Source of the DNA: Winogradskyella sp.
GTDB lineage: Bacteria; Bacteroidota; Bacteroidia; Flavobacteriales; Flavobacteriaceae
Direction of reading: 5' to 3'
DNA length: 42,190 nt
NCBI GenBank assembly: GCA_030149175.1
Contig: JASBSA010000112.1
Location: forward strand, 1-42,190
Positions 1-42,190 of this stretch are shown one piece after another. The notes under the pieces are model-generated. The model was not told where the DNA came from and did no database searches. It saw nothing but the letters and a program-made list of their open reading frames with translations. Position 1 is the stretch's first letter; each line of letters starts with the position of its first letter. Both the position numbers and the translations under genes were made by a program.

Positions 1-1
1 T

Positions 2-298
2 TTAGCTGTTGGTATTTTTGGCTTTAAACCTTTAACCAATGATGCAGGAGAATTTTTAAATGCAGACGGCAATGTGGTAGCTTCTACATTAGACGCAGCT
101 AATGCACTATCATTTTTACCTCAACTCTACGGAGTATTGGCTTACGCTGCCATTTGCCTTGTTTCGTCGTTTTTAATCATTTTTACATTGAAGAAAACCG
201 TTGGAATAAGAGTTTCTGAACTCGAAGAATTAGAAGGATTAGATTCTTATGAACATGGCATGGACGCTTATCCTGATTTTAGATTGAACGAACACTAA
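2..298 (+). CDS. amt: Ammonium transporter, C-terminal fragment (partial)
   Basis: Only the last 98 residues are present; the frame is open to the left edge, so the start lies outside the window. The fragment contains one clear membrane segment (around positions 134-195) followed by a short cytoplasmic tail. The tail has the pattern RVSELEELEGLD followed by EHGMDAYPDF, which is the conserved C-terminal region of Amt/AmtB ammonium channels that contacts PII-type regulators. Family function is transport of ammonium across the inner membrane. The gene ends just before a strong bidirectional hairpin terminator. Identification rests on the tail motif alone but that motif is distinctive. Confidence 0.8.
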   Translation, partial: LAVGIFGFKPLTNDAGEFLNADGNVVASTLDAANALSFLPQLYGVLAYAAICLVSSFLIIFTLKKTVGIRVSELEELEGLDSYEHGMDAYPDFRLNEH

Positions 299-326
299 GT
301 TTGATACTTTTTGAATTTAAATTGTA

Positions 327-362
327 AAAACACCCTCTAAGGTAGTGCCTTGAGGGTGTTTT
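327..362. terminator. Bidirectional intrinsic terminator between amt and ppc
   Basis: An 11-bp stem pairs AAAACACCCTC (327-337) with GAGGGTGTTTT (352-362). The loop contains a second small stem, AAGG (339-342) with CCTT (348-351). The A-run on one side and T-run on the other let it work on both strands, which fits its place between two convergent genes. Confidence 0.85.
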
Positions 363-385
363 GCTTTATTAAAGTTTTAATAGAC

Positions 386-2965
386 TTAAGCAGAATTTCG
401 GCTCGCATTAATATTGCCGAATAGCGATCTTGTCACCATTTTTTCAAAAACAGCAATTTTAGCTTCATCTTTTTGATCAGCGCTCTTTAATTCCTGCATT
501 TTCTTTAGTGCAAATTGCTGAATGGTCAAAAGAGGCAACACTATAGATTCCCTTACAGCAATGGAGGCCTTAGCTACTGGTTCGTTCTCCATTAACTCTT
601 CAAAACCTGTAAGTTTTAAAATAAGGTGTTTAGTAGTTTCATACTCTTTGTAAATCATTTTCCAAAAATCGCCATATTCTTCATCATCAGCCATATAACG
701 TGTTAAATCAAAGAAGGATTTGGACAAAGACATCATACTATTCGCAATAAGCGTTCTAAAAAATCTAGACTCTTTGTATAAATGCTTAACTTTTCCAAAT
801 TCACCTTTATCTTCATAAAATTTTAAGGCTGTACCAACGCCATAAAAACCAGGAACATTCTGTTTTAATTGGCTCCAAGAGCCAACAAACGGAATAGCCC
901 TAAGATCCTTAAAATCAAGACCTTCAGATTTACCTCGTTTTGAGGGACGACTCCCAATATTGGTCTTTGCGTAATATTTCAACGTGCTCATATGTTCTAA
1001 ATACGGTAAGAACTTAGGATGTCCTTTAAAATCTACATAAGCCTGATAACTTAAATCAGCTAGATGATCCATCACTTGCTTATCTTCCTCCTCCATTTCT
1101 AAATTCTTGTCGTTAAGACGATTCATAATGCCAGAACTTATAAGCTGCTCCATATTGTATTGTGAAGAATCCAAAGTTCCAAAATTAGAACTAATAGTTT
1201 GTCCTTGAATGGTTAACTGAATTTCTTTGTCCTCAATCGTTGGACCTAAAGAAGCATAAAACTGATGTGTTTTTCCTCCACCACGGGCTGGAGGTCCCCC
1301 TCGACCATCAAAAAAGATCACATCAATACCATACTGCCTAGACAAAGCTGTTAAAGCTTCTTTTGCTTTAAAAATTGCCCAGTTAGCCATAAGATAACCA
1401 CCATCTTTTGTACCATCACTAAATCCTAGCATTATGGTCTGTCTATTATTCCTATTTTGCAGATGCGATCTATAATGCGGATTTGTATAGAGCTCTTCCA
1501 TTACTTTTGGTGCGGCAATCAAATCTGTAACGGTTTCAAAAAGTGGCACTACATCTGCAGTTAACTTCTCATGAAATGCGACAATCTTCAACATAGCAAA
1601 CAACTGCAAAACATTCATTGTGGTTTGATTGTTACTTATAATGTAACGGCTACAAGCTATTTCACCGTTAGTCTCCTGTATGGATTTCATAGCTTTTATA
1701 GTCTCCACAATATCTTGAGACAATTCTTCCTTAAACTCAACATCTCCTATGGAGCCATTAATAGATGCTAAATGCAATTTTTGATCCTCATCTGAAAGTT
1801 CAAAGAAATTCTCAGGAAATAGATTGCTACCATTCTCAATTAATTCACCAACAAGACACTTGAACATTTTATCATGCACTCGACTATCTTGCCTGATATC
1901 TAAACTTGCAAAATGGTAACCGAATAAGGTTAATTTATTAATCAACGACGTTACTTTGTCTAAATACAGGGATTGATGATCTTCAATTAATCGGGTTCTA
2001 ATCTTATTCAAATCAGATTTTAGCTCCTCTAGAGCGATTTGGTTTTCCTTACCAAGCAACGTATTGTACAACTTATGGTTTATATCTATAATAGGTTCTC
2101 TAATACCTCTAAACGTTAAACGCCTTCTTAGATACTTTACATCTTTGATGTAGTTTTTTATTATCGACTCCTTTAGTTTTTTGGCAACATTTAAAGTGAT
2201 TTCTGGGGTTACAAACGGATTGCCATCTCTATCACCTCCGGGCCAAAAACCAATATTCACAATAGGATTATTTATATCTTCATAATCAAAAATATTTTGC
2301 TGTACATAATCGTAAATGCTACCAAAGGAATGGTAAAACACATTCTTTAGATACCAAATTAAATTCACAGCTTCATCATATGGAGTTGGCTTATGATCTT
2401 TAAAGAACGGTGTTTTTCCTAGTTGCCCCAAGAGATCACTTATTTCGGTTAGATTATCTGTTTTAATGGCTTCAGCTAAATCTGTGATGATGCCTAAAAC
2501 TGCTCCAGGATAAAATTGCGTAGGGTGTGCGGTTAAAACAATACGCACATTGAATGTTTCAAGGTAGCGCTTTAGTAATTCTTTTTTGTGCTCTGCTGTT
2601 GCATTTTCTTTTAAACTCCTCAACGAACCAACACCCTCCATATTATTAACAATTGAAAAGGCCGCATCTTCCACGGCATCAAACAAAACAACCTGCCGCT
2701 CTATGTATTGTATAAAACGAAATAGTAAGTCTATCTGTCCTTTTTCATTCAATTGACTTTGATATTTATTGAAAAAACTATTTACTATAGTTGTAGGATC
2801 GTTTTTTTCTTCAAAACCCACTTTGCAAGTTTCATAAAATAATGGCAACAAGGCCACTGTTTTAGACAATGTATCAAAGGGTAAAGTCATAAATATGCTG
2901 TTATATATCTGATATTTAGACAATACATTTTGATTGAAACGTGCTAATTTTGGTTCAGTATGCAT
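386..2965 (-). CDS. ppc: Phosphoenolpyruvate carboxylase
   Basis: Cytoplasmic anaplerotic enzyme that adds bicarbonate to phosphoenolpyruvate to make oxaloacetate. The 859 residues match the usual family length. Visible hallmarks in order: LTAHPTQ with the catalytic His147, GGDRDGNP (243-250), LDIRQDS (355-361), MLGFSDGTKDGG (512-523) and the GRGG glycine loop (554-557) followed by a GRGGG-like stretch. The motif LTAHPTQ has Gln where many proteobacterial enzymes have Glu. The C-terminus ends RNSA instead of the very widely conserved NTG ending, which is unusual because that tail lies at the active site. The gene stands alone on the minus strand; a possible -7 element TATCTTTA (minus strand, 3017-3024) lies upstream but lacks a matching -33 TTG. 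The start ATG at 2965 is the only plausible one. Confidence 0.96.
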   Translation of the reverse strand: MHTEPKLARFNQNVLSKYQIYNSIFMTLPFDTLSKTVALLPLFYETCKVGFEEKNDPTTIVNSFFNKYQSQLNEKGQIDLLFRFIQYIERQVVLFDAVEDAAFSIVNNMEGVGSLRSLKENATAEHKKELLKRYLETFNVRIVLTAHPTQFYPGAVLGIITDLAEAIKTDNLTEISDLLGQLGKTPFFKDHKPTPYDEAVNLIWYLKNVFYHSFGSIYDYVQQNIFDYEDINNPIVNIGFWPGGDRDGNPFVTPEITLNVAKKLKESIIKNYIKDVKYLRRRLTFRGIREPIIDINHKLYNTLLGKENQIALEELKSDLNKIRTRLIEDHQSLYLDKVTSLINKLTLFGYHFASLDIRQDSRVHDKMFKCLVGELIENGSNLFPENFFELSDEDQKLHLASINGSIGDVEFKEELSQDIVETIKAMKSIQETNGEIACSRYIISNNQTTMNVLQLFAMLKIVAFHEKLTADVVPLFETVTDLIAAPKVMEELYTNPHYRSHLQNRNNRQTIMLGFSDGTKDGGYLMANWAIFKAKEALTALSRQYGIDVIFFDGRGGPPARGGGKTHQFYASLGPTIEDKEIQLTIQGQTISSNFGTLDSSQYNMEQLISSGIMNRLNDKNLEMEEEDKQVMDHLADLSYQAYVDFKGHPKFLPYLEHMSTLKYYAKTNIGSRPSKRGKSEGLDFKDLRAIPFVGSWSQLKQNVPGFYGVGTALKFYEDKGEFGKVKHLYKESRFFRTLIANSMMSLSKSFFDLTRYMADDEEYGDFWKMIYKEYETTKHLILKLTGFEELMENEPVAKASIAVRESIVLPLLTIQQFALKKMQELKSADQKDEAKIAVFEKMVTRSLFGNINASRNSA

Positions 2966-3139
2966 AGAATTAATTTAAATTTTAAGAACTCTGTTTTTAA
3001 TGATTTTTTTGAATATTAAAGATATTGTTTTTAGACCTAATTCTAAAGCGATTAACAATATTTAGCGATTAAATTATCGTTATTCCTCTTATGCATTACT
3101 TATTTTTACAAATTGAAATAATAGTATTAATTTTTATCT

Positions 3140-3613
3140 ATGACTGAACAGGAAAAATTTATGAAAGAAGCTGTAAACGCTGCATTAAAAGGCATGCGAA
3201 ATGACGAAGGCGGCCCTTTTGGCTGTGTCATTGTAAAAGATGGCAAAATAGTAGGTCGTGGTAACAATAAAGTGACCTCAACCAACGACCCAACCGCTCA
3301 CGCCGAAGTTACAGCCATACGAGATGCCTGCAAAAATTTAGGTTCATTTCAATTAGAGGGATGTATCGTTTATACTTCTTGTGAACCTTGCCCAATGTGT
3401 TTAGGTGCCATCTATTGGGCAAGACCAGACAAGGTGTATTATGGGAGTAATCAAAATGATGCAGCAAACATTGGATTTGATGATGAATTCATTTATAAAG
3501 AAATTCCTTTGCCCTACGAAAAGCGCAGTATTCCTTTTCAGCAACTAGCGAGAGATATTGCACTTGAGCCTTTTGCAGAATGGTCTAAAAAAGAAGATAG
3601 AACAGATTATTAG
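3140..3613 (+). CDS. guaD: Guanine deaminase (cytidine deaminase-like fold)
   Basis: Hydrolyses guanine to xanthine and ammonia in purine catabolism. The 157-residue protein has the zinc site of the nucleoside deaminase superfamily: HAE at 54-56 (His ligand plus catalytic Glu) and CEPC at 81-84 (two Cys ligands). The stretches GGPFG near residue 24, the ARP after the zinc site, and the GFDDEFIYKE segment near 112-121 match Bacillus GuaD rather than the tRNA adenosine deaminase TadA. It is flanked by ppc (divergent) and by the peroxidase-like gene 134 bp downstream. Whether it belongs functionally to the purine-related cluster that follows is unknown. Start chosen at the first ATG, in agreement with the family length. 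Confidence 0.88.
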   Translation: MTEQEKFMKEAVNAALKGMRNDEGGPFGCVIVKDGKIVGRGNNKVTSTNDPTAHAEVTAIRDACKNLGSFQLEGCIVYTSCEPCPMCLGAIYWARPDKVYYGSNQNDAANIGFDDEFIYKEIPLPYEKRSIPFQQLARDIALEPFAEWSKKEDRTDY

Positions 3614-3747
3614 TGTGATTTTCAGCTATCCTAAAAATATAATCGAGAAATTTCCTCTATTTATCACTGTTTTCTGTAATCATTAAGATTTAAACTCGAC
3701 ATAAAGTATTATATTGATTTTTCGTACAATCCTTAAATAACATATTT

Positions 3748-4083
3748 ATGTCTAAAACTTACTATGACCCAGCCGATCTTAGAAAATTCGGAAATATTAC
3801 TGAATGGGATGAAGAACTCGGTAACAAATTTTTTGATTACTACGGAAAAGTCTTCGAAGAAGGTGCATTAACTGCTCGCGAAAAATCACTTATTGCACTA
3901 GCAGTAGCACATACAGAACAATGCCCATATTGTATTGATGCTTACACCAAAGATACGCTTCAACGTGGTGTAACCAAAGAAGAAATGATGGAAGCTATTC
4001 ACGTTGGTGCTGCAATTAAAAGTGGTGCAACGCTTGTGCACGGTGTTCAAATGATGAATAAAGTCAACAAACTAGATGGTTAA
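3748..4083 (+). CDS. Carboxymuconolactone decarboxylase/AhpD-like protein of the ArsS cluster
   Basis: A 111-residue, all-helical protein of the CMD/AhpD family. It has the redox CxxC motif as CPYC at residues 59-62, inside the conserved region ending in GAAIKSGATLVHG. The His that usually follows the CxxC motif in AhpD is a Tyr (Tyr66). Family members use the CxxC pair for thiol-dependent peroxide reduction. It sits 71 bp upstream of the radical SAM gene, the position typically held by the protein annotated as arsenosugar biosynthesis-associated peroxidase-like. It could protect, or reduce, an intermediate of that pathway; this is inferred from position only. It appears to be the first gene of the long co-directional block. 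Confidence 0.82.
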   Translation: MSKTYYDPADLRKFGNITEWDEELGNKFFDYYGKVFEEGALTAREKSLIALAVAHTEQCPYCIDAYTKDTLQRGVTKEEMMEAIHVGAAIKSGATLVHGVQMMNKVNKLDG

Positions 4084-4154
4084 TTCTTCTTTATTTCAAA
4101 AAAATAAAACTGACTGAAGCAAATTCTCGTAAATACTAAAAAGACTCATTATTA

Positions 4155-5210
4155 ATGGCCATAAAATCCTTAAAAAAACGCGAAAGTGATTTAGCAAAAA
4201 GTAACAAGCAACTCGAAATTTTATCTAATGGAATTTTCAAAAATGGTGAATTGCCAACCTTTAAAGATAAAATTGCTGAAACCAATCAGTTTCCGTTAAA
4301 AGCGAAAAAGCTAGAAATTCTTCAAATCAATGTTGGCTATATGTGCAACCAAGTTTGTGAGCATTGCCACGTTGACGCAGGTCCCGACCGAAAGGAAATA
4401 ATGACCAGAGAAACGATGAAGCAATGCTTAGAGGTCATCAAAAACACAGAAGCACATACTTTGGATTTAACTGGTGGCGCACCTGAAATGAATCCAGATT
4501 TTAGATGGTTTGTAGAAGAGGCTTCAAAAGCAGGTATTAAAGATTTTATTGTGCGCTCTAACCTTACCATAATTAGAGCCAATAAAAAATATTACGACTT
4601 GCCAGAGTTCTTTAAAAAACACAATGTGCACGTCGTGAGCTCAATGCCACACTGGACGCGTGGAAAAACGGACAAACAACGTGGTGATGGTGTTTTTGAT
4701 AAATCCATAAAAGCGTTACAAGAACTAAATACTGTTGGCTATGGGATACCAGACAGTAATTTAAGATTAGATCTGGTATATAATCCTTCGGGTGCATTTT
4801 TACCAGGTGACCAAGCGTCTATGGAAAAAGATTTCAAAAAAGCATTGATGGAAGATTTTGGCATTCAGTTTCACAATTTATTTGCCATCACCAATTTGCC
4901 AATTGCTCGTTTTTTAGACTATTTAATTGCTTCAGAAAATTACGAAGATTATATGTATCAGCTTGTAGAGGCCTACAATCCTGCCGCTGTAGCCAACGTT
5001 ATGTGTACAAACACACTCTCGGTAAGTTGGGATGGCTATTTATACGACTGCGATTTTAACCAAATGTTGGAATTACCCGTGAATAGCAAGGTGAAACATA
5101 TTTCAGAATATAATAAAGACCTTTTGGAAGGCAGAAATATTGTGATTTCACAACATTGTTATGGCTGCACGGCTGGTGCAGGCAGTAGTTGTCAAGGTAG
5201 TGTAGCTTAA
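4155..5210 (+). CDS. arsS: ArsS-type radical SAM protein with Cys-rich C-terminus
   Basis: A 351-residue radical SAM enzyme. The [4Fe-4S]-SAM cluster motif CxxxCxxC is at Cys64, Cys68 and Cys71, and the SAM-binding GGAPE-type motif is at 107-111. The C-terminal region carries five more cysteines (284, 299, 335, 338, 346), ending in HCYGCTAGAGSSC, which is diagnostic of the family once called rSAM/selenodomain and now ArsS; in some species a selenocysteine is reported in this region. In cyanobacteria ArsS is linked to making a dimethylarsinoyl-deoxyadenosine intermediate of arsenosugars. Here it follows the CMD gene and is 6 bp from the DUF2064 gene. The start ATG gives a typical leader before the core. 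Family call is strong; the actual substrate in this organism is inferred. Confidence 0.88.
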   Translation: MAIKSLKKRESDLAKSNKQLEILSNGIFKNGELPTFKDKIAETNQFPLKAKKLEILQINVGYMCNQVCEHCHVDAGPDRKEIMTRETMKQCLEVIKNTEAHTLDLTGGAPEMNPDFRWFVEEASKAGIKDFIVRSNLTIIRANKKYYDLPEFFKKHNVHVVSSMPHWTRGKTDKQRGDGVFDKSIKALQELNTVGYGIPDSNLRLDLVYNPSGAFLPGDQASMEKDFKKALMEDFGIQFHNLFAITNLPIARFLDYLIASENYEDYMYQLVEAYNPAAVANVMCTNTLSVSWDGYLYDCDFNQMLELPVNSKVKHISEYNKDLLEGRNIVISQHCYGCTAGAGSSCQGSVA

Positions 5211-5216
5211 TTGCAG

Positions 5217-5933
5217 ATGAACAAACAAACGGCCATATTAATTTTTGCTAACTCAGCCAAGAAAACTCTTGATTCTAAAAGAATTTCTGCTTCTGAGTTT
5301 TTCAAAATTATTGATAGAAAAACCCTTGAAACCGTTCAAAAAACAGGGTTGTCGTTTTTTCATTTTAGTGAAGATCAACAAATTGGTTTTAGTTTTGGTG
5401 AACGTTTTTCAAATGCAATTGCCTCTGTTTTTGAAGAAGGATACCAAAACATCATTACAATTGGTAATGACATACCACACCTTAACTCCAAAATTCTCAA
5501 TAAAGCTGCGCAACATCTTGAAAACAAGCCTTATGTTTTAGGACCTTCTACAGATGGTGGTTTTTATTTAATGGGATTTCAACAAAGAGATTTCAACAAA
5601 GAGGAATTCGCAAATTTACCTTGGGAAACCAAACAATTAAAACAAAGTTTTATTAATGTTTTAGAAGTACGGAAGCTGAGTTTTTCATTTTTAGAAACAC
5701 TATCAGATATAGACTCTTCATCCGATATTGATGTTGTACTAAAATCGTCTAGATTTCTAAACAAATCCCTAAAAAGCTTATTAAGTAAGCTTACAGCGTT
5801 TTCAAAACGCATTTTCACATCTAACAGACCAATTTACAAAATCCATTGCATAAGTTGCCTTTTCAACAAAGGCTCGCCTTTTTTACTTCATATTCGAAAG
5901 GATTACAAACTGCTAGTCCTTCAAAATCAATAA
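5217..5933 (+). CDS. DUF2064/CofC-like glycosyltransferase-type protein, divergent copy
   Basis: A 238-residue protein of the TIGR04282 type (nucleotidyl/glycosyltransferase-like fold). The central signatures are present: IGNDIPHL (82-89) and GPSTDGGFYLMG (109-120), followed by a LPWET segment. The N-terminal K-TRLA nucleotide-binding motif seen in the second copy at 13288 is not recognisable here, and GSD is changed to GND. A basic, serine- and lysine-rich C-terminal extension follows the fold. The ATG at 5217 was preferred over a TTG at 5211, giving a 6-bp gap from arsS. It may be a specialised or partly degenerate paralogue, acting as partner rather than catalyst. Substrate unknown. Confidence 0.72.
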   Translation: MNKQTAILIFANSAKKTLDSKRISASEFFKIIDRKTLETVQKTGLSFFHFSEDQQIGFSFGERFSNAIASVFEEGYQNIITIGNDIPHLNSKILNKAAQHLENKPYVLGPSTDGGFYLMGFQQRDFNKEEFANLPWETKQLKQSFINVLEVRKLSFSFLETLSDIDSSSDIDVVLKSSRFLNKSLKSLLSKLTAFSKRIFTSNRPIYKIHCISCLFNKGSPFLLHIRKDYKLLVLQNQ

Positions 5934-5970
5934 ATAACCTTTTAAACACACCACTCTAAGTGGAAAAAAT

Positions 5971-8900
5971 ATGAAGTACATTTACACTTGCATACTTGTT
6001 ATGCTATGCATTTTTGGTAACGCACAAATTAGCGTTTCTGGTAAAGTTACCGATGCTAAAACCAAGGAACCTATTCCGTTTGTAAATATCACAACCTCAA
6101 ATGGAAAAGGTACAACAACCGATGACGATGGATTTTATAGTATTATCGTAAACAGCCAACAAGACCAACTCACTTTCTCGTTTTTAGGTTATAAAACCGA
6201 AACTATTCTCATAGGCGAACAAACCACAATCAATGTTACCCTTATTGAAGATGCCTCTGCTCTAAACGAAGTTGTGATTACCGCTTTAGGGCTAGAACGC
6301 GATACCAGAGAGCTGGGTTATGCCGTACAAGCTATAGATTCTAAAAAACTCACCGAAGTAAAAACCGTTAATTTTTTAGACAACTTACAAGGAAAGCTTG
6401 CAGGTGTTACCGTAACACAAGGTGCAACAGGCGTTGGCTCTTCGTCTAAAATTACCATTAGAGGCGAAGCATCCTTTTCTAACAACAATCCGCTTTTTGT
6501 TGTAGATGGTGTACCGATAAATAACGAAACTGTTTTCAATTTTACAAATGAAGCAGCAGCTGGTTTTCAAGAAATTGATTTTGGAAATGGTGCTATGGAA
6601 GTTAATCCAGACGACATTGCCTCGGTTACCGTTTTAAAAGGGCCAAGTGCAGCTGCCCTTTATGGCACGAGAGCTTCAAACGGTGTCATCGTTATTGAAA
6701 CTAAGAACGGTACAAATGCCAAAGGACTAGGCATTAGTTACAACACATCCATTTTTGTAGATACAGCCTTTAAGCTTCCAGAGTTTCAAAACACCTATGG
6801 ACAAGGAAATTCTGGTCAGTTTGAATATGTTGACGGCCTTGGCGGTGGTATTAATGATAATATTACCTATTCTTGGGGACCACGATTGGATATTGGGTTA
6901 TTGATTCCGCAGTTTGATAGTCCTGTAGAGCTAGCCAATGGTACTATTGTAAGAGGTGGTGATACATCGGTATATTCAGGTTTAGAAATTACGCCGACAC
7001 CTTTTGTTTCAAATCCTGATAACCTTAAAGATTTCTACGAAACAGGAATTACAACGATCAACAATCTTTCTATTTCCAACGGATTTAATACTGGTAATTA
7101 CAGACTATCCTTTACAGATTTAAGAAGCGAAGCCATTATACCTGGTGTTAACTTAGATCGCCAAACCGTCAATGCCAAACTCAATTTTAAACCGAGCGAC
7201 AACACCGAGTTTAAAGCGGCTATCAGTTATATAAATTCCAGTAGTGACAACAGACCTTCTAATGGCTATGGAAGTGAAAACGTTAACTATTCTTTAGTAG
7301 CTTGGGGACCACGATCTTTGAACATTAATAACCTTAGAGACTACTGGCAACCTGGCTTAAGAGATGTTCAGCAATATTCGTTTAACTACACGTTTTTTGA
7401 CAATCCCTACTTCATCCTTCACGAAAACACCAATTCATTTAATCGTGATAGAATTTTTGGTAATGTATCTTTTAAACAAAACATTACATCAAACTTAAGT
7501 CTTACCATACGCTCTGGAATAGATTACAGTACCGAAAAAAGAGAATTAAGACGTGCCTACAGTAGCAATCGTTTTCAAAATGGTGCTTATGCCGAACACG
7601 ATGTTGAATTTAGAGAGGTGAATACCGACTTTTTATTCAATTACAAAAACAACTTTAGTGATTTTTCAGTCGATCTTTATTTTGGTGGTAACCGATTGAA
7701 TCAAACGGCTTCAAACCGACAAGCGCAGACCGTAAGTTTGGCTCAGCCCGGAATTTTTAATTTGAATAATGCTGCTTCACCTATTGAAGTCTTTCAATTT
7801 AAAAGCGAAAAACGTATTAATTCTCTTTATGGTATTGCAAAATTAGGTTATAAAGATTTTTTATTCCTAGATATTACAGGAAGAAACGACTGGTCTAGTG
7901 CCTTGGCCACCCCTTTTTCTGCTGATAATAGTTCATTTTTCTATCCTTCTTTGTCGTCTAGTGTAATTCTTTCTAACATTTTTGAACTACCAAAAGCTAT
8001 TTCTTTTGCAAAGTTTAGGGCTAGTTTGGCACAAGTTGGTAACGACACCAGTGCTTACCAAACCTCAAGCGCGTTTGTAGCCCAGACACCATTTGACAGT
8101 CAGCCAACATTTAGTAACCAAGATTTTATTGCAAATTCTAATTTAAAACCAGAACGTACAACATCTTACGAAATTGGTACGGATTTACGGTTTTTTGACA
8201 GCAAACTGCGTTTGGATTTTACCTATTACAATAACACAACCACAGATCAAATTATTTCCTTGCCAGTTGCCATTTCGTCTGGTTACAACCAACAAGTGGT
8301 CAATGGTGGAAAGGTAAATACTCAAGGTGTAGAAATTATCTTGGGTACAACACCAATACAAAATGAAAATTTCACCTGGAATAGCACCTTTAATTTTGCT
8401 ACTAACAGATCGGTTATTAAAGATTTACCGCAAGCCGATGGAAGGCTGACCTTAGCTTATAGTAGAGTTTACGATAGTGCCAACCAAACAGTTTGGTTTC
8501 AAGTTGAAGAAGGTGGACGGATTGGTGATTTTTATGGTACAGGTTATCAAAGAAATGAGAATGGCGAGTTTGTAATAGATGATAATGGCAACTTTATTGC
8601 AGATAACAACCTTAAGAAATTGGGTAACTACAATCCGGATTTTACATTAGGCTGGAATAACAATTTTACTTACAAAAACTGGAATCTGAGTTTTCTTTTA
8701 GACTGGCGACAAGGTGGCGAAATTGTATCGCGCACAAGAGCTCTAGGAAATGTTGGTGGTCAACTTGCCGAAACCAGCTTTAGGCCAGAAAATGGCATAG
8801 TAGCACAGGGTGTTAATGTTAATACAGGTCAGCCCAATACGGTTGCCATTTCTGCTGAAAGTTACTATAGACAATTTTATGATCGAAATCACGAAGAAAA

Positions 8901-9165
8901 CAACATCTACGATGCGTCTTTTCTAAAATTAAGACAGATGTCCATCGGATATTCATTTAGCACAAAAAATGGCTTTTTGGGTCTAAAAGATGGAATGGAC
9001 ATTAGTCTTTCCTTAGTGGGAAACAACTTGTTTGCCATTACAGAAAATCCACATTTTGATCCAGAACAACTTGCCGTACAAGGCAATGGATTTGTAAATG
9101 GTGTAGAAGATATGAGCTACGCAACCACAAGAAGTATTGGCTTTAAAGCCGGATTTAATTTTTAA
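5971..9165 (+). CDS. SusC/RagA-type TonB-dependent outer membrane transporter
   Basis: A 1064-residue outer membrane protein. It has a signal peptide (residues 1-19, cleaved near NAQ), a carboxypeptidase-regulatory-like domain (about 22-95) with GKVTDAKTKEPIPF, a TonB-box-like LNEVVITALG segment near 98-107, a plug domain (about 110-245) with the SusC signature ALYGTRASNGVI, and then a large beta-barrel ending in an aromatic residue (GFNF). SusC proteins import oligomers or small ligands together with a SusD lipoprotein, powered by TonB. The partner starts 11 bp downstream. Its place within a radical SAM/transferase cluster, with no polysaccharide-degrading enzymes beside it, suggests a small-molecule ligand; this is inference. 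Confidence 0.93.
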   Translation: MKYIYTCILVMLCIFGNAQISVSGKVTDAKTKEPIPFVNITTSNGKGTTTDDDGFYSIIVNSQQDQLTFSFLGYKTETILIGEQTTINVTLIEDASALNEVVITALGLERDTRELGYAVQAIDSKKLTEVKTVNFLDNLQGKLAGVTVTQGATGVGSSSKITIRGEASFSNNNPLFVVDGVPINNETVFNFTNEAAAGFQEIDFGNGAMEVNPDDIASVTVLKGPSAAALYGTRASNGVIVIETKNGTNAKGLGISYNTSIFVDTAFKLPEFQNTYGQGNSGQFEYVDGLGGGINDNITYSWGPRLDIGLLIPQFDSPVELANGTIVRGGDTSVYSGLEITPTPFVSNPDNLKDFYETGITTINNLSISNGFNTGNYRLSFTDLRSEAIIPGVNLDRQTVNAKLNFKPSDNTEFKAAISYINSSSDNRPSNGYGSENVNYSLVAWGPRSLNINNLRDYWQPGLRDVQQYSFNYTFFDNPYFILHENTNSFNRDRIFGNVSFKQNITSNLSLTIRSGIDYSTEKRELRRAYSSNRFQNGAYAEHDVEFREVNTDFLFNYKNNFSDFSVDLYFGGNRLNQTASNRQAQTVSLAQPGIFNLNNAASPIEVFQFKSEKRINSLYGIAKLGYKDFLFLDITGRNDWSSALATPFSADNSSFFYPSLSSSVILSNIFELPKAISFAKFRASLAQVGNDTSAYQTSSAFVAQTPFDSQPTFSNQDFIANSNLKPERTTSYEIGTDLRFFDSKLRLDFTYYNNTTTDQIISLPVAISSGYNQQVVNGGKVNTQGVEIILGTTPIQNENFTWNSTFNFATNRSVIKDLPQADGRLTLAYSRVYDSANQTVWFQVEEGGRIGDFYGTGYQRNENGEFVIDDNGNFIADNNLKKLGNYNPDFTLGWNNNFTYKNWNLSFLLDWRQGGEIVSRTRALGNVGGQLAETSFRPENGIVAQGVNVNTGQPNTVAISAESYYRQFYDRNHEENNIYDASFLKLRQMSIGYSFSTKNGFLGLKDGMDISLSLVGNNLFAITENPHFDPEQLAVQGNGFVNGVEDMSYATTRSIGFKAGFNF

Positions 9166-9175
9166 TCGATATACA

Positions 9176-10618
9176 ATGAAAACAATACAATATATACTAT
9201 CCGTTTTTAGTTTTTTGATCATTACCACTTGTACTGAAGATTTTGAAGAGATCAATACCAACCCTAATTCGCCAAGCACAGTACAACCCAGTTTGTTGTT
9301 ACGACAAGTGATTTATGATTTTGGTGAAAATATGAGCTACGAAGGTTTTGTAGCAGGCGATTTATTGGCACAACACAGAACGGCTCTGGACTTTAATCTT
9401 TTTGACCGTCACGATTTAAAATCACCACAACTTGGTGGCAACCCTTGGCCAGTATTTTATATCAACTTAAGAGATAATGAAATTATTCTCAACCAGGCAA
9501 GAACAACAGAAACCAATGCTGTTTACGAAGGACCAGCTCTTATTTTAAAAGCCTATATGGCAGCTGGTTTAACCGATTTGTTTGGTGATGTTCCTTATTT
9601 TGAAGCCTTTAATGGTATTGAAGGTACAGTAACACCTGCTTACGATAAGCAAGAAGACATCTACCTTAATGACAATGGCATTTTAGATAATTTAGACAAG
9701 GGCATTGCTGCCATTGAAGCTTATAGCGATGTCATTCCTCTGGAAGGTGATATTCTTTTTAATGGAAATCTTCAGTCTTGGATAAAATTTGCCAATGCAC
9801 TGAAAATAAAACACCTGTTACGTATTTCAGATAAGGTCGATGTTTCAAGTGAACTTCAAGCACTTTTTGACGAAGGTAATTTCATTAGTACAAATAGTGA
9901 AAATGCCATTTTCAACTTTACAAATACAGACCCAAACAGCTTTAGATTGGCCCAACTTCGTATAGGTGATTTCAACAATTTTGTGCTATCTGAAACTATG
10001 GAAGCTATTTTAAATGACCTCAACGACCCAAGATTGGTGACGTTATTTAGACCATTTGCCAATTCTGCCACCAACGAATTCAACGGTCTTTTAAACGGCA
10101 TTGATGCGTCTTCGACATCTATAGCCCTAGCGGATTATTCTCTAGCTAGTACTACATTTAGAGAAGATACCTCTACATTGGATGCCAATTTTATAACAGC
10201 TTGGGAAGTTCATTTTGCACTAGCTGAAGCCGCTGAAAAAGGATATATTGCTGCAGATGCGCAAGCGCTTTATGAAACTGGCGTTGCCTTAGCTTTTGAA
10301 TATTGGAATACCGAATTACCAGCCAACTACCTCACTGGTCCTGCTTCGTATAATGCACCTGGCACAGATCCAATTGAGCAAATTATAACCCAGAAATGGA
10401 TTGCAAGTGTTATTAACGGTTATGAAGGTTGGGTAGAATACAGGCGCACAGGTTTTCCACAGTTAAGAACAATTTCTGCGAGTTTGAACAATGACCTTAT
10501 TCCTGTAAGAATGCCGTATCCTGCAGAAGAAGAAGCTTTAAATTCTGAAAATTATGCAGTTGCGGCTTCAGAAACAAATAACAATAGTATTAACGTCCCT
10601 GTTTGGTGGAATGAATAA
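9176..10618 (+). CDS. SusD/RagB-like surface lipoprotein
   Basis: A 480-residue substrate-binding lipoprotein partner of the preceding SusC. The N-terminus is a hydrophobic signal followed by ITTC with the candidate lipidated Cys19. The segments NTNPN after the signal, DLFGDVPYFEAF, LKIKHLLRISDK and the C-terminal TQKWIASVINGYEGWVEYRR are characteristic of SusD-like proteins (the SusD-like 2 subgroup). The ATG at 9176 is preferred because it yields the signal peptide directly and avoids overlap with the SusC gene. It is separated from the symporter gene by only 5 bp, so all three transport genes should be co-transcribed. Ligand unknown. Confidence 0.92.
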   Translation: MKTIQYILSVFSFLIITTCTEDFEEINTNPNSPSTVQPSLLLRQVIYDFGENMSYEGFVAGDLLAQHRTALDFNLFDRHDLKSPQLGGNPWPVFYINLRDNEIILNQARTTETNAVYEGPALILKAYMAAGLTDLFGDVPYFEAFNGIEGTVTPAYDKQEDIYLNDNGILDNLDKGIAAIEAYSDVIPLEGDILFNGNLQSWIKFANALKIKHLLRISDKVDVSSELQALFDEGNFISTNSENAIFNFTNTDPNSFRLAQLRIGDFNNFVLSETMEAILNDLNDPRLVTLFRPFANSATNEFNGLLNGIDASSTSIALADYSLASTTFREDTSTLDANFITAWEVHFALAEAAEKGYIAADAQALYETGVALAFEYWNTELPANYLTGPASYNAPGTDPIEQIITQKWIASVINGYEGWVEYRRTGFPQLRTISASLNNDLIPVRMPYPAEEEALNSENYAVAASETNNNSINVPVWWNE

Positions 10619-10623
10619 AATAT

Positions 10624-11958
10624 ATGAGTGCAATTAACTGGCAATGGTTACTTATTATTTTCTCTAGCGTTGTTCTTTTTTTGTTATCGCCTTTAGCGAA
10701 GACGAGAGAACAGTTTTTTAAAGCAACGCATAACAAGAAATCCCCAAATACTCTAGTACTTATGGGCAGTCTTGTGATTTCGTGGATTTTTGCCAAGAGT
10801 ATTACAAATGCAGCTAACCTTGGACTTAGTTTTGGATTGGTAGGCGGAGTAGCTTATGCTGGTTACTACCTCTCTTTTGCTATTGCCGGAGTTGTTCTTT
10901 ACAAGATTAGAGTTGAAGGCAAATTCAATAGTATTCATCATTTTTTAACCTCAAAGTTTGGCAAAGGTGCCATGGCACTTTTTTCAGTTTTAATTGCCAT
11001 TCGGCTTTTTAACGAAGTATGGAGCAACACAATGGTAATTGGTAGTTACTTTGGCGATATTGGTAGTAGTAATTACTATTGGGCCATCATCATTTTTACG
11101 CTACTTACCTTAGCTTATGCTATAAAAGGCGGATTGAGTAGCTCTATTTTTACGGATGTGATTCAGATGGTGTTGTTTGGGGTTTTGCTTATTATTATTC
11201 TTTGGAATATCTTTTCGGTAAAAGATTTTACCATAAACAAAGTGCTACATTCTGGTACCTGGAGCTTTGAATTAGGTTTAAACCTGTTTTTTGCAGCCTT
11301 AATACAATCGTTTAGCTATCCGTTTCACGATCCGGTATTAACCGATCGTGCGTTTATTAGTTCGCCCAAAGTTACCCGAAAAAGTTTTCTATGGGCAAGT
11401 CTTCTTGGCGCACTATGTATTATTTTGTTTAGTATTATTGGCGTGTTTGCTCAGCACCAAGGAATGAAAGGGCAGGCAGCAGTAGAGGTTGGGCAATTTT
11501 TTGGTATTATTGTTTTACTCGTTATCAACTTTATAATGATCACCTCTGCTGCATCAACCTTAGACTCTACCTTTTCATCGTTTTCAAAACTCTTGGTTAT
11601 AGATTTGGGCGCTGTAAACGATTTAACTTTTGGTCGCGCATCAATGGCAATGATAGCAATATTAGGCACCTTACCTGTTTTTTTGGATGCAGAAATCTTA
11701 TCGGCCACAACCATTTCTGGAACAATGGTTATTGGATTAACACCTGTTTTTCTATTCTGGAAAAAAAGCGTACCCAAAATTAGTTTCTTTCTAAGTGTTA
11801 CAACAGGAATTATATTTGGGTTTCTATTAATTTTTGAAAGCTTTCCAAATAGTTTAATTTTCACAAGTGGAAACTATGCCGATTTGCTTTGGGTAAATAT
11901 TTGGGGCATTTTTTGTTGTATCATAGTATATTTAATACCATCGTGGGTAAAAAAATAA
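10624..11958 (+). CDS. Sodium:solute symporter family (SSS) transporter
   Basis: A 444-residue inner membrane protein with roughly a dozen hydrophobic segments spread along its length. Features of the SSS family include the early FxxATH segment before the second helix, the GGVAYAGYY helix, and the HDPVLTDRAF segment in the middle, with Ser/Ala-rich TSAASTLDSTFSS near 300, the region that holds the second sodium site in the family. SSS proteins couple sodium entry to uptake of sugars, nucleosides or small organic acids. Coming directly after SusCD it probably completes a two-membrane import path. The end overlaps the next gene by 16 bp when that gene starts at the GTG. Confidence 0.85.
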   Translation: MSAINWQWLLIIFSSVVLFLLSPLAKTREQFFKATHNKKSPNTLVLMGSLVISWIFAKSITNAANLGLSFGLVGGVAYAGYYLSFAIAGVVLYKIRVEGKFNSIHHFLTSKFGKGAMALFSVLIAIRLFNEVWSNTMVIGSYFGDIGSSNYYWAIIIFTLLTLAYAIKGGLSSSIFTDVIQMVLFGVLLIIILWNIFSVKDFTINKVLHSGTWSFELGLNLFFAALIQSFSYPFHDPVLTDRAFISSPKVTRKSFLWASLLGALCIILFSIIGVFAQHQGMKGQAAVEVGQFFGIIVLLVINFIMITSAASTLDSTFSSFSKLLVIDLGAVNDLTFGRASMAMIAILGTLPVFLDAEILSATTISGTMVIGLTPVFLFWKKSVPKISFFLSVTTGIIFGFLLIFESFPNSLIFTSGNYADLLWVNIWGIFCCIIVYLIPSWVKK

Positions 11959-12770
11959 AACATCTAGGAAACTTAACTGGAAAAGTGCTGCTGTTTGGTG
12001 GTGTTTACAGTAATCTTCAAGCACTAGAGGCTTTAATTGAAGTAGCTAAGCAAGAAGGTATTCCATCAGAAAATTGTATTTGTACTGGAGATATTGTGGG
12101 TTATTGTGCCCAACCCGAAGAAACTATTCAAACCTTTAAAAACTGGAATCCACACAGTATTGTTGGGAATGTAGAAATTCAATTAACCAATAATGAAGAT
12201 AATTGCGGCTGCGATTTTAAATCCGGTTCTCGCTGTGATAATTTCTCTCAACAATGGTATCCTTATGCTAAAAGCAAAGTTTCGAAGAATGCTCTGGACT
12301 ATTTAAGCACGTTGCCCGATCACATAAAATTTACCTATAACAATTTCAACGTTTTTGTGGTTCACGGATCCTATTCAAATGTTTCAGAATATATTTTTAA
12401 ATCCACACCTTGGAATGTAAAACTTGAAAACTTTAATACTACAAAAAGTGACGTTATAATAGCAGGACATTCTGGATTACCATTTACAGATTCAAAAAAC
12501 AACAAAACTTGGATTAATCCTGGCGTTATTGGTATGCCTGCCAACGATGGAACCACTGAGGTTTGGTATGTTATTTTAGACGATAGCACAAAACCGTTTA
12601 GCATAAATTTCCGTAAGTTAGCATACAACCATACACTTACAAGTAGGTTGATGCTAAATGGGTTGCTTCCTAAGTCCTATGCCAAGACTATCGTTAATGG
12701 TATTTGGGATAATATGGAAATTTTACCTAAAGCAGAACAAGAATTACAAGGAAAACCAATTAAGCTGTAA
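11943..12770 (+). CDS. Metallophosphoesterase-fold protein with altered metal site and Cys-rich insert
   Basis: A 275-residue protein related to YfcE-like metallophosphoesterases. The GTG at 11943 is chosen as the start (the upstream TTG would lie deep inside the symporter gene). The GD motif (Gly49-Asp50), the His141-Gly142 pair and Gly175-His176 are kept. Motif I, normally GDxHGN, reads GGVYSN (19-24), so both its Asp and His ligands are lost, and GNHD/E reads GNVE (75-78). Six cysteines (45, 47, 55, 88, 90, 98) lie in the first 100 residues, three of them in an insert after the GNVE motif. The altered motif with retained fold suggests a different metal site or a binding role. It lies between the symporter and rhodanese genes. 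Activity is uncertain. Confidence 0.72.
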   Translation: MGKKIKHLGNLTGKVLLFGGVYSNLQALEALIEVAKQEGIPSENCICTGDIVGYCAQPEETIQTFKNWNPHSIVGNVEIQLTNNEDNCGCDFKSGSRCDNFSQQWYPYAKSKVSKNALDYLSTLPDHIKFTYNNFNVFVVHGSYSNVSEYIFKSTPWNVKLENFNTTKSDVIIAGHSGLPFTDSKNNKTWINPGVIGMPANDGTTEVWYVILDDSTKPFSINFRKLAYNHTLTSRLMLNGLLPKSYAKTIVNGIWDNMEILPKAEQELQGKPIKL

Positions 12771-12800
12771 GGTTAAACAGATTCATTCAACTAACAAAAA

Positions 12801-13295
12801 ATGAGAACTTTCTTCACATTGTGTTTTATCGCTTTAAATCTTATTGGCAACTGCCAAAAAGACCTTAAGACCTTGCTGGAAAAACATAACAAAGGGGACA
12901 TTCCTTACATATCGGTTCAAGAATTGGCAATGCCAAAAACTGAAGCTGTGATACTGGATGCTAGAGAAACAACCGAATTTGAAACTAGCCACATTGAAGA
13001 TGCCATCCACGTTGGCTATAATGCGTTCGACTTAGATATTGTGAAAGAAAACGTTCCAGACAAAACCTCAAAAATCGTAGTGTATTGCTCGTTGGGCATT
13101 CGTTCAGAACATATTGCCGAGCGATTAAAAAACGAAGGTTATACCAATATATTCAATTTATTTGGTGGTATTTTTGAGTGGAAGAACAATGACTTTGTGG
13201 TTTACGACCAAAACAATGAACCTACCGAAAATGTACACGCATTTTCTAAAGAATGGAGCAAATGGCTCTTAAAAGGAAATAAGATATATGACTGA
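12801..13295 (+). CDS. Exported rhodanese-like protein
   Basis: A 164-residue single rhodanese domain with an N-terminal signal peptide (residues 1-19), so it is probably periplasmic. The domain begins at about residue 36 with YISVQEL, includes LDARETTEF (52-60), and has the active-site loop CSLGIRS with Cys96. Rhodaneses move sulfane sulfur or bind thiophilic anions through this cysteine; the six-residue loop CSLGIR fits the sulfurtransferase type rather than the seven-residue loop of the arsenate-reducing Cdc25/Acr2 type. Its 3' end overlaps the second DUF2064 gene by 8 bp, which indicates translational coupling. Its role in the cluster is unknown; thiol chemistry with a thiophilic element such as arsenic is a possibility. 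Confidence 0.85.
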   Translation: MRTFFTLCFIALNLIGNCQKDLKTLLEKHNKGDIPYISVQELAMPKTEAVILDARETTEFETSHIEDAIHVGYNAFDLDIVKENVPDKTSKIVVYCSLGIRSEHIAERLKNEGYTNIFNLFGGIFEWKNNDFVVYDQNNEPTENVHAFSKEWSKWLLKGNKIYD

Positions 13296-13917
13296 TGCCC
13301 TTGTAATCGTTTTTGTAAAGAATATAAAATTAGGAACCGTAAAAACCAGATTGGCTAAAACCATAGGCGATTATGGCGCTTTTGAAGTGTATTCCGAATT
13401 GGTTAAAATCACCGAGAAAGCCACAAACAATTCACATTTTGATAAACGTATTTACTTCTCTGATGCTGTTGTTGACTCAAAATGGCAAAATGAATTCAAA
13501 ACCGTTCAAAAGGGTATTGATTTAGGGGAACGTATGTACAATGCTTTTAAAGATGGGTTTGAAAGTGGATACAAAAAAATAGTCCTCATTGGCTCAGATT
13601 TACCAAATATTAACTCAAAACATATTGAAAACGGCATAGAAGCCCTTGAAGAAAACGAAGTGGTGTTTGGTCCGGCAGAAGATGGTGGCTACTACCTTGT
13701 TGGTATGTCAAAACTATATCAAACCATTTTTCTAAATAAACCTTGGAGCCAACCCAATCTTTTAAGTCTTACGTTGCAAGAGTTACATAAGGATAATATT
13801 AAAGTTGCTACTTTAGACACCTTAAATGATATTGATACTTATGACGATTTAATAGCATCCGTTTTTTATAAAAACAACCAAAAACTACAAGAAAAAATCC
13901 AACAACTCAATGATTAA
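13288..13917 (+). CDS. DUF2064/CofC-like glycosyltransferase-type protein, canonical copy
   Basis: A 209-residue TIGR04282-type protein with all family motifs: KTRLA (19-23) at the nucleotide-binding N-terminus, GSDLP (102-106), GPAEDGGYYLVG (128-139), a PW motif near residue 152 and LNDIDTYDDL near the C-terminus. The fold resembles the guanylyltransferase CofC and GT-A enzymes, so a nucleotide-sugar or nucleotidyl transfer is likely; databases annotate it as an arsenosugar biosynthesis glycosyltransferase by context. It overlaps the rhodanese gene by 8 bp upstream and the nucleoside phosphorylase gene by 8 bp downstream. It is the better conserved paralogue of the gene at 5217. Confidence 0.85.
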   Translation: MTDALVIVFVKNIKLGTVKTRLAKTIGDYGAFEVYSELVKITEKATNNSHFDKRIYFSDAVVDSKWQNEFKTVQKGIDLGERMYNAFKDGFESGYKKIVLIGSDLPNINSKHIENGIEALEENEVVFGPAEDGGYYLVGMSKLYQTIFLNKPWSQPNLLSLTLQELHKDNIKVATLDTLNDIDTYDDLIASVFYKNNQKLQEKIQQLND

Positions 13918-14722
13918 ATTTATAGAGGAAAGTACCGAATACTTAAAACAAAAAGGGTTTGACAAGCCTGAAGTCGGTATTATTTTAGGCACAGGTTTAG
14001 GGCAATTAATTAGTGAAATAGACATTATAGCCCAAGCTAGCTATAACCACATTCCAAACTTCCCAACGGCAACGGTAGAGTTTCATAAAGGTAAATTAAT
14101 TTATGGCAACCTCGAAGGTAAAAAGGTTGTGGTAATGCAAGGACGTTTTCACGTTTACGAAGGTTACACGCTTCAAGATGTGACATTTCCAGTGAGAATT
14201 ATGGAAAAACTAGGCATCAAAACCTTATTGGTATCCAACGCTGCTGGAGCTGTGAATTTAGATTTCAAAAAAGGGGAATTAATGTTACTAGACGATCACA
14301 TTAATCTTCAAGGCAGTTCACCATTGGCTTTTAAAGGCGTGTCAGATCTTGGCGAGCGTTTTGCTGATATGAGCGCACCTTATGATGCTGATATCAATTC
14401 AAAATTTGAAACCATTGCCAAGGAAAAAAATATCAAATTACACAAAGGTGTTTACGCTAGTGTGGTTGGCCCACAGCTAGAAACTAGAGCCGAGTACAGA
14501 ATGTTAAAAATTATTGGTGCAGATGCCGTTGGTATGAGTACTGTACCAGAAATTATTGTGGCTAATCATTTGGGATTAAAAGCTGCAGCTGTTTCAGTGT
14601 TAACTGATGAATGCGACCCAGACAATCTAAAACCGGTTGACATTTCTGAAATTATTGAAATGGCCAGTAAGGCTGAACCAAATATGATCACCTTATTTAA
14701 GGAATTGATAAAGAGTATTTAA
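13910..14722 (+). CDS. Purine nucleoside phosphorylase (trimeric PNP/MTAP family)
   Basis: Cleaves purine nucleosides with phosphate to a base and ribose-1-phosphate. The 270 residues fit the trimeric PNP/MTAP family. Visible active-site elements: GTGLG (27-31), GRFHVYEGY (78-86, with the phosphate-binding Arg79 and His81), SNAAGA (109-114), VGPQLETRAE (186-195, with Glu191) and GMSTVPE (208-214). At the position that separates PNP from MTA phosphorylase (Asn243 in human PNP, Asp220 in human MTAP) this protein has Asp233 in LTDEC. That would favour a 6-aminopurine such as adenine, but many Bacteroidota PNPs may share it. The 8-bp overlap with the DUF2064 gene ties it to the cluster. Exact specificity is inferred. 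Confidence 0.9.
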   Translation: MIKFIEESTEYLKQKGFDKPEVGIILGTGLGQLISEIDIIAQASYNHIPNFPTATVEFHKGKLIYGNLEGKKVVVMQGRFHVYEGYTLQDVTFPVRIMEKLGIKTLLVSNAAGAVNLDFKKGELMLLDDHINLQGSSPLAFKGVSDLGERFADMSAPYDADINSKFETIAKEKNIKLHKGVYASVVGPQLETRAEYRMLKIIGADAVGMSTVPEIIVANHLGLKAAAVSVLTDECDPDNLKPVDISEIIEMASKAEPNMITLFKELIKSI

Positions 14723-14752
14723 ACGTAAATTAAGGAGTCTTTTTAAAACGTG

Positions 14753-15646
14753 ATGGAAAAATACATAGACTTAATTAAAAACTCATATTCTGGGTATTGG
14801 AACTACCTAAAACACGAGCTTATTGATATTAATCATTGGGATAATTATTTCTATGGACTTATCATTATTTCTATCGTGGTGTGGTTATTGGAAATGGCTT
14901 TCCCTTGGCGAAAAAATCAAGCCCTGTTCAGAAAGGATTTTTGGCTAGATACGTTTTATATGTTCTTCAATTTCTTTCTTTTGAATTTAATTGTGTTCAT
15001 TGCCTTATCTAACACTGCGGCAGAATTTTTTAACGATATTTTAGGATGGATAGGGTTATCCATCAAAAGTTTTGAAGTATTTGATATAGACCAGCTACCA
15101 AAATGGCTTGAGCTTTTCATCTTTTTTATAGTAGCAGATTTTGTACAATGGAATACGCACCGCTTACTTCATAGATTTGAGTGGTTGTGGAATTTTCATA
15201 AAGTACACCACAGTGTTAAAGAAATGGGCTTCGCCGCGCACTTGCGCTACCATTGGATGGAACCTGTGGTTTATAAATCGTTATTATACATACCCATTGC
15301 CATCATTGGTGGTTTTGATGCGCAAGATGTAGCTATTGTTCACTTTTTTAATATCGCAATCGGTCATTTGAACCACGCTAATTTGGGTTGGGATTATGGA
15401 GTTTTAAAGTATGTTTTTAATAATCCCAAAATGCACATTTGGCATCACGCCAAAGAATTACCGCAAAATGTAAGGTATGGTGTTAATTTCGGACTAACAT
15501 TAAGTCTTTGGGACTATCTCTTTAAAACCAATTACATTCCATATAACGGACGTGATATTGAACTTGGGTTTGAAGGCGATGAAGATTTTCCAAAAGATTT
15601 TGTGAGTCAAGAGTTGTATCCTGCTTTCTCAAAAAAGCGAAAATAA
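14753..15646 (+). CDS. Sterol desaturase/fatty acid hydroxylase family membrane protein
   Basis: A 297-residue integral membrane di-iron oxygenase-type protein. The His clusters of the family are present in order: HRLLH (136-140), HKVHH (149-153), HLRYH (163-167), HLNH (205-208) and HIWHH (228-232). About four hydrophobic segments surround them (near 33-50, 68-88, 119-132 and 178-203). The family hydroxylates or desaturates lipids and includes alkylglycerol monooxygenase, so a lipid substrate at the inner membrane is likely. The ATG at 14753 was preferred to the GTG at 14750; a purine-rich TAAGGAG lies at 14731-14737. Its presence 30 bp after the PNP gene may mean that the cluster product is lipid-linked, which is speculation. 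Confidence 0.88.
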   Translation: MEKYIDLIKNSYSGYWNYLKHELIDINHWDNYFYGLIIISIVVWLLEMAFPWRKNQALFRKDFWLDTFYMFFNFFLLNLIVFIALSNTAAEFFNDILGWIGLSIKSFEVFDIDQLPKWLELFIFFIVADFVQWNTHRLLHRFEWLWNFHKVHHSVKEMGFAAHLRYHWMEPVVYKSLLYIPIAIIGGFDAQDVAIVHFFNIAIGHLNHANLGWDYGVLKYVFNNPKMHIWHHAKELPQNVRYGVNFGLTLSLWDYLFKTNYIPYNGRDIELGFEGDEDFPKDFVSQELYPAFSKKRK

Positions 15647-15667
15647 TCCTTAAGCATACATATAAAT

Positions 15668-16396
15668 ATGAAGTATCTTTTAGTTTTAAGCATTGCAGTC
15701 TCAACTATTCTGAATTTGACCATATCTAATGATAATTCAGTATTTAATGACCTTTTAAACCACTCTCAATGGAATACTCTTGTGAACAACTATGTATCAA
15801 ATAATGGACAAGTAGATTATAGCAGTTTTAAAACTAATAAGGCTGAGTTGCAAGCCTATATAGAAGTGCTTCAAGGCCACTACCCAAATCTTGAAAGCAC
15901 TTCAAAAAACGAAAAATTAGCATATTGGATTAATGCTTACAACGCTTTAACCATAGATTTAATTCTTAGAAATTATCCTGTTGAAAGCATTAAAGACATT
16001 AAAGATCCTTGGGATCAACGTTTATGGAAATTTGGTGACCAATGGCTAAGCCTAAACGATATTGAACATAACATTCTGCGTAAAATGGATGAACCTCGTA
16101 TACATTTTGCCATTGTTTGTGCTTCAGAATCGTGTCCTAAACTTCAAAATACAGCATTTAAGGCAGATAATTTAGAAGAACAACTCATCAAGGCTACCAA
16201 GGAATTTTTAGCAGATGAGACCAAAAATGACATTTCAGAAAACGACCTAAAGCTATCTAAAATCTTTAAATGGTTCAAAAAAGATTTTGAACAAGATGGA
16301 AGTCTTATCGATTTTTTAAATCGTTATTCAGACGTTACCATTTCAGACAAAGCCAAAAAAAGCTTTAAAGATTATAGTTGGGAATTGAACGACTAA
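15668..16396 (+). CDS. DUF547 family exported protein
   Basis: A 242-residue protein with a signal-like hydrophobic N-terminus (about 1-20). It has the hallmark segments of DUF547: GQVDYSSF near 52-59, LAYWINAYNALTIDLI near 92-107, and the ASESCP segment near residue 160. No biochemical function of DUF547 is established; the conserved Cys/His pattern has led to comparison with transglutaminase/papain-like folds. It lies 21 bp after the desaturase gene and 32 bp before the glycosyltransferase gene, so it belongs to the same transcription unit. Confidence 0.83.
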   Translation: MKYLLVLSIAVSTILNLTISNDNSVFNDLLNHSQWNTLVNNYVSNNGQVDYSSFKTNKAELQAYIEVLQGHYPNLESTSKNEKLAYWINAYNALTIDLILRNYPVESIKDIKDPWDQRLWKFGDQWLSLNDIEHNILRKMDEPRIHFAIVCASESCPKLQNTAFKADNLEEQLIKATKEFLADETKNDISENDLKLSKIFKWFKKDFEQDGSLIDFLNRYSDVTISDKAKKSFKDYSWELND

Positions 16397-16428
16397 AACT
16401 CTACACCAAATTTTTCCGTAAATAGATT

Positions 16429-17169
16429 ATGATTAGCATAATTATACCTGTACTTAATGAAGCCGAAAACATCGGTAAGTTATTGCAGCATCTCAGGAAA
16501 AATTCCGATTCTGATAATATCTCAGACATCATAGTTGTAGATGGCGGAAGTATTGATGGCACCAAAGATATTGTATTGCAATTTGTCTCTTCGAGCGATT
16601 ATCAAGATTCTGAAACAAGATTAGAATTGACAAATCAAATAGCTGTTAGGCTACTTAATTCGCCAAAAGGCAGAGCCAAGCAAATGAACATTGGCGCAAA
16701 ACATTCCAAAGGTGATATTTTGTATTTTCTGCACGCTGATTCGTTTCCACCCAAACATTTTGACCGATACATTATAAACGAAGTAAGAAAAGGGAACAAA
16801 GCAGGTTGCTTTAGAATGCAATTTGAAAGTAATCACTGGTGGCTTAGGTTAGCAAGTTGGCTAACACAATTTTCTTGGCGTGCTTGCAGAGGTGGAGACC
16901 AAAGCCAGTTCATCACAAAATCACTTTTTGAAGCTATTGGTGGTTATAATGAAAATTATATTATTTACGAAGACAATATCTTAATCAACGAGCTTTATAA
17001 ACGCAAGCAGTTTGTTGTCATCAATAAAAAACTGAAAACCTCAGCAAGGCTTTATAAAAAAGTTGGCATTTGGAAATTGCAATACCATTTTTGGACAATC
17101 TATATTAAACGTTGGTTAGGTGCTTCTGCTGATGAGATGTTGGCATATTATAAGAGAAATATAGCTTAA
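16429..17169 (+). CDS. Family 2 glycosyltransferase of the ArsS cluster (TIGR04283 type)
   Basis: A 246-residue GT-A fold enzyme. The nucleotide-sugar site shows VVDGGSIDGT (36-45), the family-specific SPKGRAKQMNIGA (78-90) and the DxD equivalent HADS (102-105). GGDQSQF (155-161) and the C-terminal RWLGAS complete the family pattern annotated as arsenosugar biosynthesis glycosyltransferase (formerly rSAM/selenodomain-associated transferase 2). Between the first strand-helix unit and SPKGR there is an apparent insertion of about 18 residues (near 53-70) whose DNA resembles a dispersed repeat. It is the last gene of the co-directional block; its stop codon abuts the stop of the convergent phosphatase gene with no gap and no visible terminator. 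Confidence 0.87.
   Translation: MISIIIPVLNEAENIGKLLQHLRKNSDSDNISDIIVVDGGSIDGTKDIVLQFVSSSDYQDSETRLELTNQIAVRLLNSPKGRAKQMNIGAKHSKGDILYFLHADSFPPKHFDRYIINEVRKGNKAGCFRMQFESNHWWLRLASWLTQFSWRACRGGDQSQFITKSLFEAIGGYNENYIIYEDNILINELYKRKQFVVINKKLKTSARLYKKVGIWKLQYHFWTIYIKRWLGASADEMLAYYKRNIA
16588..16633. repeat. Dispersed-repeat-like segment inside the glycosyltransferase gene
   Basis: The segment contains TCTTCGAGCG and then ATCAAGATTCTGAAACAAG, with a short stem ATTCT (16607-16611) and AGAAT (16623-16627). From memory this resembles the widespread flavobacterial intergenic repeat around ATTCTGAAACAAGTTCAGAAT. It is in frame and coincides with the extra residues in the encoded enzyme. No second copy of this exact type was found in the window. 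Confidence 0.45.
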
Positions 17170-17898
17170 TTATTTATTTCTTCCCATTTCATTAGGATAT
17201 AAATGCATCAAGGAATCACTTTGAAAAACTTCTTTTGTATTTATATCTATAGCCGATAATTTTCCCGTAAAAGCTGCACCTGTATCTACATTCCAAACGT
17301 TAGCCGCTTGCATTGGCTGGTACTTATGGTATCGTGTTGTTGGCGTATGACCAATGTAAATTTCTTTATAATGCTTAAGTCGATTAGGAAATAATTCTGA
17401 ATCTTGTTTTATAAGTTTATCCAAAGTTAATGCCATTTCCCAAAGGGTTCGGTCATAATAAAATACCTCTTTTTGAATCTCTTTTTTTACACCGTGCATA
17501 GACGTAAATCCTGCATGTATAAATAAACGATTTTTGTCGTCTAAATGAAACAGAGGCATAGCTTCAAAAAAATTGAGATGTGCATGTTTCTGTGTTTTTG
17601 AATAGCCTTTGTAACTTTCAATAGTCTCCTTTCCTCCATGTATGTACCAAACATCATTAACACTGCCTTCAGCCAACCAATGCTCGCACCACACATCGTG
17701 GTTTCCTTTTATAAAAACACATTGGTTTTTCTTTGAAAGTTCAATAAGGCATTCTATCACTTGAGCGGATTGACTCCAACCATCTACATAATCTCCTAGA
17801 AAAATCAATTGATTATTTGGTGTTACCTCTGCTCTTTCCAATAGCTGAGTCAATGCTCTGAGTCCTCCGTGAATATCTCCAATTACAAGTGTTCGCAT
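17170..17898 (-). CDS. PP1-like metallophosphoesterase (serine/threonine phosphatase family)
   Basis: A 242-residue cytoplasmic phosphatase with an intact di-metal site: GDIHG (7-11, Asp8 and His10), GDYVDGW (35-41), GNHD (65-68), HAG in the second half and GHTPT near the C-terminus. This set matches bacterial PPP-type protein phosphatases and Ap4A-hydrolase-like enzymes. The target could be a phosphoprotein or a dinucleotide; the sequence does not decide. It is convergent with the glycosyltransferase gene (stop codons adjacent) and is 63 bp downstream of the GH113-like gene. It contrasts with the cluster gene at 11943, in which motif I is lost. Confidence 0.88.
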   Translation of the reverse strand: MRTLVIGDIHGGLRALTQLLERAEVTPNNQLIFLGDYVDGWSQSAQVIECLIELSKKNQCVFIKGNHDVWCEHWLAEGSVNDVWYIHGGKETIESYKGYSKTQKHAHLNFFEAMPLFHLDDKNRLFIHAGFTSMHGVKKEIQKEVFYYDRTLWEMALTLDKLIKQDSELFPNRLKHYKEIYIGHTPTTRYHKYQPMQAANVWNVDTGAAFTGKLSAIDINTKEVFQSDSLMHLYPNEMGRNK

Positions 17899-17961
17899 TG
17901 TTTCTTTTTACAAAACTAATTGATAGTTAACAAATACATGGATTGAAAGATTAAATTAGGG

Positions 17962-18969
17962 TTAATTGTACTCCGCATATGTTTGCGAAAGTACCGTCTC
18001 TACGGGTTTGTTTTGTGGCGTAAACATTGGGTTGTCATGTCCACCAACTTCGTTGTGCATAATAAACCATTTCCAAACAAAACCACCAGCAAACCAATCC
18101 TCGTGCCAAAAAGTATCGAATAATGCCTTTGAAGTATTTACTTGCGCTTCAAGATTTACATCCCTCATGGTATGATCTGACACCCAGGGTTGTTTGCCAG
18201 AATAATCTACGCTTCTGTAACCGTATTCTGTAAATAAAATCGGCTTATCATATTCTTGAGATAGTTGTTTTATAATTGGTTTATGGGATTTCCAGCCTTC
18301 TAAACAATCCTCATAACTGGGTGTTTTTTTGTCACTCACTGGAAAATACGCATCAATACCTATATAGTCTAACTGGTTCCAAAATGGCGTCTTGGCAAAC
18401 TCATTCCAATTGGCCGCATATGTTAGTTCTCCTTTGTAAATTGTTTTAATGTTTTCAATGAGTTGAGACCAATACGCTGGTCTATACTTTACAAATAACT
18501 CTAATTCTGTACCAATACAAAATATCTCAGCATTAACATTTTCGGCCATATCTGCATATTCTAAAATAAAATTGGAGTAAGCGTTTTCTAATTCCTGCCA
18601 ATCATTTTCGTTTGTCATCATTATTTCACCGGTAAACTCACCTCTCCAAACCCAAATCTGCGGTTTAATCATCACTTTGATGTTGGCTTTTCTCAGTTCA
18701 GAAATATATTGCTCTGCTCCTGCTCTGGTTTCACCAAACCATTGTCTGTCTGTATTGTGGATAATTTCGGGATGCTCAAGATTTTTTATAAATCCAAACG
18801 GCATAATAGCAGCATAATTTGCATTGACTTTGACTACAGGTGCTACATGTGTACTATCTACTACATCTCTAGCAGCCACAAAGCTCACTCCATTAATCTT
18901 ACTTGGTTTATAAGGTGTTGCTGAGCATCCTAAAATTAAAGCTATAAAAAACAAGACTACTATCCTCAT
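17962..18969 (-). CDS. GH113-like glycoside hydrolase lipoprotein
   Basis: A 335-residue lipoprotein: the signal ends in LILGC with the lipidated Cys15. The rest looks like a TIM barrel of glycoside hydrolase family 113 (beta-mannanase type), with IKPQIWVWRGEF near 101-112, the proton donor in GTE (Glu155) and the nucleophile in TEYGYRS (Glu248), and a WKW segment near the end. GH113 enzymes cleave beta-1,4-mannans, but related proteins have unknown substrates. No mannan utilisation genes surround it, so its substrate is uncertain. It is divergent from the oxidoreductase gene across a 141-bp intergenic region. Confidence 0.8.
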   Translation of the reverse strand: MRIVVLFFIALILGCSATPYKPSKINGVSFVAARDVVDSTHVAPVVKVNANYAAIMPFGFIKNLEHPEIIHNTDRQWFGETRAGAEQYISELRKANIKVMIKPQIWVWRGEFTGEIMMTNENDWQELENAYSNFILEYADMAENVNAEIFCIGTELELFVKYRPAYWSQLIENIKTIYKGELTYAANWNEFAKTPFWNQLDYIGIDAYFPVSDKKTPSYEDCLEGWKSHKPIIKQLSQEYDKPILFTEYGYRSVDYSGKQPWVSDHTMRDVNLEAQVNTSKALFDTFWHEDWFAGGFVWKWFIMHNEVGGHDNPMFTPQNKPVETVLSQTYAEYN

Positions 18970-19048
18970 AATGTAAATTTAAAGAAAAGCCACATCATTA
19001 AAAAGTTAAAAACCTTACAACTCCATTCTAATTTATATCTCTTCTAAA

Positions 19049-19078
19049 TTGAATTCAATAATTAAGGTCTTATCTTTA
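19049..19078 (+). promoter_or_regulatory. Candidate promoter of Bacteroidota type for the oxidoreductase operon
   Basis: TTG at 19049-19051 is followed after 19 bases by TATCTTTA at 19071-19078. This matches the flavobacterial consensus of TTG, about 19 bases, then TAnnTTTG except for the last base. Transcription would begin near 19085, leaving a leader of about 26 bases before the ATG at 19111. Confidence 0.5.
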
Positions 19079-19110
19079 ATTGCGACCTAACGAACAACTA
19101 AACCAAAAAC

Positions 19111-20415
19111 ATGGAACATATTGCTATCATTGGTAACGGTATTTCTGGTGTTACACTTGCAAGACACATCAGAAAATTATCGGATAAAAAAATTACCATC
19201 ATTTCTGCCGAAAGTGATTACTTCTTTTCTCGCACAGCTTTGATGTATGTGTATATGGGACACATGACCTTTGAACATACACAACCTTATGAAAATTGGT
19301 TCTGGAAGAAGAATAGTATCGAACTCAAAAAAGGCTATGTCCATAAAATTGACACTGATAATAAAACACTTCATTTTAACGAAGGTGATACATTAGTATA
19401 TGATAAACTGGTTATTGCAAGTGGTAGCAAACCCAATAAGTTTGGATGGCCTGGCCAAGACTTAAATGGCGTACAAGGTTTGTATAGCAAGCAAGATTTA
19501 GAAAATCTTGAAATCTACGCACCAAATAATAAAGTTTGTAAGGGCGCAGTTATTGTTGGTGGCGGATTAATTGGTATTGAATTAGCAGAAATGTTGAATT
19601 CTAGAAACATTCCTGTGACTTTTTTGGTACGCGAAAGTAGTTTTTGGAATGGTGTTTTACCTGAAGGGGAAAGCCAAATGATTAACAGGCATATCAAAAA
19701 TCATCATATCGATTTGCGTTTATCTACCAATTTAAAGGAAATTATTTCGGACCATAACGGTAAAGTAAAGTCTATTATAATTGAAGAAACTGGTGAAGAA
19801 CTTCCATGTGATTTTGTTGGGTTAACTGCTGGAGTAACACCCAATATCTCATTTTTAAAAGATTCTAAAATCAAAATCAACAGAGGTGTTTTGGTCAATC
19901 GTTTTTTAGAAACCAATATTAAGGATGTGTATGCCATTGGCGATTGTGCTGAGCAACACGAAGCTATTGGCAACCGTAGATCCATTGAAGCAGTATGGTA
20001 CACGGGACGTATGATGGGTGAAACCCTAGCCCAAACTATTTGTGACAACCGAATGGAATACAAACCTGGCCATTGGTTTAACAGCGCCAAATTTTTAGAT
20101 ATCGAATACCAAACTTATGGTTGGGTTCATGGTAAAAAAGGTAAACCAGATTATGAAGCTCATTTTCATTGGAAACATGACGACGACACCAAATGTATTA
20201 CTATAGCCTATCACAGAGATACTAATCAATTTTTGGGCATTAATACGTTTGGAATTAGAATGCGTCACGAGGTTTTTGATAGGTGGCTCACCGAAAAACG
20301 AGATATAGATTACGTAGTTGAACATTTAGAAGACGCTAATTTTGATCCTGAATTTTATAAGCGGTTTGAAAATGAAATAAAAGAAACTTACAATAACACC
20401 TTACAAACTAATTAA
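19111..20415 (+). CDS. FAD-dependent NAD(P)H oxidoreductase (pyridine nucleotide-disulphide type)
   Basis: A 434-residue flavoprotein. It has an N-terminal FAD-binding GNGISG (8-13), an ATG-like ASG segment near 103-105, a second NAD(P)-binding motif VGGGLIGIE (149-157) and the FAD-ribityl motif YAIGDC (274-279). The C-terminal 120 residues are not the usual dimerisation domain and are rich in His and aromatic residues. No redox-active CxxxxC is present, so it is more like NADH oxidase/ferredoxin reductase/nitrite-reductase-type flavoproteins. Two bases separate it from the polyferredoxin gene, which makes an electron-transfer pair likely: NAD(P)H to FAD to Fe-S clusters in the membrane. The final acceptor is not visible. 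Confidence 0.82.
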   Translation: MEHIAIIGNGISGVTLARHIRKLSDKKITIISAESDYFFSRTALMYVYMGHMTFEHTQPYENWFWKKNSIELKKGYVHKIDTDNKTLHFNEGDTLVYDKLVIASGSKPNKFGWPGQDLNGVQGLYSKQDLENLEIYAPNNKVCKGAVIVGGGLIGIELAEMLNSRNIPVTFLVRESSFWNGVLPEGESQMINRHIKNHHIDLRLSTNLKEIISDHNGKVKSIIIEETGEELPCDFVGLTAGVTPNISFLKDSKIKINRGVLVNRFLETNIKDVYAIGDCAEQHEAIGNRRSIEAVWYTGRMMGETLAQTICDNRMEYKPGHWFNSAKFLDIEYQTYGWVHGKKGKPDYEAHFHWKHDDDTKCITIAYHRDTNQFLGINTFGIRMRHEVFDRWLTEKRDIDYVVEHLEDANFDPEFYKRFENEIKETYNNTLQTN

Positions 20416-20417
20416 AT

Positions 20418-22004
20418 ATGAGCTTAAAATTAAATTACAGCATGTCTTTGGGTAATTCTTATGGGTTAACAAAAACTCAGAAAGTAGCCTCTGCAGTCGG
20501 AATGTTAGGTTTATTTATTTTAACCTTAGCATTATTCAATGTAGAATTCCCCAATAAAACCATAGCATTAACCCTCGCTTTATCAATGCTTTTTGCTGGT
20601 GTTATCTGGTTTTCTAACAGCATGTATTTAAGTAAATCTAAAGGTATTAAAAATGATGGTGTCTATTTTAAATCCTTATCCTCAAAAGGACTAACTGGTT
20701 GGTTAATTGGTGTTGCCTTAACCTTGTTTTACATTGTGCTTTATTTTTATCCTGAATATTTAGGTTTAGCTCAAAAGGGTGAAGAAAACACAGGTTTAGT
20801 TGCACTTTTTGATCCCTTAAGTCAACTTTTAAGCGGACGAAACGCCAGCCAATGGTTTGTTTACGGAACCTTATATACGGTTGCGATTTTGGTTTTTGGC
20901 TATAAATTCATTTTAAAATACAGACATAATCGCTATGAACAAATCAGGACTATTTCGGTAATGTTTTTTCAGTTGGCATTTGCGTTTTTAATACCAGAAT
21001 TCATGTATGTAATGAACAGCGATTTACCATATTACGATTTGAAAAACGTTTGGCCTCTTAACTACTATAATTTTGAACAGTATCGTATAAAAGCATTTAT
21101 AAATGCTGGAAATATTGGTTTAGCCATGCTCATTTTTGGTATCGTTTCCATTTTTGTTATTACACCTATTTTAACCTATAAATATGGAAAACGCTGGTAC
21201 TGTTCTTGGGTTTGCGGCTGCGGAGCACTAGCTGAAACTGCTGGTGATAGTTTTAGACAATTAAGTGACAAATCTAAATTTGCTTGGAATGTAGAGCGTT
21301 GGGTTATACACTCGGTGTTAGTCTTTGTGGTGTTAATGACAACTGCTGTTATACACAGTTATTTAGGAAATGACACAAGTAAATATTGGCTCACAAAATC
21401 GTCGTTTTTAACTGGTGTTGGGGTATTATTAACGCTAGTTTTTGCAGGCACCATGATTTTTAAACGTAAAGAATTGGCTAAAGACGCCAAGTATGGTGCT
21501 ATTGGCTATTTTATAGTCATTGCTGTATTATTTGCCATGTACTTTTTCAGTAAAGACAATACGTTGTTTGTATTTAAATCTGAAAGCTTAAGAAAAAGCT
21601 ATGGCTTTTTAATTGGTTCTATTTTTTCTGGTGTAATTGGCACAGGCTTCTACCCTATTTTTGGTAGTCGAGTTTGGTGCAGATTTGGTTGCCCTATGGC
21701 GGCAATTTTAGGCTTTCAACAACGCTTATTTTCAAAGTTTAGAATCACCACCAATGGCGGACAGTGTATTTCTTGCGGCAACTGTTCTACCTACTGCGAG
21801 ATGGGAATAGATGTACGCGCCTATGCTCAAAAAGGCGAAAACATTGTACGGTCAAGTTGTGTTGGATGCGGAATTTGTTCTGCAGTTTGCCCTAGAGGCG
21901 TACTTAAATTGGAAAATGATAGTATGAAAGGTCGTATAAATCCTAATGAAATACTTCTAGGGAACGATGTAGATTTAATGTCTCTTGTTAATGAGAACAG
22001 GTAG
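20418..22004 (+). CDS. Membrane 4Fe-4S protein (NapH/NosR/CcoG-like polyferredoxin)
   Basis: A 528-residue inner membrane protein with hydrophobic segments near 25-45, 50-66, 93-112, 150-165, 178-196, 231-254, 297-313, 330-347, 361-377 and 396-412. Cysteine groups CSWVCGC (262-268) and CRFGC (421-425) follow the paired CxxxC pattern of the NapH/NosR/RdxA group. Two ferredoxin-type 4Fe-4S motifs occur near the C-terminus: Cys450, 453, 456, 460 and Cys481, 484, 487, 491. The protein should carry electrons between a cytoplasmic flavoprotein, encoded immediately upstream, and an acceptor in or across the membrane. No cytochrome, reductase or maturation gene lies next to it to identify the pathway. 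Confidence 0.85.
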   Translation: MSLKLNYSMSLGNSYGLTKTQKVASAVGMLGLFILTLALFNVEFPNKTIALTLALSMLFAGVIWFSNSMYLSKSKGIKNDGVYFKSLSSKGLTGWLIGVALTLFYIVLYFYPEYLGLAQKGEENTGLVALFDPLSQLLSGRNASQWFVYGTLYTVAILVFGYKFILKYRHNRYEQIRTISVMFFQLAFAFLIPEFMYVMNSDLPYYDLKNVWPLNYYNFEQYRIKAFINAGNIGLAMLIFGIVSIFVITPILTYKYGKRWYCSWVCGCGALAETAGDSFRQLSDKSKFAWNVERWVIHSVLVFVVLMTTAVIHSYLGNDTSKYWLTKSSFLTGVGVLLTLVFAGTMIFKRKELAKDAKYGAIGYFIVIAVLFAMYFFSKDNTLFVFKSESLRKSYGFLIGSIFSGVIGTGFYPIFGSRVWCRFGCPMAAILGFQQRLFSKFRITTNGGQCISCGNCSTYCEMGIDVRAYAQKGENIVRSSCVGCGICSAVCPRGVLKLENDSMKGRINPNEILLGNDVDLMSLVNENR

Positions 22005-22037
22005 CTTTTGAGTAAAATTCTAAAGTAAAACACTAAA

Positions 22038-22065
22038 AAAAGCCACAAATTACTTTGTGGCTTTT
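22038..22065. terminator. Bidirectional intrinsic terminator
   Basis: A perfect 12-bp stem pairs AAAAGCCACAAA (22038-22049) with TTTGTGGCTTTT (22054-22065) around the loop TTAC. The flanking A- and T-runs serve both the polyferredoxin gene and the convergent fasciclin gene. Confidence 0.9.
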
Positions 22066-22088
22066 AAAACAATTAACTAAAAATCAAA

Positions 22089-23090
22089 TTATAGATTAGG
22101 CAATAATACCCTATCTATAACATGTACAATTCCATTTGTAGTTTGCACATCTGGAATGACCATATTTGCAGGTTCCCCTCCATTTCCTGCGCCAGTTACA
22201 GTAAGTGTTCCGTTTGTAAAAGCACCTAACGTTAAATCGTCTCCACCTAATGGTGTAATAGTACCTTGGTTTAATTCTGGTGTAAATTTACCGTCGTTTG
22301 CAACCACATGATTTAAAAGTACAGCAGTTACAACTTCTACAGGCAATTGTCTAATATCTGATGGTTGCGTAAAGGTGAGACCCAATGCCGATCCCAAATC
22401 TATAAACGCTTGGTCGGTAGGTGCAAAAACCGTAAATGACGGACTTCCCTCAGACGCACTCAAAGCTCCTGCCAAATCAGCATAAAGCACCGCTTCTACC
22501 AGGTAAGACAATTCTGGGTTAATGAATACCTCCGCACTTTGCAAAGCAATTGCAGACTGTACAATGTCAACTCCGGTAGCAATCATGACCTTATCTATAA
22601 CATGAACAGTACCATTGCTAGCCATAACATCTGTGGCTAAAATTTGTGAACCATTGATATATGTTGCACCATCACGTGAAATAAAACGTCTGTCAACACC
22701 TATAGCAGATGTCGAAGCACCACCTTCCATAATAGCGCTACTTGGTAGGTTACCATTAGATACGTGGTATAACAGTGTATTTGTTAAAAATGGTTTTTGT
22801 AAAACACCTAGGGTTTCAGAATTTAAACCCAATCTAGCAAAAGCGTCATTTGTGGGTGCAAAAACAGTATAGTCACCCGATGAGTCATTTGGATTTGGAT
22901 TACTCAAAGGACCTGCTACACCACCAGCGACTGCTGCAGCTTCCAAAGTGCTAAAATTTGGATTTGATACCGCTATAAAAGCTATGGAAGGATCCTCATC
23001 CTCGTAATTGGATGGTGTTTCGCAAGAGTTTAAAAAGCCTATCAAAAGAAATGAAACGATAGCATTTTTTAGTATATGTAAATTTTTCAT
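22089..23090 (-). CDS. Two-domain fasciclin (FAS1) lipoprotein
   Basis: A 333-residue surface or periplasmic lipoprotein with a signal ending in FLNSC (Cys23). Two FAS1 domains follow, each showing the H1 motif (DYTVFAPTNDAFARL near 82-96 and SFTVFAPTDQAFIDL further on) and the H2-type ending GTVHVIDKV and GIVHVIDRVLLP. FAS1 domains mediate adhesion or protein interactions. The first domain follows an acidic linker (NYEDEDPS). The gene precedes the beta-barrel gene 50 bp away in the opposite order of transcription direction sense (barrel gene upstream), so the two may form a minus-strand pair. Confidence 0.9.
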   Translation of the reverse strand: MKNLHILKNAIVSFLLIGFLNSCETPSNYEDEDPSIAFIAVSNPNFSTLEAAAVAGGVAGPLSNPNPNDSSGDYTVFAPTNDAFARLGLNSETLGVLQKPFLTNTLLYHVSNGNLPSSAIMEGGASTSAIGVDRRFISRDGATYINGSQILATDVMASNGTVHVIDKVMIATGVDIVQSAIALQSAEVFINPELSYLVEAVLYADLAGALSASEGSPSFTVFAPTDQAFIDLGSALGLTFTQPSDIRQLPVEVVTAVLLNHVVANDGKFTPELNQGTITPLGGDDLTLGAFTNGTLTVTGAGNGGEPANMVIPDVQTTNGIVHVIDRVLLPNL

Positions 23091-23139
23091 AATTATTTTT
23101 TTAAAGTTTATTTATGGCTAATATTTATTATTGGATTTA

Positions 23140-24027
23140 TTAAAATGAATAGACCAATCCACCGTAAAAGCCTGTAGATTTACCGATATTTCTACCAGCA
23201 ATGTAAGTGTTTGCACCAGCTGTAAGCCCTATGCCATCAAAAAACGGTACGTACCCATTAACTCCAACTCTTGTATAATTAACCCTTGTGGCTGGAAAAA
23301 AACCAACAAAGCCTTCACCTAAAATATCTACACCCTCTTTATCTGAGAGTTGGTTTGCTACAAACGCATCTAAATAAAATTTCGAGGCTGCATAACCTAG
23401 TTTCAATTCACTTATTAAAGCGTCTGGCACACTATTTCCTCTAAAGCTATAGCCAACCTGACCAGTAGCAAATACGCCAGACTTCGTTTTGAATGTAGCA
23501 ATTCCAAATGTGTTGAAACTAGACGCTTCGTTACCAATAGCAATAATAGATTGTAAACCTTCGTCTGCACTATAATCTCCTAGTGGTGTTTCAAGACCAA
23601 TAGAACCGATTAAATCCAAGGTATTCTCCCCTAGATTGAAACGAGAAAACCTATACTTTACATAGACTTTCAAATCTTGGATGCCACTTCTTTCATTCTC
23701 AAAGCCATTGTTGGCCAAAGTAGCGTCGGTTGCATTACCTTCGGACTTAATGTATGGCACGTTTAAAACAATATTTAAATTGTCCGAAATACCAATATCT
23801 CCATATAAGGAGATACTAGTTTTTGTAACGTCGTTAAATACCGGCACTCCGTCAACCTCTTCTGGCACAAGAAATACCTTGTCATACGATTCGTATGAAT
23901 AGGATAACGATAATCCTCCTTCTCCTGCTTTTTGCATAAATCCATTTACAGGACTTTGCGCAAAGCTTACTCCCATTATCAACAAGCAAAAGCCTCTAAT
24001 AATGTTTTTTGTAGTGTTTTTTGTCAT
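23140..24027 (-). CDS. Outer membrane beta-barrel protein (porin-like, unknown substrate)
   Basis: A 295-residue protein with a signal peptide (cleaved near SFAQ, about residue 24). The mature part consists of alternating polar/hydrophobic strands, such as GGLSLSYSYESYD, NLNIVLNVPYI, DLKVYVKYRFSRF and KLGYAASKFYLDAFV, and it ends in the aromatic GGLVYSF typical of proteins inserted by the BAM machinery. This pattern supports a barrel of perhaps 12-14 strands, resembling the family labelled MetA-pathway-like outer membrane transporter; specificity cannot be read. It lies upstream of, and in the same direction as, the fasciclin gene. Confidence 0.78.
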   Translation of the reverse strand: MTKNTTKNIIRGFCLLIMGVSFAQSPVNGFMQKAGEGGLSLSYSYESYDKVFLVPEEVDGVPVFNDVTKTSISLYGDIGISDNLNIVLNVPYIKSEGNATDATLANNGFENERSGIQDLKVYVKYRFSRFNLGENTLDLIGSIGLETPLGDYSADEGLQSIIAIGNEASSFNTFGIATFKTKSGVFATGQVGYSFRGNSVPDALISELKLGYAASKFYLDAFVANQLSDKEGVDILGEGFVGFFPATRVNYTRVGVNGYVPFFDGIGLTAGANTYIAGRNIGKSTGFYGGLVYSF

Positions 24028-24377
24028 AATACTATGGTTTAATTGTTTACTAACACTCTACCTACGAAAGTTTGGACAGGGCGGTTTTATTTTTTTTAAA
24101 AACCTTGAATTGATCATTTACGTAACTATAGTAACACCTGTACGGTTTTAGTGTACTAAAGACTTATTTGAGTTTGATTGAAATGACGCGCTTGTCTTAA
24201 TTTTTTTAGGAAATGAAACAACCATTCATTTTAAAATATTAGGCAAGAATTGAAAGTAGTTAGGGCTAAGTCCGACCTAATTATTCATCTTGGTAGAATA
24301 TCAGCAATGAATAAAGAGAATTTTTTAATCAACCATTTTATTATTATCCAAACCTGACATTTTAAATTTATAATACC
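24028..24377. other. Intergenic region between divergent genes, no gene seen
   Basis: This 350-bp AT-rich stretch separates the beta-barrel gene (minus) from the MORN-like gene (plus) and must hold both promoters. No complete TTG-N19-TAnnTTTG match, no long open frame, no strong hairpin and no RNA gene was recognised. Poly-T and poly-A tracts lie at 24089-24100 and 24200-24207. Confidence 0.6.
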
Positions 24378-24845
24378 ATGAAAACTATTTACTTAATTAC
24401 TCTTTTTCTTTTTATCACACATACAAATGTCCAAAAGGAATACATTCGTAATTATGACAATGAAGGTCATTTAGTCTCGGAAGGCTGGACGAAAAACGAG
24501 AAAAAGACAGATTTTTGGACATTTTATTATCCTGACGGTACAATAGAAAAAAAAGGCCATTTTTATAAAGGAAAGAAAAATGGGTATTGGTATTTTTACA
24601 CCGAAAACAACAATTTAATTAAAGAAGGAACCTATATAGCCAACGAAGCAAATAATTGGTGGATTTTTTACGAAGACAACAGAACAGTGAAAATTCAATT
24701 TAAGAATGGCTTAAAGGACGGTTATGCTTTATTTTATCAAAATAGGCAACTCAAAAAAGCTGAACGCTATAATGCTGATAAAAAAACTGGCGAATGGACT
24801 TCATACATTAAATTTAGGAGAGATAATCCAGATTTAGAATTTTAA
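24378..24845 (+). CDS. Exported MORN-variant (YwqK-like) repeat protein
   Basis: A 155-residue protein with an N-terminal signal segment (about 1-18). It contains repeated units of the MORN variant type, each following the pattern G-x-W-x-x-[FY]-[YF]: DFWTFYYPDGT, NGYWYFYTENN, NNWWIFYEDN, DGYALFYQNR and TGEWTSYIKF. These repeats usually mediate protein interactions and are named YwqK-family antitoxin in annotation pipelines, a name that need not reflect function here. Its stop overlaps the start of the next glycosyltransferase gene by one base (TAATG), showing translational coupling, so it may be a helper of that enzyme. Confidence 0.78.
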   Translation: MKTIYLITLFLFITHTNVQKEYIRNYDNEGHLVSEGWTKNEKKTDFWTFYYPDGTIEKKGHFYKGKKNGYWYFYTENNNLIKEGTYIANEANNWWIFYEDNRTVKIQFKNGLKDGYALFYQNRQLKKAERYNADKKTGEWTSYIKFRRDNPDLEF

Positions 24846-25552
24846 TGAATCAAATTATAAAAGTCATTATTCCTGCATTTAATGAAGAAGCTTCTATTGC
24901 TTTGGTAATAAATGATATTCCAAATTTGGTTGATGAAATTATCGTTGTTAGTAACAATTCTACTGACAATACTGAAAAAATTGCCAAAAAAGCAGGAGCA
25001 ACCGTTTTGGTAGAGCCTCAAAAGGGATATGGCTATGCATGTTTAAAAGGCATGGATTATATTGCTGCCACTTCACATAGCAATACTTCAAAAACACCCG
25101 ATATTATCGTTTTCTTAGATGGTGATTACAGTGATTATCCTAAAGAACTTACTAAAATTATTCAACCTATTGTAGAAGAAGATATTGATTTTGTAGTTGG
25201 AGCACGTGTCAAAGAACTACGCGAAGATGGCTCTATGACTGGCCCTCAGATTTTTGGCAATTGGCTAGCAACCACCTTAATGCGCTTGTTTTTTAAATCT
25301 AGCTTCACGGATCTAGGTCCTTTTAGAGCGATTAAGTACCAAAAACTTTTAGATTTAAACATGGAAGACAAAACCTATGGTTGGACTGTAGAGATGCAAC
25401 TAAAAGTCCTGAAACAAAAGTTAACTTATAGAGAAATTCCTGTTAAATATAAAAACAGAATAGGCGTCTCAAAAGTTTCAGGAACGGTAAAAGGTGCTAT
25501 ATTTGCAGGCGTAAAAATCTTAACATGGATTTTTAAATATAGTTTTAAGTGA
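24845..25552 (+). CDS. GT2 glycosyltransferase, dolichyl-phosphate-mannose-synthase-like
   Basis: A 235-residue cytoplasmic GT-A enzyme. It starts with the nucleotide-binding VIIPAFNEE (7-15), has VVSNNSTDNT (34-43) and the metal-binding DGD (92-94), then GARVKE and a DLGPFRAI segment near 158-165 and TVEMQLK near 180. This arrangement matches the DPM1-like/UDP-sugar:lipid-phosphate transferases that load a sugar onto polyprenyl phosphate. The C-terminal stretch may sit on the membrane. It is coupled to its neighbours by 1-bp and 4-bp overlaps, so the MORN-like protein, this enzyme and the next processive glycosyltransferase probably act in one pathway. Confidence 0.85.
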   Translation: MNQIIKVIIPAFNEEASIALVINDIPNLVDEIIVVSNNSTDNTEKIAKKAGATVLVEPQKGYGYACLKGMDYIAATSHSNTSKTPDIIVFLDGDYSDYPKELTKIIQPIVEEDIDFVVGARVKELREDGSMTGPQIFGNWLATTLMRLFFKSSFTDLGPFRAIKYQKLLDLNMEDKTYGWTVEMQLKVLKQKLTYREIPVKYKNRIGVSKVSGTVKGAIFAGVKILTWIFKYSFK

Positions 25553-27042
25553 TTTATCTACATTACTTCATTATTGCTGTTTACACCATTGCTATCGTAC
25601 TTATTTTCATGTATGCGTTAGCACAATTAAACCTTCTTTTTAATTATTTATCGTCTAAAAAGAAACGCACTATCTGTGAGAAATTTGACTTAAGTAAGCC
25701 AAATGAAATACCTTACGTTACTATACAATTACCCGTATTTAACGAGATGTATGTTATGGAGCGTTTGTTAGATAACATCGCTTTACTAGATTACCCAAAA
25801 GACAAGTTAGAAATCCAAGTATTAGATGATTCTACAGATGAAACTGTGCATTCTACTAAAGCACATGTAGAAAAACTAGCAGCTACAGGCTTAGACATAA
25901 AGCATATTACAAGAACAAACCGTGTTGGTTTTAAAGCTGGAGCATTAAAAGAAGGGTTGGAGATTGCCAAAGGTGAATATATTGCAATTTTTGATGCTGA
26001 TTTCTTACCAAAGTCAAACTGGCTGAAGCGAACAGTACCATATTTTAAAGATGATGAGATTGGTGTTGTACAAACACGTTGGGGACACATTAACAGAAAC
26101 TATTCTCTATTAACCAGAATACAGGCTTTTGCATTAGATGCTCACTTTACATTGGAGCAAGTTGGGAGAAACAGTAAAGGACACTTTATTAATTTTAACG
26201 GTACAGCAGGTATCTGGAGAAAGGAATGCATTTTAGATGCGGGAAATTGGGAAGGCGATACCCTTACCGAAGATTTAGATTTAAGTTACAGAGCACAGCT
26301 TAAAAAATGGAAGTTTAAATATCTTGAAGACGTAGAAACTCCAGCAGAATTACCAATAGTTATAAGTGCAGCTAGATCTCAACAATTCCGATGGAACAAA
26401 GGTGGTGCAGAAAATTTTAGAAAAATGCTTTGGCGCGTTGTTAGGTCTAAAAACATTTCTGCTAAGACTAAAATACACGGCTTACTGCATTTACTTAATA
26501 GTTCTATGTTTTTAAGCATATTTATTGTAGCTGTTTTGAGTATACCTATGCTATACATTAAGAATGAATATGCGCATTTAAGGGATTATTTCTATGTGAT
26601 GAGCTTCTTTATAATGAGCACTATAATTTTCTTTGTATGCTACTGGTTTATGTACCGAAATATATATGGAAGTGGCTTTAAAAAGTTCTTTGGATATATA
26701 GGTATGTTCTTTACATTCTTTTCTATTGCTATGGGCTTTTCTCTTCACAATTCCATTGCTGTAATAGAAGGCCATGTAGGTAAAAAAAGTGAATTTATCA
26801 GAACACCTAAATTTAATATTAAGAGCTTTAAAGACAACTGGAAAAACAATAAATACCTAAAAAAATCATTATCTAAAAATGTAGTTTTAGAAGGTATTTT
26901 AATGCTGTATTTTGCATTTGGACTCTACAGTGCTTTTATAGTTGGAGACCAAGGAGGAGACTTTGGGTTGTTTCCATTTCACTTAATGCTTTGCATTGGC
27001 TTTGGCTATGTGTTTTTTAAATCTTTGGGTTCTAAAGTGTAA
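25549..27042 (+). CDS. Processive GT2 glycosyltransferase (cellulose synthase-like)
   Basis: A 497-residue membrane glycosyltransferase starting with GTG in the overlap GTGA. There is one N-terminal membrane segment (5-30), a GT-A domain with DD (93-94), DAD (149-151), TEDLD (240-244) and QQFRW (278-282), the D,D,D,QxxRW signature of processive beta-glycosyltransferases, and C-terminal membrane segments near 313-332, 345-367, 378-400 and 448-492. It differs from BcsA by its shorter length and lack of a PilZ domain, closer to enzymes making glucan, mannan or glycolipids. The product is unknown. It ends two bases from the convergent SRPBCC gene. Confidence 0.87.
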   Translation: MIYLHYFIIAVYTIAIVLIFMYALAQLNLLFNYLSSKKKRTICEKFDLSKPNEIPYVTIQLPVFNEMYVMERLLDNIALLDYPKDKLEIQVLDDSTDETVHSTKAHVEKLAATGLDIKHITRTNRVGFKAGALKEGLEIAKGEYIAIFDADFLPKSNWLKRTVPYFKDDEIGVVQTRWGHINRNYSLLTRIQAFALDAHFTLEQVGRNSKGHFINFNGTAGIWRKECILDAGNWEGDTLTEDLDLSYRAQLKKWKFKYLEDVETPAELPIVISAARSQQFRWNKGGAENFRKMLWRVVRSKNISAKTKIHGLLHLLNSSMFLSIFIVAVLSIPMLYIKNEYAHLRDYFYVMSFFIMSTIIFFVCYWFMYRNIYGSGFKKFFGYIGMFFTFFSIAMGFSLHNSIAVIEGHVGKKSEFIRTPKFNIKSFKDNWKNNKYLKKSLSKNVVLEGILMLYFAFGLYSAFIVGDQGGDFGLFPFHLMLCIGFGYVFFKSLGSKV

Positions 27043-27044
27043 CA

Positions 27045-27473
27045 CTATTCCCTATCTTTAAAGGGCACAATAATTCCTTTTTCTAAATAATCTTTTAATC
27101 CTTTTAGGAGCATAGCCCAACAAAAAGAGGAGTGCTTAAAGTGTGTATTACATTCTGGCCAATCCTTATGAAAGAAGTGTAGATAAACACCATTACTTTT
27201 TTCTTCTAAATCAAAACCAAAGGTCGTAGCATTCCAATCATCATCAGATTTTGTCATTTTATAATGGATATGCTTCCACTGTTTAATACTCTTAACTTCT
27301 GCGTACCAATCATACGCATCAGTAAAATTAAAATTATAAATCTCACCTTTCATAGGAATTCCTGAGCACTCCAAAGGCCACCAATTTTCTAGATGCTTCG
27401 GTTCTGATACGGCTCTATAAAGACTGGTTTTATCAGTCTTAATCATAAGACTAAAATAGATGGCATGACTCAT
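27045..27473 (-). CDS. SRPBCC/START-like domain protein
   Basis: A 142-residue protein with the helix-grip pattern of the SRPBCC family (AHSA1-like): an N-terminal strand followed by SLYRAVSEPKHLENWWP near 17-33, a run of strands (YNFNF, WYAEVKSI, HIHYKMT, NGVYLHFFHKDWP) and a C-terminal helix containing AMLLKGLKDYLEKG. These proteins bind hydrophobic ligands; no specific ligand or partner is evident. It is convergent with the glycosyltransferase gene and faces away from the next one. Confidence 0.8.
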   Translation of the reverse strand: MSHAIYFSLMIKTDKTSLYRAVSEPKHLENWWPLECSGIPMKGEIYNFNFTDAYDWYAEVKSIKQWKHIHYKMTKSDDDWNATTFGFDLEEKSNGVYLHFFHKDWPECNTHFKHSSFCWAMLLKGLKDYLEKGIIVPFKDRE

Positions 27474-27561
27474 TTTTTAATTGTTTTGGTTACTTTAAAG
27501 TTATTATTCTTTTTTCATTTCGACTACCTAGCAGATTTAAATAATTCTATCTTTGATTTTT

Positions 27562-29013
27562 ATGCTAGGATTGGCCAATATTTATAAATACAAAAAAGCC
27601 ACTTTAATATACATCTTGATTAGTTGTATTGTATATCTGTGGTTTGCATACAACTTAGAGCGTACCGAAGCTTTAAAACTAATTCTACTCTATTGCATAT
27701 TATTTATTTTAGGTTACCAAATTTTGAAAACATCCGGGCTCTATACTTCGACTTCGCTCAGCACAGGCTTTAGAATTTTGGTCATAGCTTCTATCGCATT
27801 CAGACTGTTGTTTTTATTTGCAACACCCAATTTATCACAAGACTTCTATCGGTTTATTTGGGATGGACAAATGTTACTAGAAGGTTTTAACCCTTATCTG
27901 TACAAACCAGATAATGTAATACATTGGAACACATCAATTCCCTTGGCACAAGAATTGTACAAAGGTATGGGTACACTTAGCGCCTCTCACTTTACCAACT
28001 ATCCTCCTTTGAGTCAATTGTGTTTTGTAATAGGGAATCTATTTCCTGGCAATAGCGTTCTAAGTTCTGTGATAGGCATGCGCCTTATTATCATAGCTGC
28101 CGACATAGGAACGCTATACTTTGGAAAAAAACTCTTAGAAGCATTAAAACTACCTTCAAATAGGATTTTTTGGTACATCTTAAACCCATTTATTATCATT
28201 GAGCTGACAGGAAATCTTCATTTTGAAGGTGTTATGATATTCTTTTTAGTGTGGAGTTTTTACTTACTACATAAAGGCTATTGGAAATGGGCAGCTGTTG
28301 TGTTTGCTTGCTCGGTTTCAGTAAAATTGATTCCGTTAATGTTCTTACCCTTATTTTTTTGGTGGTTCACTTCGACTACGCCCAGTAACCAAAACAGAAG
28401 CCAACGAAAATGGATTAGCTACGCTGAACCTAAAGGTTTATCTGCCTTCGCAGGAATGACAAAACTGATTGGCTTTTACTCAATAGTTGGAGTCACAACA
28501 TTAGTGTTTTTTCTTCCATTTTTTTCAACGGAATTTGTAACCAACTACTCTAAAACTGTTGGGCTTTGGTTCAATAATTTTGAATTTAATGCCAGTATAT
28601 ACTATGCCTTAAGAGCTATAGGTTATGCTATAACAGGTTATAATGAAATTGGAATTATTGGAAAGATTCTACCTATTATAACTGTACTTACCATTTTAGG
28701 TTTTTCATTTTTTAAGAAAAATAATTCTATTCCAAAACTAAGTACATCCATACTTTTGGTGTTTACTATCTATTTATTTCTTAGTACAACTGTGCACCCT
28801 TGGTACATTGCCACTTTAGTACTGTTTTGTGTATTTACCAATTATAAATTTCCATTGGTTTGGAGCTTGGTTATCGTTTTGAGTTACTTAGCTTACCTCG
28901 GAATTGGCACAGCTGATAAAGTTGAAAATTTATGGATTATCACTACTGAATATCTCATTGTTTTTTCAGTATTTACTTGGGAAGTATTTCTAAAAAAAAG
29001 ACTGCCATTTTAA
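27562..29013 (+). CDS. GT-C type integral membrane glycosyltransferase (GT87/mannosyltransferase-like)
   Basis: A 483-residue, highly hydrophobic protein with about ten or more membrane segments. The acidic motif SQDFYRFIWDG near 92-102, after the second or third hydrophobic segment, is the catalytic loop typical of polyprenyl-phosphate-dependent GT-C mannosyltransferases. NPYLY and FTNYPPLSQL in the following loop support this. The ATG at 27562 was chosen over an upstream TTG at 27553. Two hydrophilic stretches (about residues 61-70 and 268-300) break the hydrophobic pattern and are encoded by repeat-like DNA. With the GT2 enzymes upstream it may use lipid-linked sugars. The stop codon lies inside a terminator hairpin. 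Confidence 0.82.
   Translation: MLGLANIYKYKKATLIYILISCIVYLWFAYNLERTEALKLILLYCILFILGYQILKTSGLYTSTSLSTGFRILVIASIAFRLLFLFATPNLSQDFYRFIWDGQMLLEGFNPYLYKPDNVIHWNTSIPLAQELYKGMGTLSASHFTNYPPLSQLCFVIGNLFPGNSVLSSVIGMRLIIIAADIGTLYFGKKLLEALKLPSNRIFWYILNPFIIIELTGNLHFEGVMIFFLVWSFYLLHKGYWKWAAVVFACSVSVKLIPLMFLPLFFWWFTSTTPSNQNRSQRKWISYAEPKGLSAFAGMTKLIGFYSIVGVTTLVFFLPFFSTEFVTNYSKTVGLWFNNFEFNASIYYALRAIGYAITGYNEIGIIGKILPIITVLTILGFSFFKKNNSIPKLSTSILLVFTIYLFLSTTVHPWYIATLVLFCVFTNYKFPLVWSLVIVLSYLAYLGIGTADKVENLWIITTEYLIVFSVFTWEVFLKKRLPF
27744..27772. repeat. Repeat-like segment within the GT-C gene, copy A
   Basis: Contains CTTCGACTTCGCTCAGCA followed by CAGGCTTT, a sequence familiar to me from dispersed flavobacterial repeats. 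It is in frame and encodes the short polar stretch TSTSLSTGF. Only one arm of the expected palindrome is present. Confidence 0.45.
28364..28461. repeat. Repeat-like insertion within the GT-C gene, copy B
   Basis: About 98 bases contain CACTTCGACTACGCCCAG, then GCTACGCTGAACC and AACCTAAAGGTT (28427-28438, 5-bp arms), then CTGCCTTCGCAGGAATGACA (28442-28461), whose CTGC and GCAG can pair. All three are typical dispersed-repeat cores. The segment stays in frame and encodes a polar stretch of about 32 residues between membrane segments. Confidence 0.55.
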
Positions 29014-29027
29014 TTGGCAGTCCTTTT
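28993..29027. terminator. Intrinsic terminator spanning the GT-C stop codon
   Basis: The stem pairs GACTGCCA (29000-29007) with TGGCAGTC (29015-29022), extended past one mismatch by A/T pairs. The loop holds the TAA stop codon (29011-29013). The run of A upstream becomes a strong T-tract for the minus-strand gene; a TTTT follows on the plus strand. Confidence 0.8.
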
Positions 29028-29031
29028 GACA

Positions 29032-29400
29032 TTACATCTTTTTAATCTTTATAATGGTATATTTTTCATACGTCTCTTTATACCCATATTCATCTTCTTC
29101 TTCATAGGTTTCAATCTTATAGGTTATTTGAAAACGCTCACCAATCAATTCATCTGATTTAAGATTTACAGTATTTAACACCTCTTCAGTTACTTCGTAA
29201 AAGTACATGATATCTTCATCTTCTTCATCATCTTCACCAGCGACCAAAAAGGCATAACCGTCTTCTTCATCATAACCATCAAAAATGGCTACAACAGTTT
29301 CTGTAGTTTGATCTTGAGATACTTTTTTGCTTTCTATAATTGCGTTAACATTAAATACCACAATTGAAAACATTAATACTAGAAATTGTTTATTTTTCAT
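29032..29400 (-). CDS. Exported acidic protein of unknown function
   Basis: A 122-residue protein starting at the ATG at 29400, which gives a signal peptide (1-20, ending VNA). An upstream in-frame ATG at 29490 would put 30 polar residues before the signal and was rejected. The mature part is very acidic, with DEEDG, a run GEDDEEDEDIMYF and EEEDEYGYKE, separated by beta-strand-like segments, and ends with basic residues. The acidic clusters could bind calcium or other cations. No known family was recognised. It is convergent with the GT-C gene across a shared terminator. Confidence 0.65.
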   Translation of the reverse strand: MKNKQFLVLMFSIVVFNVNAIIESKKVSQDQTTETVVAIFDGYDEEDGYAFLVAGEDDEEDEDIMYFYEVTEEVLNTVNLKSDELIGERFQITYKIETYEEEDEYGYKETYEKYTIIKIKKM

Positions 29401-29569
29401 TTTACTTAGTTTATGTGTTTTTGAGATTCTCTTGCTTTTACTTTTGAGAACCTTTATTATTTTTGAATATGTCAATTGGGAGTTTACCACCTCAAGCCCA
29501 AAAACTTTTAGAACATTATCCTAGATAATGCTACTTGTGGTTTATTTGTTAAGAATTTACTGTCTTGGT

Positions 29570-30346
29570 CTAAAACAATTTTAGTATAAACAAATCAACG
29601 ACTTCTACTAAGATTAGAATGATAATAATCCACTCTAACCGACTGCTTTCTCTGTGATCCATAATATCCTTAAAGAGTTCTAAGTTTTCTTTAATAATCT
29701 CTATTCTATCATGAATAACATGGTAACGATCCTTAAGGTCAAAGGTTTGTTTTAAATCTGAATTTAACTTATTTAACTGTTCATCTTCCCAGGTAATTTC
29801 GGGCGAATCAAAAATATATAGGTTTTCTGATATCTTATTTTTTATGTTTAGAATCTTACCTATAAACCGTTTTAGCTTATTACCCGAAATATTGAGTTTC
29901 CCTTTGGCCTCTAAATATTTTGTATGCTCATTAGTTTCTATTAATAAAGCTTCTGTTATTTCTGAAAAACGGTTTAATGCCACGGATTGTGATGCATTTA
30001 GCATAACCAAACGTATCATTTCACTATCAAAATCTGGTAGTACAATACTCTCAAAATTTACCTGAAGTGTGTTTGTCTGTATTTCTACGTTAACCTCTTC
30101 GGAAATTTTATCAGCAAAATAAGTGTCACAAAACGGTTTAATAGATTGCAAGGCTTCATTTATTTCTGCTTTTGAAAGGTTAAAAAAGCTCACCATTCCG
30201 TATTGAAACAGATAAATGTATTTGTCTTTTGAGTGTAAGTAAAATAACTCATCACTGTCTTGAAACAATAATTGCCACTGCAATCGTTGTTTGCTAGATT
30301 TAATATTGATAGTGTTTGCTACCTGATAAGCGACAACGGGTAACAT
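29570..30346 (-). CDS. RMD1/DUF155 family membrane-anchored protein
   Basis: A 258-residue protein that fits the RMND1/DUF155 family. The N-terminal half has the motif YLFQYGMVSFFNLS near 45-58. The middle has LVMLNASQSVALNRFSE near 113-129, a helical segment, then SPEITWEDEQLNKL near 182-195. The C-terminus has DHRESSRLEWIIIILILVE (231-249) leading into a single membrane segment (238-258), a tail-anchor arrangement typical of the family. Eukaryotic members are mitochondrial and affect translation; bacterial function is unknown. Its ATG overlaps the stop of the VOC gene by one base, so the two are translated as a pair. Confidence 0.85.
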   Translation of the reverse strand: MLPVVAYQVANTINIKSSKQRLQWQLLFQDSDELFYLHSKDKYIYLFQYGMVSFFNLSKAEINEALQSIKPFCDTYFADKISEEVNVEIQTNTLQVNFESIVLPDFDSEMIRLVMLNASQSVALNRFSEITEALLIETNEHTKYLEAKGKLNISGNKLKRFIGKILNIKNKISENLYIFDSPEITWEDEQLNKLNSDLKQTFDLKDRYHVIHDRIEIIKENLELFKDIMDHRESSRLEWIIIILILVEVVDLFILKLF

Positions 30347-30759
30347 TATGCAATAAACATATCTTTAGGTTCTTTAAAACTTTTGAACTCCAACATAAAG
30401 TCATTAGGATCTTTAATGAAAAACGACAAGTGCTCTCCTGTTTTATCTTTTAAAAATGTAGTTTTGGTTACAACCTCTAACTTTTGCTTGGTAAGCTTGG
30501 TATAGATTTTTTTCCAATTATCAGCATCTACAATAACACCAAAGTGAAATGAAGGTAAAATCTTTCCTTCAAAAACATAATTTGGATTATTAAAGTTAAA
30601 TTTCTCGGCTTTAATAAATGTAATTTGGTGACCAAACAAATTTATATCTACCCAATTTTCTGAGGTTCTTCCTGCAGAAGCACCAATGTTATGTATGTAA
30701 AAGTCTTGGGTTTCCTTTACACTCAAACACGGTAATGACATATGAAATGACGTTTCCAT
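30346..30759 (-). CDS. VOC superfamily (glyoxalase/dioxygenase-like) protein
   Basis: A 137-residue single VOC domain. Candidate metal ligands follow the family order: His44 in FGHQITF, His72 in SFHFGV and Glu124 in FMLEFKSF. FYIHNIG near 20-26 and KTGEHLSFFIKDPNDFMLEF near 106-125 are typical of glyoxalase I-like/bleomycin resistance proteins. Substrate cannot be told. It is translationally coupled to the DUF155 gene by a TAATG overlap. Confidence 0.85.
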   Translation of the reverse strand: METSFHMSLPCLSVKETQDFYIHNIGASAGRTSENWVDINLFGHQITFIKAEKFNFNNPNYVFEGKILPSFHFGVIVDADNWKKIYTKLTKQKLEVVTKTTFLKDKTGEHLSFFIKDPNDFMLEFKSFKEPKDMFIA

Positions 30760-30833
30760 AATTTAAGCACTTAGAGTTTATAACTTTTTAGTATAAAGAA
30801 AGTTACAAAATTATATTACACCAAATACGATAA

Positions 30834-31160
30834 TTAATCAAAATCGTCTTCATCTGAGTCTCCAGCAATTTCTGGGTCTTGCACTGCTTCTGGGTCATCA
30901 TTATCGTAATCCTCATAGTCATCCTCATCATAATTCTCCATGGTTACCGCCAGTTTTGTACTAACTTTAACCAAATATTTAGTATCCTCTGTAGTCACCT
31001 CAACGGCATCTATGATCTCGTTTTTAGCGTTTCTAAATGTGATAATATGATCTTCATCATAACCATCAGGATATTTCTCTACTAAAAGCGCAAGAATTTC
31101 TGGAGTTAGTTTTTTAAAGTCTACAATGACGCGTTTTAAGTGTTGGTCTTTTCTGTTCAT
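30834..31160 (-). CDS. Small protein with acidic C-terminal tail, unknown function
   Basis: A 108-residue protein. Residues 1-75 look like a compact alpha/beta domain (HLKRVIVDFKKLTPEILALLVEKY, then DGYDEDHIITFRNAKNEI, then strands). Residues 76-108 are almost entirely Asp/Glu/Tyr (DEDDYEDYDNDD and SDEDDFD), a disordered acidic tail. It follows the deoxyhypusine-synthase-like gene by 14 bp in the same direction, so it may be the last gene of the polyamine operon; an acidic protein could bind polyamines or a basic partner, which is speculation. Not recognised as a named family. Confidence 0.65.
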   Translation of the reverse strand: MNRKDQHLKRVIVDFKKLTPEILALLVEKYPDGYDEDHIITFRNAKNEIIDAVEVTTEDTKYLVKVSTKLAVTMENYDEDDYEDYDNDDPEAVQDPEIAGDSDEDDFD

Positions 31161-31174
31161 CTCGTTAGGTTGGA

Positions 31175-32152
31175 TTACATACCCAAAAGGTACGCAAAAA
31201 TTAATGGCGCAACAATAGTTGCATCACTTTCTATGATAAATTTTGGTGTGTTAATATCTAATTTTCCCCAAGTAATCTTTTCGTTTGGCACTGCACCAGA
31301 ATACGACCCGTAACTTGTTGTACTGTCACTAATTTGGCAAAAATAACTCCAGAATGGTGTGTCTGTACGCTCCATATCCTGATAAAGCATTGGCACTACA
31401 CAGATTGGAAAATCTCCTGCAATGCCTCCTCCAATCTGAAAGAAACCTATGCCTTTTTCTGAATTCTCCGTGTACCAATCTGCTAAAAACGTCATATACT
31501 CAATACCAGATTTCATAGTACTTGCTTTAAGCTCGCCTTTTAGCACATAGCTTGCAAAAATATTACCCATAGTACTGTCTTCCCATCCTGGGCAGACAAT
31601 TGGCAAGTTCTTTTCAGCTGCTGCGTACATCCAAGAATCCTTTAAATCTATTTCGTAGTATTCTTCTAAAACACCAGACAATAACAGTTTGTACATATAC
31701 TCGTGTGGCAGGTAACGTTCACCTTTAGCTTCTGCGTCTTTCCAAATCTTTACGATGTGCTCTTGTATACGTCTAAATGCTTCCTCTTCTGGTATACAAG
31801 TATCTGTAACTCGGTTTAAACCTTTTTCTAACAAATCCCACTCTTCTTGTGGAGTTAAATCACGGTAGTTAGGCACACGTTTGTAATGGCTATGTGCTAC
31901 TAAATTCATGATATCTTCCTCAAGGTTTGCACCTGTACAAGAAATAATGTGTACTTTATCTTGACGAATCATTTCAGCAAAAATCTTACCTAGTTCTGCG
32001 GTACTCATAGCTCCAGCCAAAGACACTAACATTTTAGCACCATTATTAAGCTGATCTTCGTAACCTTTGGCTGCATCAACCAAAGCTGCAGCATTAAAGT
32101 GCAGGTAATACTTCTCTATAAATTGTGTTATGTGTCCTTTATTAGTACTCAT
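31175..32152 (-). CDS. Deoxyhypusine synthase-like enzyme of polyamine metabolism
   Basis: A 325-residue protein with the DHS Rossmann-type fold. It shows LVSLAGAMSTAELG (42-55), SCTGANLEED (71-80), GGG (241-243) and the catalytic lysine in TWGK (Lys297). The Lys-His pair that follows the GGG in eukaryotic DHS is replaced by Gly-Asp (246-247). Because bacteria lack eIF5A, these homologues are thought to transfer an aminobutyl group to a free amine (homospermidine-type reaction) rather than to a protein. The ATG at 32152 was chosen; it overlaps the agmatinase gene by 11 bp, and agmatinase and arginine decarboxylase genes lie upstream, supplying putrescine. Confidence 0.85.
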   Translation of the reverse strand: MSTNKGHITQFIEKYYLHFNAAALVDAAKGYEDQLNNGAKMLVSLAGAMSTAELGKIFAEMIRQDKVHIISCTGANLEEDIMNLVAHSHYKRVPNYRDLTPQEEWDLLEKGLNRVTDTCIPEEEAFRRIQEHIVKIWKDAEAKGERYLPHEYMYKLLLSGVLEEYYEIDLKDSWMYAAAEKNLPIVCPGWEDSTMGNIFASYVLKGELKASTMKSGIEYMTFLADWYTENSEKGIGFFQIGGGIAGDFPICVVPMLYQDMERTDTPFWSYFCQISDSTTSYGSYSGAVPNEKITWGKLDINTPKFIIESDATIVAPLIFAYLLGM

Positions 32153-33083
32153 CTTCGTCATTAAATTTAGAAAATTTATTGTTTCCGTTTGAAGTTGTAT
32201 TAAAATTACTTTCAAAATCGTCGTCTACATCTTGATCTTGAAACTTATAACTTAACATTTTGTAGTATAGTTTTGCCGCTAAAAAGTCTGAAGATTTTTC
32301 GTTTTCATTTGGGCAAAGCTCAACAATATCAAAACCAACTACGTTCTTTTCTTCAAATACTTGTTTTAAAAACTCCAGTGTTTCATAGTAAAATAACCCA
32401 CCTGGCTCTGGTGTACCAGTACTTGGCATAATAGAAGGGTCAAAAGCATCTAAATCAAAAGTAATAAAAACGTTATCTGTCATCTGGTCTATGGCAGAGT
32501 CCATCCAACTATCATCTACAGCCATTTCGTGTGCAAAGTAGGTTTTATCCTCGTCCATCACTGTTTTTTCAATAGCATCCATTGAACGAATACCGACCTG
32601 AATTAAATTTGTAGTTTGACTAGCTTCATACACTGCACAAGCATGGTTACACTTAGAACCTTCATAGCTTTCACGAAGATCTGCGTGTGCATCAATATGC
32701 AATACGGTTAAATCCTCAAACATTTCATTGAATGCTCTAATAGTACCAATTGAGATAGAATGTTCACCACCAAAAACCGTTACAAACTTGTTCTTTTTTA
32801 TGAACTTTTTGGTTGCTTCATGCACAGCCTCTACCATAGCTTCTGGCGACGCATTTTCTGTTACTGCATCTGCTAAGTGAATACCTTGAAGGTATACTTC
32901 AGAATCAGTTTCAATATCGTACAATTCCATGTTTTCTGAAGCGTGTAAAAACGCCTCTGGGCCTTTATCTGCTCCTTTTTGCCATGTACTTGTACCATCG
33001 TAAGGTACTGGGATTAAAACAATCTTTGATTGATCTAATTTTGAATGCTCTGCTGGTATGCCAGCGTAAGTTTTTGTGTTCAT
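32142..33083 (-). CDS. speB: Agmatinase
   Basis: Hydrolyses agmatine to putrescine and urea in the cytoplasm. The 313-residue ureohydrolase has all binuclear manganese ligands: His108 in GGEHS, Asp131/His133/Asp135 in DAHADLR, and Asp210/Asp212 in DLDAFDP. The segment SIMPSTGTPEPGG (217-229) matches agmatinase. A 30-residue acidic, Asn-rich C-terminal extension (ending NDEDEY) is beyond the fold. It follows the arginine decarboxylase gene (69-bp gap) and overlaps the deoxyhypusine-synthase-like gene, defining the arginine to agmatine to putrescine route. Confidence 0.93.
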   Translation of the reverse strand: MNTKTYAGIPAEHSKLDQSKIVLIPVPYDGTSTWQKGADKGPEAFLHASENMELYDIETDSEVYLQGIHLADAVTENASPEAMVEAVHEATKKFIKKNKFVTVFGGEHSISIGTIRAFNEMFEDLTVLHIDAHADLRESYEGSKCNHACAVYEASQTTNLIQVGIRSMDAIEKTVMDEDKTYFAHEMAVDDSWMDSAIDQMTDNVFITFDLDAFDPSIMPSTGTPEPGGLFYYETLEFLKQVFEEKNVVGFDIVELCPNENEKSSDFLAAKLYYKMLSYKFQDQDVDDDFESNFNTTSNGNNKFSKFNDEDEY

Positions 33084-33152
33084 TTTTTTAATTCCTGAAA
33101 GGGAAATTTGTTATTTATTCTTTTTTTTTATTCTATTTGATTCTGAAGTCTT

Positions 33153-34544
33153 TTAGTACCCTAAAATATTCAGCAAATCTTCACTTTTTTGTTGTTCTGA
33201 GAAAACTTCGGTTGTTAATTTCCCATTATCATCGCGTTGAATTAGTATATGTTTTGGACTTGGGATTAAACAATGTTGCAGTCCTCCAAAACCTCCTATG
33301 GTCTCTTGATAAGCACCTGTGTTAAAGAAACCAATGTACAATGGTTTATCCTTATGATATTTTGGTAAATATATAGCATTAACATGCTGCTCACTGTTAT
33401 AATAATCATCACTATCACAGGTTAATCCACCAAGCAACACACGCTCGTAAGTATCTTGCCAGCGGTTTACAGGCAACATAATAAAGCGTTTGTTTATAGC
33501 CCAAGTATCGGGCAAAGTGGTAATGAACGATGAGTTAATCATATTCCATTTTTCACGATCGTTTTGTTGCTTTTGGTACAAGACTTCATAAATCGCACCT
33601 CCACTTTCTCCAACAGTAAAGCTTCCAAATTCAGTAAAAATGTGTGGTACATCTACATCCTCTAATTCGCAAACAGTCTTTATTTGGTTAACGATTTCAT
33701 CTACCATGTAGGCATAATCAAAATCAAAAGCCAATGAGTTTTTTATAGGAAAACCACCGCCAATATTTAAGCTATCTAATGTAGGGCAAACCTTTTTTAA
33801 TGATGTATAGACCTTAAGACACTTGGCTAGCTCGTTCCAATAATACGCATTGTCTCTGATACCAGTATTGATAAAGAAATGCAACATCTTTAGCTCTACT
33901 TGGTCGTTGTTCTGAATCTCGTTTTTGTAAAACGGCACAATGTTTTTGTAACCTATACCTAAACGCGATGTATAAAATTCGAACTTTGGCTCTTCTTCAG
34001 ATGCTATTCTAATACCTACTTTAAACTTGCCGTTAATTTCTTCGGTAAGCAAATCTAACTCCTCATAATTATCTATGATTGGTATGCAGTTTTGATGACC
34101 TCCATTAATTAAATCAGCAATATTGTTAATATATTTTTCGCGTTTAAATCCATTGCTAATCACAAAGGTTTTATCTGTAATTTTACCTTCCTTTTTTAGG
34201 CTATTCACAATATCGATATCAAAAGCCGAAGAGGTTTCTATGTGAATATTGTTCTTTAAGCCTTCATCTAAAACATGTTTAAAGTGCGAACTTTTTGTAC
34301 AGTAACAATAGTTGTATGTTGCTTTGTAATTGTGCTTAGCAAAAGCATCGGCAAACCATGTTTTGGCACGTTGAATGTTATTGGATATTTGAGGTAAATA
34401 GGTAAACTTTAAAGGTGCACCGTACTGCTCTATCAATTTCATAAGATCTATGCCATGAAATTGTAGCCTATTGTCCTCTAGATAAAATTCTTCTTGAGGA
34501 AAGTAAAAGGATTGATCGATAAGATCAATGTATTTTGTATTCAT
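33153..34544 (-). CDS. speA: Arginine decarboxylase, short PLP-dependent fold III type
   Basis: Decarboxylates arginine to agmatine. A 463-residue alanine racemase-like/fold III decarboxylase, shorter than the approximately 630-residue proteobacterial SpeA. PLP-lysine candidate is Lys84 in the stretch CYCTKSSHF. The phosphate-binding GGGFP lies near 267-271, the EFGSF segment near 310, and TCDSDDYY, carrying the catalytic Cys-Asp pair, near 394. Function as arginine rather than diaminopimelate or carboxynorspermidine decarboxylase is supported by the adjacent agmatinase. First gene of the polyamine operon; a possible -7 element TACCTTTA lies on the minus strand at 34579-34586 but with no clear -33 element. 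Confidence 0.88.
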   Translation of the reverse strand: MNTKYIDLIDQSFYFPQEEFYLEDNRLQFHGIDLMKLIEQYGAPLKFTYLPQISNNIQRAKTWFADAFAKHNYKATYNYCYCTKSSHFKHVLDEGLKNNIHIETSSAFDIDIVNSLKKEGKITDKTFVISNGFKREKYINNIADLINGGHQNCIPIIDNYEELDLLTEEINGKFKVGIRIASEEEPKFEFYTSRLGIGYKNIVPFYKNEIQNNDQVELKMLHFFINTGIRDNAYYWNELAKCLKVYTSLKKVCPTLDSLNIGGGFPIKNSLAFDFDYAYMVDEIVNQIKTVCELEDVDVPHIFTEFGSFTVGESGGAIYEVLYQKQQNDREKWNMINSSFITTLPDTWAINKRFIMLPVNRWQDTYERVLLGGLTCDSDDYYNSEQHVNAIYLPKYHKDKPLYIGFFNTGAYQETIGGFGGLQHCLIPSPKHILIQRDDNGKLTTEVFSEQQKSEDLLNILGY

Positions 34545-34994
34545 TTTGGTTTAATTCTCGGTTGTGTTTTCAGAAAAATAAAGGTATTAAGATATATTTG
34601 AAACTAGTGTTAATACAATATCAAATCTGAAATTGGTTTTGTGTAGTTGGTACAAAACCATAGATATGCTGGCTTGCAGCTATTAGAGAAACGGAAGTTA
34701 GCTTTAAATTTCGGATGCTTATCTTATAAGCTACTTTTGAATATGACTTCCTAATTTTCAAAAGCCCGAACGTAAAAACAGTTTTCAATGTGTTCAGCTA
34801 AATCTAGAGCCTGTTGTGTTAGTGCCTCTAAATTTTGTGGCAAATGTATGTTATTTTTTAATACGCAACACATTCTGTAGTTTTTTTTAAATTTATTGAT
34901 GTAAAATTTAGTCAACCAAATATTGCAATTGCTATAATCTCTCTAAAATACATTGCATTTTGCTAATTTTACCACAAACTATTTCAGGCGTTAT
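34545..34994. other. Hairpin-rich intergenic region between speA and the sulfotransferase gene
   Basis: This 450-bp stretch between divergent genes holds several inverted repeats and one tiny minus-strand frame. A 9-bp stem TGGTTTTGT/ACAAAACCA (34634-34642 with 34652-34660) is the clearest. GCTTAT/ATAAGC (34717-34722 with 34726-34731) and nested pairs GGAAGT/ACTTCC (34693-34698 with 34746-34751) add a possible larger fold. No transposase, tRNA or complete gene was seen. It may mark the edge of an accessory insertion or a remnant. Confidence 0.5.
34751..34873 (-). CDS. Possible 40-residue open frame (remnant or small protein)
   Basis: An ATG-to-TAG frame of 40 codons, with a plausible helix LPQNLEALTQQALDLAEHIEN and the ending FYVRAFEN. 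It lies between hairpins in the intergenic region upstream of speA. Not recognised. It could be the conserved end of a degraded gene or chance; the amphipathic helix pattern makes it worth recording. Confidence 0.25.
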   Translation of the reverse strand: MCCVLKNNIHLPQNLEALTQQALDLAEHIENCFYVRAFEN

Positions 34995-35759
34995 ATGATA
35001 AACAAATTAAAGTCTATTTACTCTAAACTATTGAGTTTTAAATACAGAACAAAAAATATAGTATTCGGAAACAAGGATTATCAAAAGTTTGTAGTGATTA
35101 GCACTTCAAGAACTGGATCAACTTTAGTAATGGCACTTCTAAACAACCACAAAAATGTGATTTGCGACGGTGAGTTATTTAAAAATTTAAATGGTAATAG
35201 CTGTAAATATGTATGGGATAATTTTTTTAACCACAAGCCAAAAAACACAAAACAGGTTGGTTTTAAACTTTTTTATTCTCATCCTAGAGATGATGATAAA
35301 ACTGTATGGGACATCATTCAGAATGATAAGAACATTAAAATCATACATCTAATGAGAAAAAACATTTTGAGAATATTTCTTTCTCAAAGGATTGGAATCA
35401 AAACAAAACGCTGGACAGAAAATGTAAACAGGCCGCATAATATTTCTTTAGAATCAAAAAAAGTAGATATTGACTTTCAAGAATGTGCAGATGCGTTTAA
35501 CAAAATCACTGATTACCAAAATAAAACAAAAGAAATGTTTAAAAATCATGACTATCTCGAAGTTTATTATGAAGATATAGTTGACAATAGAGAGTTTGAA
35601 TTAGACAGAATCTTTAGATTTTTAGATGTTGAAAAAATGGAAGTGACTGCTAACAATAAAAAGCAAAATCCCGAAAGTTTTGATGAATTGATTAACAATT
35701 ATACCGAATTGAAGAATAAATTCGCCAACACCAAATGGGAATATTTATTTGAGGATTAA
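34995..35759 (+). CDS. Sulfotransferase-like protein
   Basis: A 254-residue cytoplasmic protein of the P-loop sulfotransferase fold. The PAPS 5'-phosphosulfate loop is VVISTSRTGSTL (33-44) and the 3'-phosphate motif is HLMRKNILRIFLSQ (118-131, with Arg121 and Ser130). Such enzymes transfer sulfate from PAPS to sugars, lipids or other acceptors; the acceptor cannot be inferred. The ATG at 34995 is used because an upstream TTG (34953) adds a non-conserved leader. The gene has few obvious neighbours in function and looks more AT-rich than its flanks, suggesting an accessory or horizontally acquired gene. Confidence 0.78.
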   Translation: MINKLKSIYSKLLSFKYRTKNIVFGNKDYQKFVVISTSRTGSTLVMALLNNHKNVICDGELFKNLNGNSCKYVWDNFFNHKPKNTKQVGFKLFYSHPRDDDKTVWDIIQNDKNIKIIHLMRKNILRIFLSQRIGIKTKRWTENVNRPHNISLESKKVDIDFQECADAFNKITDYQNKTKEMFKNHDYLEVYYEDIVDNREFELDRIFRFLDVEKMEVTANNKKQNPESFDELINNYTELKNKFANTKWEYLFED

Positions 35760-35916
35760 TTTTTTAAAACCAAAAAGCGGTTGCATTGAAACTTTTAATA
35801 CATAAAACTCGCTAATCTAAATCACCACTTTACTCAACCAAAGGTATTAATAACTCAAGCGTATTTTATATCTTTAAACAAACGCATTAGCTTAGTGTAA
35901 ATAAAATATAGATATT

Positions 35917-36339
35917 ATGAACACACAAACGTTAACACAGGGAAAAACGCTCAAAACATTTGGTTTTGTAATCGTTTTTATGATGACTTTATTTACGGTA
36001 AACACTGCTTTTGGACAAACAACTGAAGCCGCTCAAGAACGAACCATCAAAGGATTAGTTTCTAATGAAGATGGTCCTTTACCAGGTGCTAATATTACAT
36101 TAGATGCTACCAGAGTTGGTGCTGTAACAGATAACGAGGGTAAGTTTACGTTTCCTAAAAAATTAAAAACTGGTGACGTTTTAGTCTTTAGTTATCTTGG
36201 CTATGTAACTCAAAAGGTAGCTATCACAGACAAAACCAGCTTTATTACGCTAGAGCTGACTCCAGATATGGTAGAGATGATAGGTGCCATTGACACTAAC
36301 AAACCTTACAAGTCTAAACGCAAAAAGAATAAATTGTAA
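35917..36339 (+). CDS. Exported carboxypeptidase-like regulatory domain protein
   Basis: A 140-residue protein with an N-terminal signal peptide (cleavage near FGQ, about residue 33). The mature region is a single carboxypeptidase-regulatory-like beta-sandwich: IKGLVSNEDGPLPGANITL, then GAVTDNEGKFTF and LVFSYLGYVTQKV. This domain usually forms the N-terminus of SusC-type receptors; here it stands alone with a basic C-terminal tail (KSKRKKNK). It is three bases upstream of a transglutaminase-like gene, suggesting a pair exported to the periplasm or surface. A weak TATCTTTA element lies at 35869-35876 without a good -33 partner. Confidence 0.8.
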   Translation: MNTQTLTQGKTLKTFGFVIVFMMTLFTVNTAFGQTTEAAQERTIKGLVSNEDGPLPGANITLDATRVGAVTDNEGKFTFPKKLKTGDVLVFSYLGYVTQKVAITDKTSFITLELTPDMVEMIGAIDTNKPYKSKRKKNKL

Positions 36340-36342
36340 GCT

Positions 36343-37362
36343 TTGCGAAGATTATTTTCAATACTACTGCTCTTTCTAAGTTTAAAAAGTGTTGATGCTC
36401 AAATTGTAGATTTTAACCACCTAAACTTTAAAAAAGCTGATAGTATTGCTTTAGCCTTAAAGGGAGAATCTCTTACAAATCTACCTGAACTTTCTTATAA
36501 GTTAACCAACCAGCTCACAACAGAGGCAGAACGGTTTAGAGCAATTTACAGATGGGTTTGCGATAATATCGCTAACGACTACACGCTTTACCTAAAAAAC
36601 GATAGACAAAGACGACGTTTTAAAGACGACAGCCTAAAGTTTTCTGCTTGGAATACAAAATTTAGATCCGAGCTCTTTGGCACATTGCTTAAGAAAAAAC
36701 GAACTATCTGTACGGGCTATGCCTACTTGGTTAAAACCCTATCAGACTTTGCCGATCTTGAGTGCGAGATTGTACAAGGTTTTGGGCGAGTTAGCACTAC
36801 AAATGTTGAAACCTTGGATTTGCCCAACCATTCATGGAATGCTGTAAAACTCAAAAATAAATGGTATCTCTGCGACCCAACTTGGGCAAGCGGTATTCCT
36901 AACCCAACTACTAATAGATTTAGATTTCAGTATAATGATGGTTTCTTTTTGGCAAATCCTAAATTATTTGCTGTAAATCATTTCCCTATTGACAGACGCT
37001 GGTGGCTATTAGATGATGAAGATATCCCTTCATTTGAAACTTTCTTGAAATCACCAGTACTATACGGTAATGCCTACAAAAATCTTGAAAATCATTATGA
37101 GCCTCAGCAAATGCATCACACTATTAAACCTTATAAAACATTAGCTTTCAACTATCTGTTAAAAAAGACCATTCAGCCAGAACAAGTAAAACTTGGTTTT
37201 GATAACGGTTTTAGTGAGTGGAAAGAACAACCTACTTCAATTTCTATTAAGGATAAATCTCTTGAGTTTGAACATCAGTTTAACCAAACTGGTTTTTATG
37301 ATGTACACTTATATATTGACAATGATTTAATTTCTACTTACACTGTAGAAGTTAAAAAGTAA
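36343..37362 (+). CDS. Exported transglutaminase-like protein
   Basis: A 339-residue secreted protein. The TTG at 36343, three bases after the preceding stop, gives a good signal peptide (1-20, cleaved at DAQ) and no ATG is available nearby. The cysteine protease-like triad is present: Cys123 in RTICTGYA, His163 in NHSWNAVK and Asp178 in LCDPTW. The C-terminal third looks like a beta-rich accessory domain. Families of this type (KIN/Tgl-like) cross-link or cleave proteins or peptidoglycan peptides; the target is unknown. Stop adjoins the stop of the convergent pseudouridine synthase-like gene. Confidence 0.85.
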   Translation: MRRLFSILLLFLSLKSVDAQIVDFNHLNFKKADSIALALKGESLTNLPELSYKLTNQLTTEAERFRAIYRWVCDNIANDYTLYLKNDRQRRRFKDDSLKFSAWNTKFRSELFGTLLKKKRTICTGYAYLVKTLSDFADLECEIVQGFGRVSTTNVETLDLPNHSWNAVKLKNKWYLCDPTWASGIPNPTTNRFRFQYNDGFFLANPKLFAVNHFPIDRRWWLLDDEDIPSFETFLKSPVLYGNAYKNLENHYEPQQMHHTIKPYKTLAFNYLLKKTIQPEQVKLGFDNGFSEWKEQPTSISIKDKSLEFEHQFNQTGFYDVHLYIDNDLISTYTVEVKK

Positions 37363-38220
37363 TTAAAGCATCTTTAAGGTGTTTATTTCCTGCTCTGTAA
37401 GATGCTTCCAATGACCTCTCGGAATGTCTTTTTTTGTTAAATGACCGATAGCCACACAGTCTATCTTAACCAAGTCGTATTTAAAGGTCTCAAAAATGGT
37501 TCTTAGGATTGAGTTTCCTGTGTTTTTTATTTTTATACCTATATTATTCTTTGGTTCACCTTCAATGTAGCTAATCTCTTCAACCGTGATTAAATTACCA
37601 TCTACATTAAAACCTTCTTGAATCTTCTTTAAATCCTCATACTTTAGATTTCTATCTAATTCTACCTGAAACAATCGTGCAACACCATTTTTAGAATTAG
37701 TGAACTTCTGTACTACTTTATCATCATTAGTAAATAGTAAAAGACCAAGCGAATTTCTACCCAAACGACCAATGGGTCTTATATTAGCATTAGTTGCGTT
37801 TGCTACCAAATCCATAACCGTTCTACCTTTGCCCTCTGCAGTAGTTGTGGCAAAACCTTTTGGCTTGTTTAGTAGCACGTATACTTTTGGCTCTGGTGCA
37901 ATACGTTGACCGTCAAAGCGTACATCATCTGTACGTTTTACTTTGTATCCCATTTCAGTCACAACCTTTCCGTTAACAGTTACTAAGCCTATGGCTATGT
38001 TTTCATCCGCTTCTCTACGTGAACATATACCAGAATTGGCAATGTATTTGTTTAAGCGAATCTCATCTGGATTTGATGATGCTTTTAGTTTAGATTTCTT
38101 TTTGAAAGGAGCATTACCTCTAGCAAAACTTTTTGATTTGCTGTTAGCTTGTCCTCTTCCCGAAGTTTTTCCTCTTCCTTTGCTATCTTGATGTCTGCTC
38201 ATATTAAATTCATTTTTCAT
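37363..38220 (-). CDS. RsuA/RluB-family pseudouridine synthase-like protein, catalytic Asp missing
   Basis: A 285-residue protein with a disordered basic Gly/Ser/Lys-rich N-terminus (1-52), an S4 RNA-binding domain (about 53-110, RLNKYIANSGICSRREAD) and a pseudouridine synthase catalytic domain. The catalytic motif should read GRLD followed by TGLLLFTND. Here it is GRLGRNSLGLLLFTND, so the universally required Asp is Gly154 (codon GGT, checked on the minus strand). The usual Tyr of the next motif is Phe184 (LFQVEL). Family members modify uridine in ribosomal RNA; this one may bind RNA without catalysis, unless the active residue is supplied elsewhere. It is followed by the nitrilase gene upstream in position. 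Confidence 0.85.
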   Translation of the reverse strand: MKNEFNMSRHQDSKGRGKTSGRGQANSKSKSFARGNAPFKKKSKLKASSNPDEIRLNKYIANSGICSRREADENIAIGLVTVNGKVVTEMGYKVKRTDDVRFDGQRIAPEPKVYVLLNKPKGFATTTAEGKGRTVMDLVANATNANIRPIGRLGRNSLGLLLFTNDDKVVQKFTNSKNGVARLFQVELDRNLKYEDLKKIQEGFNVDGNLITVEEISYIEGEPKNNIGIKIKNTGNSILRTIFETFKYDLVKIDCVAIGHLTKKDIPRGHWKHLTEQEINTLKML

Positions 38221-38275
38221 CTAGGCGAACGCTTTGATGAATTTGATGCAAAGGTATAACAATAGTTAATACCAA

Positions 38276-39223
38276 CTACTTTATTTCTACAGTTGTTTGT
38301 CGGTCTCTATTGACAATTAACTTAGTAACATCTGGTCTTGAATAATGGCCAACAGGATCAAAATTTTGACGTTCTTCCAACACACGATTAAAGTCTATTG
38401 TCTGAATAATTAAACCTTCCTTGTTTAAAACAGGCTCTACTAACCACTCACCATCTGGACCTGCGATGCAACTTCCACCATTTGCTAACGTTTCTGGTGC
38501 GTTTTTTAGAATTTCATCTAAATAGGGTGTATCCTTTGGAAAGTCTGAACGTGTCATTAAACTAGACACCGACACTACATACGACCTAGACTCTCTAGCA
38601 ATAAATTTTGTGATATCCTTGGTATTGTGTTCACTTCCTGGCCAAACTGCAATATGTAGATTTTCTCCTTGACCATAGAGTGCAGTTCTTGGCAACGGCA
38701 TCCAGTTTTCCCAACAGTTTAATCCTCCAACTGTAAATGTTCTAAGCGGATGAACTTGCAGACCATTTCCATCTCCTGGAGACCACGTTAAACGCTCATC
38801 ATAGGTTGGTTGTAGTTTTCTATGGGTAGATTTTATTTCACCTGTTTCATTTATATAGACCAAGGATGCGTATATACTATGGCCTCCTCTATCTAAAGGT
38901 CGTTCCACTATACCAAGATAAATAGCCATATTATATTTTTTAGCTAACTGACATACGCTATCCAATTCACCTTTCTCAATACTAATAGAATTATTTACAT
39001 AGTGTGCATGTAACTCCTTATTGAGATTAGTATTCCATTCTGCTCCACCTGTTAATGCCAGCCAAAAGGGATAACCAGGAAGTAATGCTTCACCAAAAAC
39101 AATAAGTTCACAGCCTTCTTCTGCAGCGTCATTTATAGACGATTCAATCTTTTTTAGAGTTGCACTTTTATCTAACCATACCGGAGAGATTTGTGCCATA
39201 GCAATCTTTAATAGAGTATTCAT
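38276..39223 (-). CDS. Nitrilase-type carbon-nitrogen hydrolase
   Basis: A 315-residue enzyme with the Glu-Lys-Cys triad: Glu45 in VFGEALLPGYP, Lys136 in HRKLQPTY and Cys170 in GLNCWENWMP. The CWEN form and the PGYPFW segment after Glu45 are typical of true nitrilases (nitrile to carboxylate) rather than amidases or carbamoyl hydrolases. The genuine substrate may be a natural nitrile such as an indole or beta-cyano compound, but is unknown. It lies directly after the UbiA gene with no gap, which may reflect only operon packing. Confidence 0.87.
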   Translation of the reverse strand: MNTLLKIAMAQISPVWLDKSATLKKIESSINDAAEEGCELIVFGEALLPGYPFWLALTGGAEWNTNLNKELHAHYVNNSISIEKGELDSVCQLAKKYNMAIYLGIVERPLDRGGHSIYASLVYINETGEIKSTHRKLQPTYDERLTWSPGDGNGLQVHPLRTFTVGGLNCWENWMPLPRTALYGQGENLHIAVWPGSEHNTKDITKFIARESRSYVVSVSSLMTRSDFPKDTPYLDEILKNAPETLANGGSCIAGPDGEWLVEPVLNKEGLIIQTIDFNRVLEERQNFDPVGHYSRPDVTKLIVNRDRQTTVEIK

Positions 39224-40126
39224 TTATAAACGATTTAATACCACTGAAACATCAATTAGTAATATTGAAAATACACCAGCAACTATTATAAACTTTAAAA
39301 TATTATGAAGTATTAAATAGTGGGTTTTCTTGTTCGATCTCCATAGAATGAGCAGAAAAAGTATAAGTAATAGTGCACTGGCATAAAAAAAATAGTACAT
39401 GTACCCTATTTTAAAAAATAAAATGAGAATAACACCAGAAGCTATTGTTAATAGCGCTAAAATTGTTAGCATTACTTTAGAGGTTCTTTCTCCATAAACT
39501 ACAGGAACTGTTTTGTAATCTAAAGCTAAATCACCTCTAATATTCTCTAAATCTTTTGTGAGTTCTCGCATAGATACCAACAAGAATAAGAATATAGCAT
39601 GAGCAAAAATGGCTAATTCAAAATTTCTGTAATAAATGAATATGGCAAAAAATGGTGTTACCGTTAGTATAGCAGATACCAAATTGCCTGTCATTGGTTG
39701 TTTTTTGAATTTATGCGAGTATAACCAAATGGCAAAAATGTAAAGCGCAAAAAAAATAACTGCCCTAAAGGATACGTAACTGGCAAAAACAACAGCTAGA
39801 AAATTCAATACAAAGTAAAATGACAACTTTGTGTTTTGACTTACCAAACGGTCTAACATGGTCTTTCTAGGTCTATTGATTAAATCTTTTTCAGAGTCAT
39901 AAAAGTTATTAATGATATAACCTGCAGCAATAGTTGCTGATGATGCTAAAACCAACATAAGCAAATTAACATCAAACAATACTTCTTTTAAAGGCTTATC
40001 GTGTGCAAAAATGTAAATAGATGCTAAATACTGTGCTATAACTACAACCAAAATATTGTAACCACGCACTACCGAAAACAGACTAAAAAATTTTAAGAGG
40101 ATATGTTTCTGTCTTCTAGTTAGCAT
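39224..40126 (-). CDS. UbiA-type prenyltransferase (geranylgeranylglycerol-phosphate type)
   Basis: A 300-residue integral membrane prenyltransferase with about eight membrane segments. The first Asp-rich motif is NNFYDSEKD (73-81) and the second is the RELTKDLENIRGD stretch (186-198), coordinating magnesium and the prenyl diphosphate. Flavobacterial proteins of this type are usually annotated as geranylgeranylglycerol-phosphate geranylgeranyltransferase, an enzyme of archaeal-type ether lipids; a quinone or other prenyl acceptor is also possible. The mevalonate kinase and decarboxylase genes upstream supply isoprenoid precursor. A terminator hairpin precedes it at 40143-40171, so it may have its own expression level. 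Confidence 0.85.
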   Translation of the reverse strand: MLTRRQKHILLKFFSLFSVVRGYNILVVVIAQYLASIYIFAHDKPLKEVLFDVNLLMLVLASSATIAAGYIINNFYDSEKDLINRPRKTMLDRLVSQNTKLSFYFVLNFLAVVFASYVSFRAVIFFALYIFAIWLYSHKFKKQPMTGNLVSAILTVTPFFAIFIYYRNFELAIFAHAIFLFLLVSMRELTKDLENIRGDLALDYKTVPVVYGERTSKVMLTILALLTIASGVILILFFKIGYMYYFFYASALLLILFLLILWRSNKKTHYLILHNILKFIIVAGVFSILLIDVSVVLNRL

Positions 40127-40142
40127 AAACTATAATTAAAAA

Positions 40143-40171
40143 ACCTCACAAATTACTAGAATCTGTGAGGT
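40143..40171 (-). terminator. Intrinsic terminator after the mevalonate kinase gene
   Basis: ACCTCACA (40143-40150) pairs with TGTGAGGT (40164-40171) around a 13-base loop. On the minus strand the hairpin is followed by a TTTTTT run (complement of 40137-40142), as expected for termination between the kinase gene and the UbiA gene. Confidence 0.75.
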
Positions 40172-40192
40172 CTAAATGTAATATTTTTAGTT

Positions 40193-41122
40193 CTAAAAGT
40201 TGTAAACAACTTCTAATTTCTGACCTTTTAAGGCTTCTTTGGCTTTCTCAATATCTTCGGCAAAACCTAAAATATAGCCACCACCACCAGAGCCGCAAAG
40301 TTTTAAGTAATAGTCATTGGTTTCAATACCCTTTTTCCACAACTCATGAAATTGGTTTGGTATCATAGGTTTAAAGTTATTCAATACAATTTTAGAAAGT
40401 TGTTTTGTGTTTCTAAAAAGAGATTTAATATCACCTTTAAGGAAATCGTCAACACAAGCATCAGTATGTTTTATAAATTGCTCTTTTAACATACTACGGA
40501 ATCCTTCGTTCTTCATATTTTCCATAAAAATGCTAACCATTGGTGCCGTTTCGCCAACTATACCACTATCTAATAAAAAGACCGCACCTTTTCCTTCTGT
40601 ACTTTGAGATGGTATCCCTGTAGCCTCTATATTATCTTTAGAGTTGATTAATATTGGAAGGCTTAAGTAACTATTTAAAGGATCTAACCCAGAAGATTTA
40701 CCATGAAAAAACGATTCCATTTCAGAGAAAATAGCTTTTAGCTTTAATAGCTTTTCTCGAGTTAAGTTTTCTAAAACAGTAATCTTTTCTTTAGCATACT
40801 TATCATAAATTGCTGCAACCAATGCTCCACTACTTCCTACACCATACCCTTGCGGTATAGACGAATCGAAGTACATACCAGCTTCAACATCTTCCTTTAA
40901 TTTATCTATCTCAAAAGAGACTAAATCTTTGTCTAAACTTTTTAAATAAGACGCAAAACGTTTTAAACTTTCGTTAGATTTTATAGCCTCTTCAGATGGG
41001 TTTTTATCAACCTTTAGAGCTCCATTATAAAAATTATAGGGTATAGATAAACCCTTAGAATCTTTAATGATTCCGTACTCTCCGAAGAGCAAAATTTTTG
41101 AATAGAAAAGGGGTCCTTTCAT
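40193..41122 (-). CDS. Mevalonate kinase-like GHMP kinase
   Basis: A 309-residue GHMP-family kinase. The ATP-binding motif PQGYGVGSSGALVA is at 90-103, the N-terminal KILLFGEYG (9-17) gives the first strand, HGKSSGLDPLNSY in the middle carries the catalytic Asp, and KLCGSGGGGYILGF near 279-292 is the C-terminal GHMP motif. Together with the downstream UbiA gene and the upstream decarboxylase gene it belongs to the mevalonate pathway, where mevalonate is phosphorylated on the way to isopentenyl diphosphate. Assignment as mevalonate rather than phosphomevalonate kinase is from context. Confidence 0.85.
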   Translation of the reverse strand: MKGPLFYSKILLFGEYGIIKDSKGLSIPYNFYNGALKVDKNPSEEAIKSNESLKRFASYLKSLDKDLVSFEIDKLKEDVEAGMYFDSSIPQGYGVGSSGALVAAIYDKYAKEKITVLENLTREKLLKLKAIFSEMESFFHGKSSGLDPLNSYLSLPILINSKDNIEATGIPSQSTEGKGAVFLLDSGIVGETAPMVSIFMENMKNEGFRSMLKEQFIKHTDACVDDFLKGDIKSLFRNTKQLSKIVLNNFKPMIPNQFHELWKKGIETNDYYLKLCGSGGGGYILGFAEDIEKAKEALKGQKLEVVYNF

Positions 41123-41198
41123 CGTGTTTTAAACAATTTCTTAATACAAATATACGGATAAATCCGCTATATAGTTTGCATTCAAGGCGTAAGCAATG

Positions 41199-42190
41199 TT
41201 ATTTTTCAATTAATTGTGCACCTTTACCTGTAAAATCAGTGATAAAATGACCATTCTGGCAATATACAGTCAATTCATTTTTTATAAAGTCTAACACACT
41301 TTCCTTTTCATTTTCAGGATATAAGACATGTACATTTGCACCTGCATCTAAAGTAAAACATACATTAGAACTATTCTCGGCTCTATACTTCCAGATTTTA
41401 TTGATTATTTCTAAAGTATTGGGCTTCATTAAAATGAAATAAGGCATACTCGTCATCATCATAGCATGAAGCGTTAATGCTTCGCTTTCAACAATTTTTA
41501 CAAAGTTTTGTAAATCACCAGATGCTAAAATTGTTTTGAGTTTTGCTAAATTATCATGAGCCTGAGCAAAACGTTGTTCAGCAAAAGGATGGCCAAACAT
41601 TAGTTTATGACCAACTGTACTGCTCACCTGCTTTTCACCTTTGTCTACTAATAGTATAGTATCTTGATAATTTTTGAAATTAGAATGTACTCCGCTATCA
41701 AATTTAATTCCGTACAAATCTGAACTTTCTGTGCTTTCATTTTGTCCCCAAACTACCAACTCACCTTCGACACTTCTACATGCACTACCAGAGCCTAATC
41801 TGGATAAGAAGGATGCTTTTTTGTTGAAATATTCTGAAGTGTAATCAGCACCTAAATCTATCTCAACACTCATTAAACACAATGCCAAAGCACTCATACC
41901 TGATGCCGAAGACGCAATACCTGAACTGTGTGGAAAGGTATTAGAGGTTTCAATCTTAAAATGATAATCTCTCAAAAATGGCACGTATTCTTCAATACGC
42001 TCAAAAAATGTTTGGATTTTTGGCTTGAAGGCTTCGTTTTTTTTACCTTCAAAATATACATCAAAACTAAAATCTTTACTTTCTTTTTTAGTATAAATAA
42101 GCTTCGTAATAGTCTTGCAATTAGAGAGCGTAAAGCTTATCGATGGGTTTTCTGGAATCTGATTTTCCTTTTTTCCCCAATATTTTATTA
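41199..42190 (-). CDS. mvaD: Diphosphomevalonate decarboxylase (partial, N-terminus outside window)
   Basis: ATP-dependent decarboxylation of mevalonate diphosphate to isopentenyl diphosphate. The frame is open to the right edge and begins IKYWGK (a family N-terminal motif), so only about 15 residues are missing; about 329 residues are visible. The GHMP motif SSGIASSASG lies near residue 90 of the visible part, GSACRS with the nearby GELVVWG follows, and the CFTLDAGANVHVLY segment holds the catalytic Asp near the C-terminus. Because the frame continues upstream to the edge, an internal start at 41984 is not used. It is followed by the mevalonate kinase gene in the same direction with a gap of about 76 bp. 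Confidence 0.9.
   Translation of the reverse strand, partial: IKYWGKKENQIPENPSISFTLSNCKTITKLIYTKKESKDFSFDVYFEGKKNEAFKPKIQTFFERIEEYVPFLRDYHFKIETSNTFPHSSGIASSASGMSALALCLMSVEIDLGADYTSEYFNKKASFLSRLGSGSACRSVEGELVVWGQNESTESSDLYGIKFDSGVHSNFKNYQDTILLVDKGEKQVSSTVGHKLMFGHPFAEQRFAQAHDNLAKLKTILASGDLQNFVKIVESEALTLHAMMMTSMPYFILMKPNTLEIINKIWKYRAENSSNVCFTLDAGANVHVLYPENEKESVLDFIKNELTVYCQNGHFITDFTGKGAQLIEK

Follow-up and report, generated by a model that had tools for sequence, protein, structure and literature searches.

The window, that is, the whole 42,190-nt stretch of Winogradskyella DNA analysed here, contains a block of 13 genes in which an optional insert sits within a conserved core. The core (TIGR04169 protein, ArsS, rhodanese, DUF2064b, PNP, DUF547 and TIGR04283) is an already known arsenosugar-type cluster, and the new part is the inserted unit DUF2064a-SusC-SusD-SSS-MPE, where SSS is a sodium symporter and MPE a metallophosphoesterase-fold protein. 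Across genomes this unit is distributed as if it stood in for ArsM, the maker of the substrate of ArsS. With a probability of about one half, the block is an arsenosugar-type operon whose insert imports a putative methylated arsenic cargo for ArsS, replacing or backing up the initial ArsM step, in which arsenite is methylated. The observations supporting this reading are the anatomy of the block, its conservation, the anticorrelation with two ArsM families, the constraint on ArsS, the cysteines and metal ligands of MPE, the fusion of MPE to the CMD protein, and the repeated changes of the unit label on the rpoB tree together with the conflict between the unit and core trees.

Results

Organization and conservation of the block

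All 13 genes were verified on the plus strand at the coordinates given below, with curated or Pfam models backing every name, and the 12 intergenic gaps ranged from -16 to +71 bases (taking starts at ATG 5217 for DUF2064a, ATG 9176 for SusD and GTG 11943 for MPE). The continuous block with tiny gaps or overlaps described in the initial annotation was thus confirmed. In 36 other same-genus loci examined, the CMD, ArsS and rhodanese genes were each found in 36, DUF2064b in 35, PNP, DUF547 and TIGR04283 each in 34 and the PF04116 gene in 29, while in two of these loci (L049 and L059) the contig stops upstream of the later genes, so that those could not show. A second tally gave 36 for both DUF2064a and DUF2064b and was inflated by cross-matches; the figure of 35 was used for DUF2064b. 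Because the genes recur across these loci, the block does not reflect chance. The companions of ArsS (TIGR04169, TIGR04282 and TIGR04283) all scored above cut-off in the block, only the first TIGR04282 copy falling below, and the proposal of a conserved arsenosugar-type cluster was borne out. Rfam at gathering score and a tRNA search gave no match within the window, and TAnnTTTG, the promoter consensus of Bacteroidota, was absent from the plus strand of the 134-base gap upstream of the CMD gene.

The block had been closed at position 17169. Its 13 genes are as stated, but related genes carry on downstream, all on the plus strand. A FAD/NAD(P) oxidoreductase (19111..20415), which lies immediately 3' of PNP in L183, L185, L186, L188 and L189, is paired with a NapH-like 4Fe-4S protein (20418..22004), and both occurred in the same 7 of 14 examined ArsS loci having neither ArsM nor SSS. 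More loosely tied to the cluster are two GT2 glycosyltransferase genes (24845-25552 and 25549-27042) and a gene with a weak resemblance to MptB (27553-29013), with relatives in 11, 11 and 9 of those 14 loci, respectively; such neighbouring glycosyltransferases agree with the pathway proposed in the initial annotation.

Core genes

The first gene (3748..4083) encodes a CMD/AhpD-fold protein of TIGR04169 (193 bits vs a cut-off of 120), whose CxxC at residues 59-62 was kept in 84/84 aligned rows. It is followed by the ArsS radical SAM enzyme (4155..5210; TIGR04167 plus DUF3641, 446 bits vs 300 for TIGR04167), in which the C64xxxC68xxC71 motif and C284, C299, C335, C338 and C346, all eight cysteines, were present in 102/102 rows; among PDB sequences it had no close relative, with 7wzv matching weakly. 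Cys96 of the rhodanese-like protein (12801..13295; NF045521, 201 bits vs 145) was invariant in 100/100 rows. These residue-conservation alignments were built from tblastn pieces of at least 80% coverage, none with stops beyond residue 20. DUF2064b (13288..13917; PF09837; TIGR04282, 189 bits vs 134) is CofC-like and has a KTRL stretch. The last three genes encode a protein of the fatty-acid hydroxylase/sterol desaturase superfamily (14750..15646; PF04116, 94 bits vs 31), a DUF547 protein (15668..16396; PF04784, 101 bits vs 27) and a TIGR04283 glycosyltransferase (16429..17169; 227 bits vs 182).

The purine nucleoside phosphorylase (13910..14722) is of the trimeric type and shares with the trimeric PNP/MTAP proteins a family score above cut-off (NF006054, 344 bits vs 218). 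It differs from 8swu in having Asp instead of Asn at the base site and, at the 5' site, Ile instead of His; both residues are conserved in the alignment. The pattern is not exclusive, as 4lna and 4m1e also have TD, but with Leu; MTAP presumably has Asp and a small hydrophobic residue at the matching sites. Such a pocket is predicted to fit a 5'-modified adenosine as substrate, in agreement with the 5'-substituted nucleoside chemistry proposed in the initial annotation. The genus also has a second, DeoD-sized phosphorylase.

The inserted unit

DUF2064a (5217..5933; PF09837) is a divergent CofC-like protein which scored below the TIGR04282 cut-off (111 bits vs 134), lacks the KTRL stretch of DUF2064b and showed a median dN/dS of 0.23. 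It precedes a SusC-type TonB-dependent outer-membrane transporter (5971..9165; TIGR04056, 627 bits vs 368), a SusD-like binding protein (9176..10618; PF12771, 304 bits vs 27) and an inner-membrane transporter of the sodium:solute symporter type (10624..11958). The last has weak ties to known transporters: PF00474 was barely reached (23.3 vs 22.8), TIGR00813 gave 40.6 bits vs a cut-off of 184, the homologue in L107 had zero Pfam matches at E 1e-5, and among PDB sequences there was no close relative, the choline transporter SLC5A7 matching weakly at 32 bits.

A gene-order comparison had been suggested as the check on the cluster, and the association proved conserved. In 76 of the 80 SSS loci examined, ArsS shared the strand of SSS and lay no more than 6.3 kb away; SusC was found in 74 and SusD in 75, and four loci kept SSS-MPE without SusCD. 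SSS occurred in 62 of 395 sampled Flavobacteriaceae genomes, and 61 of these 62 were ArsS-positive, compared with 301/395 overall. The lone relative in an ArsS-negative genome (G265; 57% identity) sits among phenylacetate-degradation genes. The two-membrane import system proposed earlier is therefore present and tied to the cluster. Models of carbohydrate-active hydrolases had no match within 3748-17169 despite the SusC/SusD pair, and a plain carbohydrate utilisation locus was ruled out since the unit has no glycan enzymes. A GH113 gene lies outside the block on the opposite strand.

The last member of the unit, MPE (11943..12770; PF12850, 39 bits vs 27), had been called a metallophosphoesterase variant. 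The fold held, but the cysteine richness, the damaged metal site and the fusion to the first-gene product elsewhere had been missed. Active calcineurin-like phosphoesterases have a two-metal site of DxH, GD, GNH, H and GHxH, and the corresponding motifs of MPE, aligned to 3rqz, are GxY, GD, GNV, H and GHxG; these substituted ligands rule out an active two-metal phosphatase. Six cysteines are conserved (alignment A1, from which L179 and L182 were omitted as the automatically chosen ORFs were too short), and in Maribacter-type genomes (L174, L175, L179 and L181) MPE is fused to the TIGR04169 protein.

Distribution of the unit and of ArsM

The arsenosugar-type ArsM (NF038099) had no match in the genome of the window, which is about 75% complete, and was present in 22 of 37 Winogradskyella genomes. 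The unit was found in 14 of these 37, both in none and neither in one. In the 301 ArsS-positive Flavobacteriaceae, 24 had both SSS and the cluster ArsM, 210 the cluster ArsM only, 37 SSS only and 30 neither, and Fisher tests on such counts take related genomes as independent. The stand-alone ArsM (NF008823) was searched in 67/67 ArsS genomes without NF038099 and in 80/234 with it (24/24 with both genes, 56/210 with ArsM only); it scored above cut-off in 18/30 genomes with neither, 4/37 with SSS only and 1/80 of the tested cluster-ArsM genomes. An ArsM of either family was found in 228/240 ArsS genomes without SSS vs 28/61 with SSS, and 12/301 had neither an ArsM of either family nor SSS. In 18 mixed genera, ArsM was present in 25/26 SSS-negative and 7/23 SSS-positive genomes (CMH p 5e-5), and by genus the direction was as expected in 12, tied in 6 and opposite in 0.

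Within Winogradskyella, NF008823 scored above cut-off in 3/22 cluster-ArsM genomes and 1/14 unit genomes, with a fragment in G023, so the second ArsM fills no gaps there. The window's own genome carries a stand-alone arsR-arsM-x-acr3 operon elsewhere. Strict mutual exclusion holds in the 37 Winogradskyella genomes but was rejected as a general rule, because ArsM is retained in 26/80 SSS loci, including 2 of 19 Winogradskyella-titled ones (L107 and L122). Physical replacement of ArsM by the unit at one slot was also ruled out, since the unit usually lies between ArsS and rhodanese and ArsM between PNP and PF04116, though a single recombination tract could cover both.

Constraint and phylogeny

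ArsS was equally constrained in unit genomes (median dN/dS 0.027) and ArsM genomes (0.032); at the 80% coverage limit, 13 of the 14 unit genomes entered this test, L067 (G023) being dropped as its ArsS is split over two frames. There were zero fixed differences between the groups, and an altered ArsS substrate in unit genomes was rejected, though positions 29, 238, 251 and 319 differed in frequency. On the rpoB tree of 32 of 38 genomes (without G000, G015, G017, G023, G029 and G036, in which rpoB had no match; G009 was partial), the unit label needed 5 changes, at least 3 of them by well-supported branches, and the unit was clustered by ancestry (0/500 shuffles that low). The unit tree conflicted with the core tree. 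Each was rooted at its midpoint and built at 70% coverage from 32 rows, which comprise the window, 9 of the 13 same-genus loci with the unit and 22 of the 80 SSS loci.

Discussion

As to the import system, the initial annotation named no particular ligand. The system is indeed there, but the unit is optional and anticorrelated with ArsM, and it therefore probably brings in the precursor that contains the arsenic. SusC and SusD would carry a methylated arsenical over the outer membrane and SSS over the inner membrane, after which the cysteine-rich MPE and the CxxC CMD protein may bind the arsenical, reduce it to the trivalent dimethyl form for ArsS, or both. ArsS is predicted, from its membership of the same family as published ArsS enzymes, to couple dimethylarsenic to the 5'-deoxyadenosyl group of SAM, which would give 5'-dimethylarsinoyl-5'-deoxyadenosine. 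PNP would then strip adenine to give 5-arsinoyl-ribose 1-phosphate, DUF2064b would attach a nucleotide and so activate the arsinoyl-ribose, and TIGR04283 might move the activated arsinoyl sugar onto an acceptor, possibly a lipid.

The ArsS family is shared with the cyanobacterial ArsM-ArsS arsenosugar pathway of Synechocystis (Xue et al. 2019 and Cheng et al. 2021, cited in PMC8552651 and PMC12159101), and NF038099, found in the ArsS cluster of the 22 Winogradskyella relatives, is the ArsM of this type of pathway. In contrast to Synechocystis, the cluster of the window has no ArsM and includes SusC, SusD, SSS and the cysteine-rich MPE together with PNP, DUF2064, rhodanese, DUF547 and TIGR04283. 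Polysaccharide utilisation loci likewise have a SusC-SusD pair in a single operon, whereas the pair here is tied to ArsS in a block without a glycan-degrading enzyme. MPE differs from SapH-type (asymmetric Ap4A hydrolase) calcineurin-like phosphoesterases (PDB 3qfm, 3rqz) in its substituted metal ligands, its six conserved cysteines and its AhpD-type fusion in some genera. An AhpD/CMD domain behind an arsenic enzyme is also seen, judging by family name, in the ArsM-AhpD fusion selenoproteins (NF041537); however, the domain is here fused behind MPE and the AhpD domains are weakly alike (22 bits). Glycine-betaine transporters take up arsenobetaine, which is used as an osmoprotectant. Organoarsenical import by an ordinary solute transporter would be shared, but that system is not known to involve an ArsS cluster, SusCD or MPE. 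Among the literature matches listed, titles and abstract openings mentioned no SusCD/SSS uptake system for organoarsenicals, and these matches, the best 10-20 of up to 730 where many papers matched, gave no account of this cluster in Flavobacteriia.

Against the import of methylated arsenic stand the 24 of 61 SSS/ArsS genomes that keep the cluster ArsM, the 12/301 ArsS genomes with neither source, the stand-alone ArsM in the genome of the window and the missing second-ArsM complement in Winogradskyella, as well as the clustering of the unit by ancestry, the four ArsS positions that differ in frequency, the weak ties of SSS to known transporters and its relative among phenylacetate genes. Furthermore, TonB-dependent transporters handle compounds too scarce or too large for porins (excerpt of PMC11658791) and dimethylarsinic acid is small, so the presence of SusCD points to a ligand that is bigger or in very short supply. 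This favours salvage of a finished organoarsenical (an arsenosugar, an arsenolipid head group or algal arsenobetaine) which would be broken down or remodelled, ArsS using the released dimethylarsenic. The ArsM genes kept in SSS loci would be expected if the unit were a second input, and several hosts have alga-derived species names; yet the unit has no glycoside hydrolase, the metal ligands of MPE are substituted and SSS-MPE persists without SusCD in four loci, and we regard such salvage as rather unlikely.

Even less probable, in our view, is the import of an arsenic-free partner of the pathway, such as an acceptor lipid head group, a sugar, a nucleoside or an organic acid. The SSS relative among phenylacetate genes speaks for it, since common organic anions may be substrates of the subfamily, but this reading leaves unexplained why genomes lacking both ArsM families are mainly those with SSS, and why the cysteine-rich MPE is fused to the CMD protein. 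We likewise give little credence to independent variation of the unit and ArsM, with the anticorrelation due to shared ancestry or habitat. Relatedness among the genomes, the clustering of the unit on the rpoB tree, the coexistence of both genes in 24/301 genomes and the lack of a complement by the second ArsM family in Winogradskyella speak for it. However, the pattern holds within genera, where none ran in the opposite direction; the second family repeats the complement in the family-wide sample; and the slots usually differ, even if one recombination tract could span both.

Import of methylated arsenic could be extended, more tentatively and at less than even odds, to a scavenging system in which SusCD and the symporter take methylated arsenic excreted by algae or other microbes, the cysteine-rich pseudo-phosphoesterase/AhpD pair acts as its reductant or chaperone, and ArsS leads it to arsenosugars or arsenolipids. 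Methylation and arsenosugar synthesis would then be split among members of the marine community, with lineages shifting repeatedly between synthesis and uptake of the precursor. Concrete candidates for a step between arsenic supply and ArsS are the cysteine-rich MPE and its fusion to the CMD protein. Should methylated arsenic be the cargo of the insert, SusCD and SSS would amount to an organoarsenical uptake system and a link between bacterial and algal arsenic cycling, and would offer a simple genetic test for the origin of arsenosugar arsenic. With ArsS present in most sampled Flavobacteriaceae, chemistry of the arsenosugar type may be widespread among marine bacteria, beyond algae and cyanobacteria, and our results suggest that certain marine bacteria import methylated arsenic produced by others.

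Organization and conservation of the ArsS gene block

The initial annotation described 13 close-packed plus-strand genes at 3748-17169, and all of them were confirmed, each name being backed by family models. The assembly that holds the window (G000) has a size of about 2.5 Mb and a completeness of about 75%; its closest named relatives belong to Winogradskyella (Flavobacteriaceae). An ArsS match was found in all 37 same-genus genomes (G000-G036). It was split in G023, a close relative with an incomplete assembly in which ArsS lies in two frames (locus L067), through either assembly error or decay. Mapping of the window proteins onto up to 19 kb around ArsS in the remaining 36 genomes of the set and in an outgroup revealed a core (CMD, ArsS, rhodanese, DUF2064b, PNP, PF04116, DUF547 and TIGR04283) and an insert between ArsS and rhodanese, comprising DUF2064a, SusC, SusD, a sodium:solute symporter-type protein (SSS) and a cysteine-rich metallophosphoesterase-fold protein (MPE). 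SusC, SusD, SSS and MPE formed an all-or-none set, present in the window and in 13 of the 36 loci. A DUF2064a-like gene alone, without the other insert genes, occupied the same slot in one locus (L066 of G012).

The first reading had proposed comparing the gene order across genomes, and the association proved conserved: ArsS stood near SSS in 76 of the 80 best-scoring SSS loci. These were the best 80 of 284 relatives found with the SSS query in genome contigs, from genera which we take to be Flavobacteriaceae. In the fetched DNA of these best 80, MPE was present in 80, ArsS in 76, CMD in 76, SusD in 75, rhodanese in 75, SusC in 74 and ArsM in 26, and all 76 ArsS genes were located on the same strand as SSS at a distance of no more than 6.3 kb. 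The ArsS-less loci are little informative, three beginning less than 3.5 kb upstream of SSS (L132, L167 and L180) and one ending about 2 kb downstream (L182). Four loci (L126, L164, L166 and L168) carried ArsS-SSS-MPE-rhodanese without SusCD, and SSS and MPE thus appear to form the unit's innermost part; the SusCD pair suggests that the ligand is scarce or larger. In G265, the sole SSS-positive, ArsS-negative genome of 395, an SSS relative with 57% identity (L197, 10244-11623) lies amid phenylacetate-degradation genes, which hints at a transporter type suited to small organic anions without identifying the cargo. A partial MPE-type protein deposited under the brown alga Ectocarpus (P0240) is 90% identical to the Maribacter form and probably comes from an alga-associated bacterium.

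Relationship between the unit and ArsM

ArsM has been reported in Bacteroidetes (PMC5552862), its pairing with ArsS is described in PMC8552651, and PMC12159101, citing the ArsS paper, states that in oxo-arsenosugar biosynthesis arsenic is adenosylated by a radical SAM enzyme. In Winogradskyella, 22 of the 23 insert-free loci encoded a methyltransferase of 322 aa, whose gene in most cases lay between those for PNP and PF04116, and a representative scored 574 bits (cut-off 400) against NF038099, the arsenosugar biosynthesis arsenite methyltransferase ArsM. Genome-wide, 22 of the 37 genomes had NF038099, 14 had SSS and MPE, none had both and only G022 had neither; outgroup G048 had ArsM and lacked SSS. 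Outside these genomes, ArsM and SSS occurred together in 2 of 19 Winogradskyella-titled SSS loci (L107 and L122). The stand-alone family NF008823 exceeded its cut-off in three of the 22 cluster-ArsM genomes (G001, G009 and G026) and one of the 14 unit genomes (G000), with a fragment below the cut-off in G023, so that no complement of NF008823 to SSS or cluster ArsM was seen among these 36 genomes. G022 (L046) carries an ArsS cluster without the unit and gave no ArsM match over the cut-off; the pathway may be being lost there, or another source may be in use.

The wide sample comprised 395 Flavobacteriaceae genomes (requested completeness at least 90, G000 added). ArsS was found in 301, NF038099 in 234, all ArsS-positive, and SSS in 62, of which 61 were ArsS-positive. 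Among the 301 ArsS genomes, 24 had both SSS and NF038099, 210 ArsM only, 37 SSS only and 30 neither (odds ratio 0.09; naive Fisher p of 8e-14, with kinship ignored). Within 18 SSS-variable genera, ArsM occurred in 25 of 26 SSS-negative versus 7 of 23 SSS-positive genomes, and the within-genus test, which corrects for ancestry only partly, gave a CMH p of 5e-5 and 3 of 20,000 permutations. As 24 genomes have both, and 12 genera followed the expected direction with 6 ties and none opposite, the exclusion is a strong trend and not a rule. NF008823 exceeded its cut-off in 18 of the 30 'neither' genomes and in 4 of the 37 with SSS only, one of these four copies containing an internal stop; among the 80 cluster-ArsM genomes that were tested, the count was 1. 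Either ArsM family was thus present in 228 of 240 SSS-negative versus 28 of 61 SSS-positive ArsS genomes; 289 of the 301 had at least one of the three candidate sources (NF038099, NF008823, SSS) and 12 had none of these three. G000 is one of four genomes with SSS and a stand-alone ArsM, encoded on a contig separate from the window in an operon of arsR, arsM (NF008823), an unknown 204-aa protein and acr3 (L100, G000:C141, 8243-11177).

Evolution of the unit and of ArsS

The rpoB tree covered 32 genomes. On it the unit label required five changes, at least three by well-supported branches, and was nevertheless clustered (0 of 500 shuffles as low); G022 was nested inside a unit-bearing clade. When trees were built from 32 selected loci, the window-lineage unit grouped with that of Tamlana inside the Winogradskyella units (support 100), whereas core genes kept Winogradskyella together with Tamlana outside (support 100). 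This conflict makes at least one lateral transfer of the unit probable, in one direction or the other. The median dN/dS of ArsS was 0.027 with the unit (13 sequences) versus 0.032 with ArsM (22 sequences), and no fixed amino-acid difference separated these 13 from these 22 sequences, which argues for the same ArsS job in both settings. Four positions differed in frequency between the groups.

Later steps and flanking genes

Aligned to 8swu, the cluster PNP has Asp for Asn in the base pocket and Ile for His in the 5' pocket, and across 97 rows each of these residues is conserved to 95% or more. Since this Asp is common to the bacterial PNPs 4lna and 4m1e, the residues are suggestive and not proof. 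Three PF01048 matches per genome were found in 8 of 8 same-genus genomes, and one of the two other proteins in G028 is DeoD-sized, so the housekeeping role may belong to a protein other than the cluster PNP. Family models liken DUF2064b to the guanylyltransferase CofC, and it could activate a sugar phosphate; DUF2064a is without the KTRL stretch.

Past the end of the block in the initial annotation, several genes lie near ArsS in other genera. Fourteen ArsS loci lacking both ArsM and SSS were fetched. Two GT2 genes (24845-27042) had relatives in 11 of them, an MptB-like gene (27553-29013; the third glycosyltransferase-type gene of 24845-29013) in 9, and an FAD oxidoreductase and NapH-like 4Fe-4S protein (19111-22004) in 7, this pair directly following PNP in five. 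These flanking genes may provide electron supply and a lipid or glycan acceptor. Immediately after the cluster, the opposite strand carries an ApaH/PrpE-like phosphatase gene and a GH113-like gene (17170-18969), which in the fetched same-genus stretches recurred in 27 of 36 and 22 of 36 loci, respectively. Deoxyhypusine/homospermidine synthase-like and arginine decarboxylase-like genes (31175-34544) suggest a polyamine pathway.

The core cluster is of an already known kind. As far as our searches show, three features are new: the import unit, its complement relationship to ArsM, and a cysteine-rich MPE that is fused to the CMD protein. We put the probability at about one half that the unit imports methylated arsenic, the cargo that we infer, for use by ArsS.
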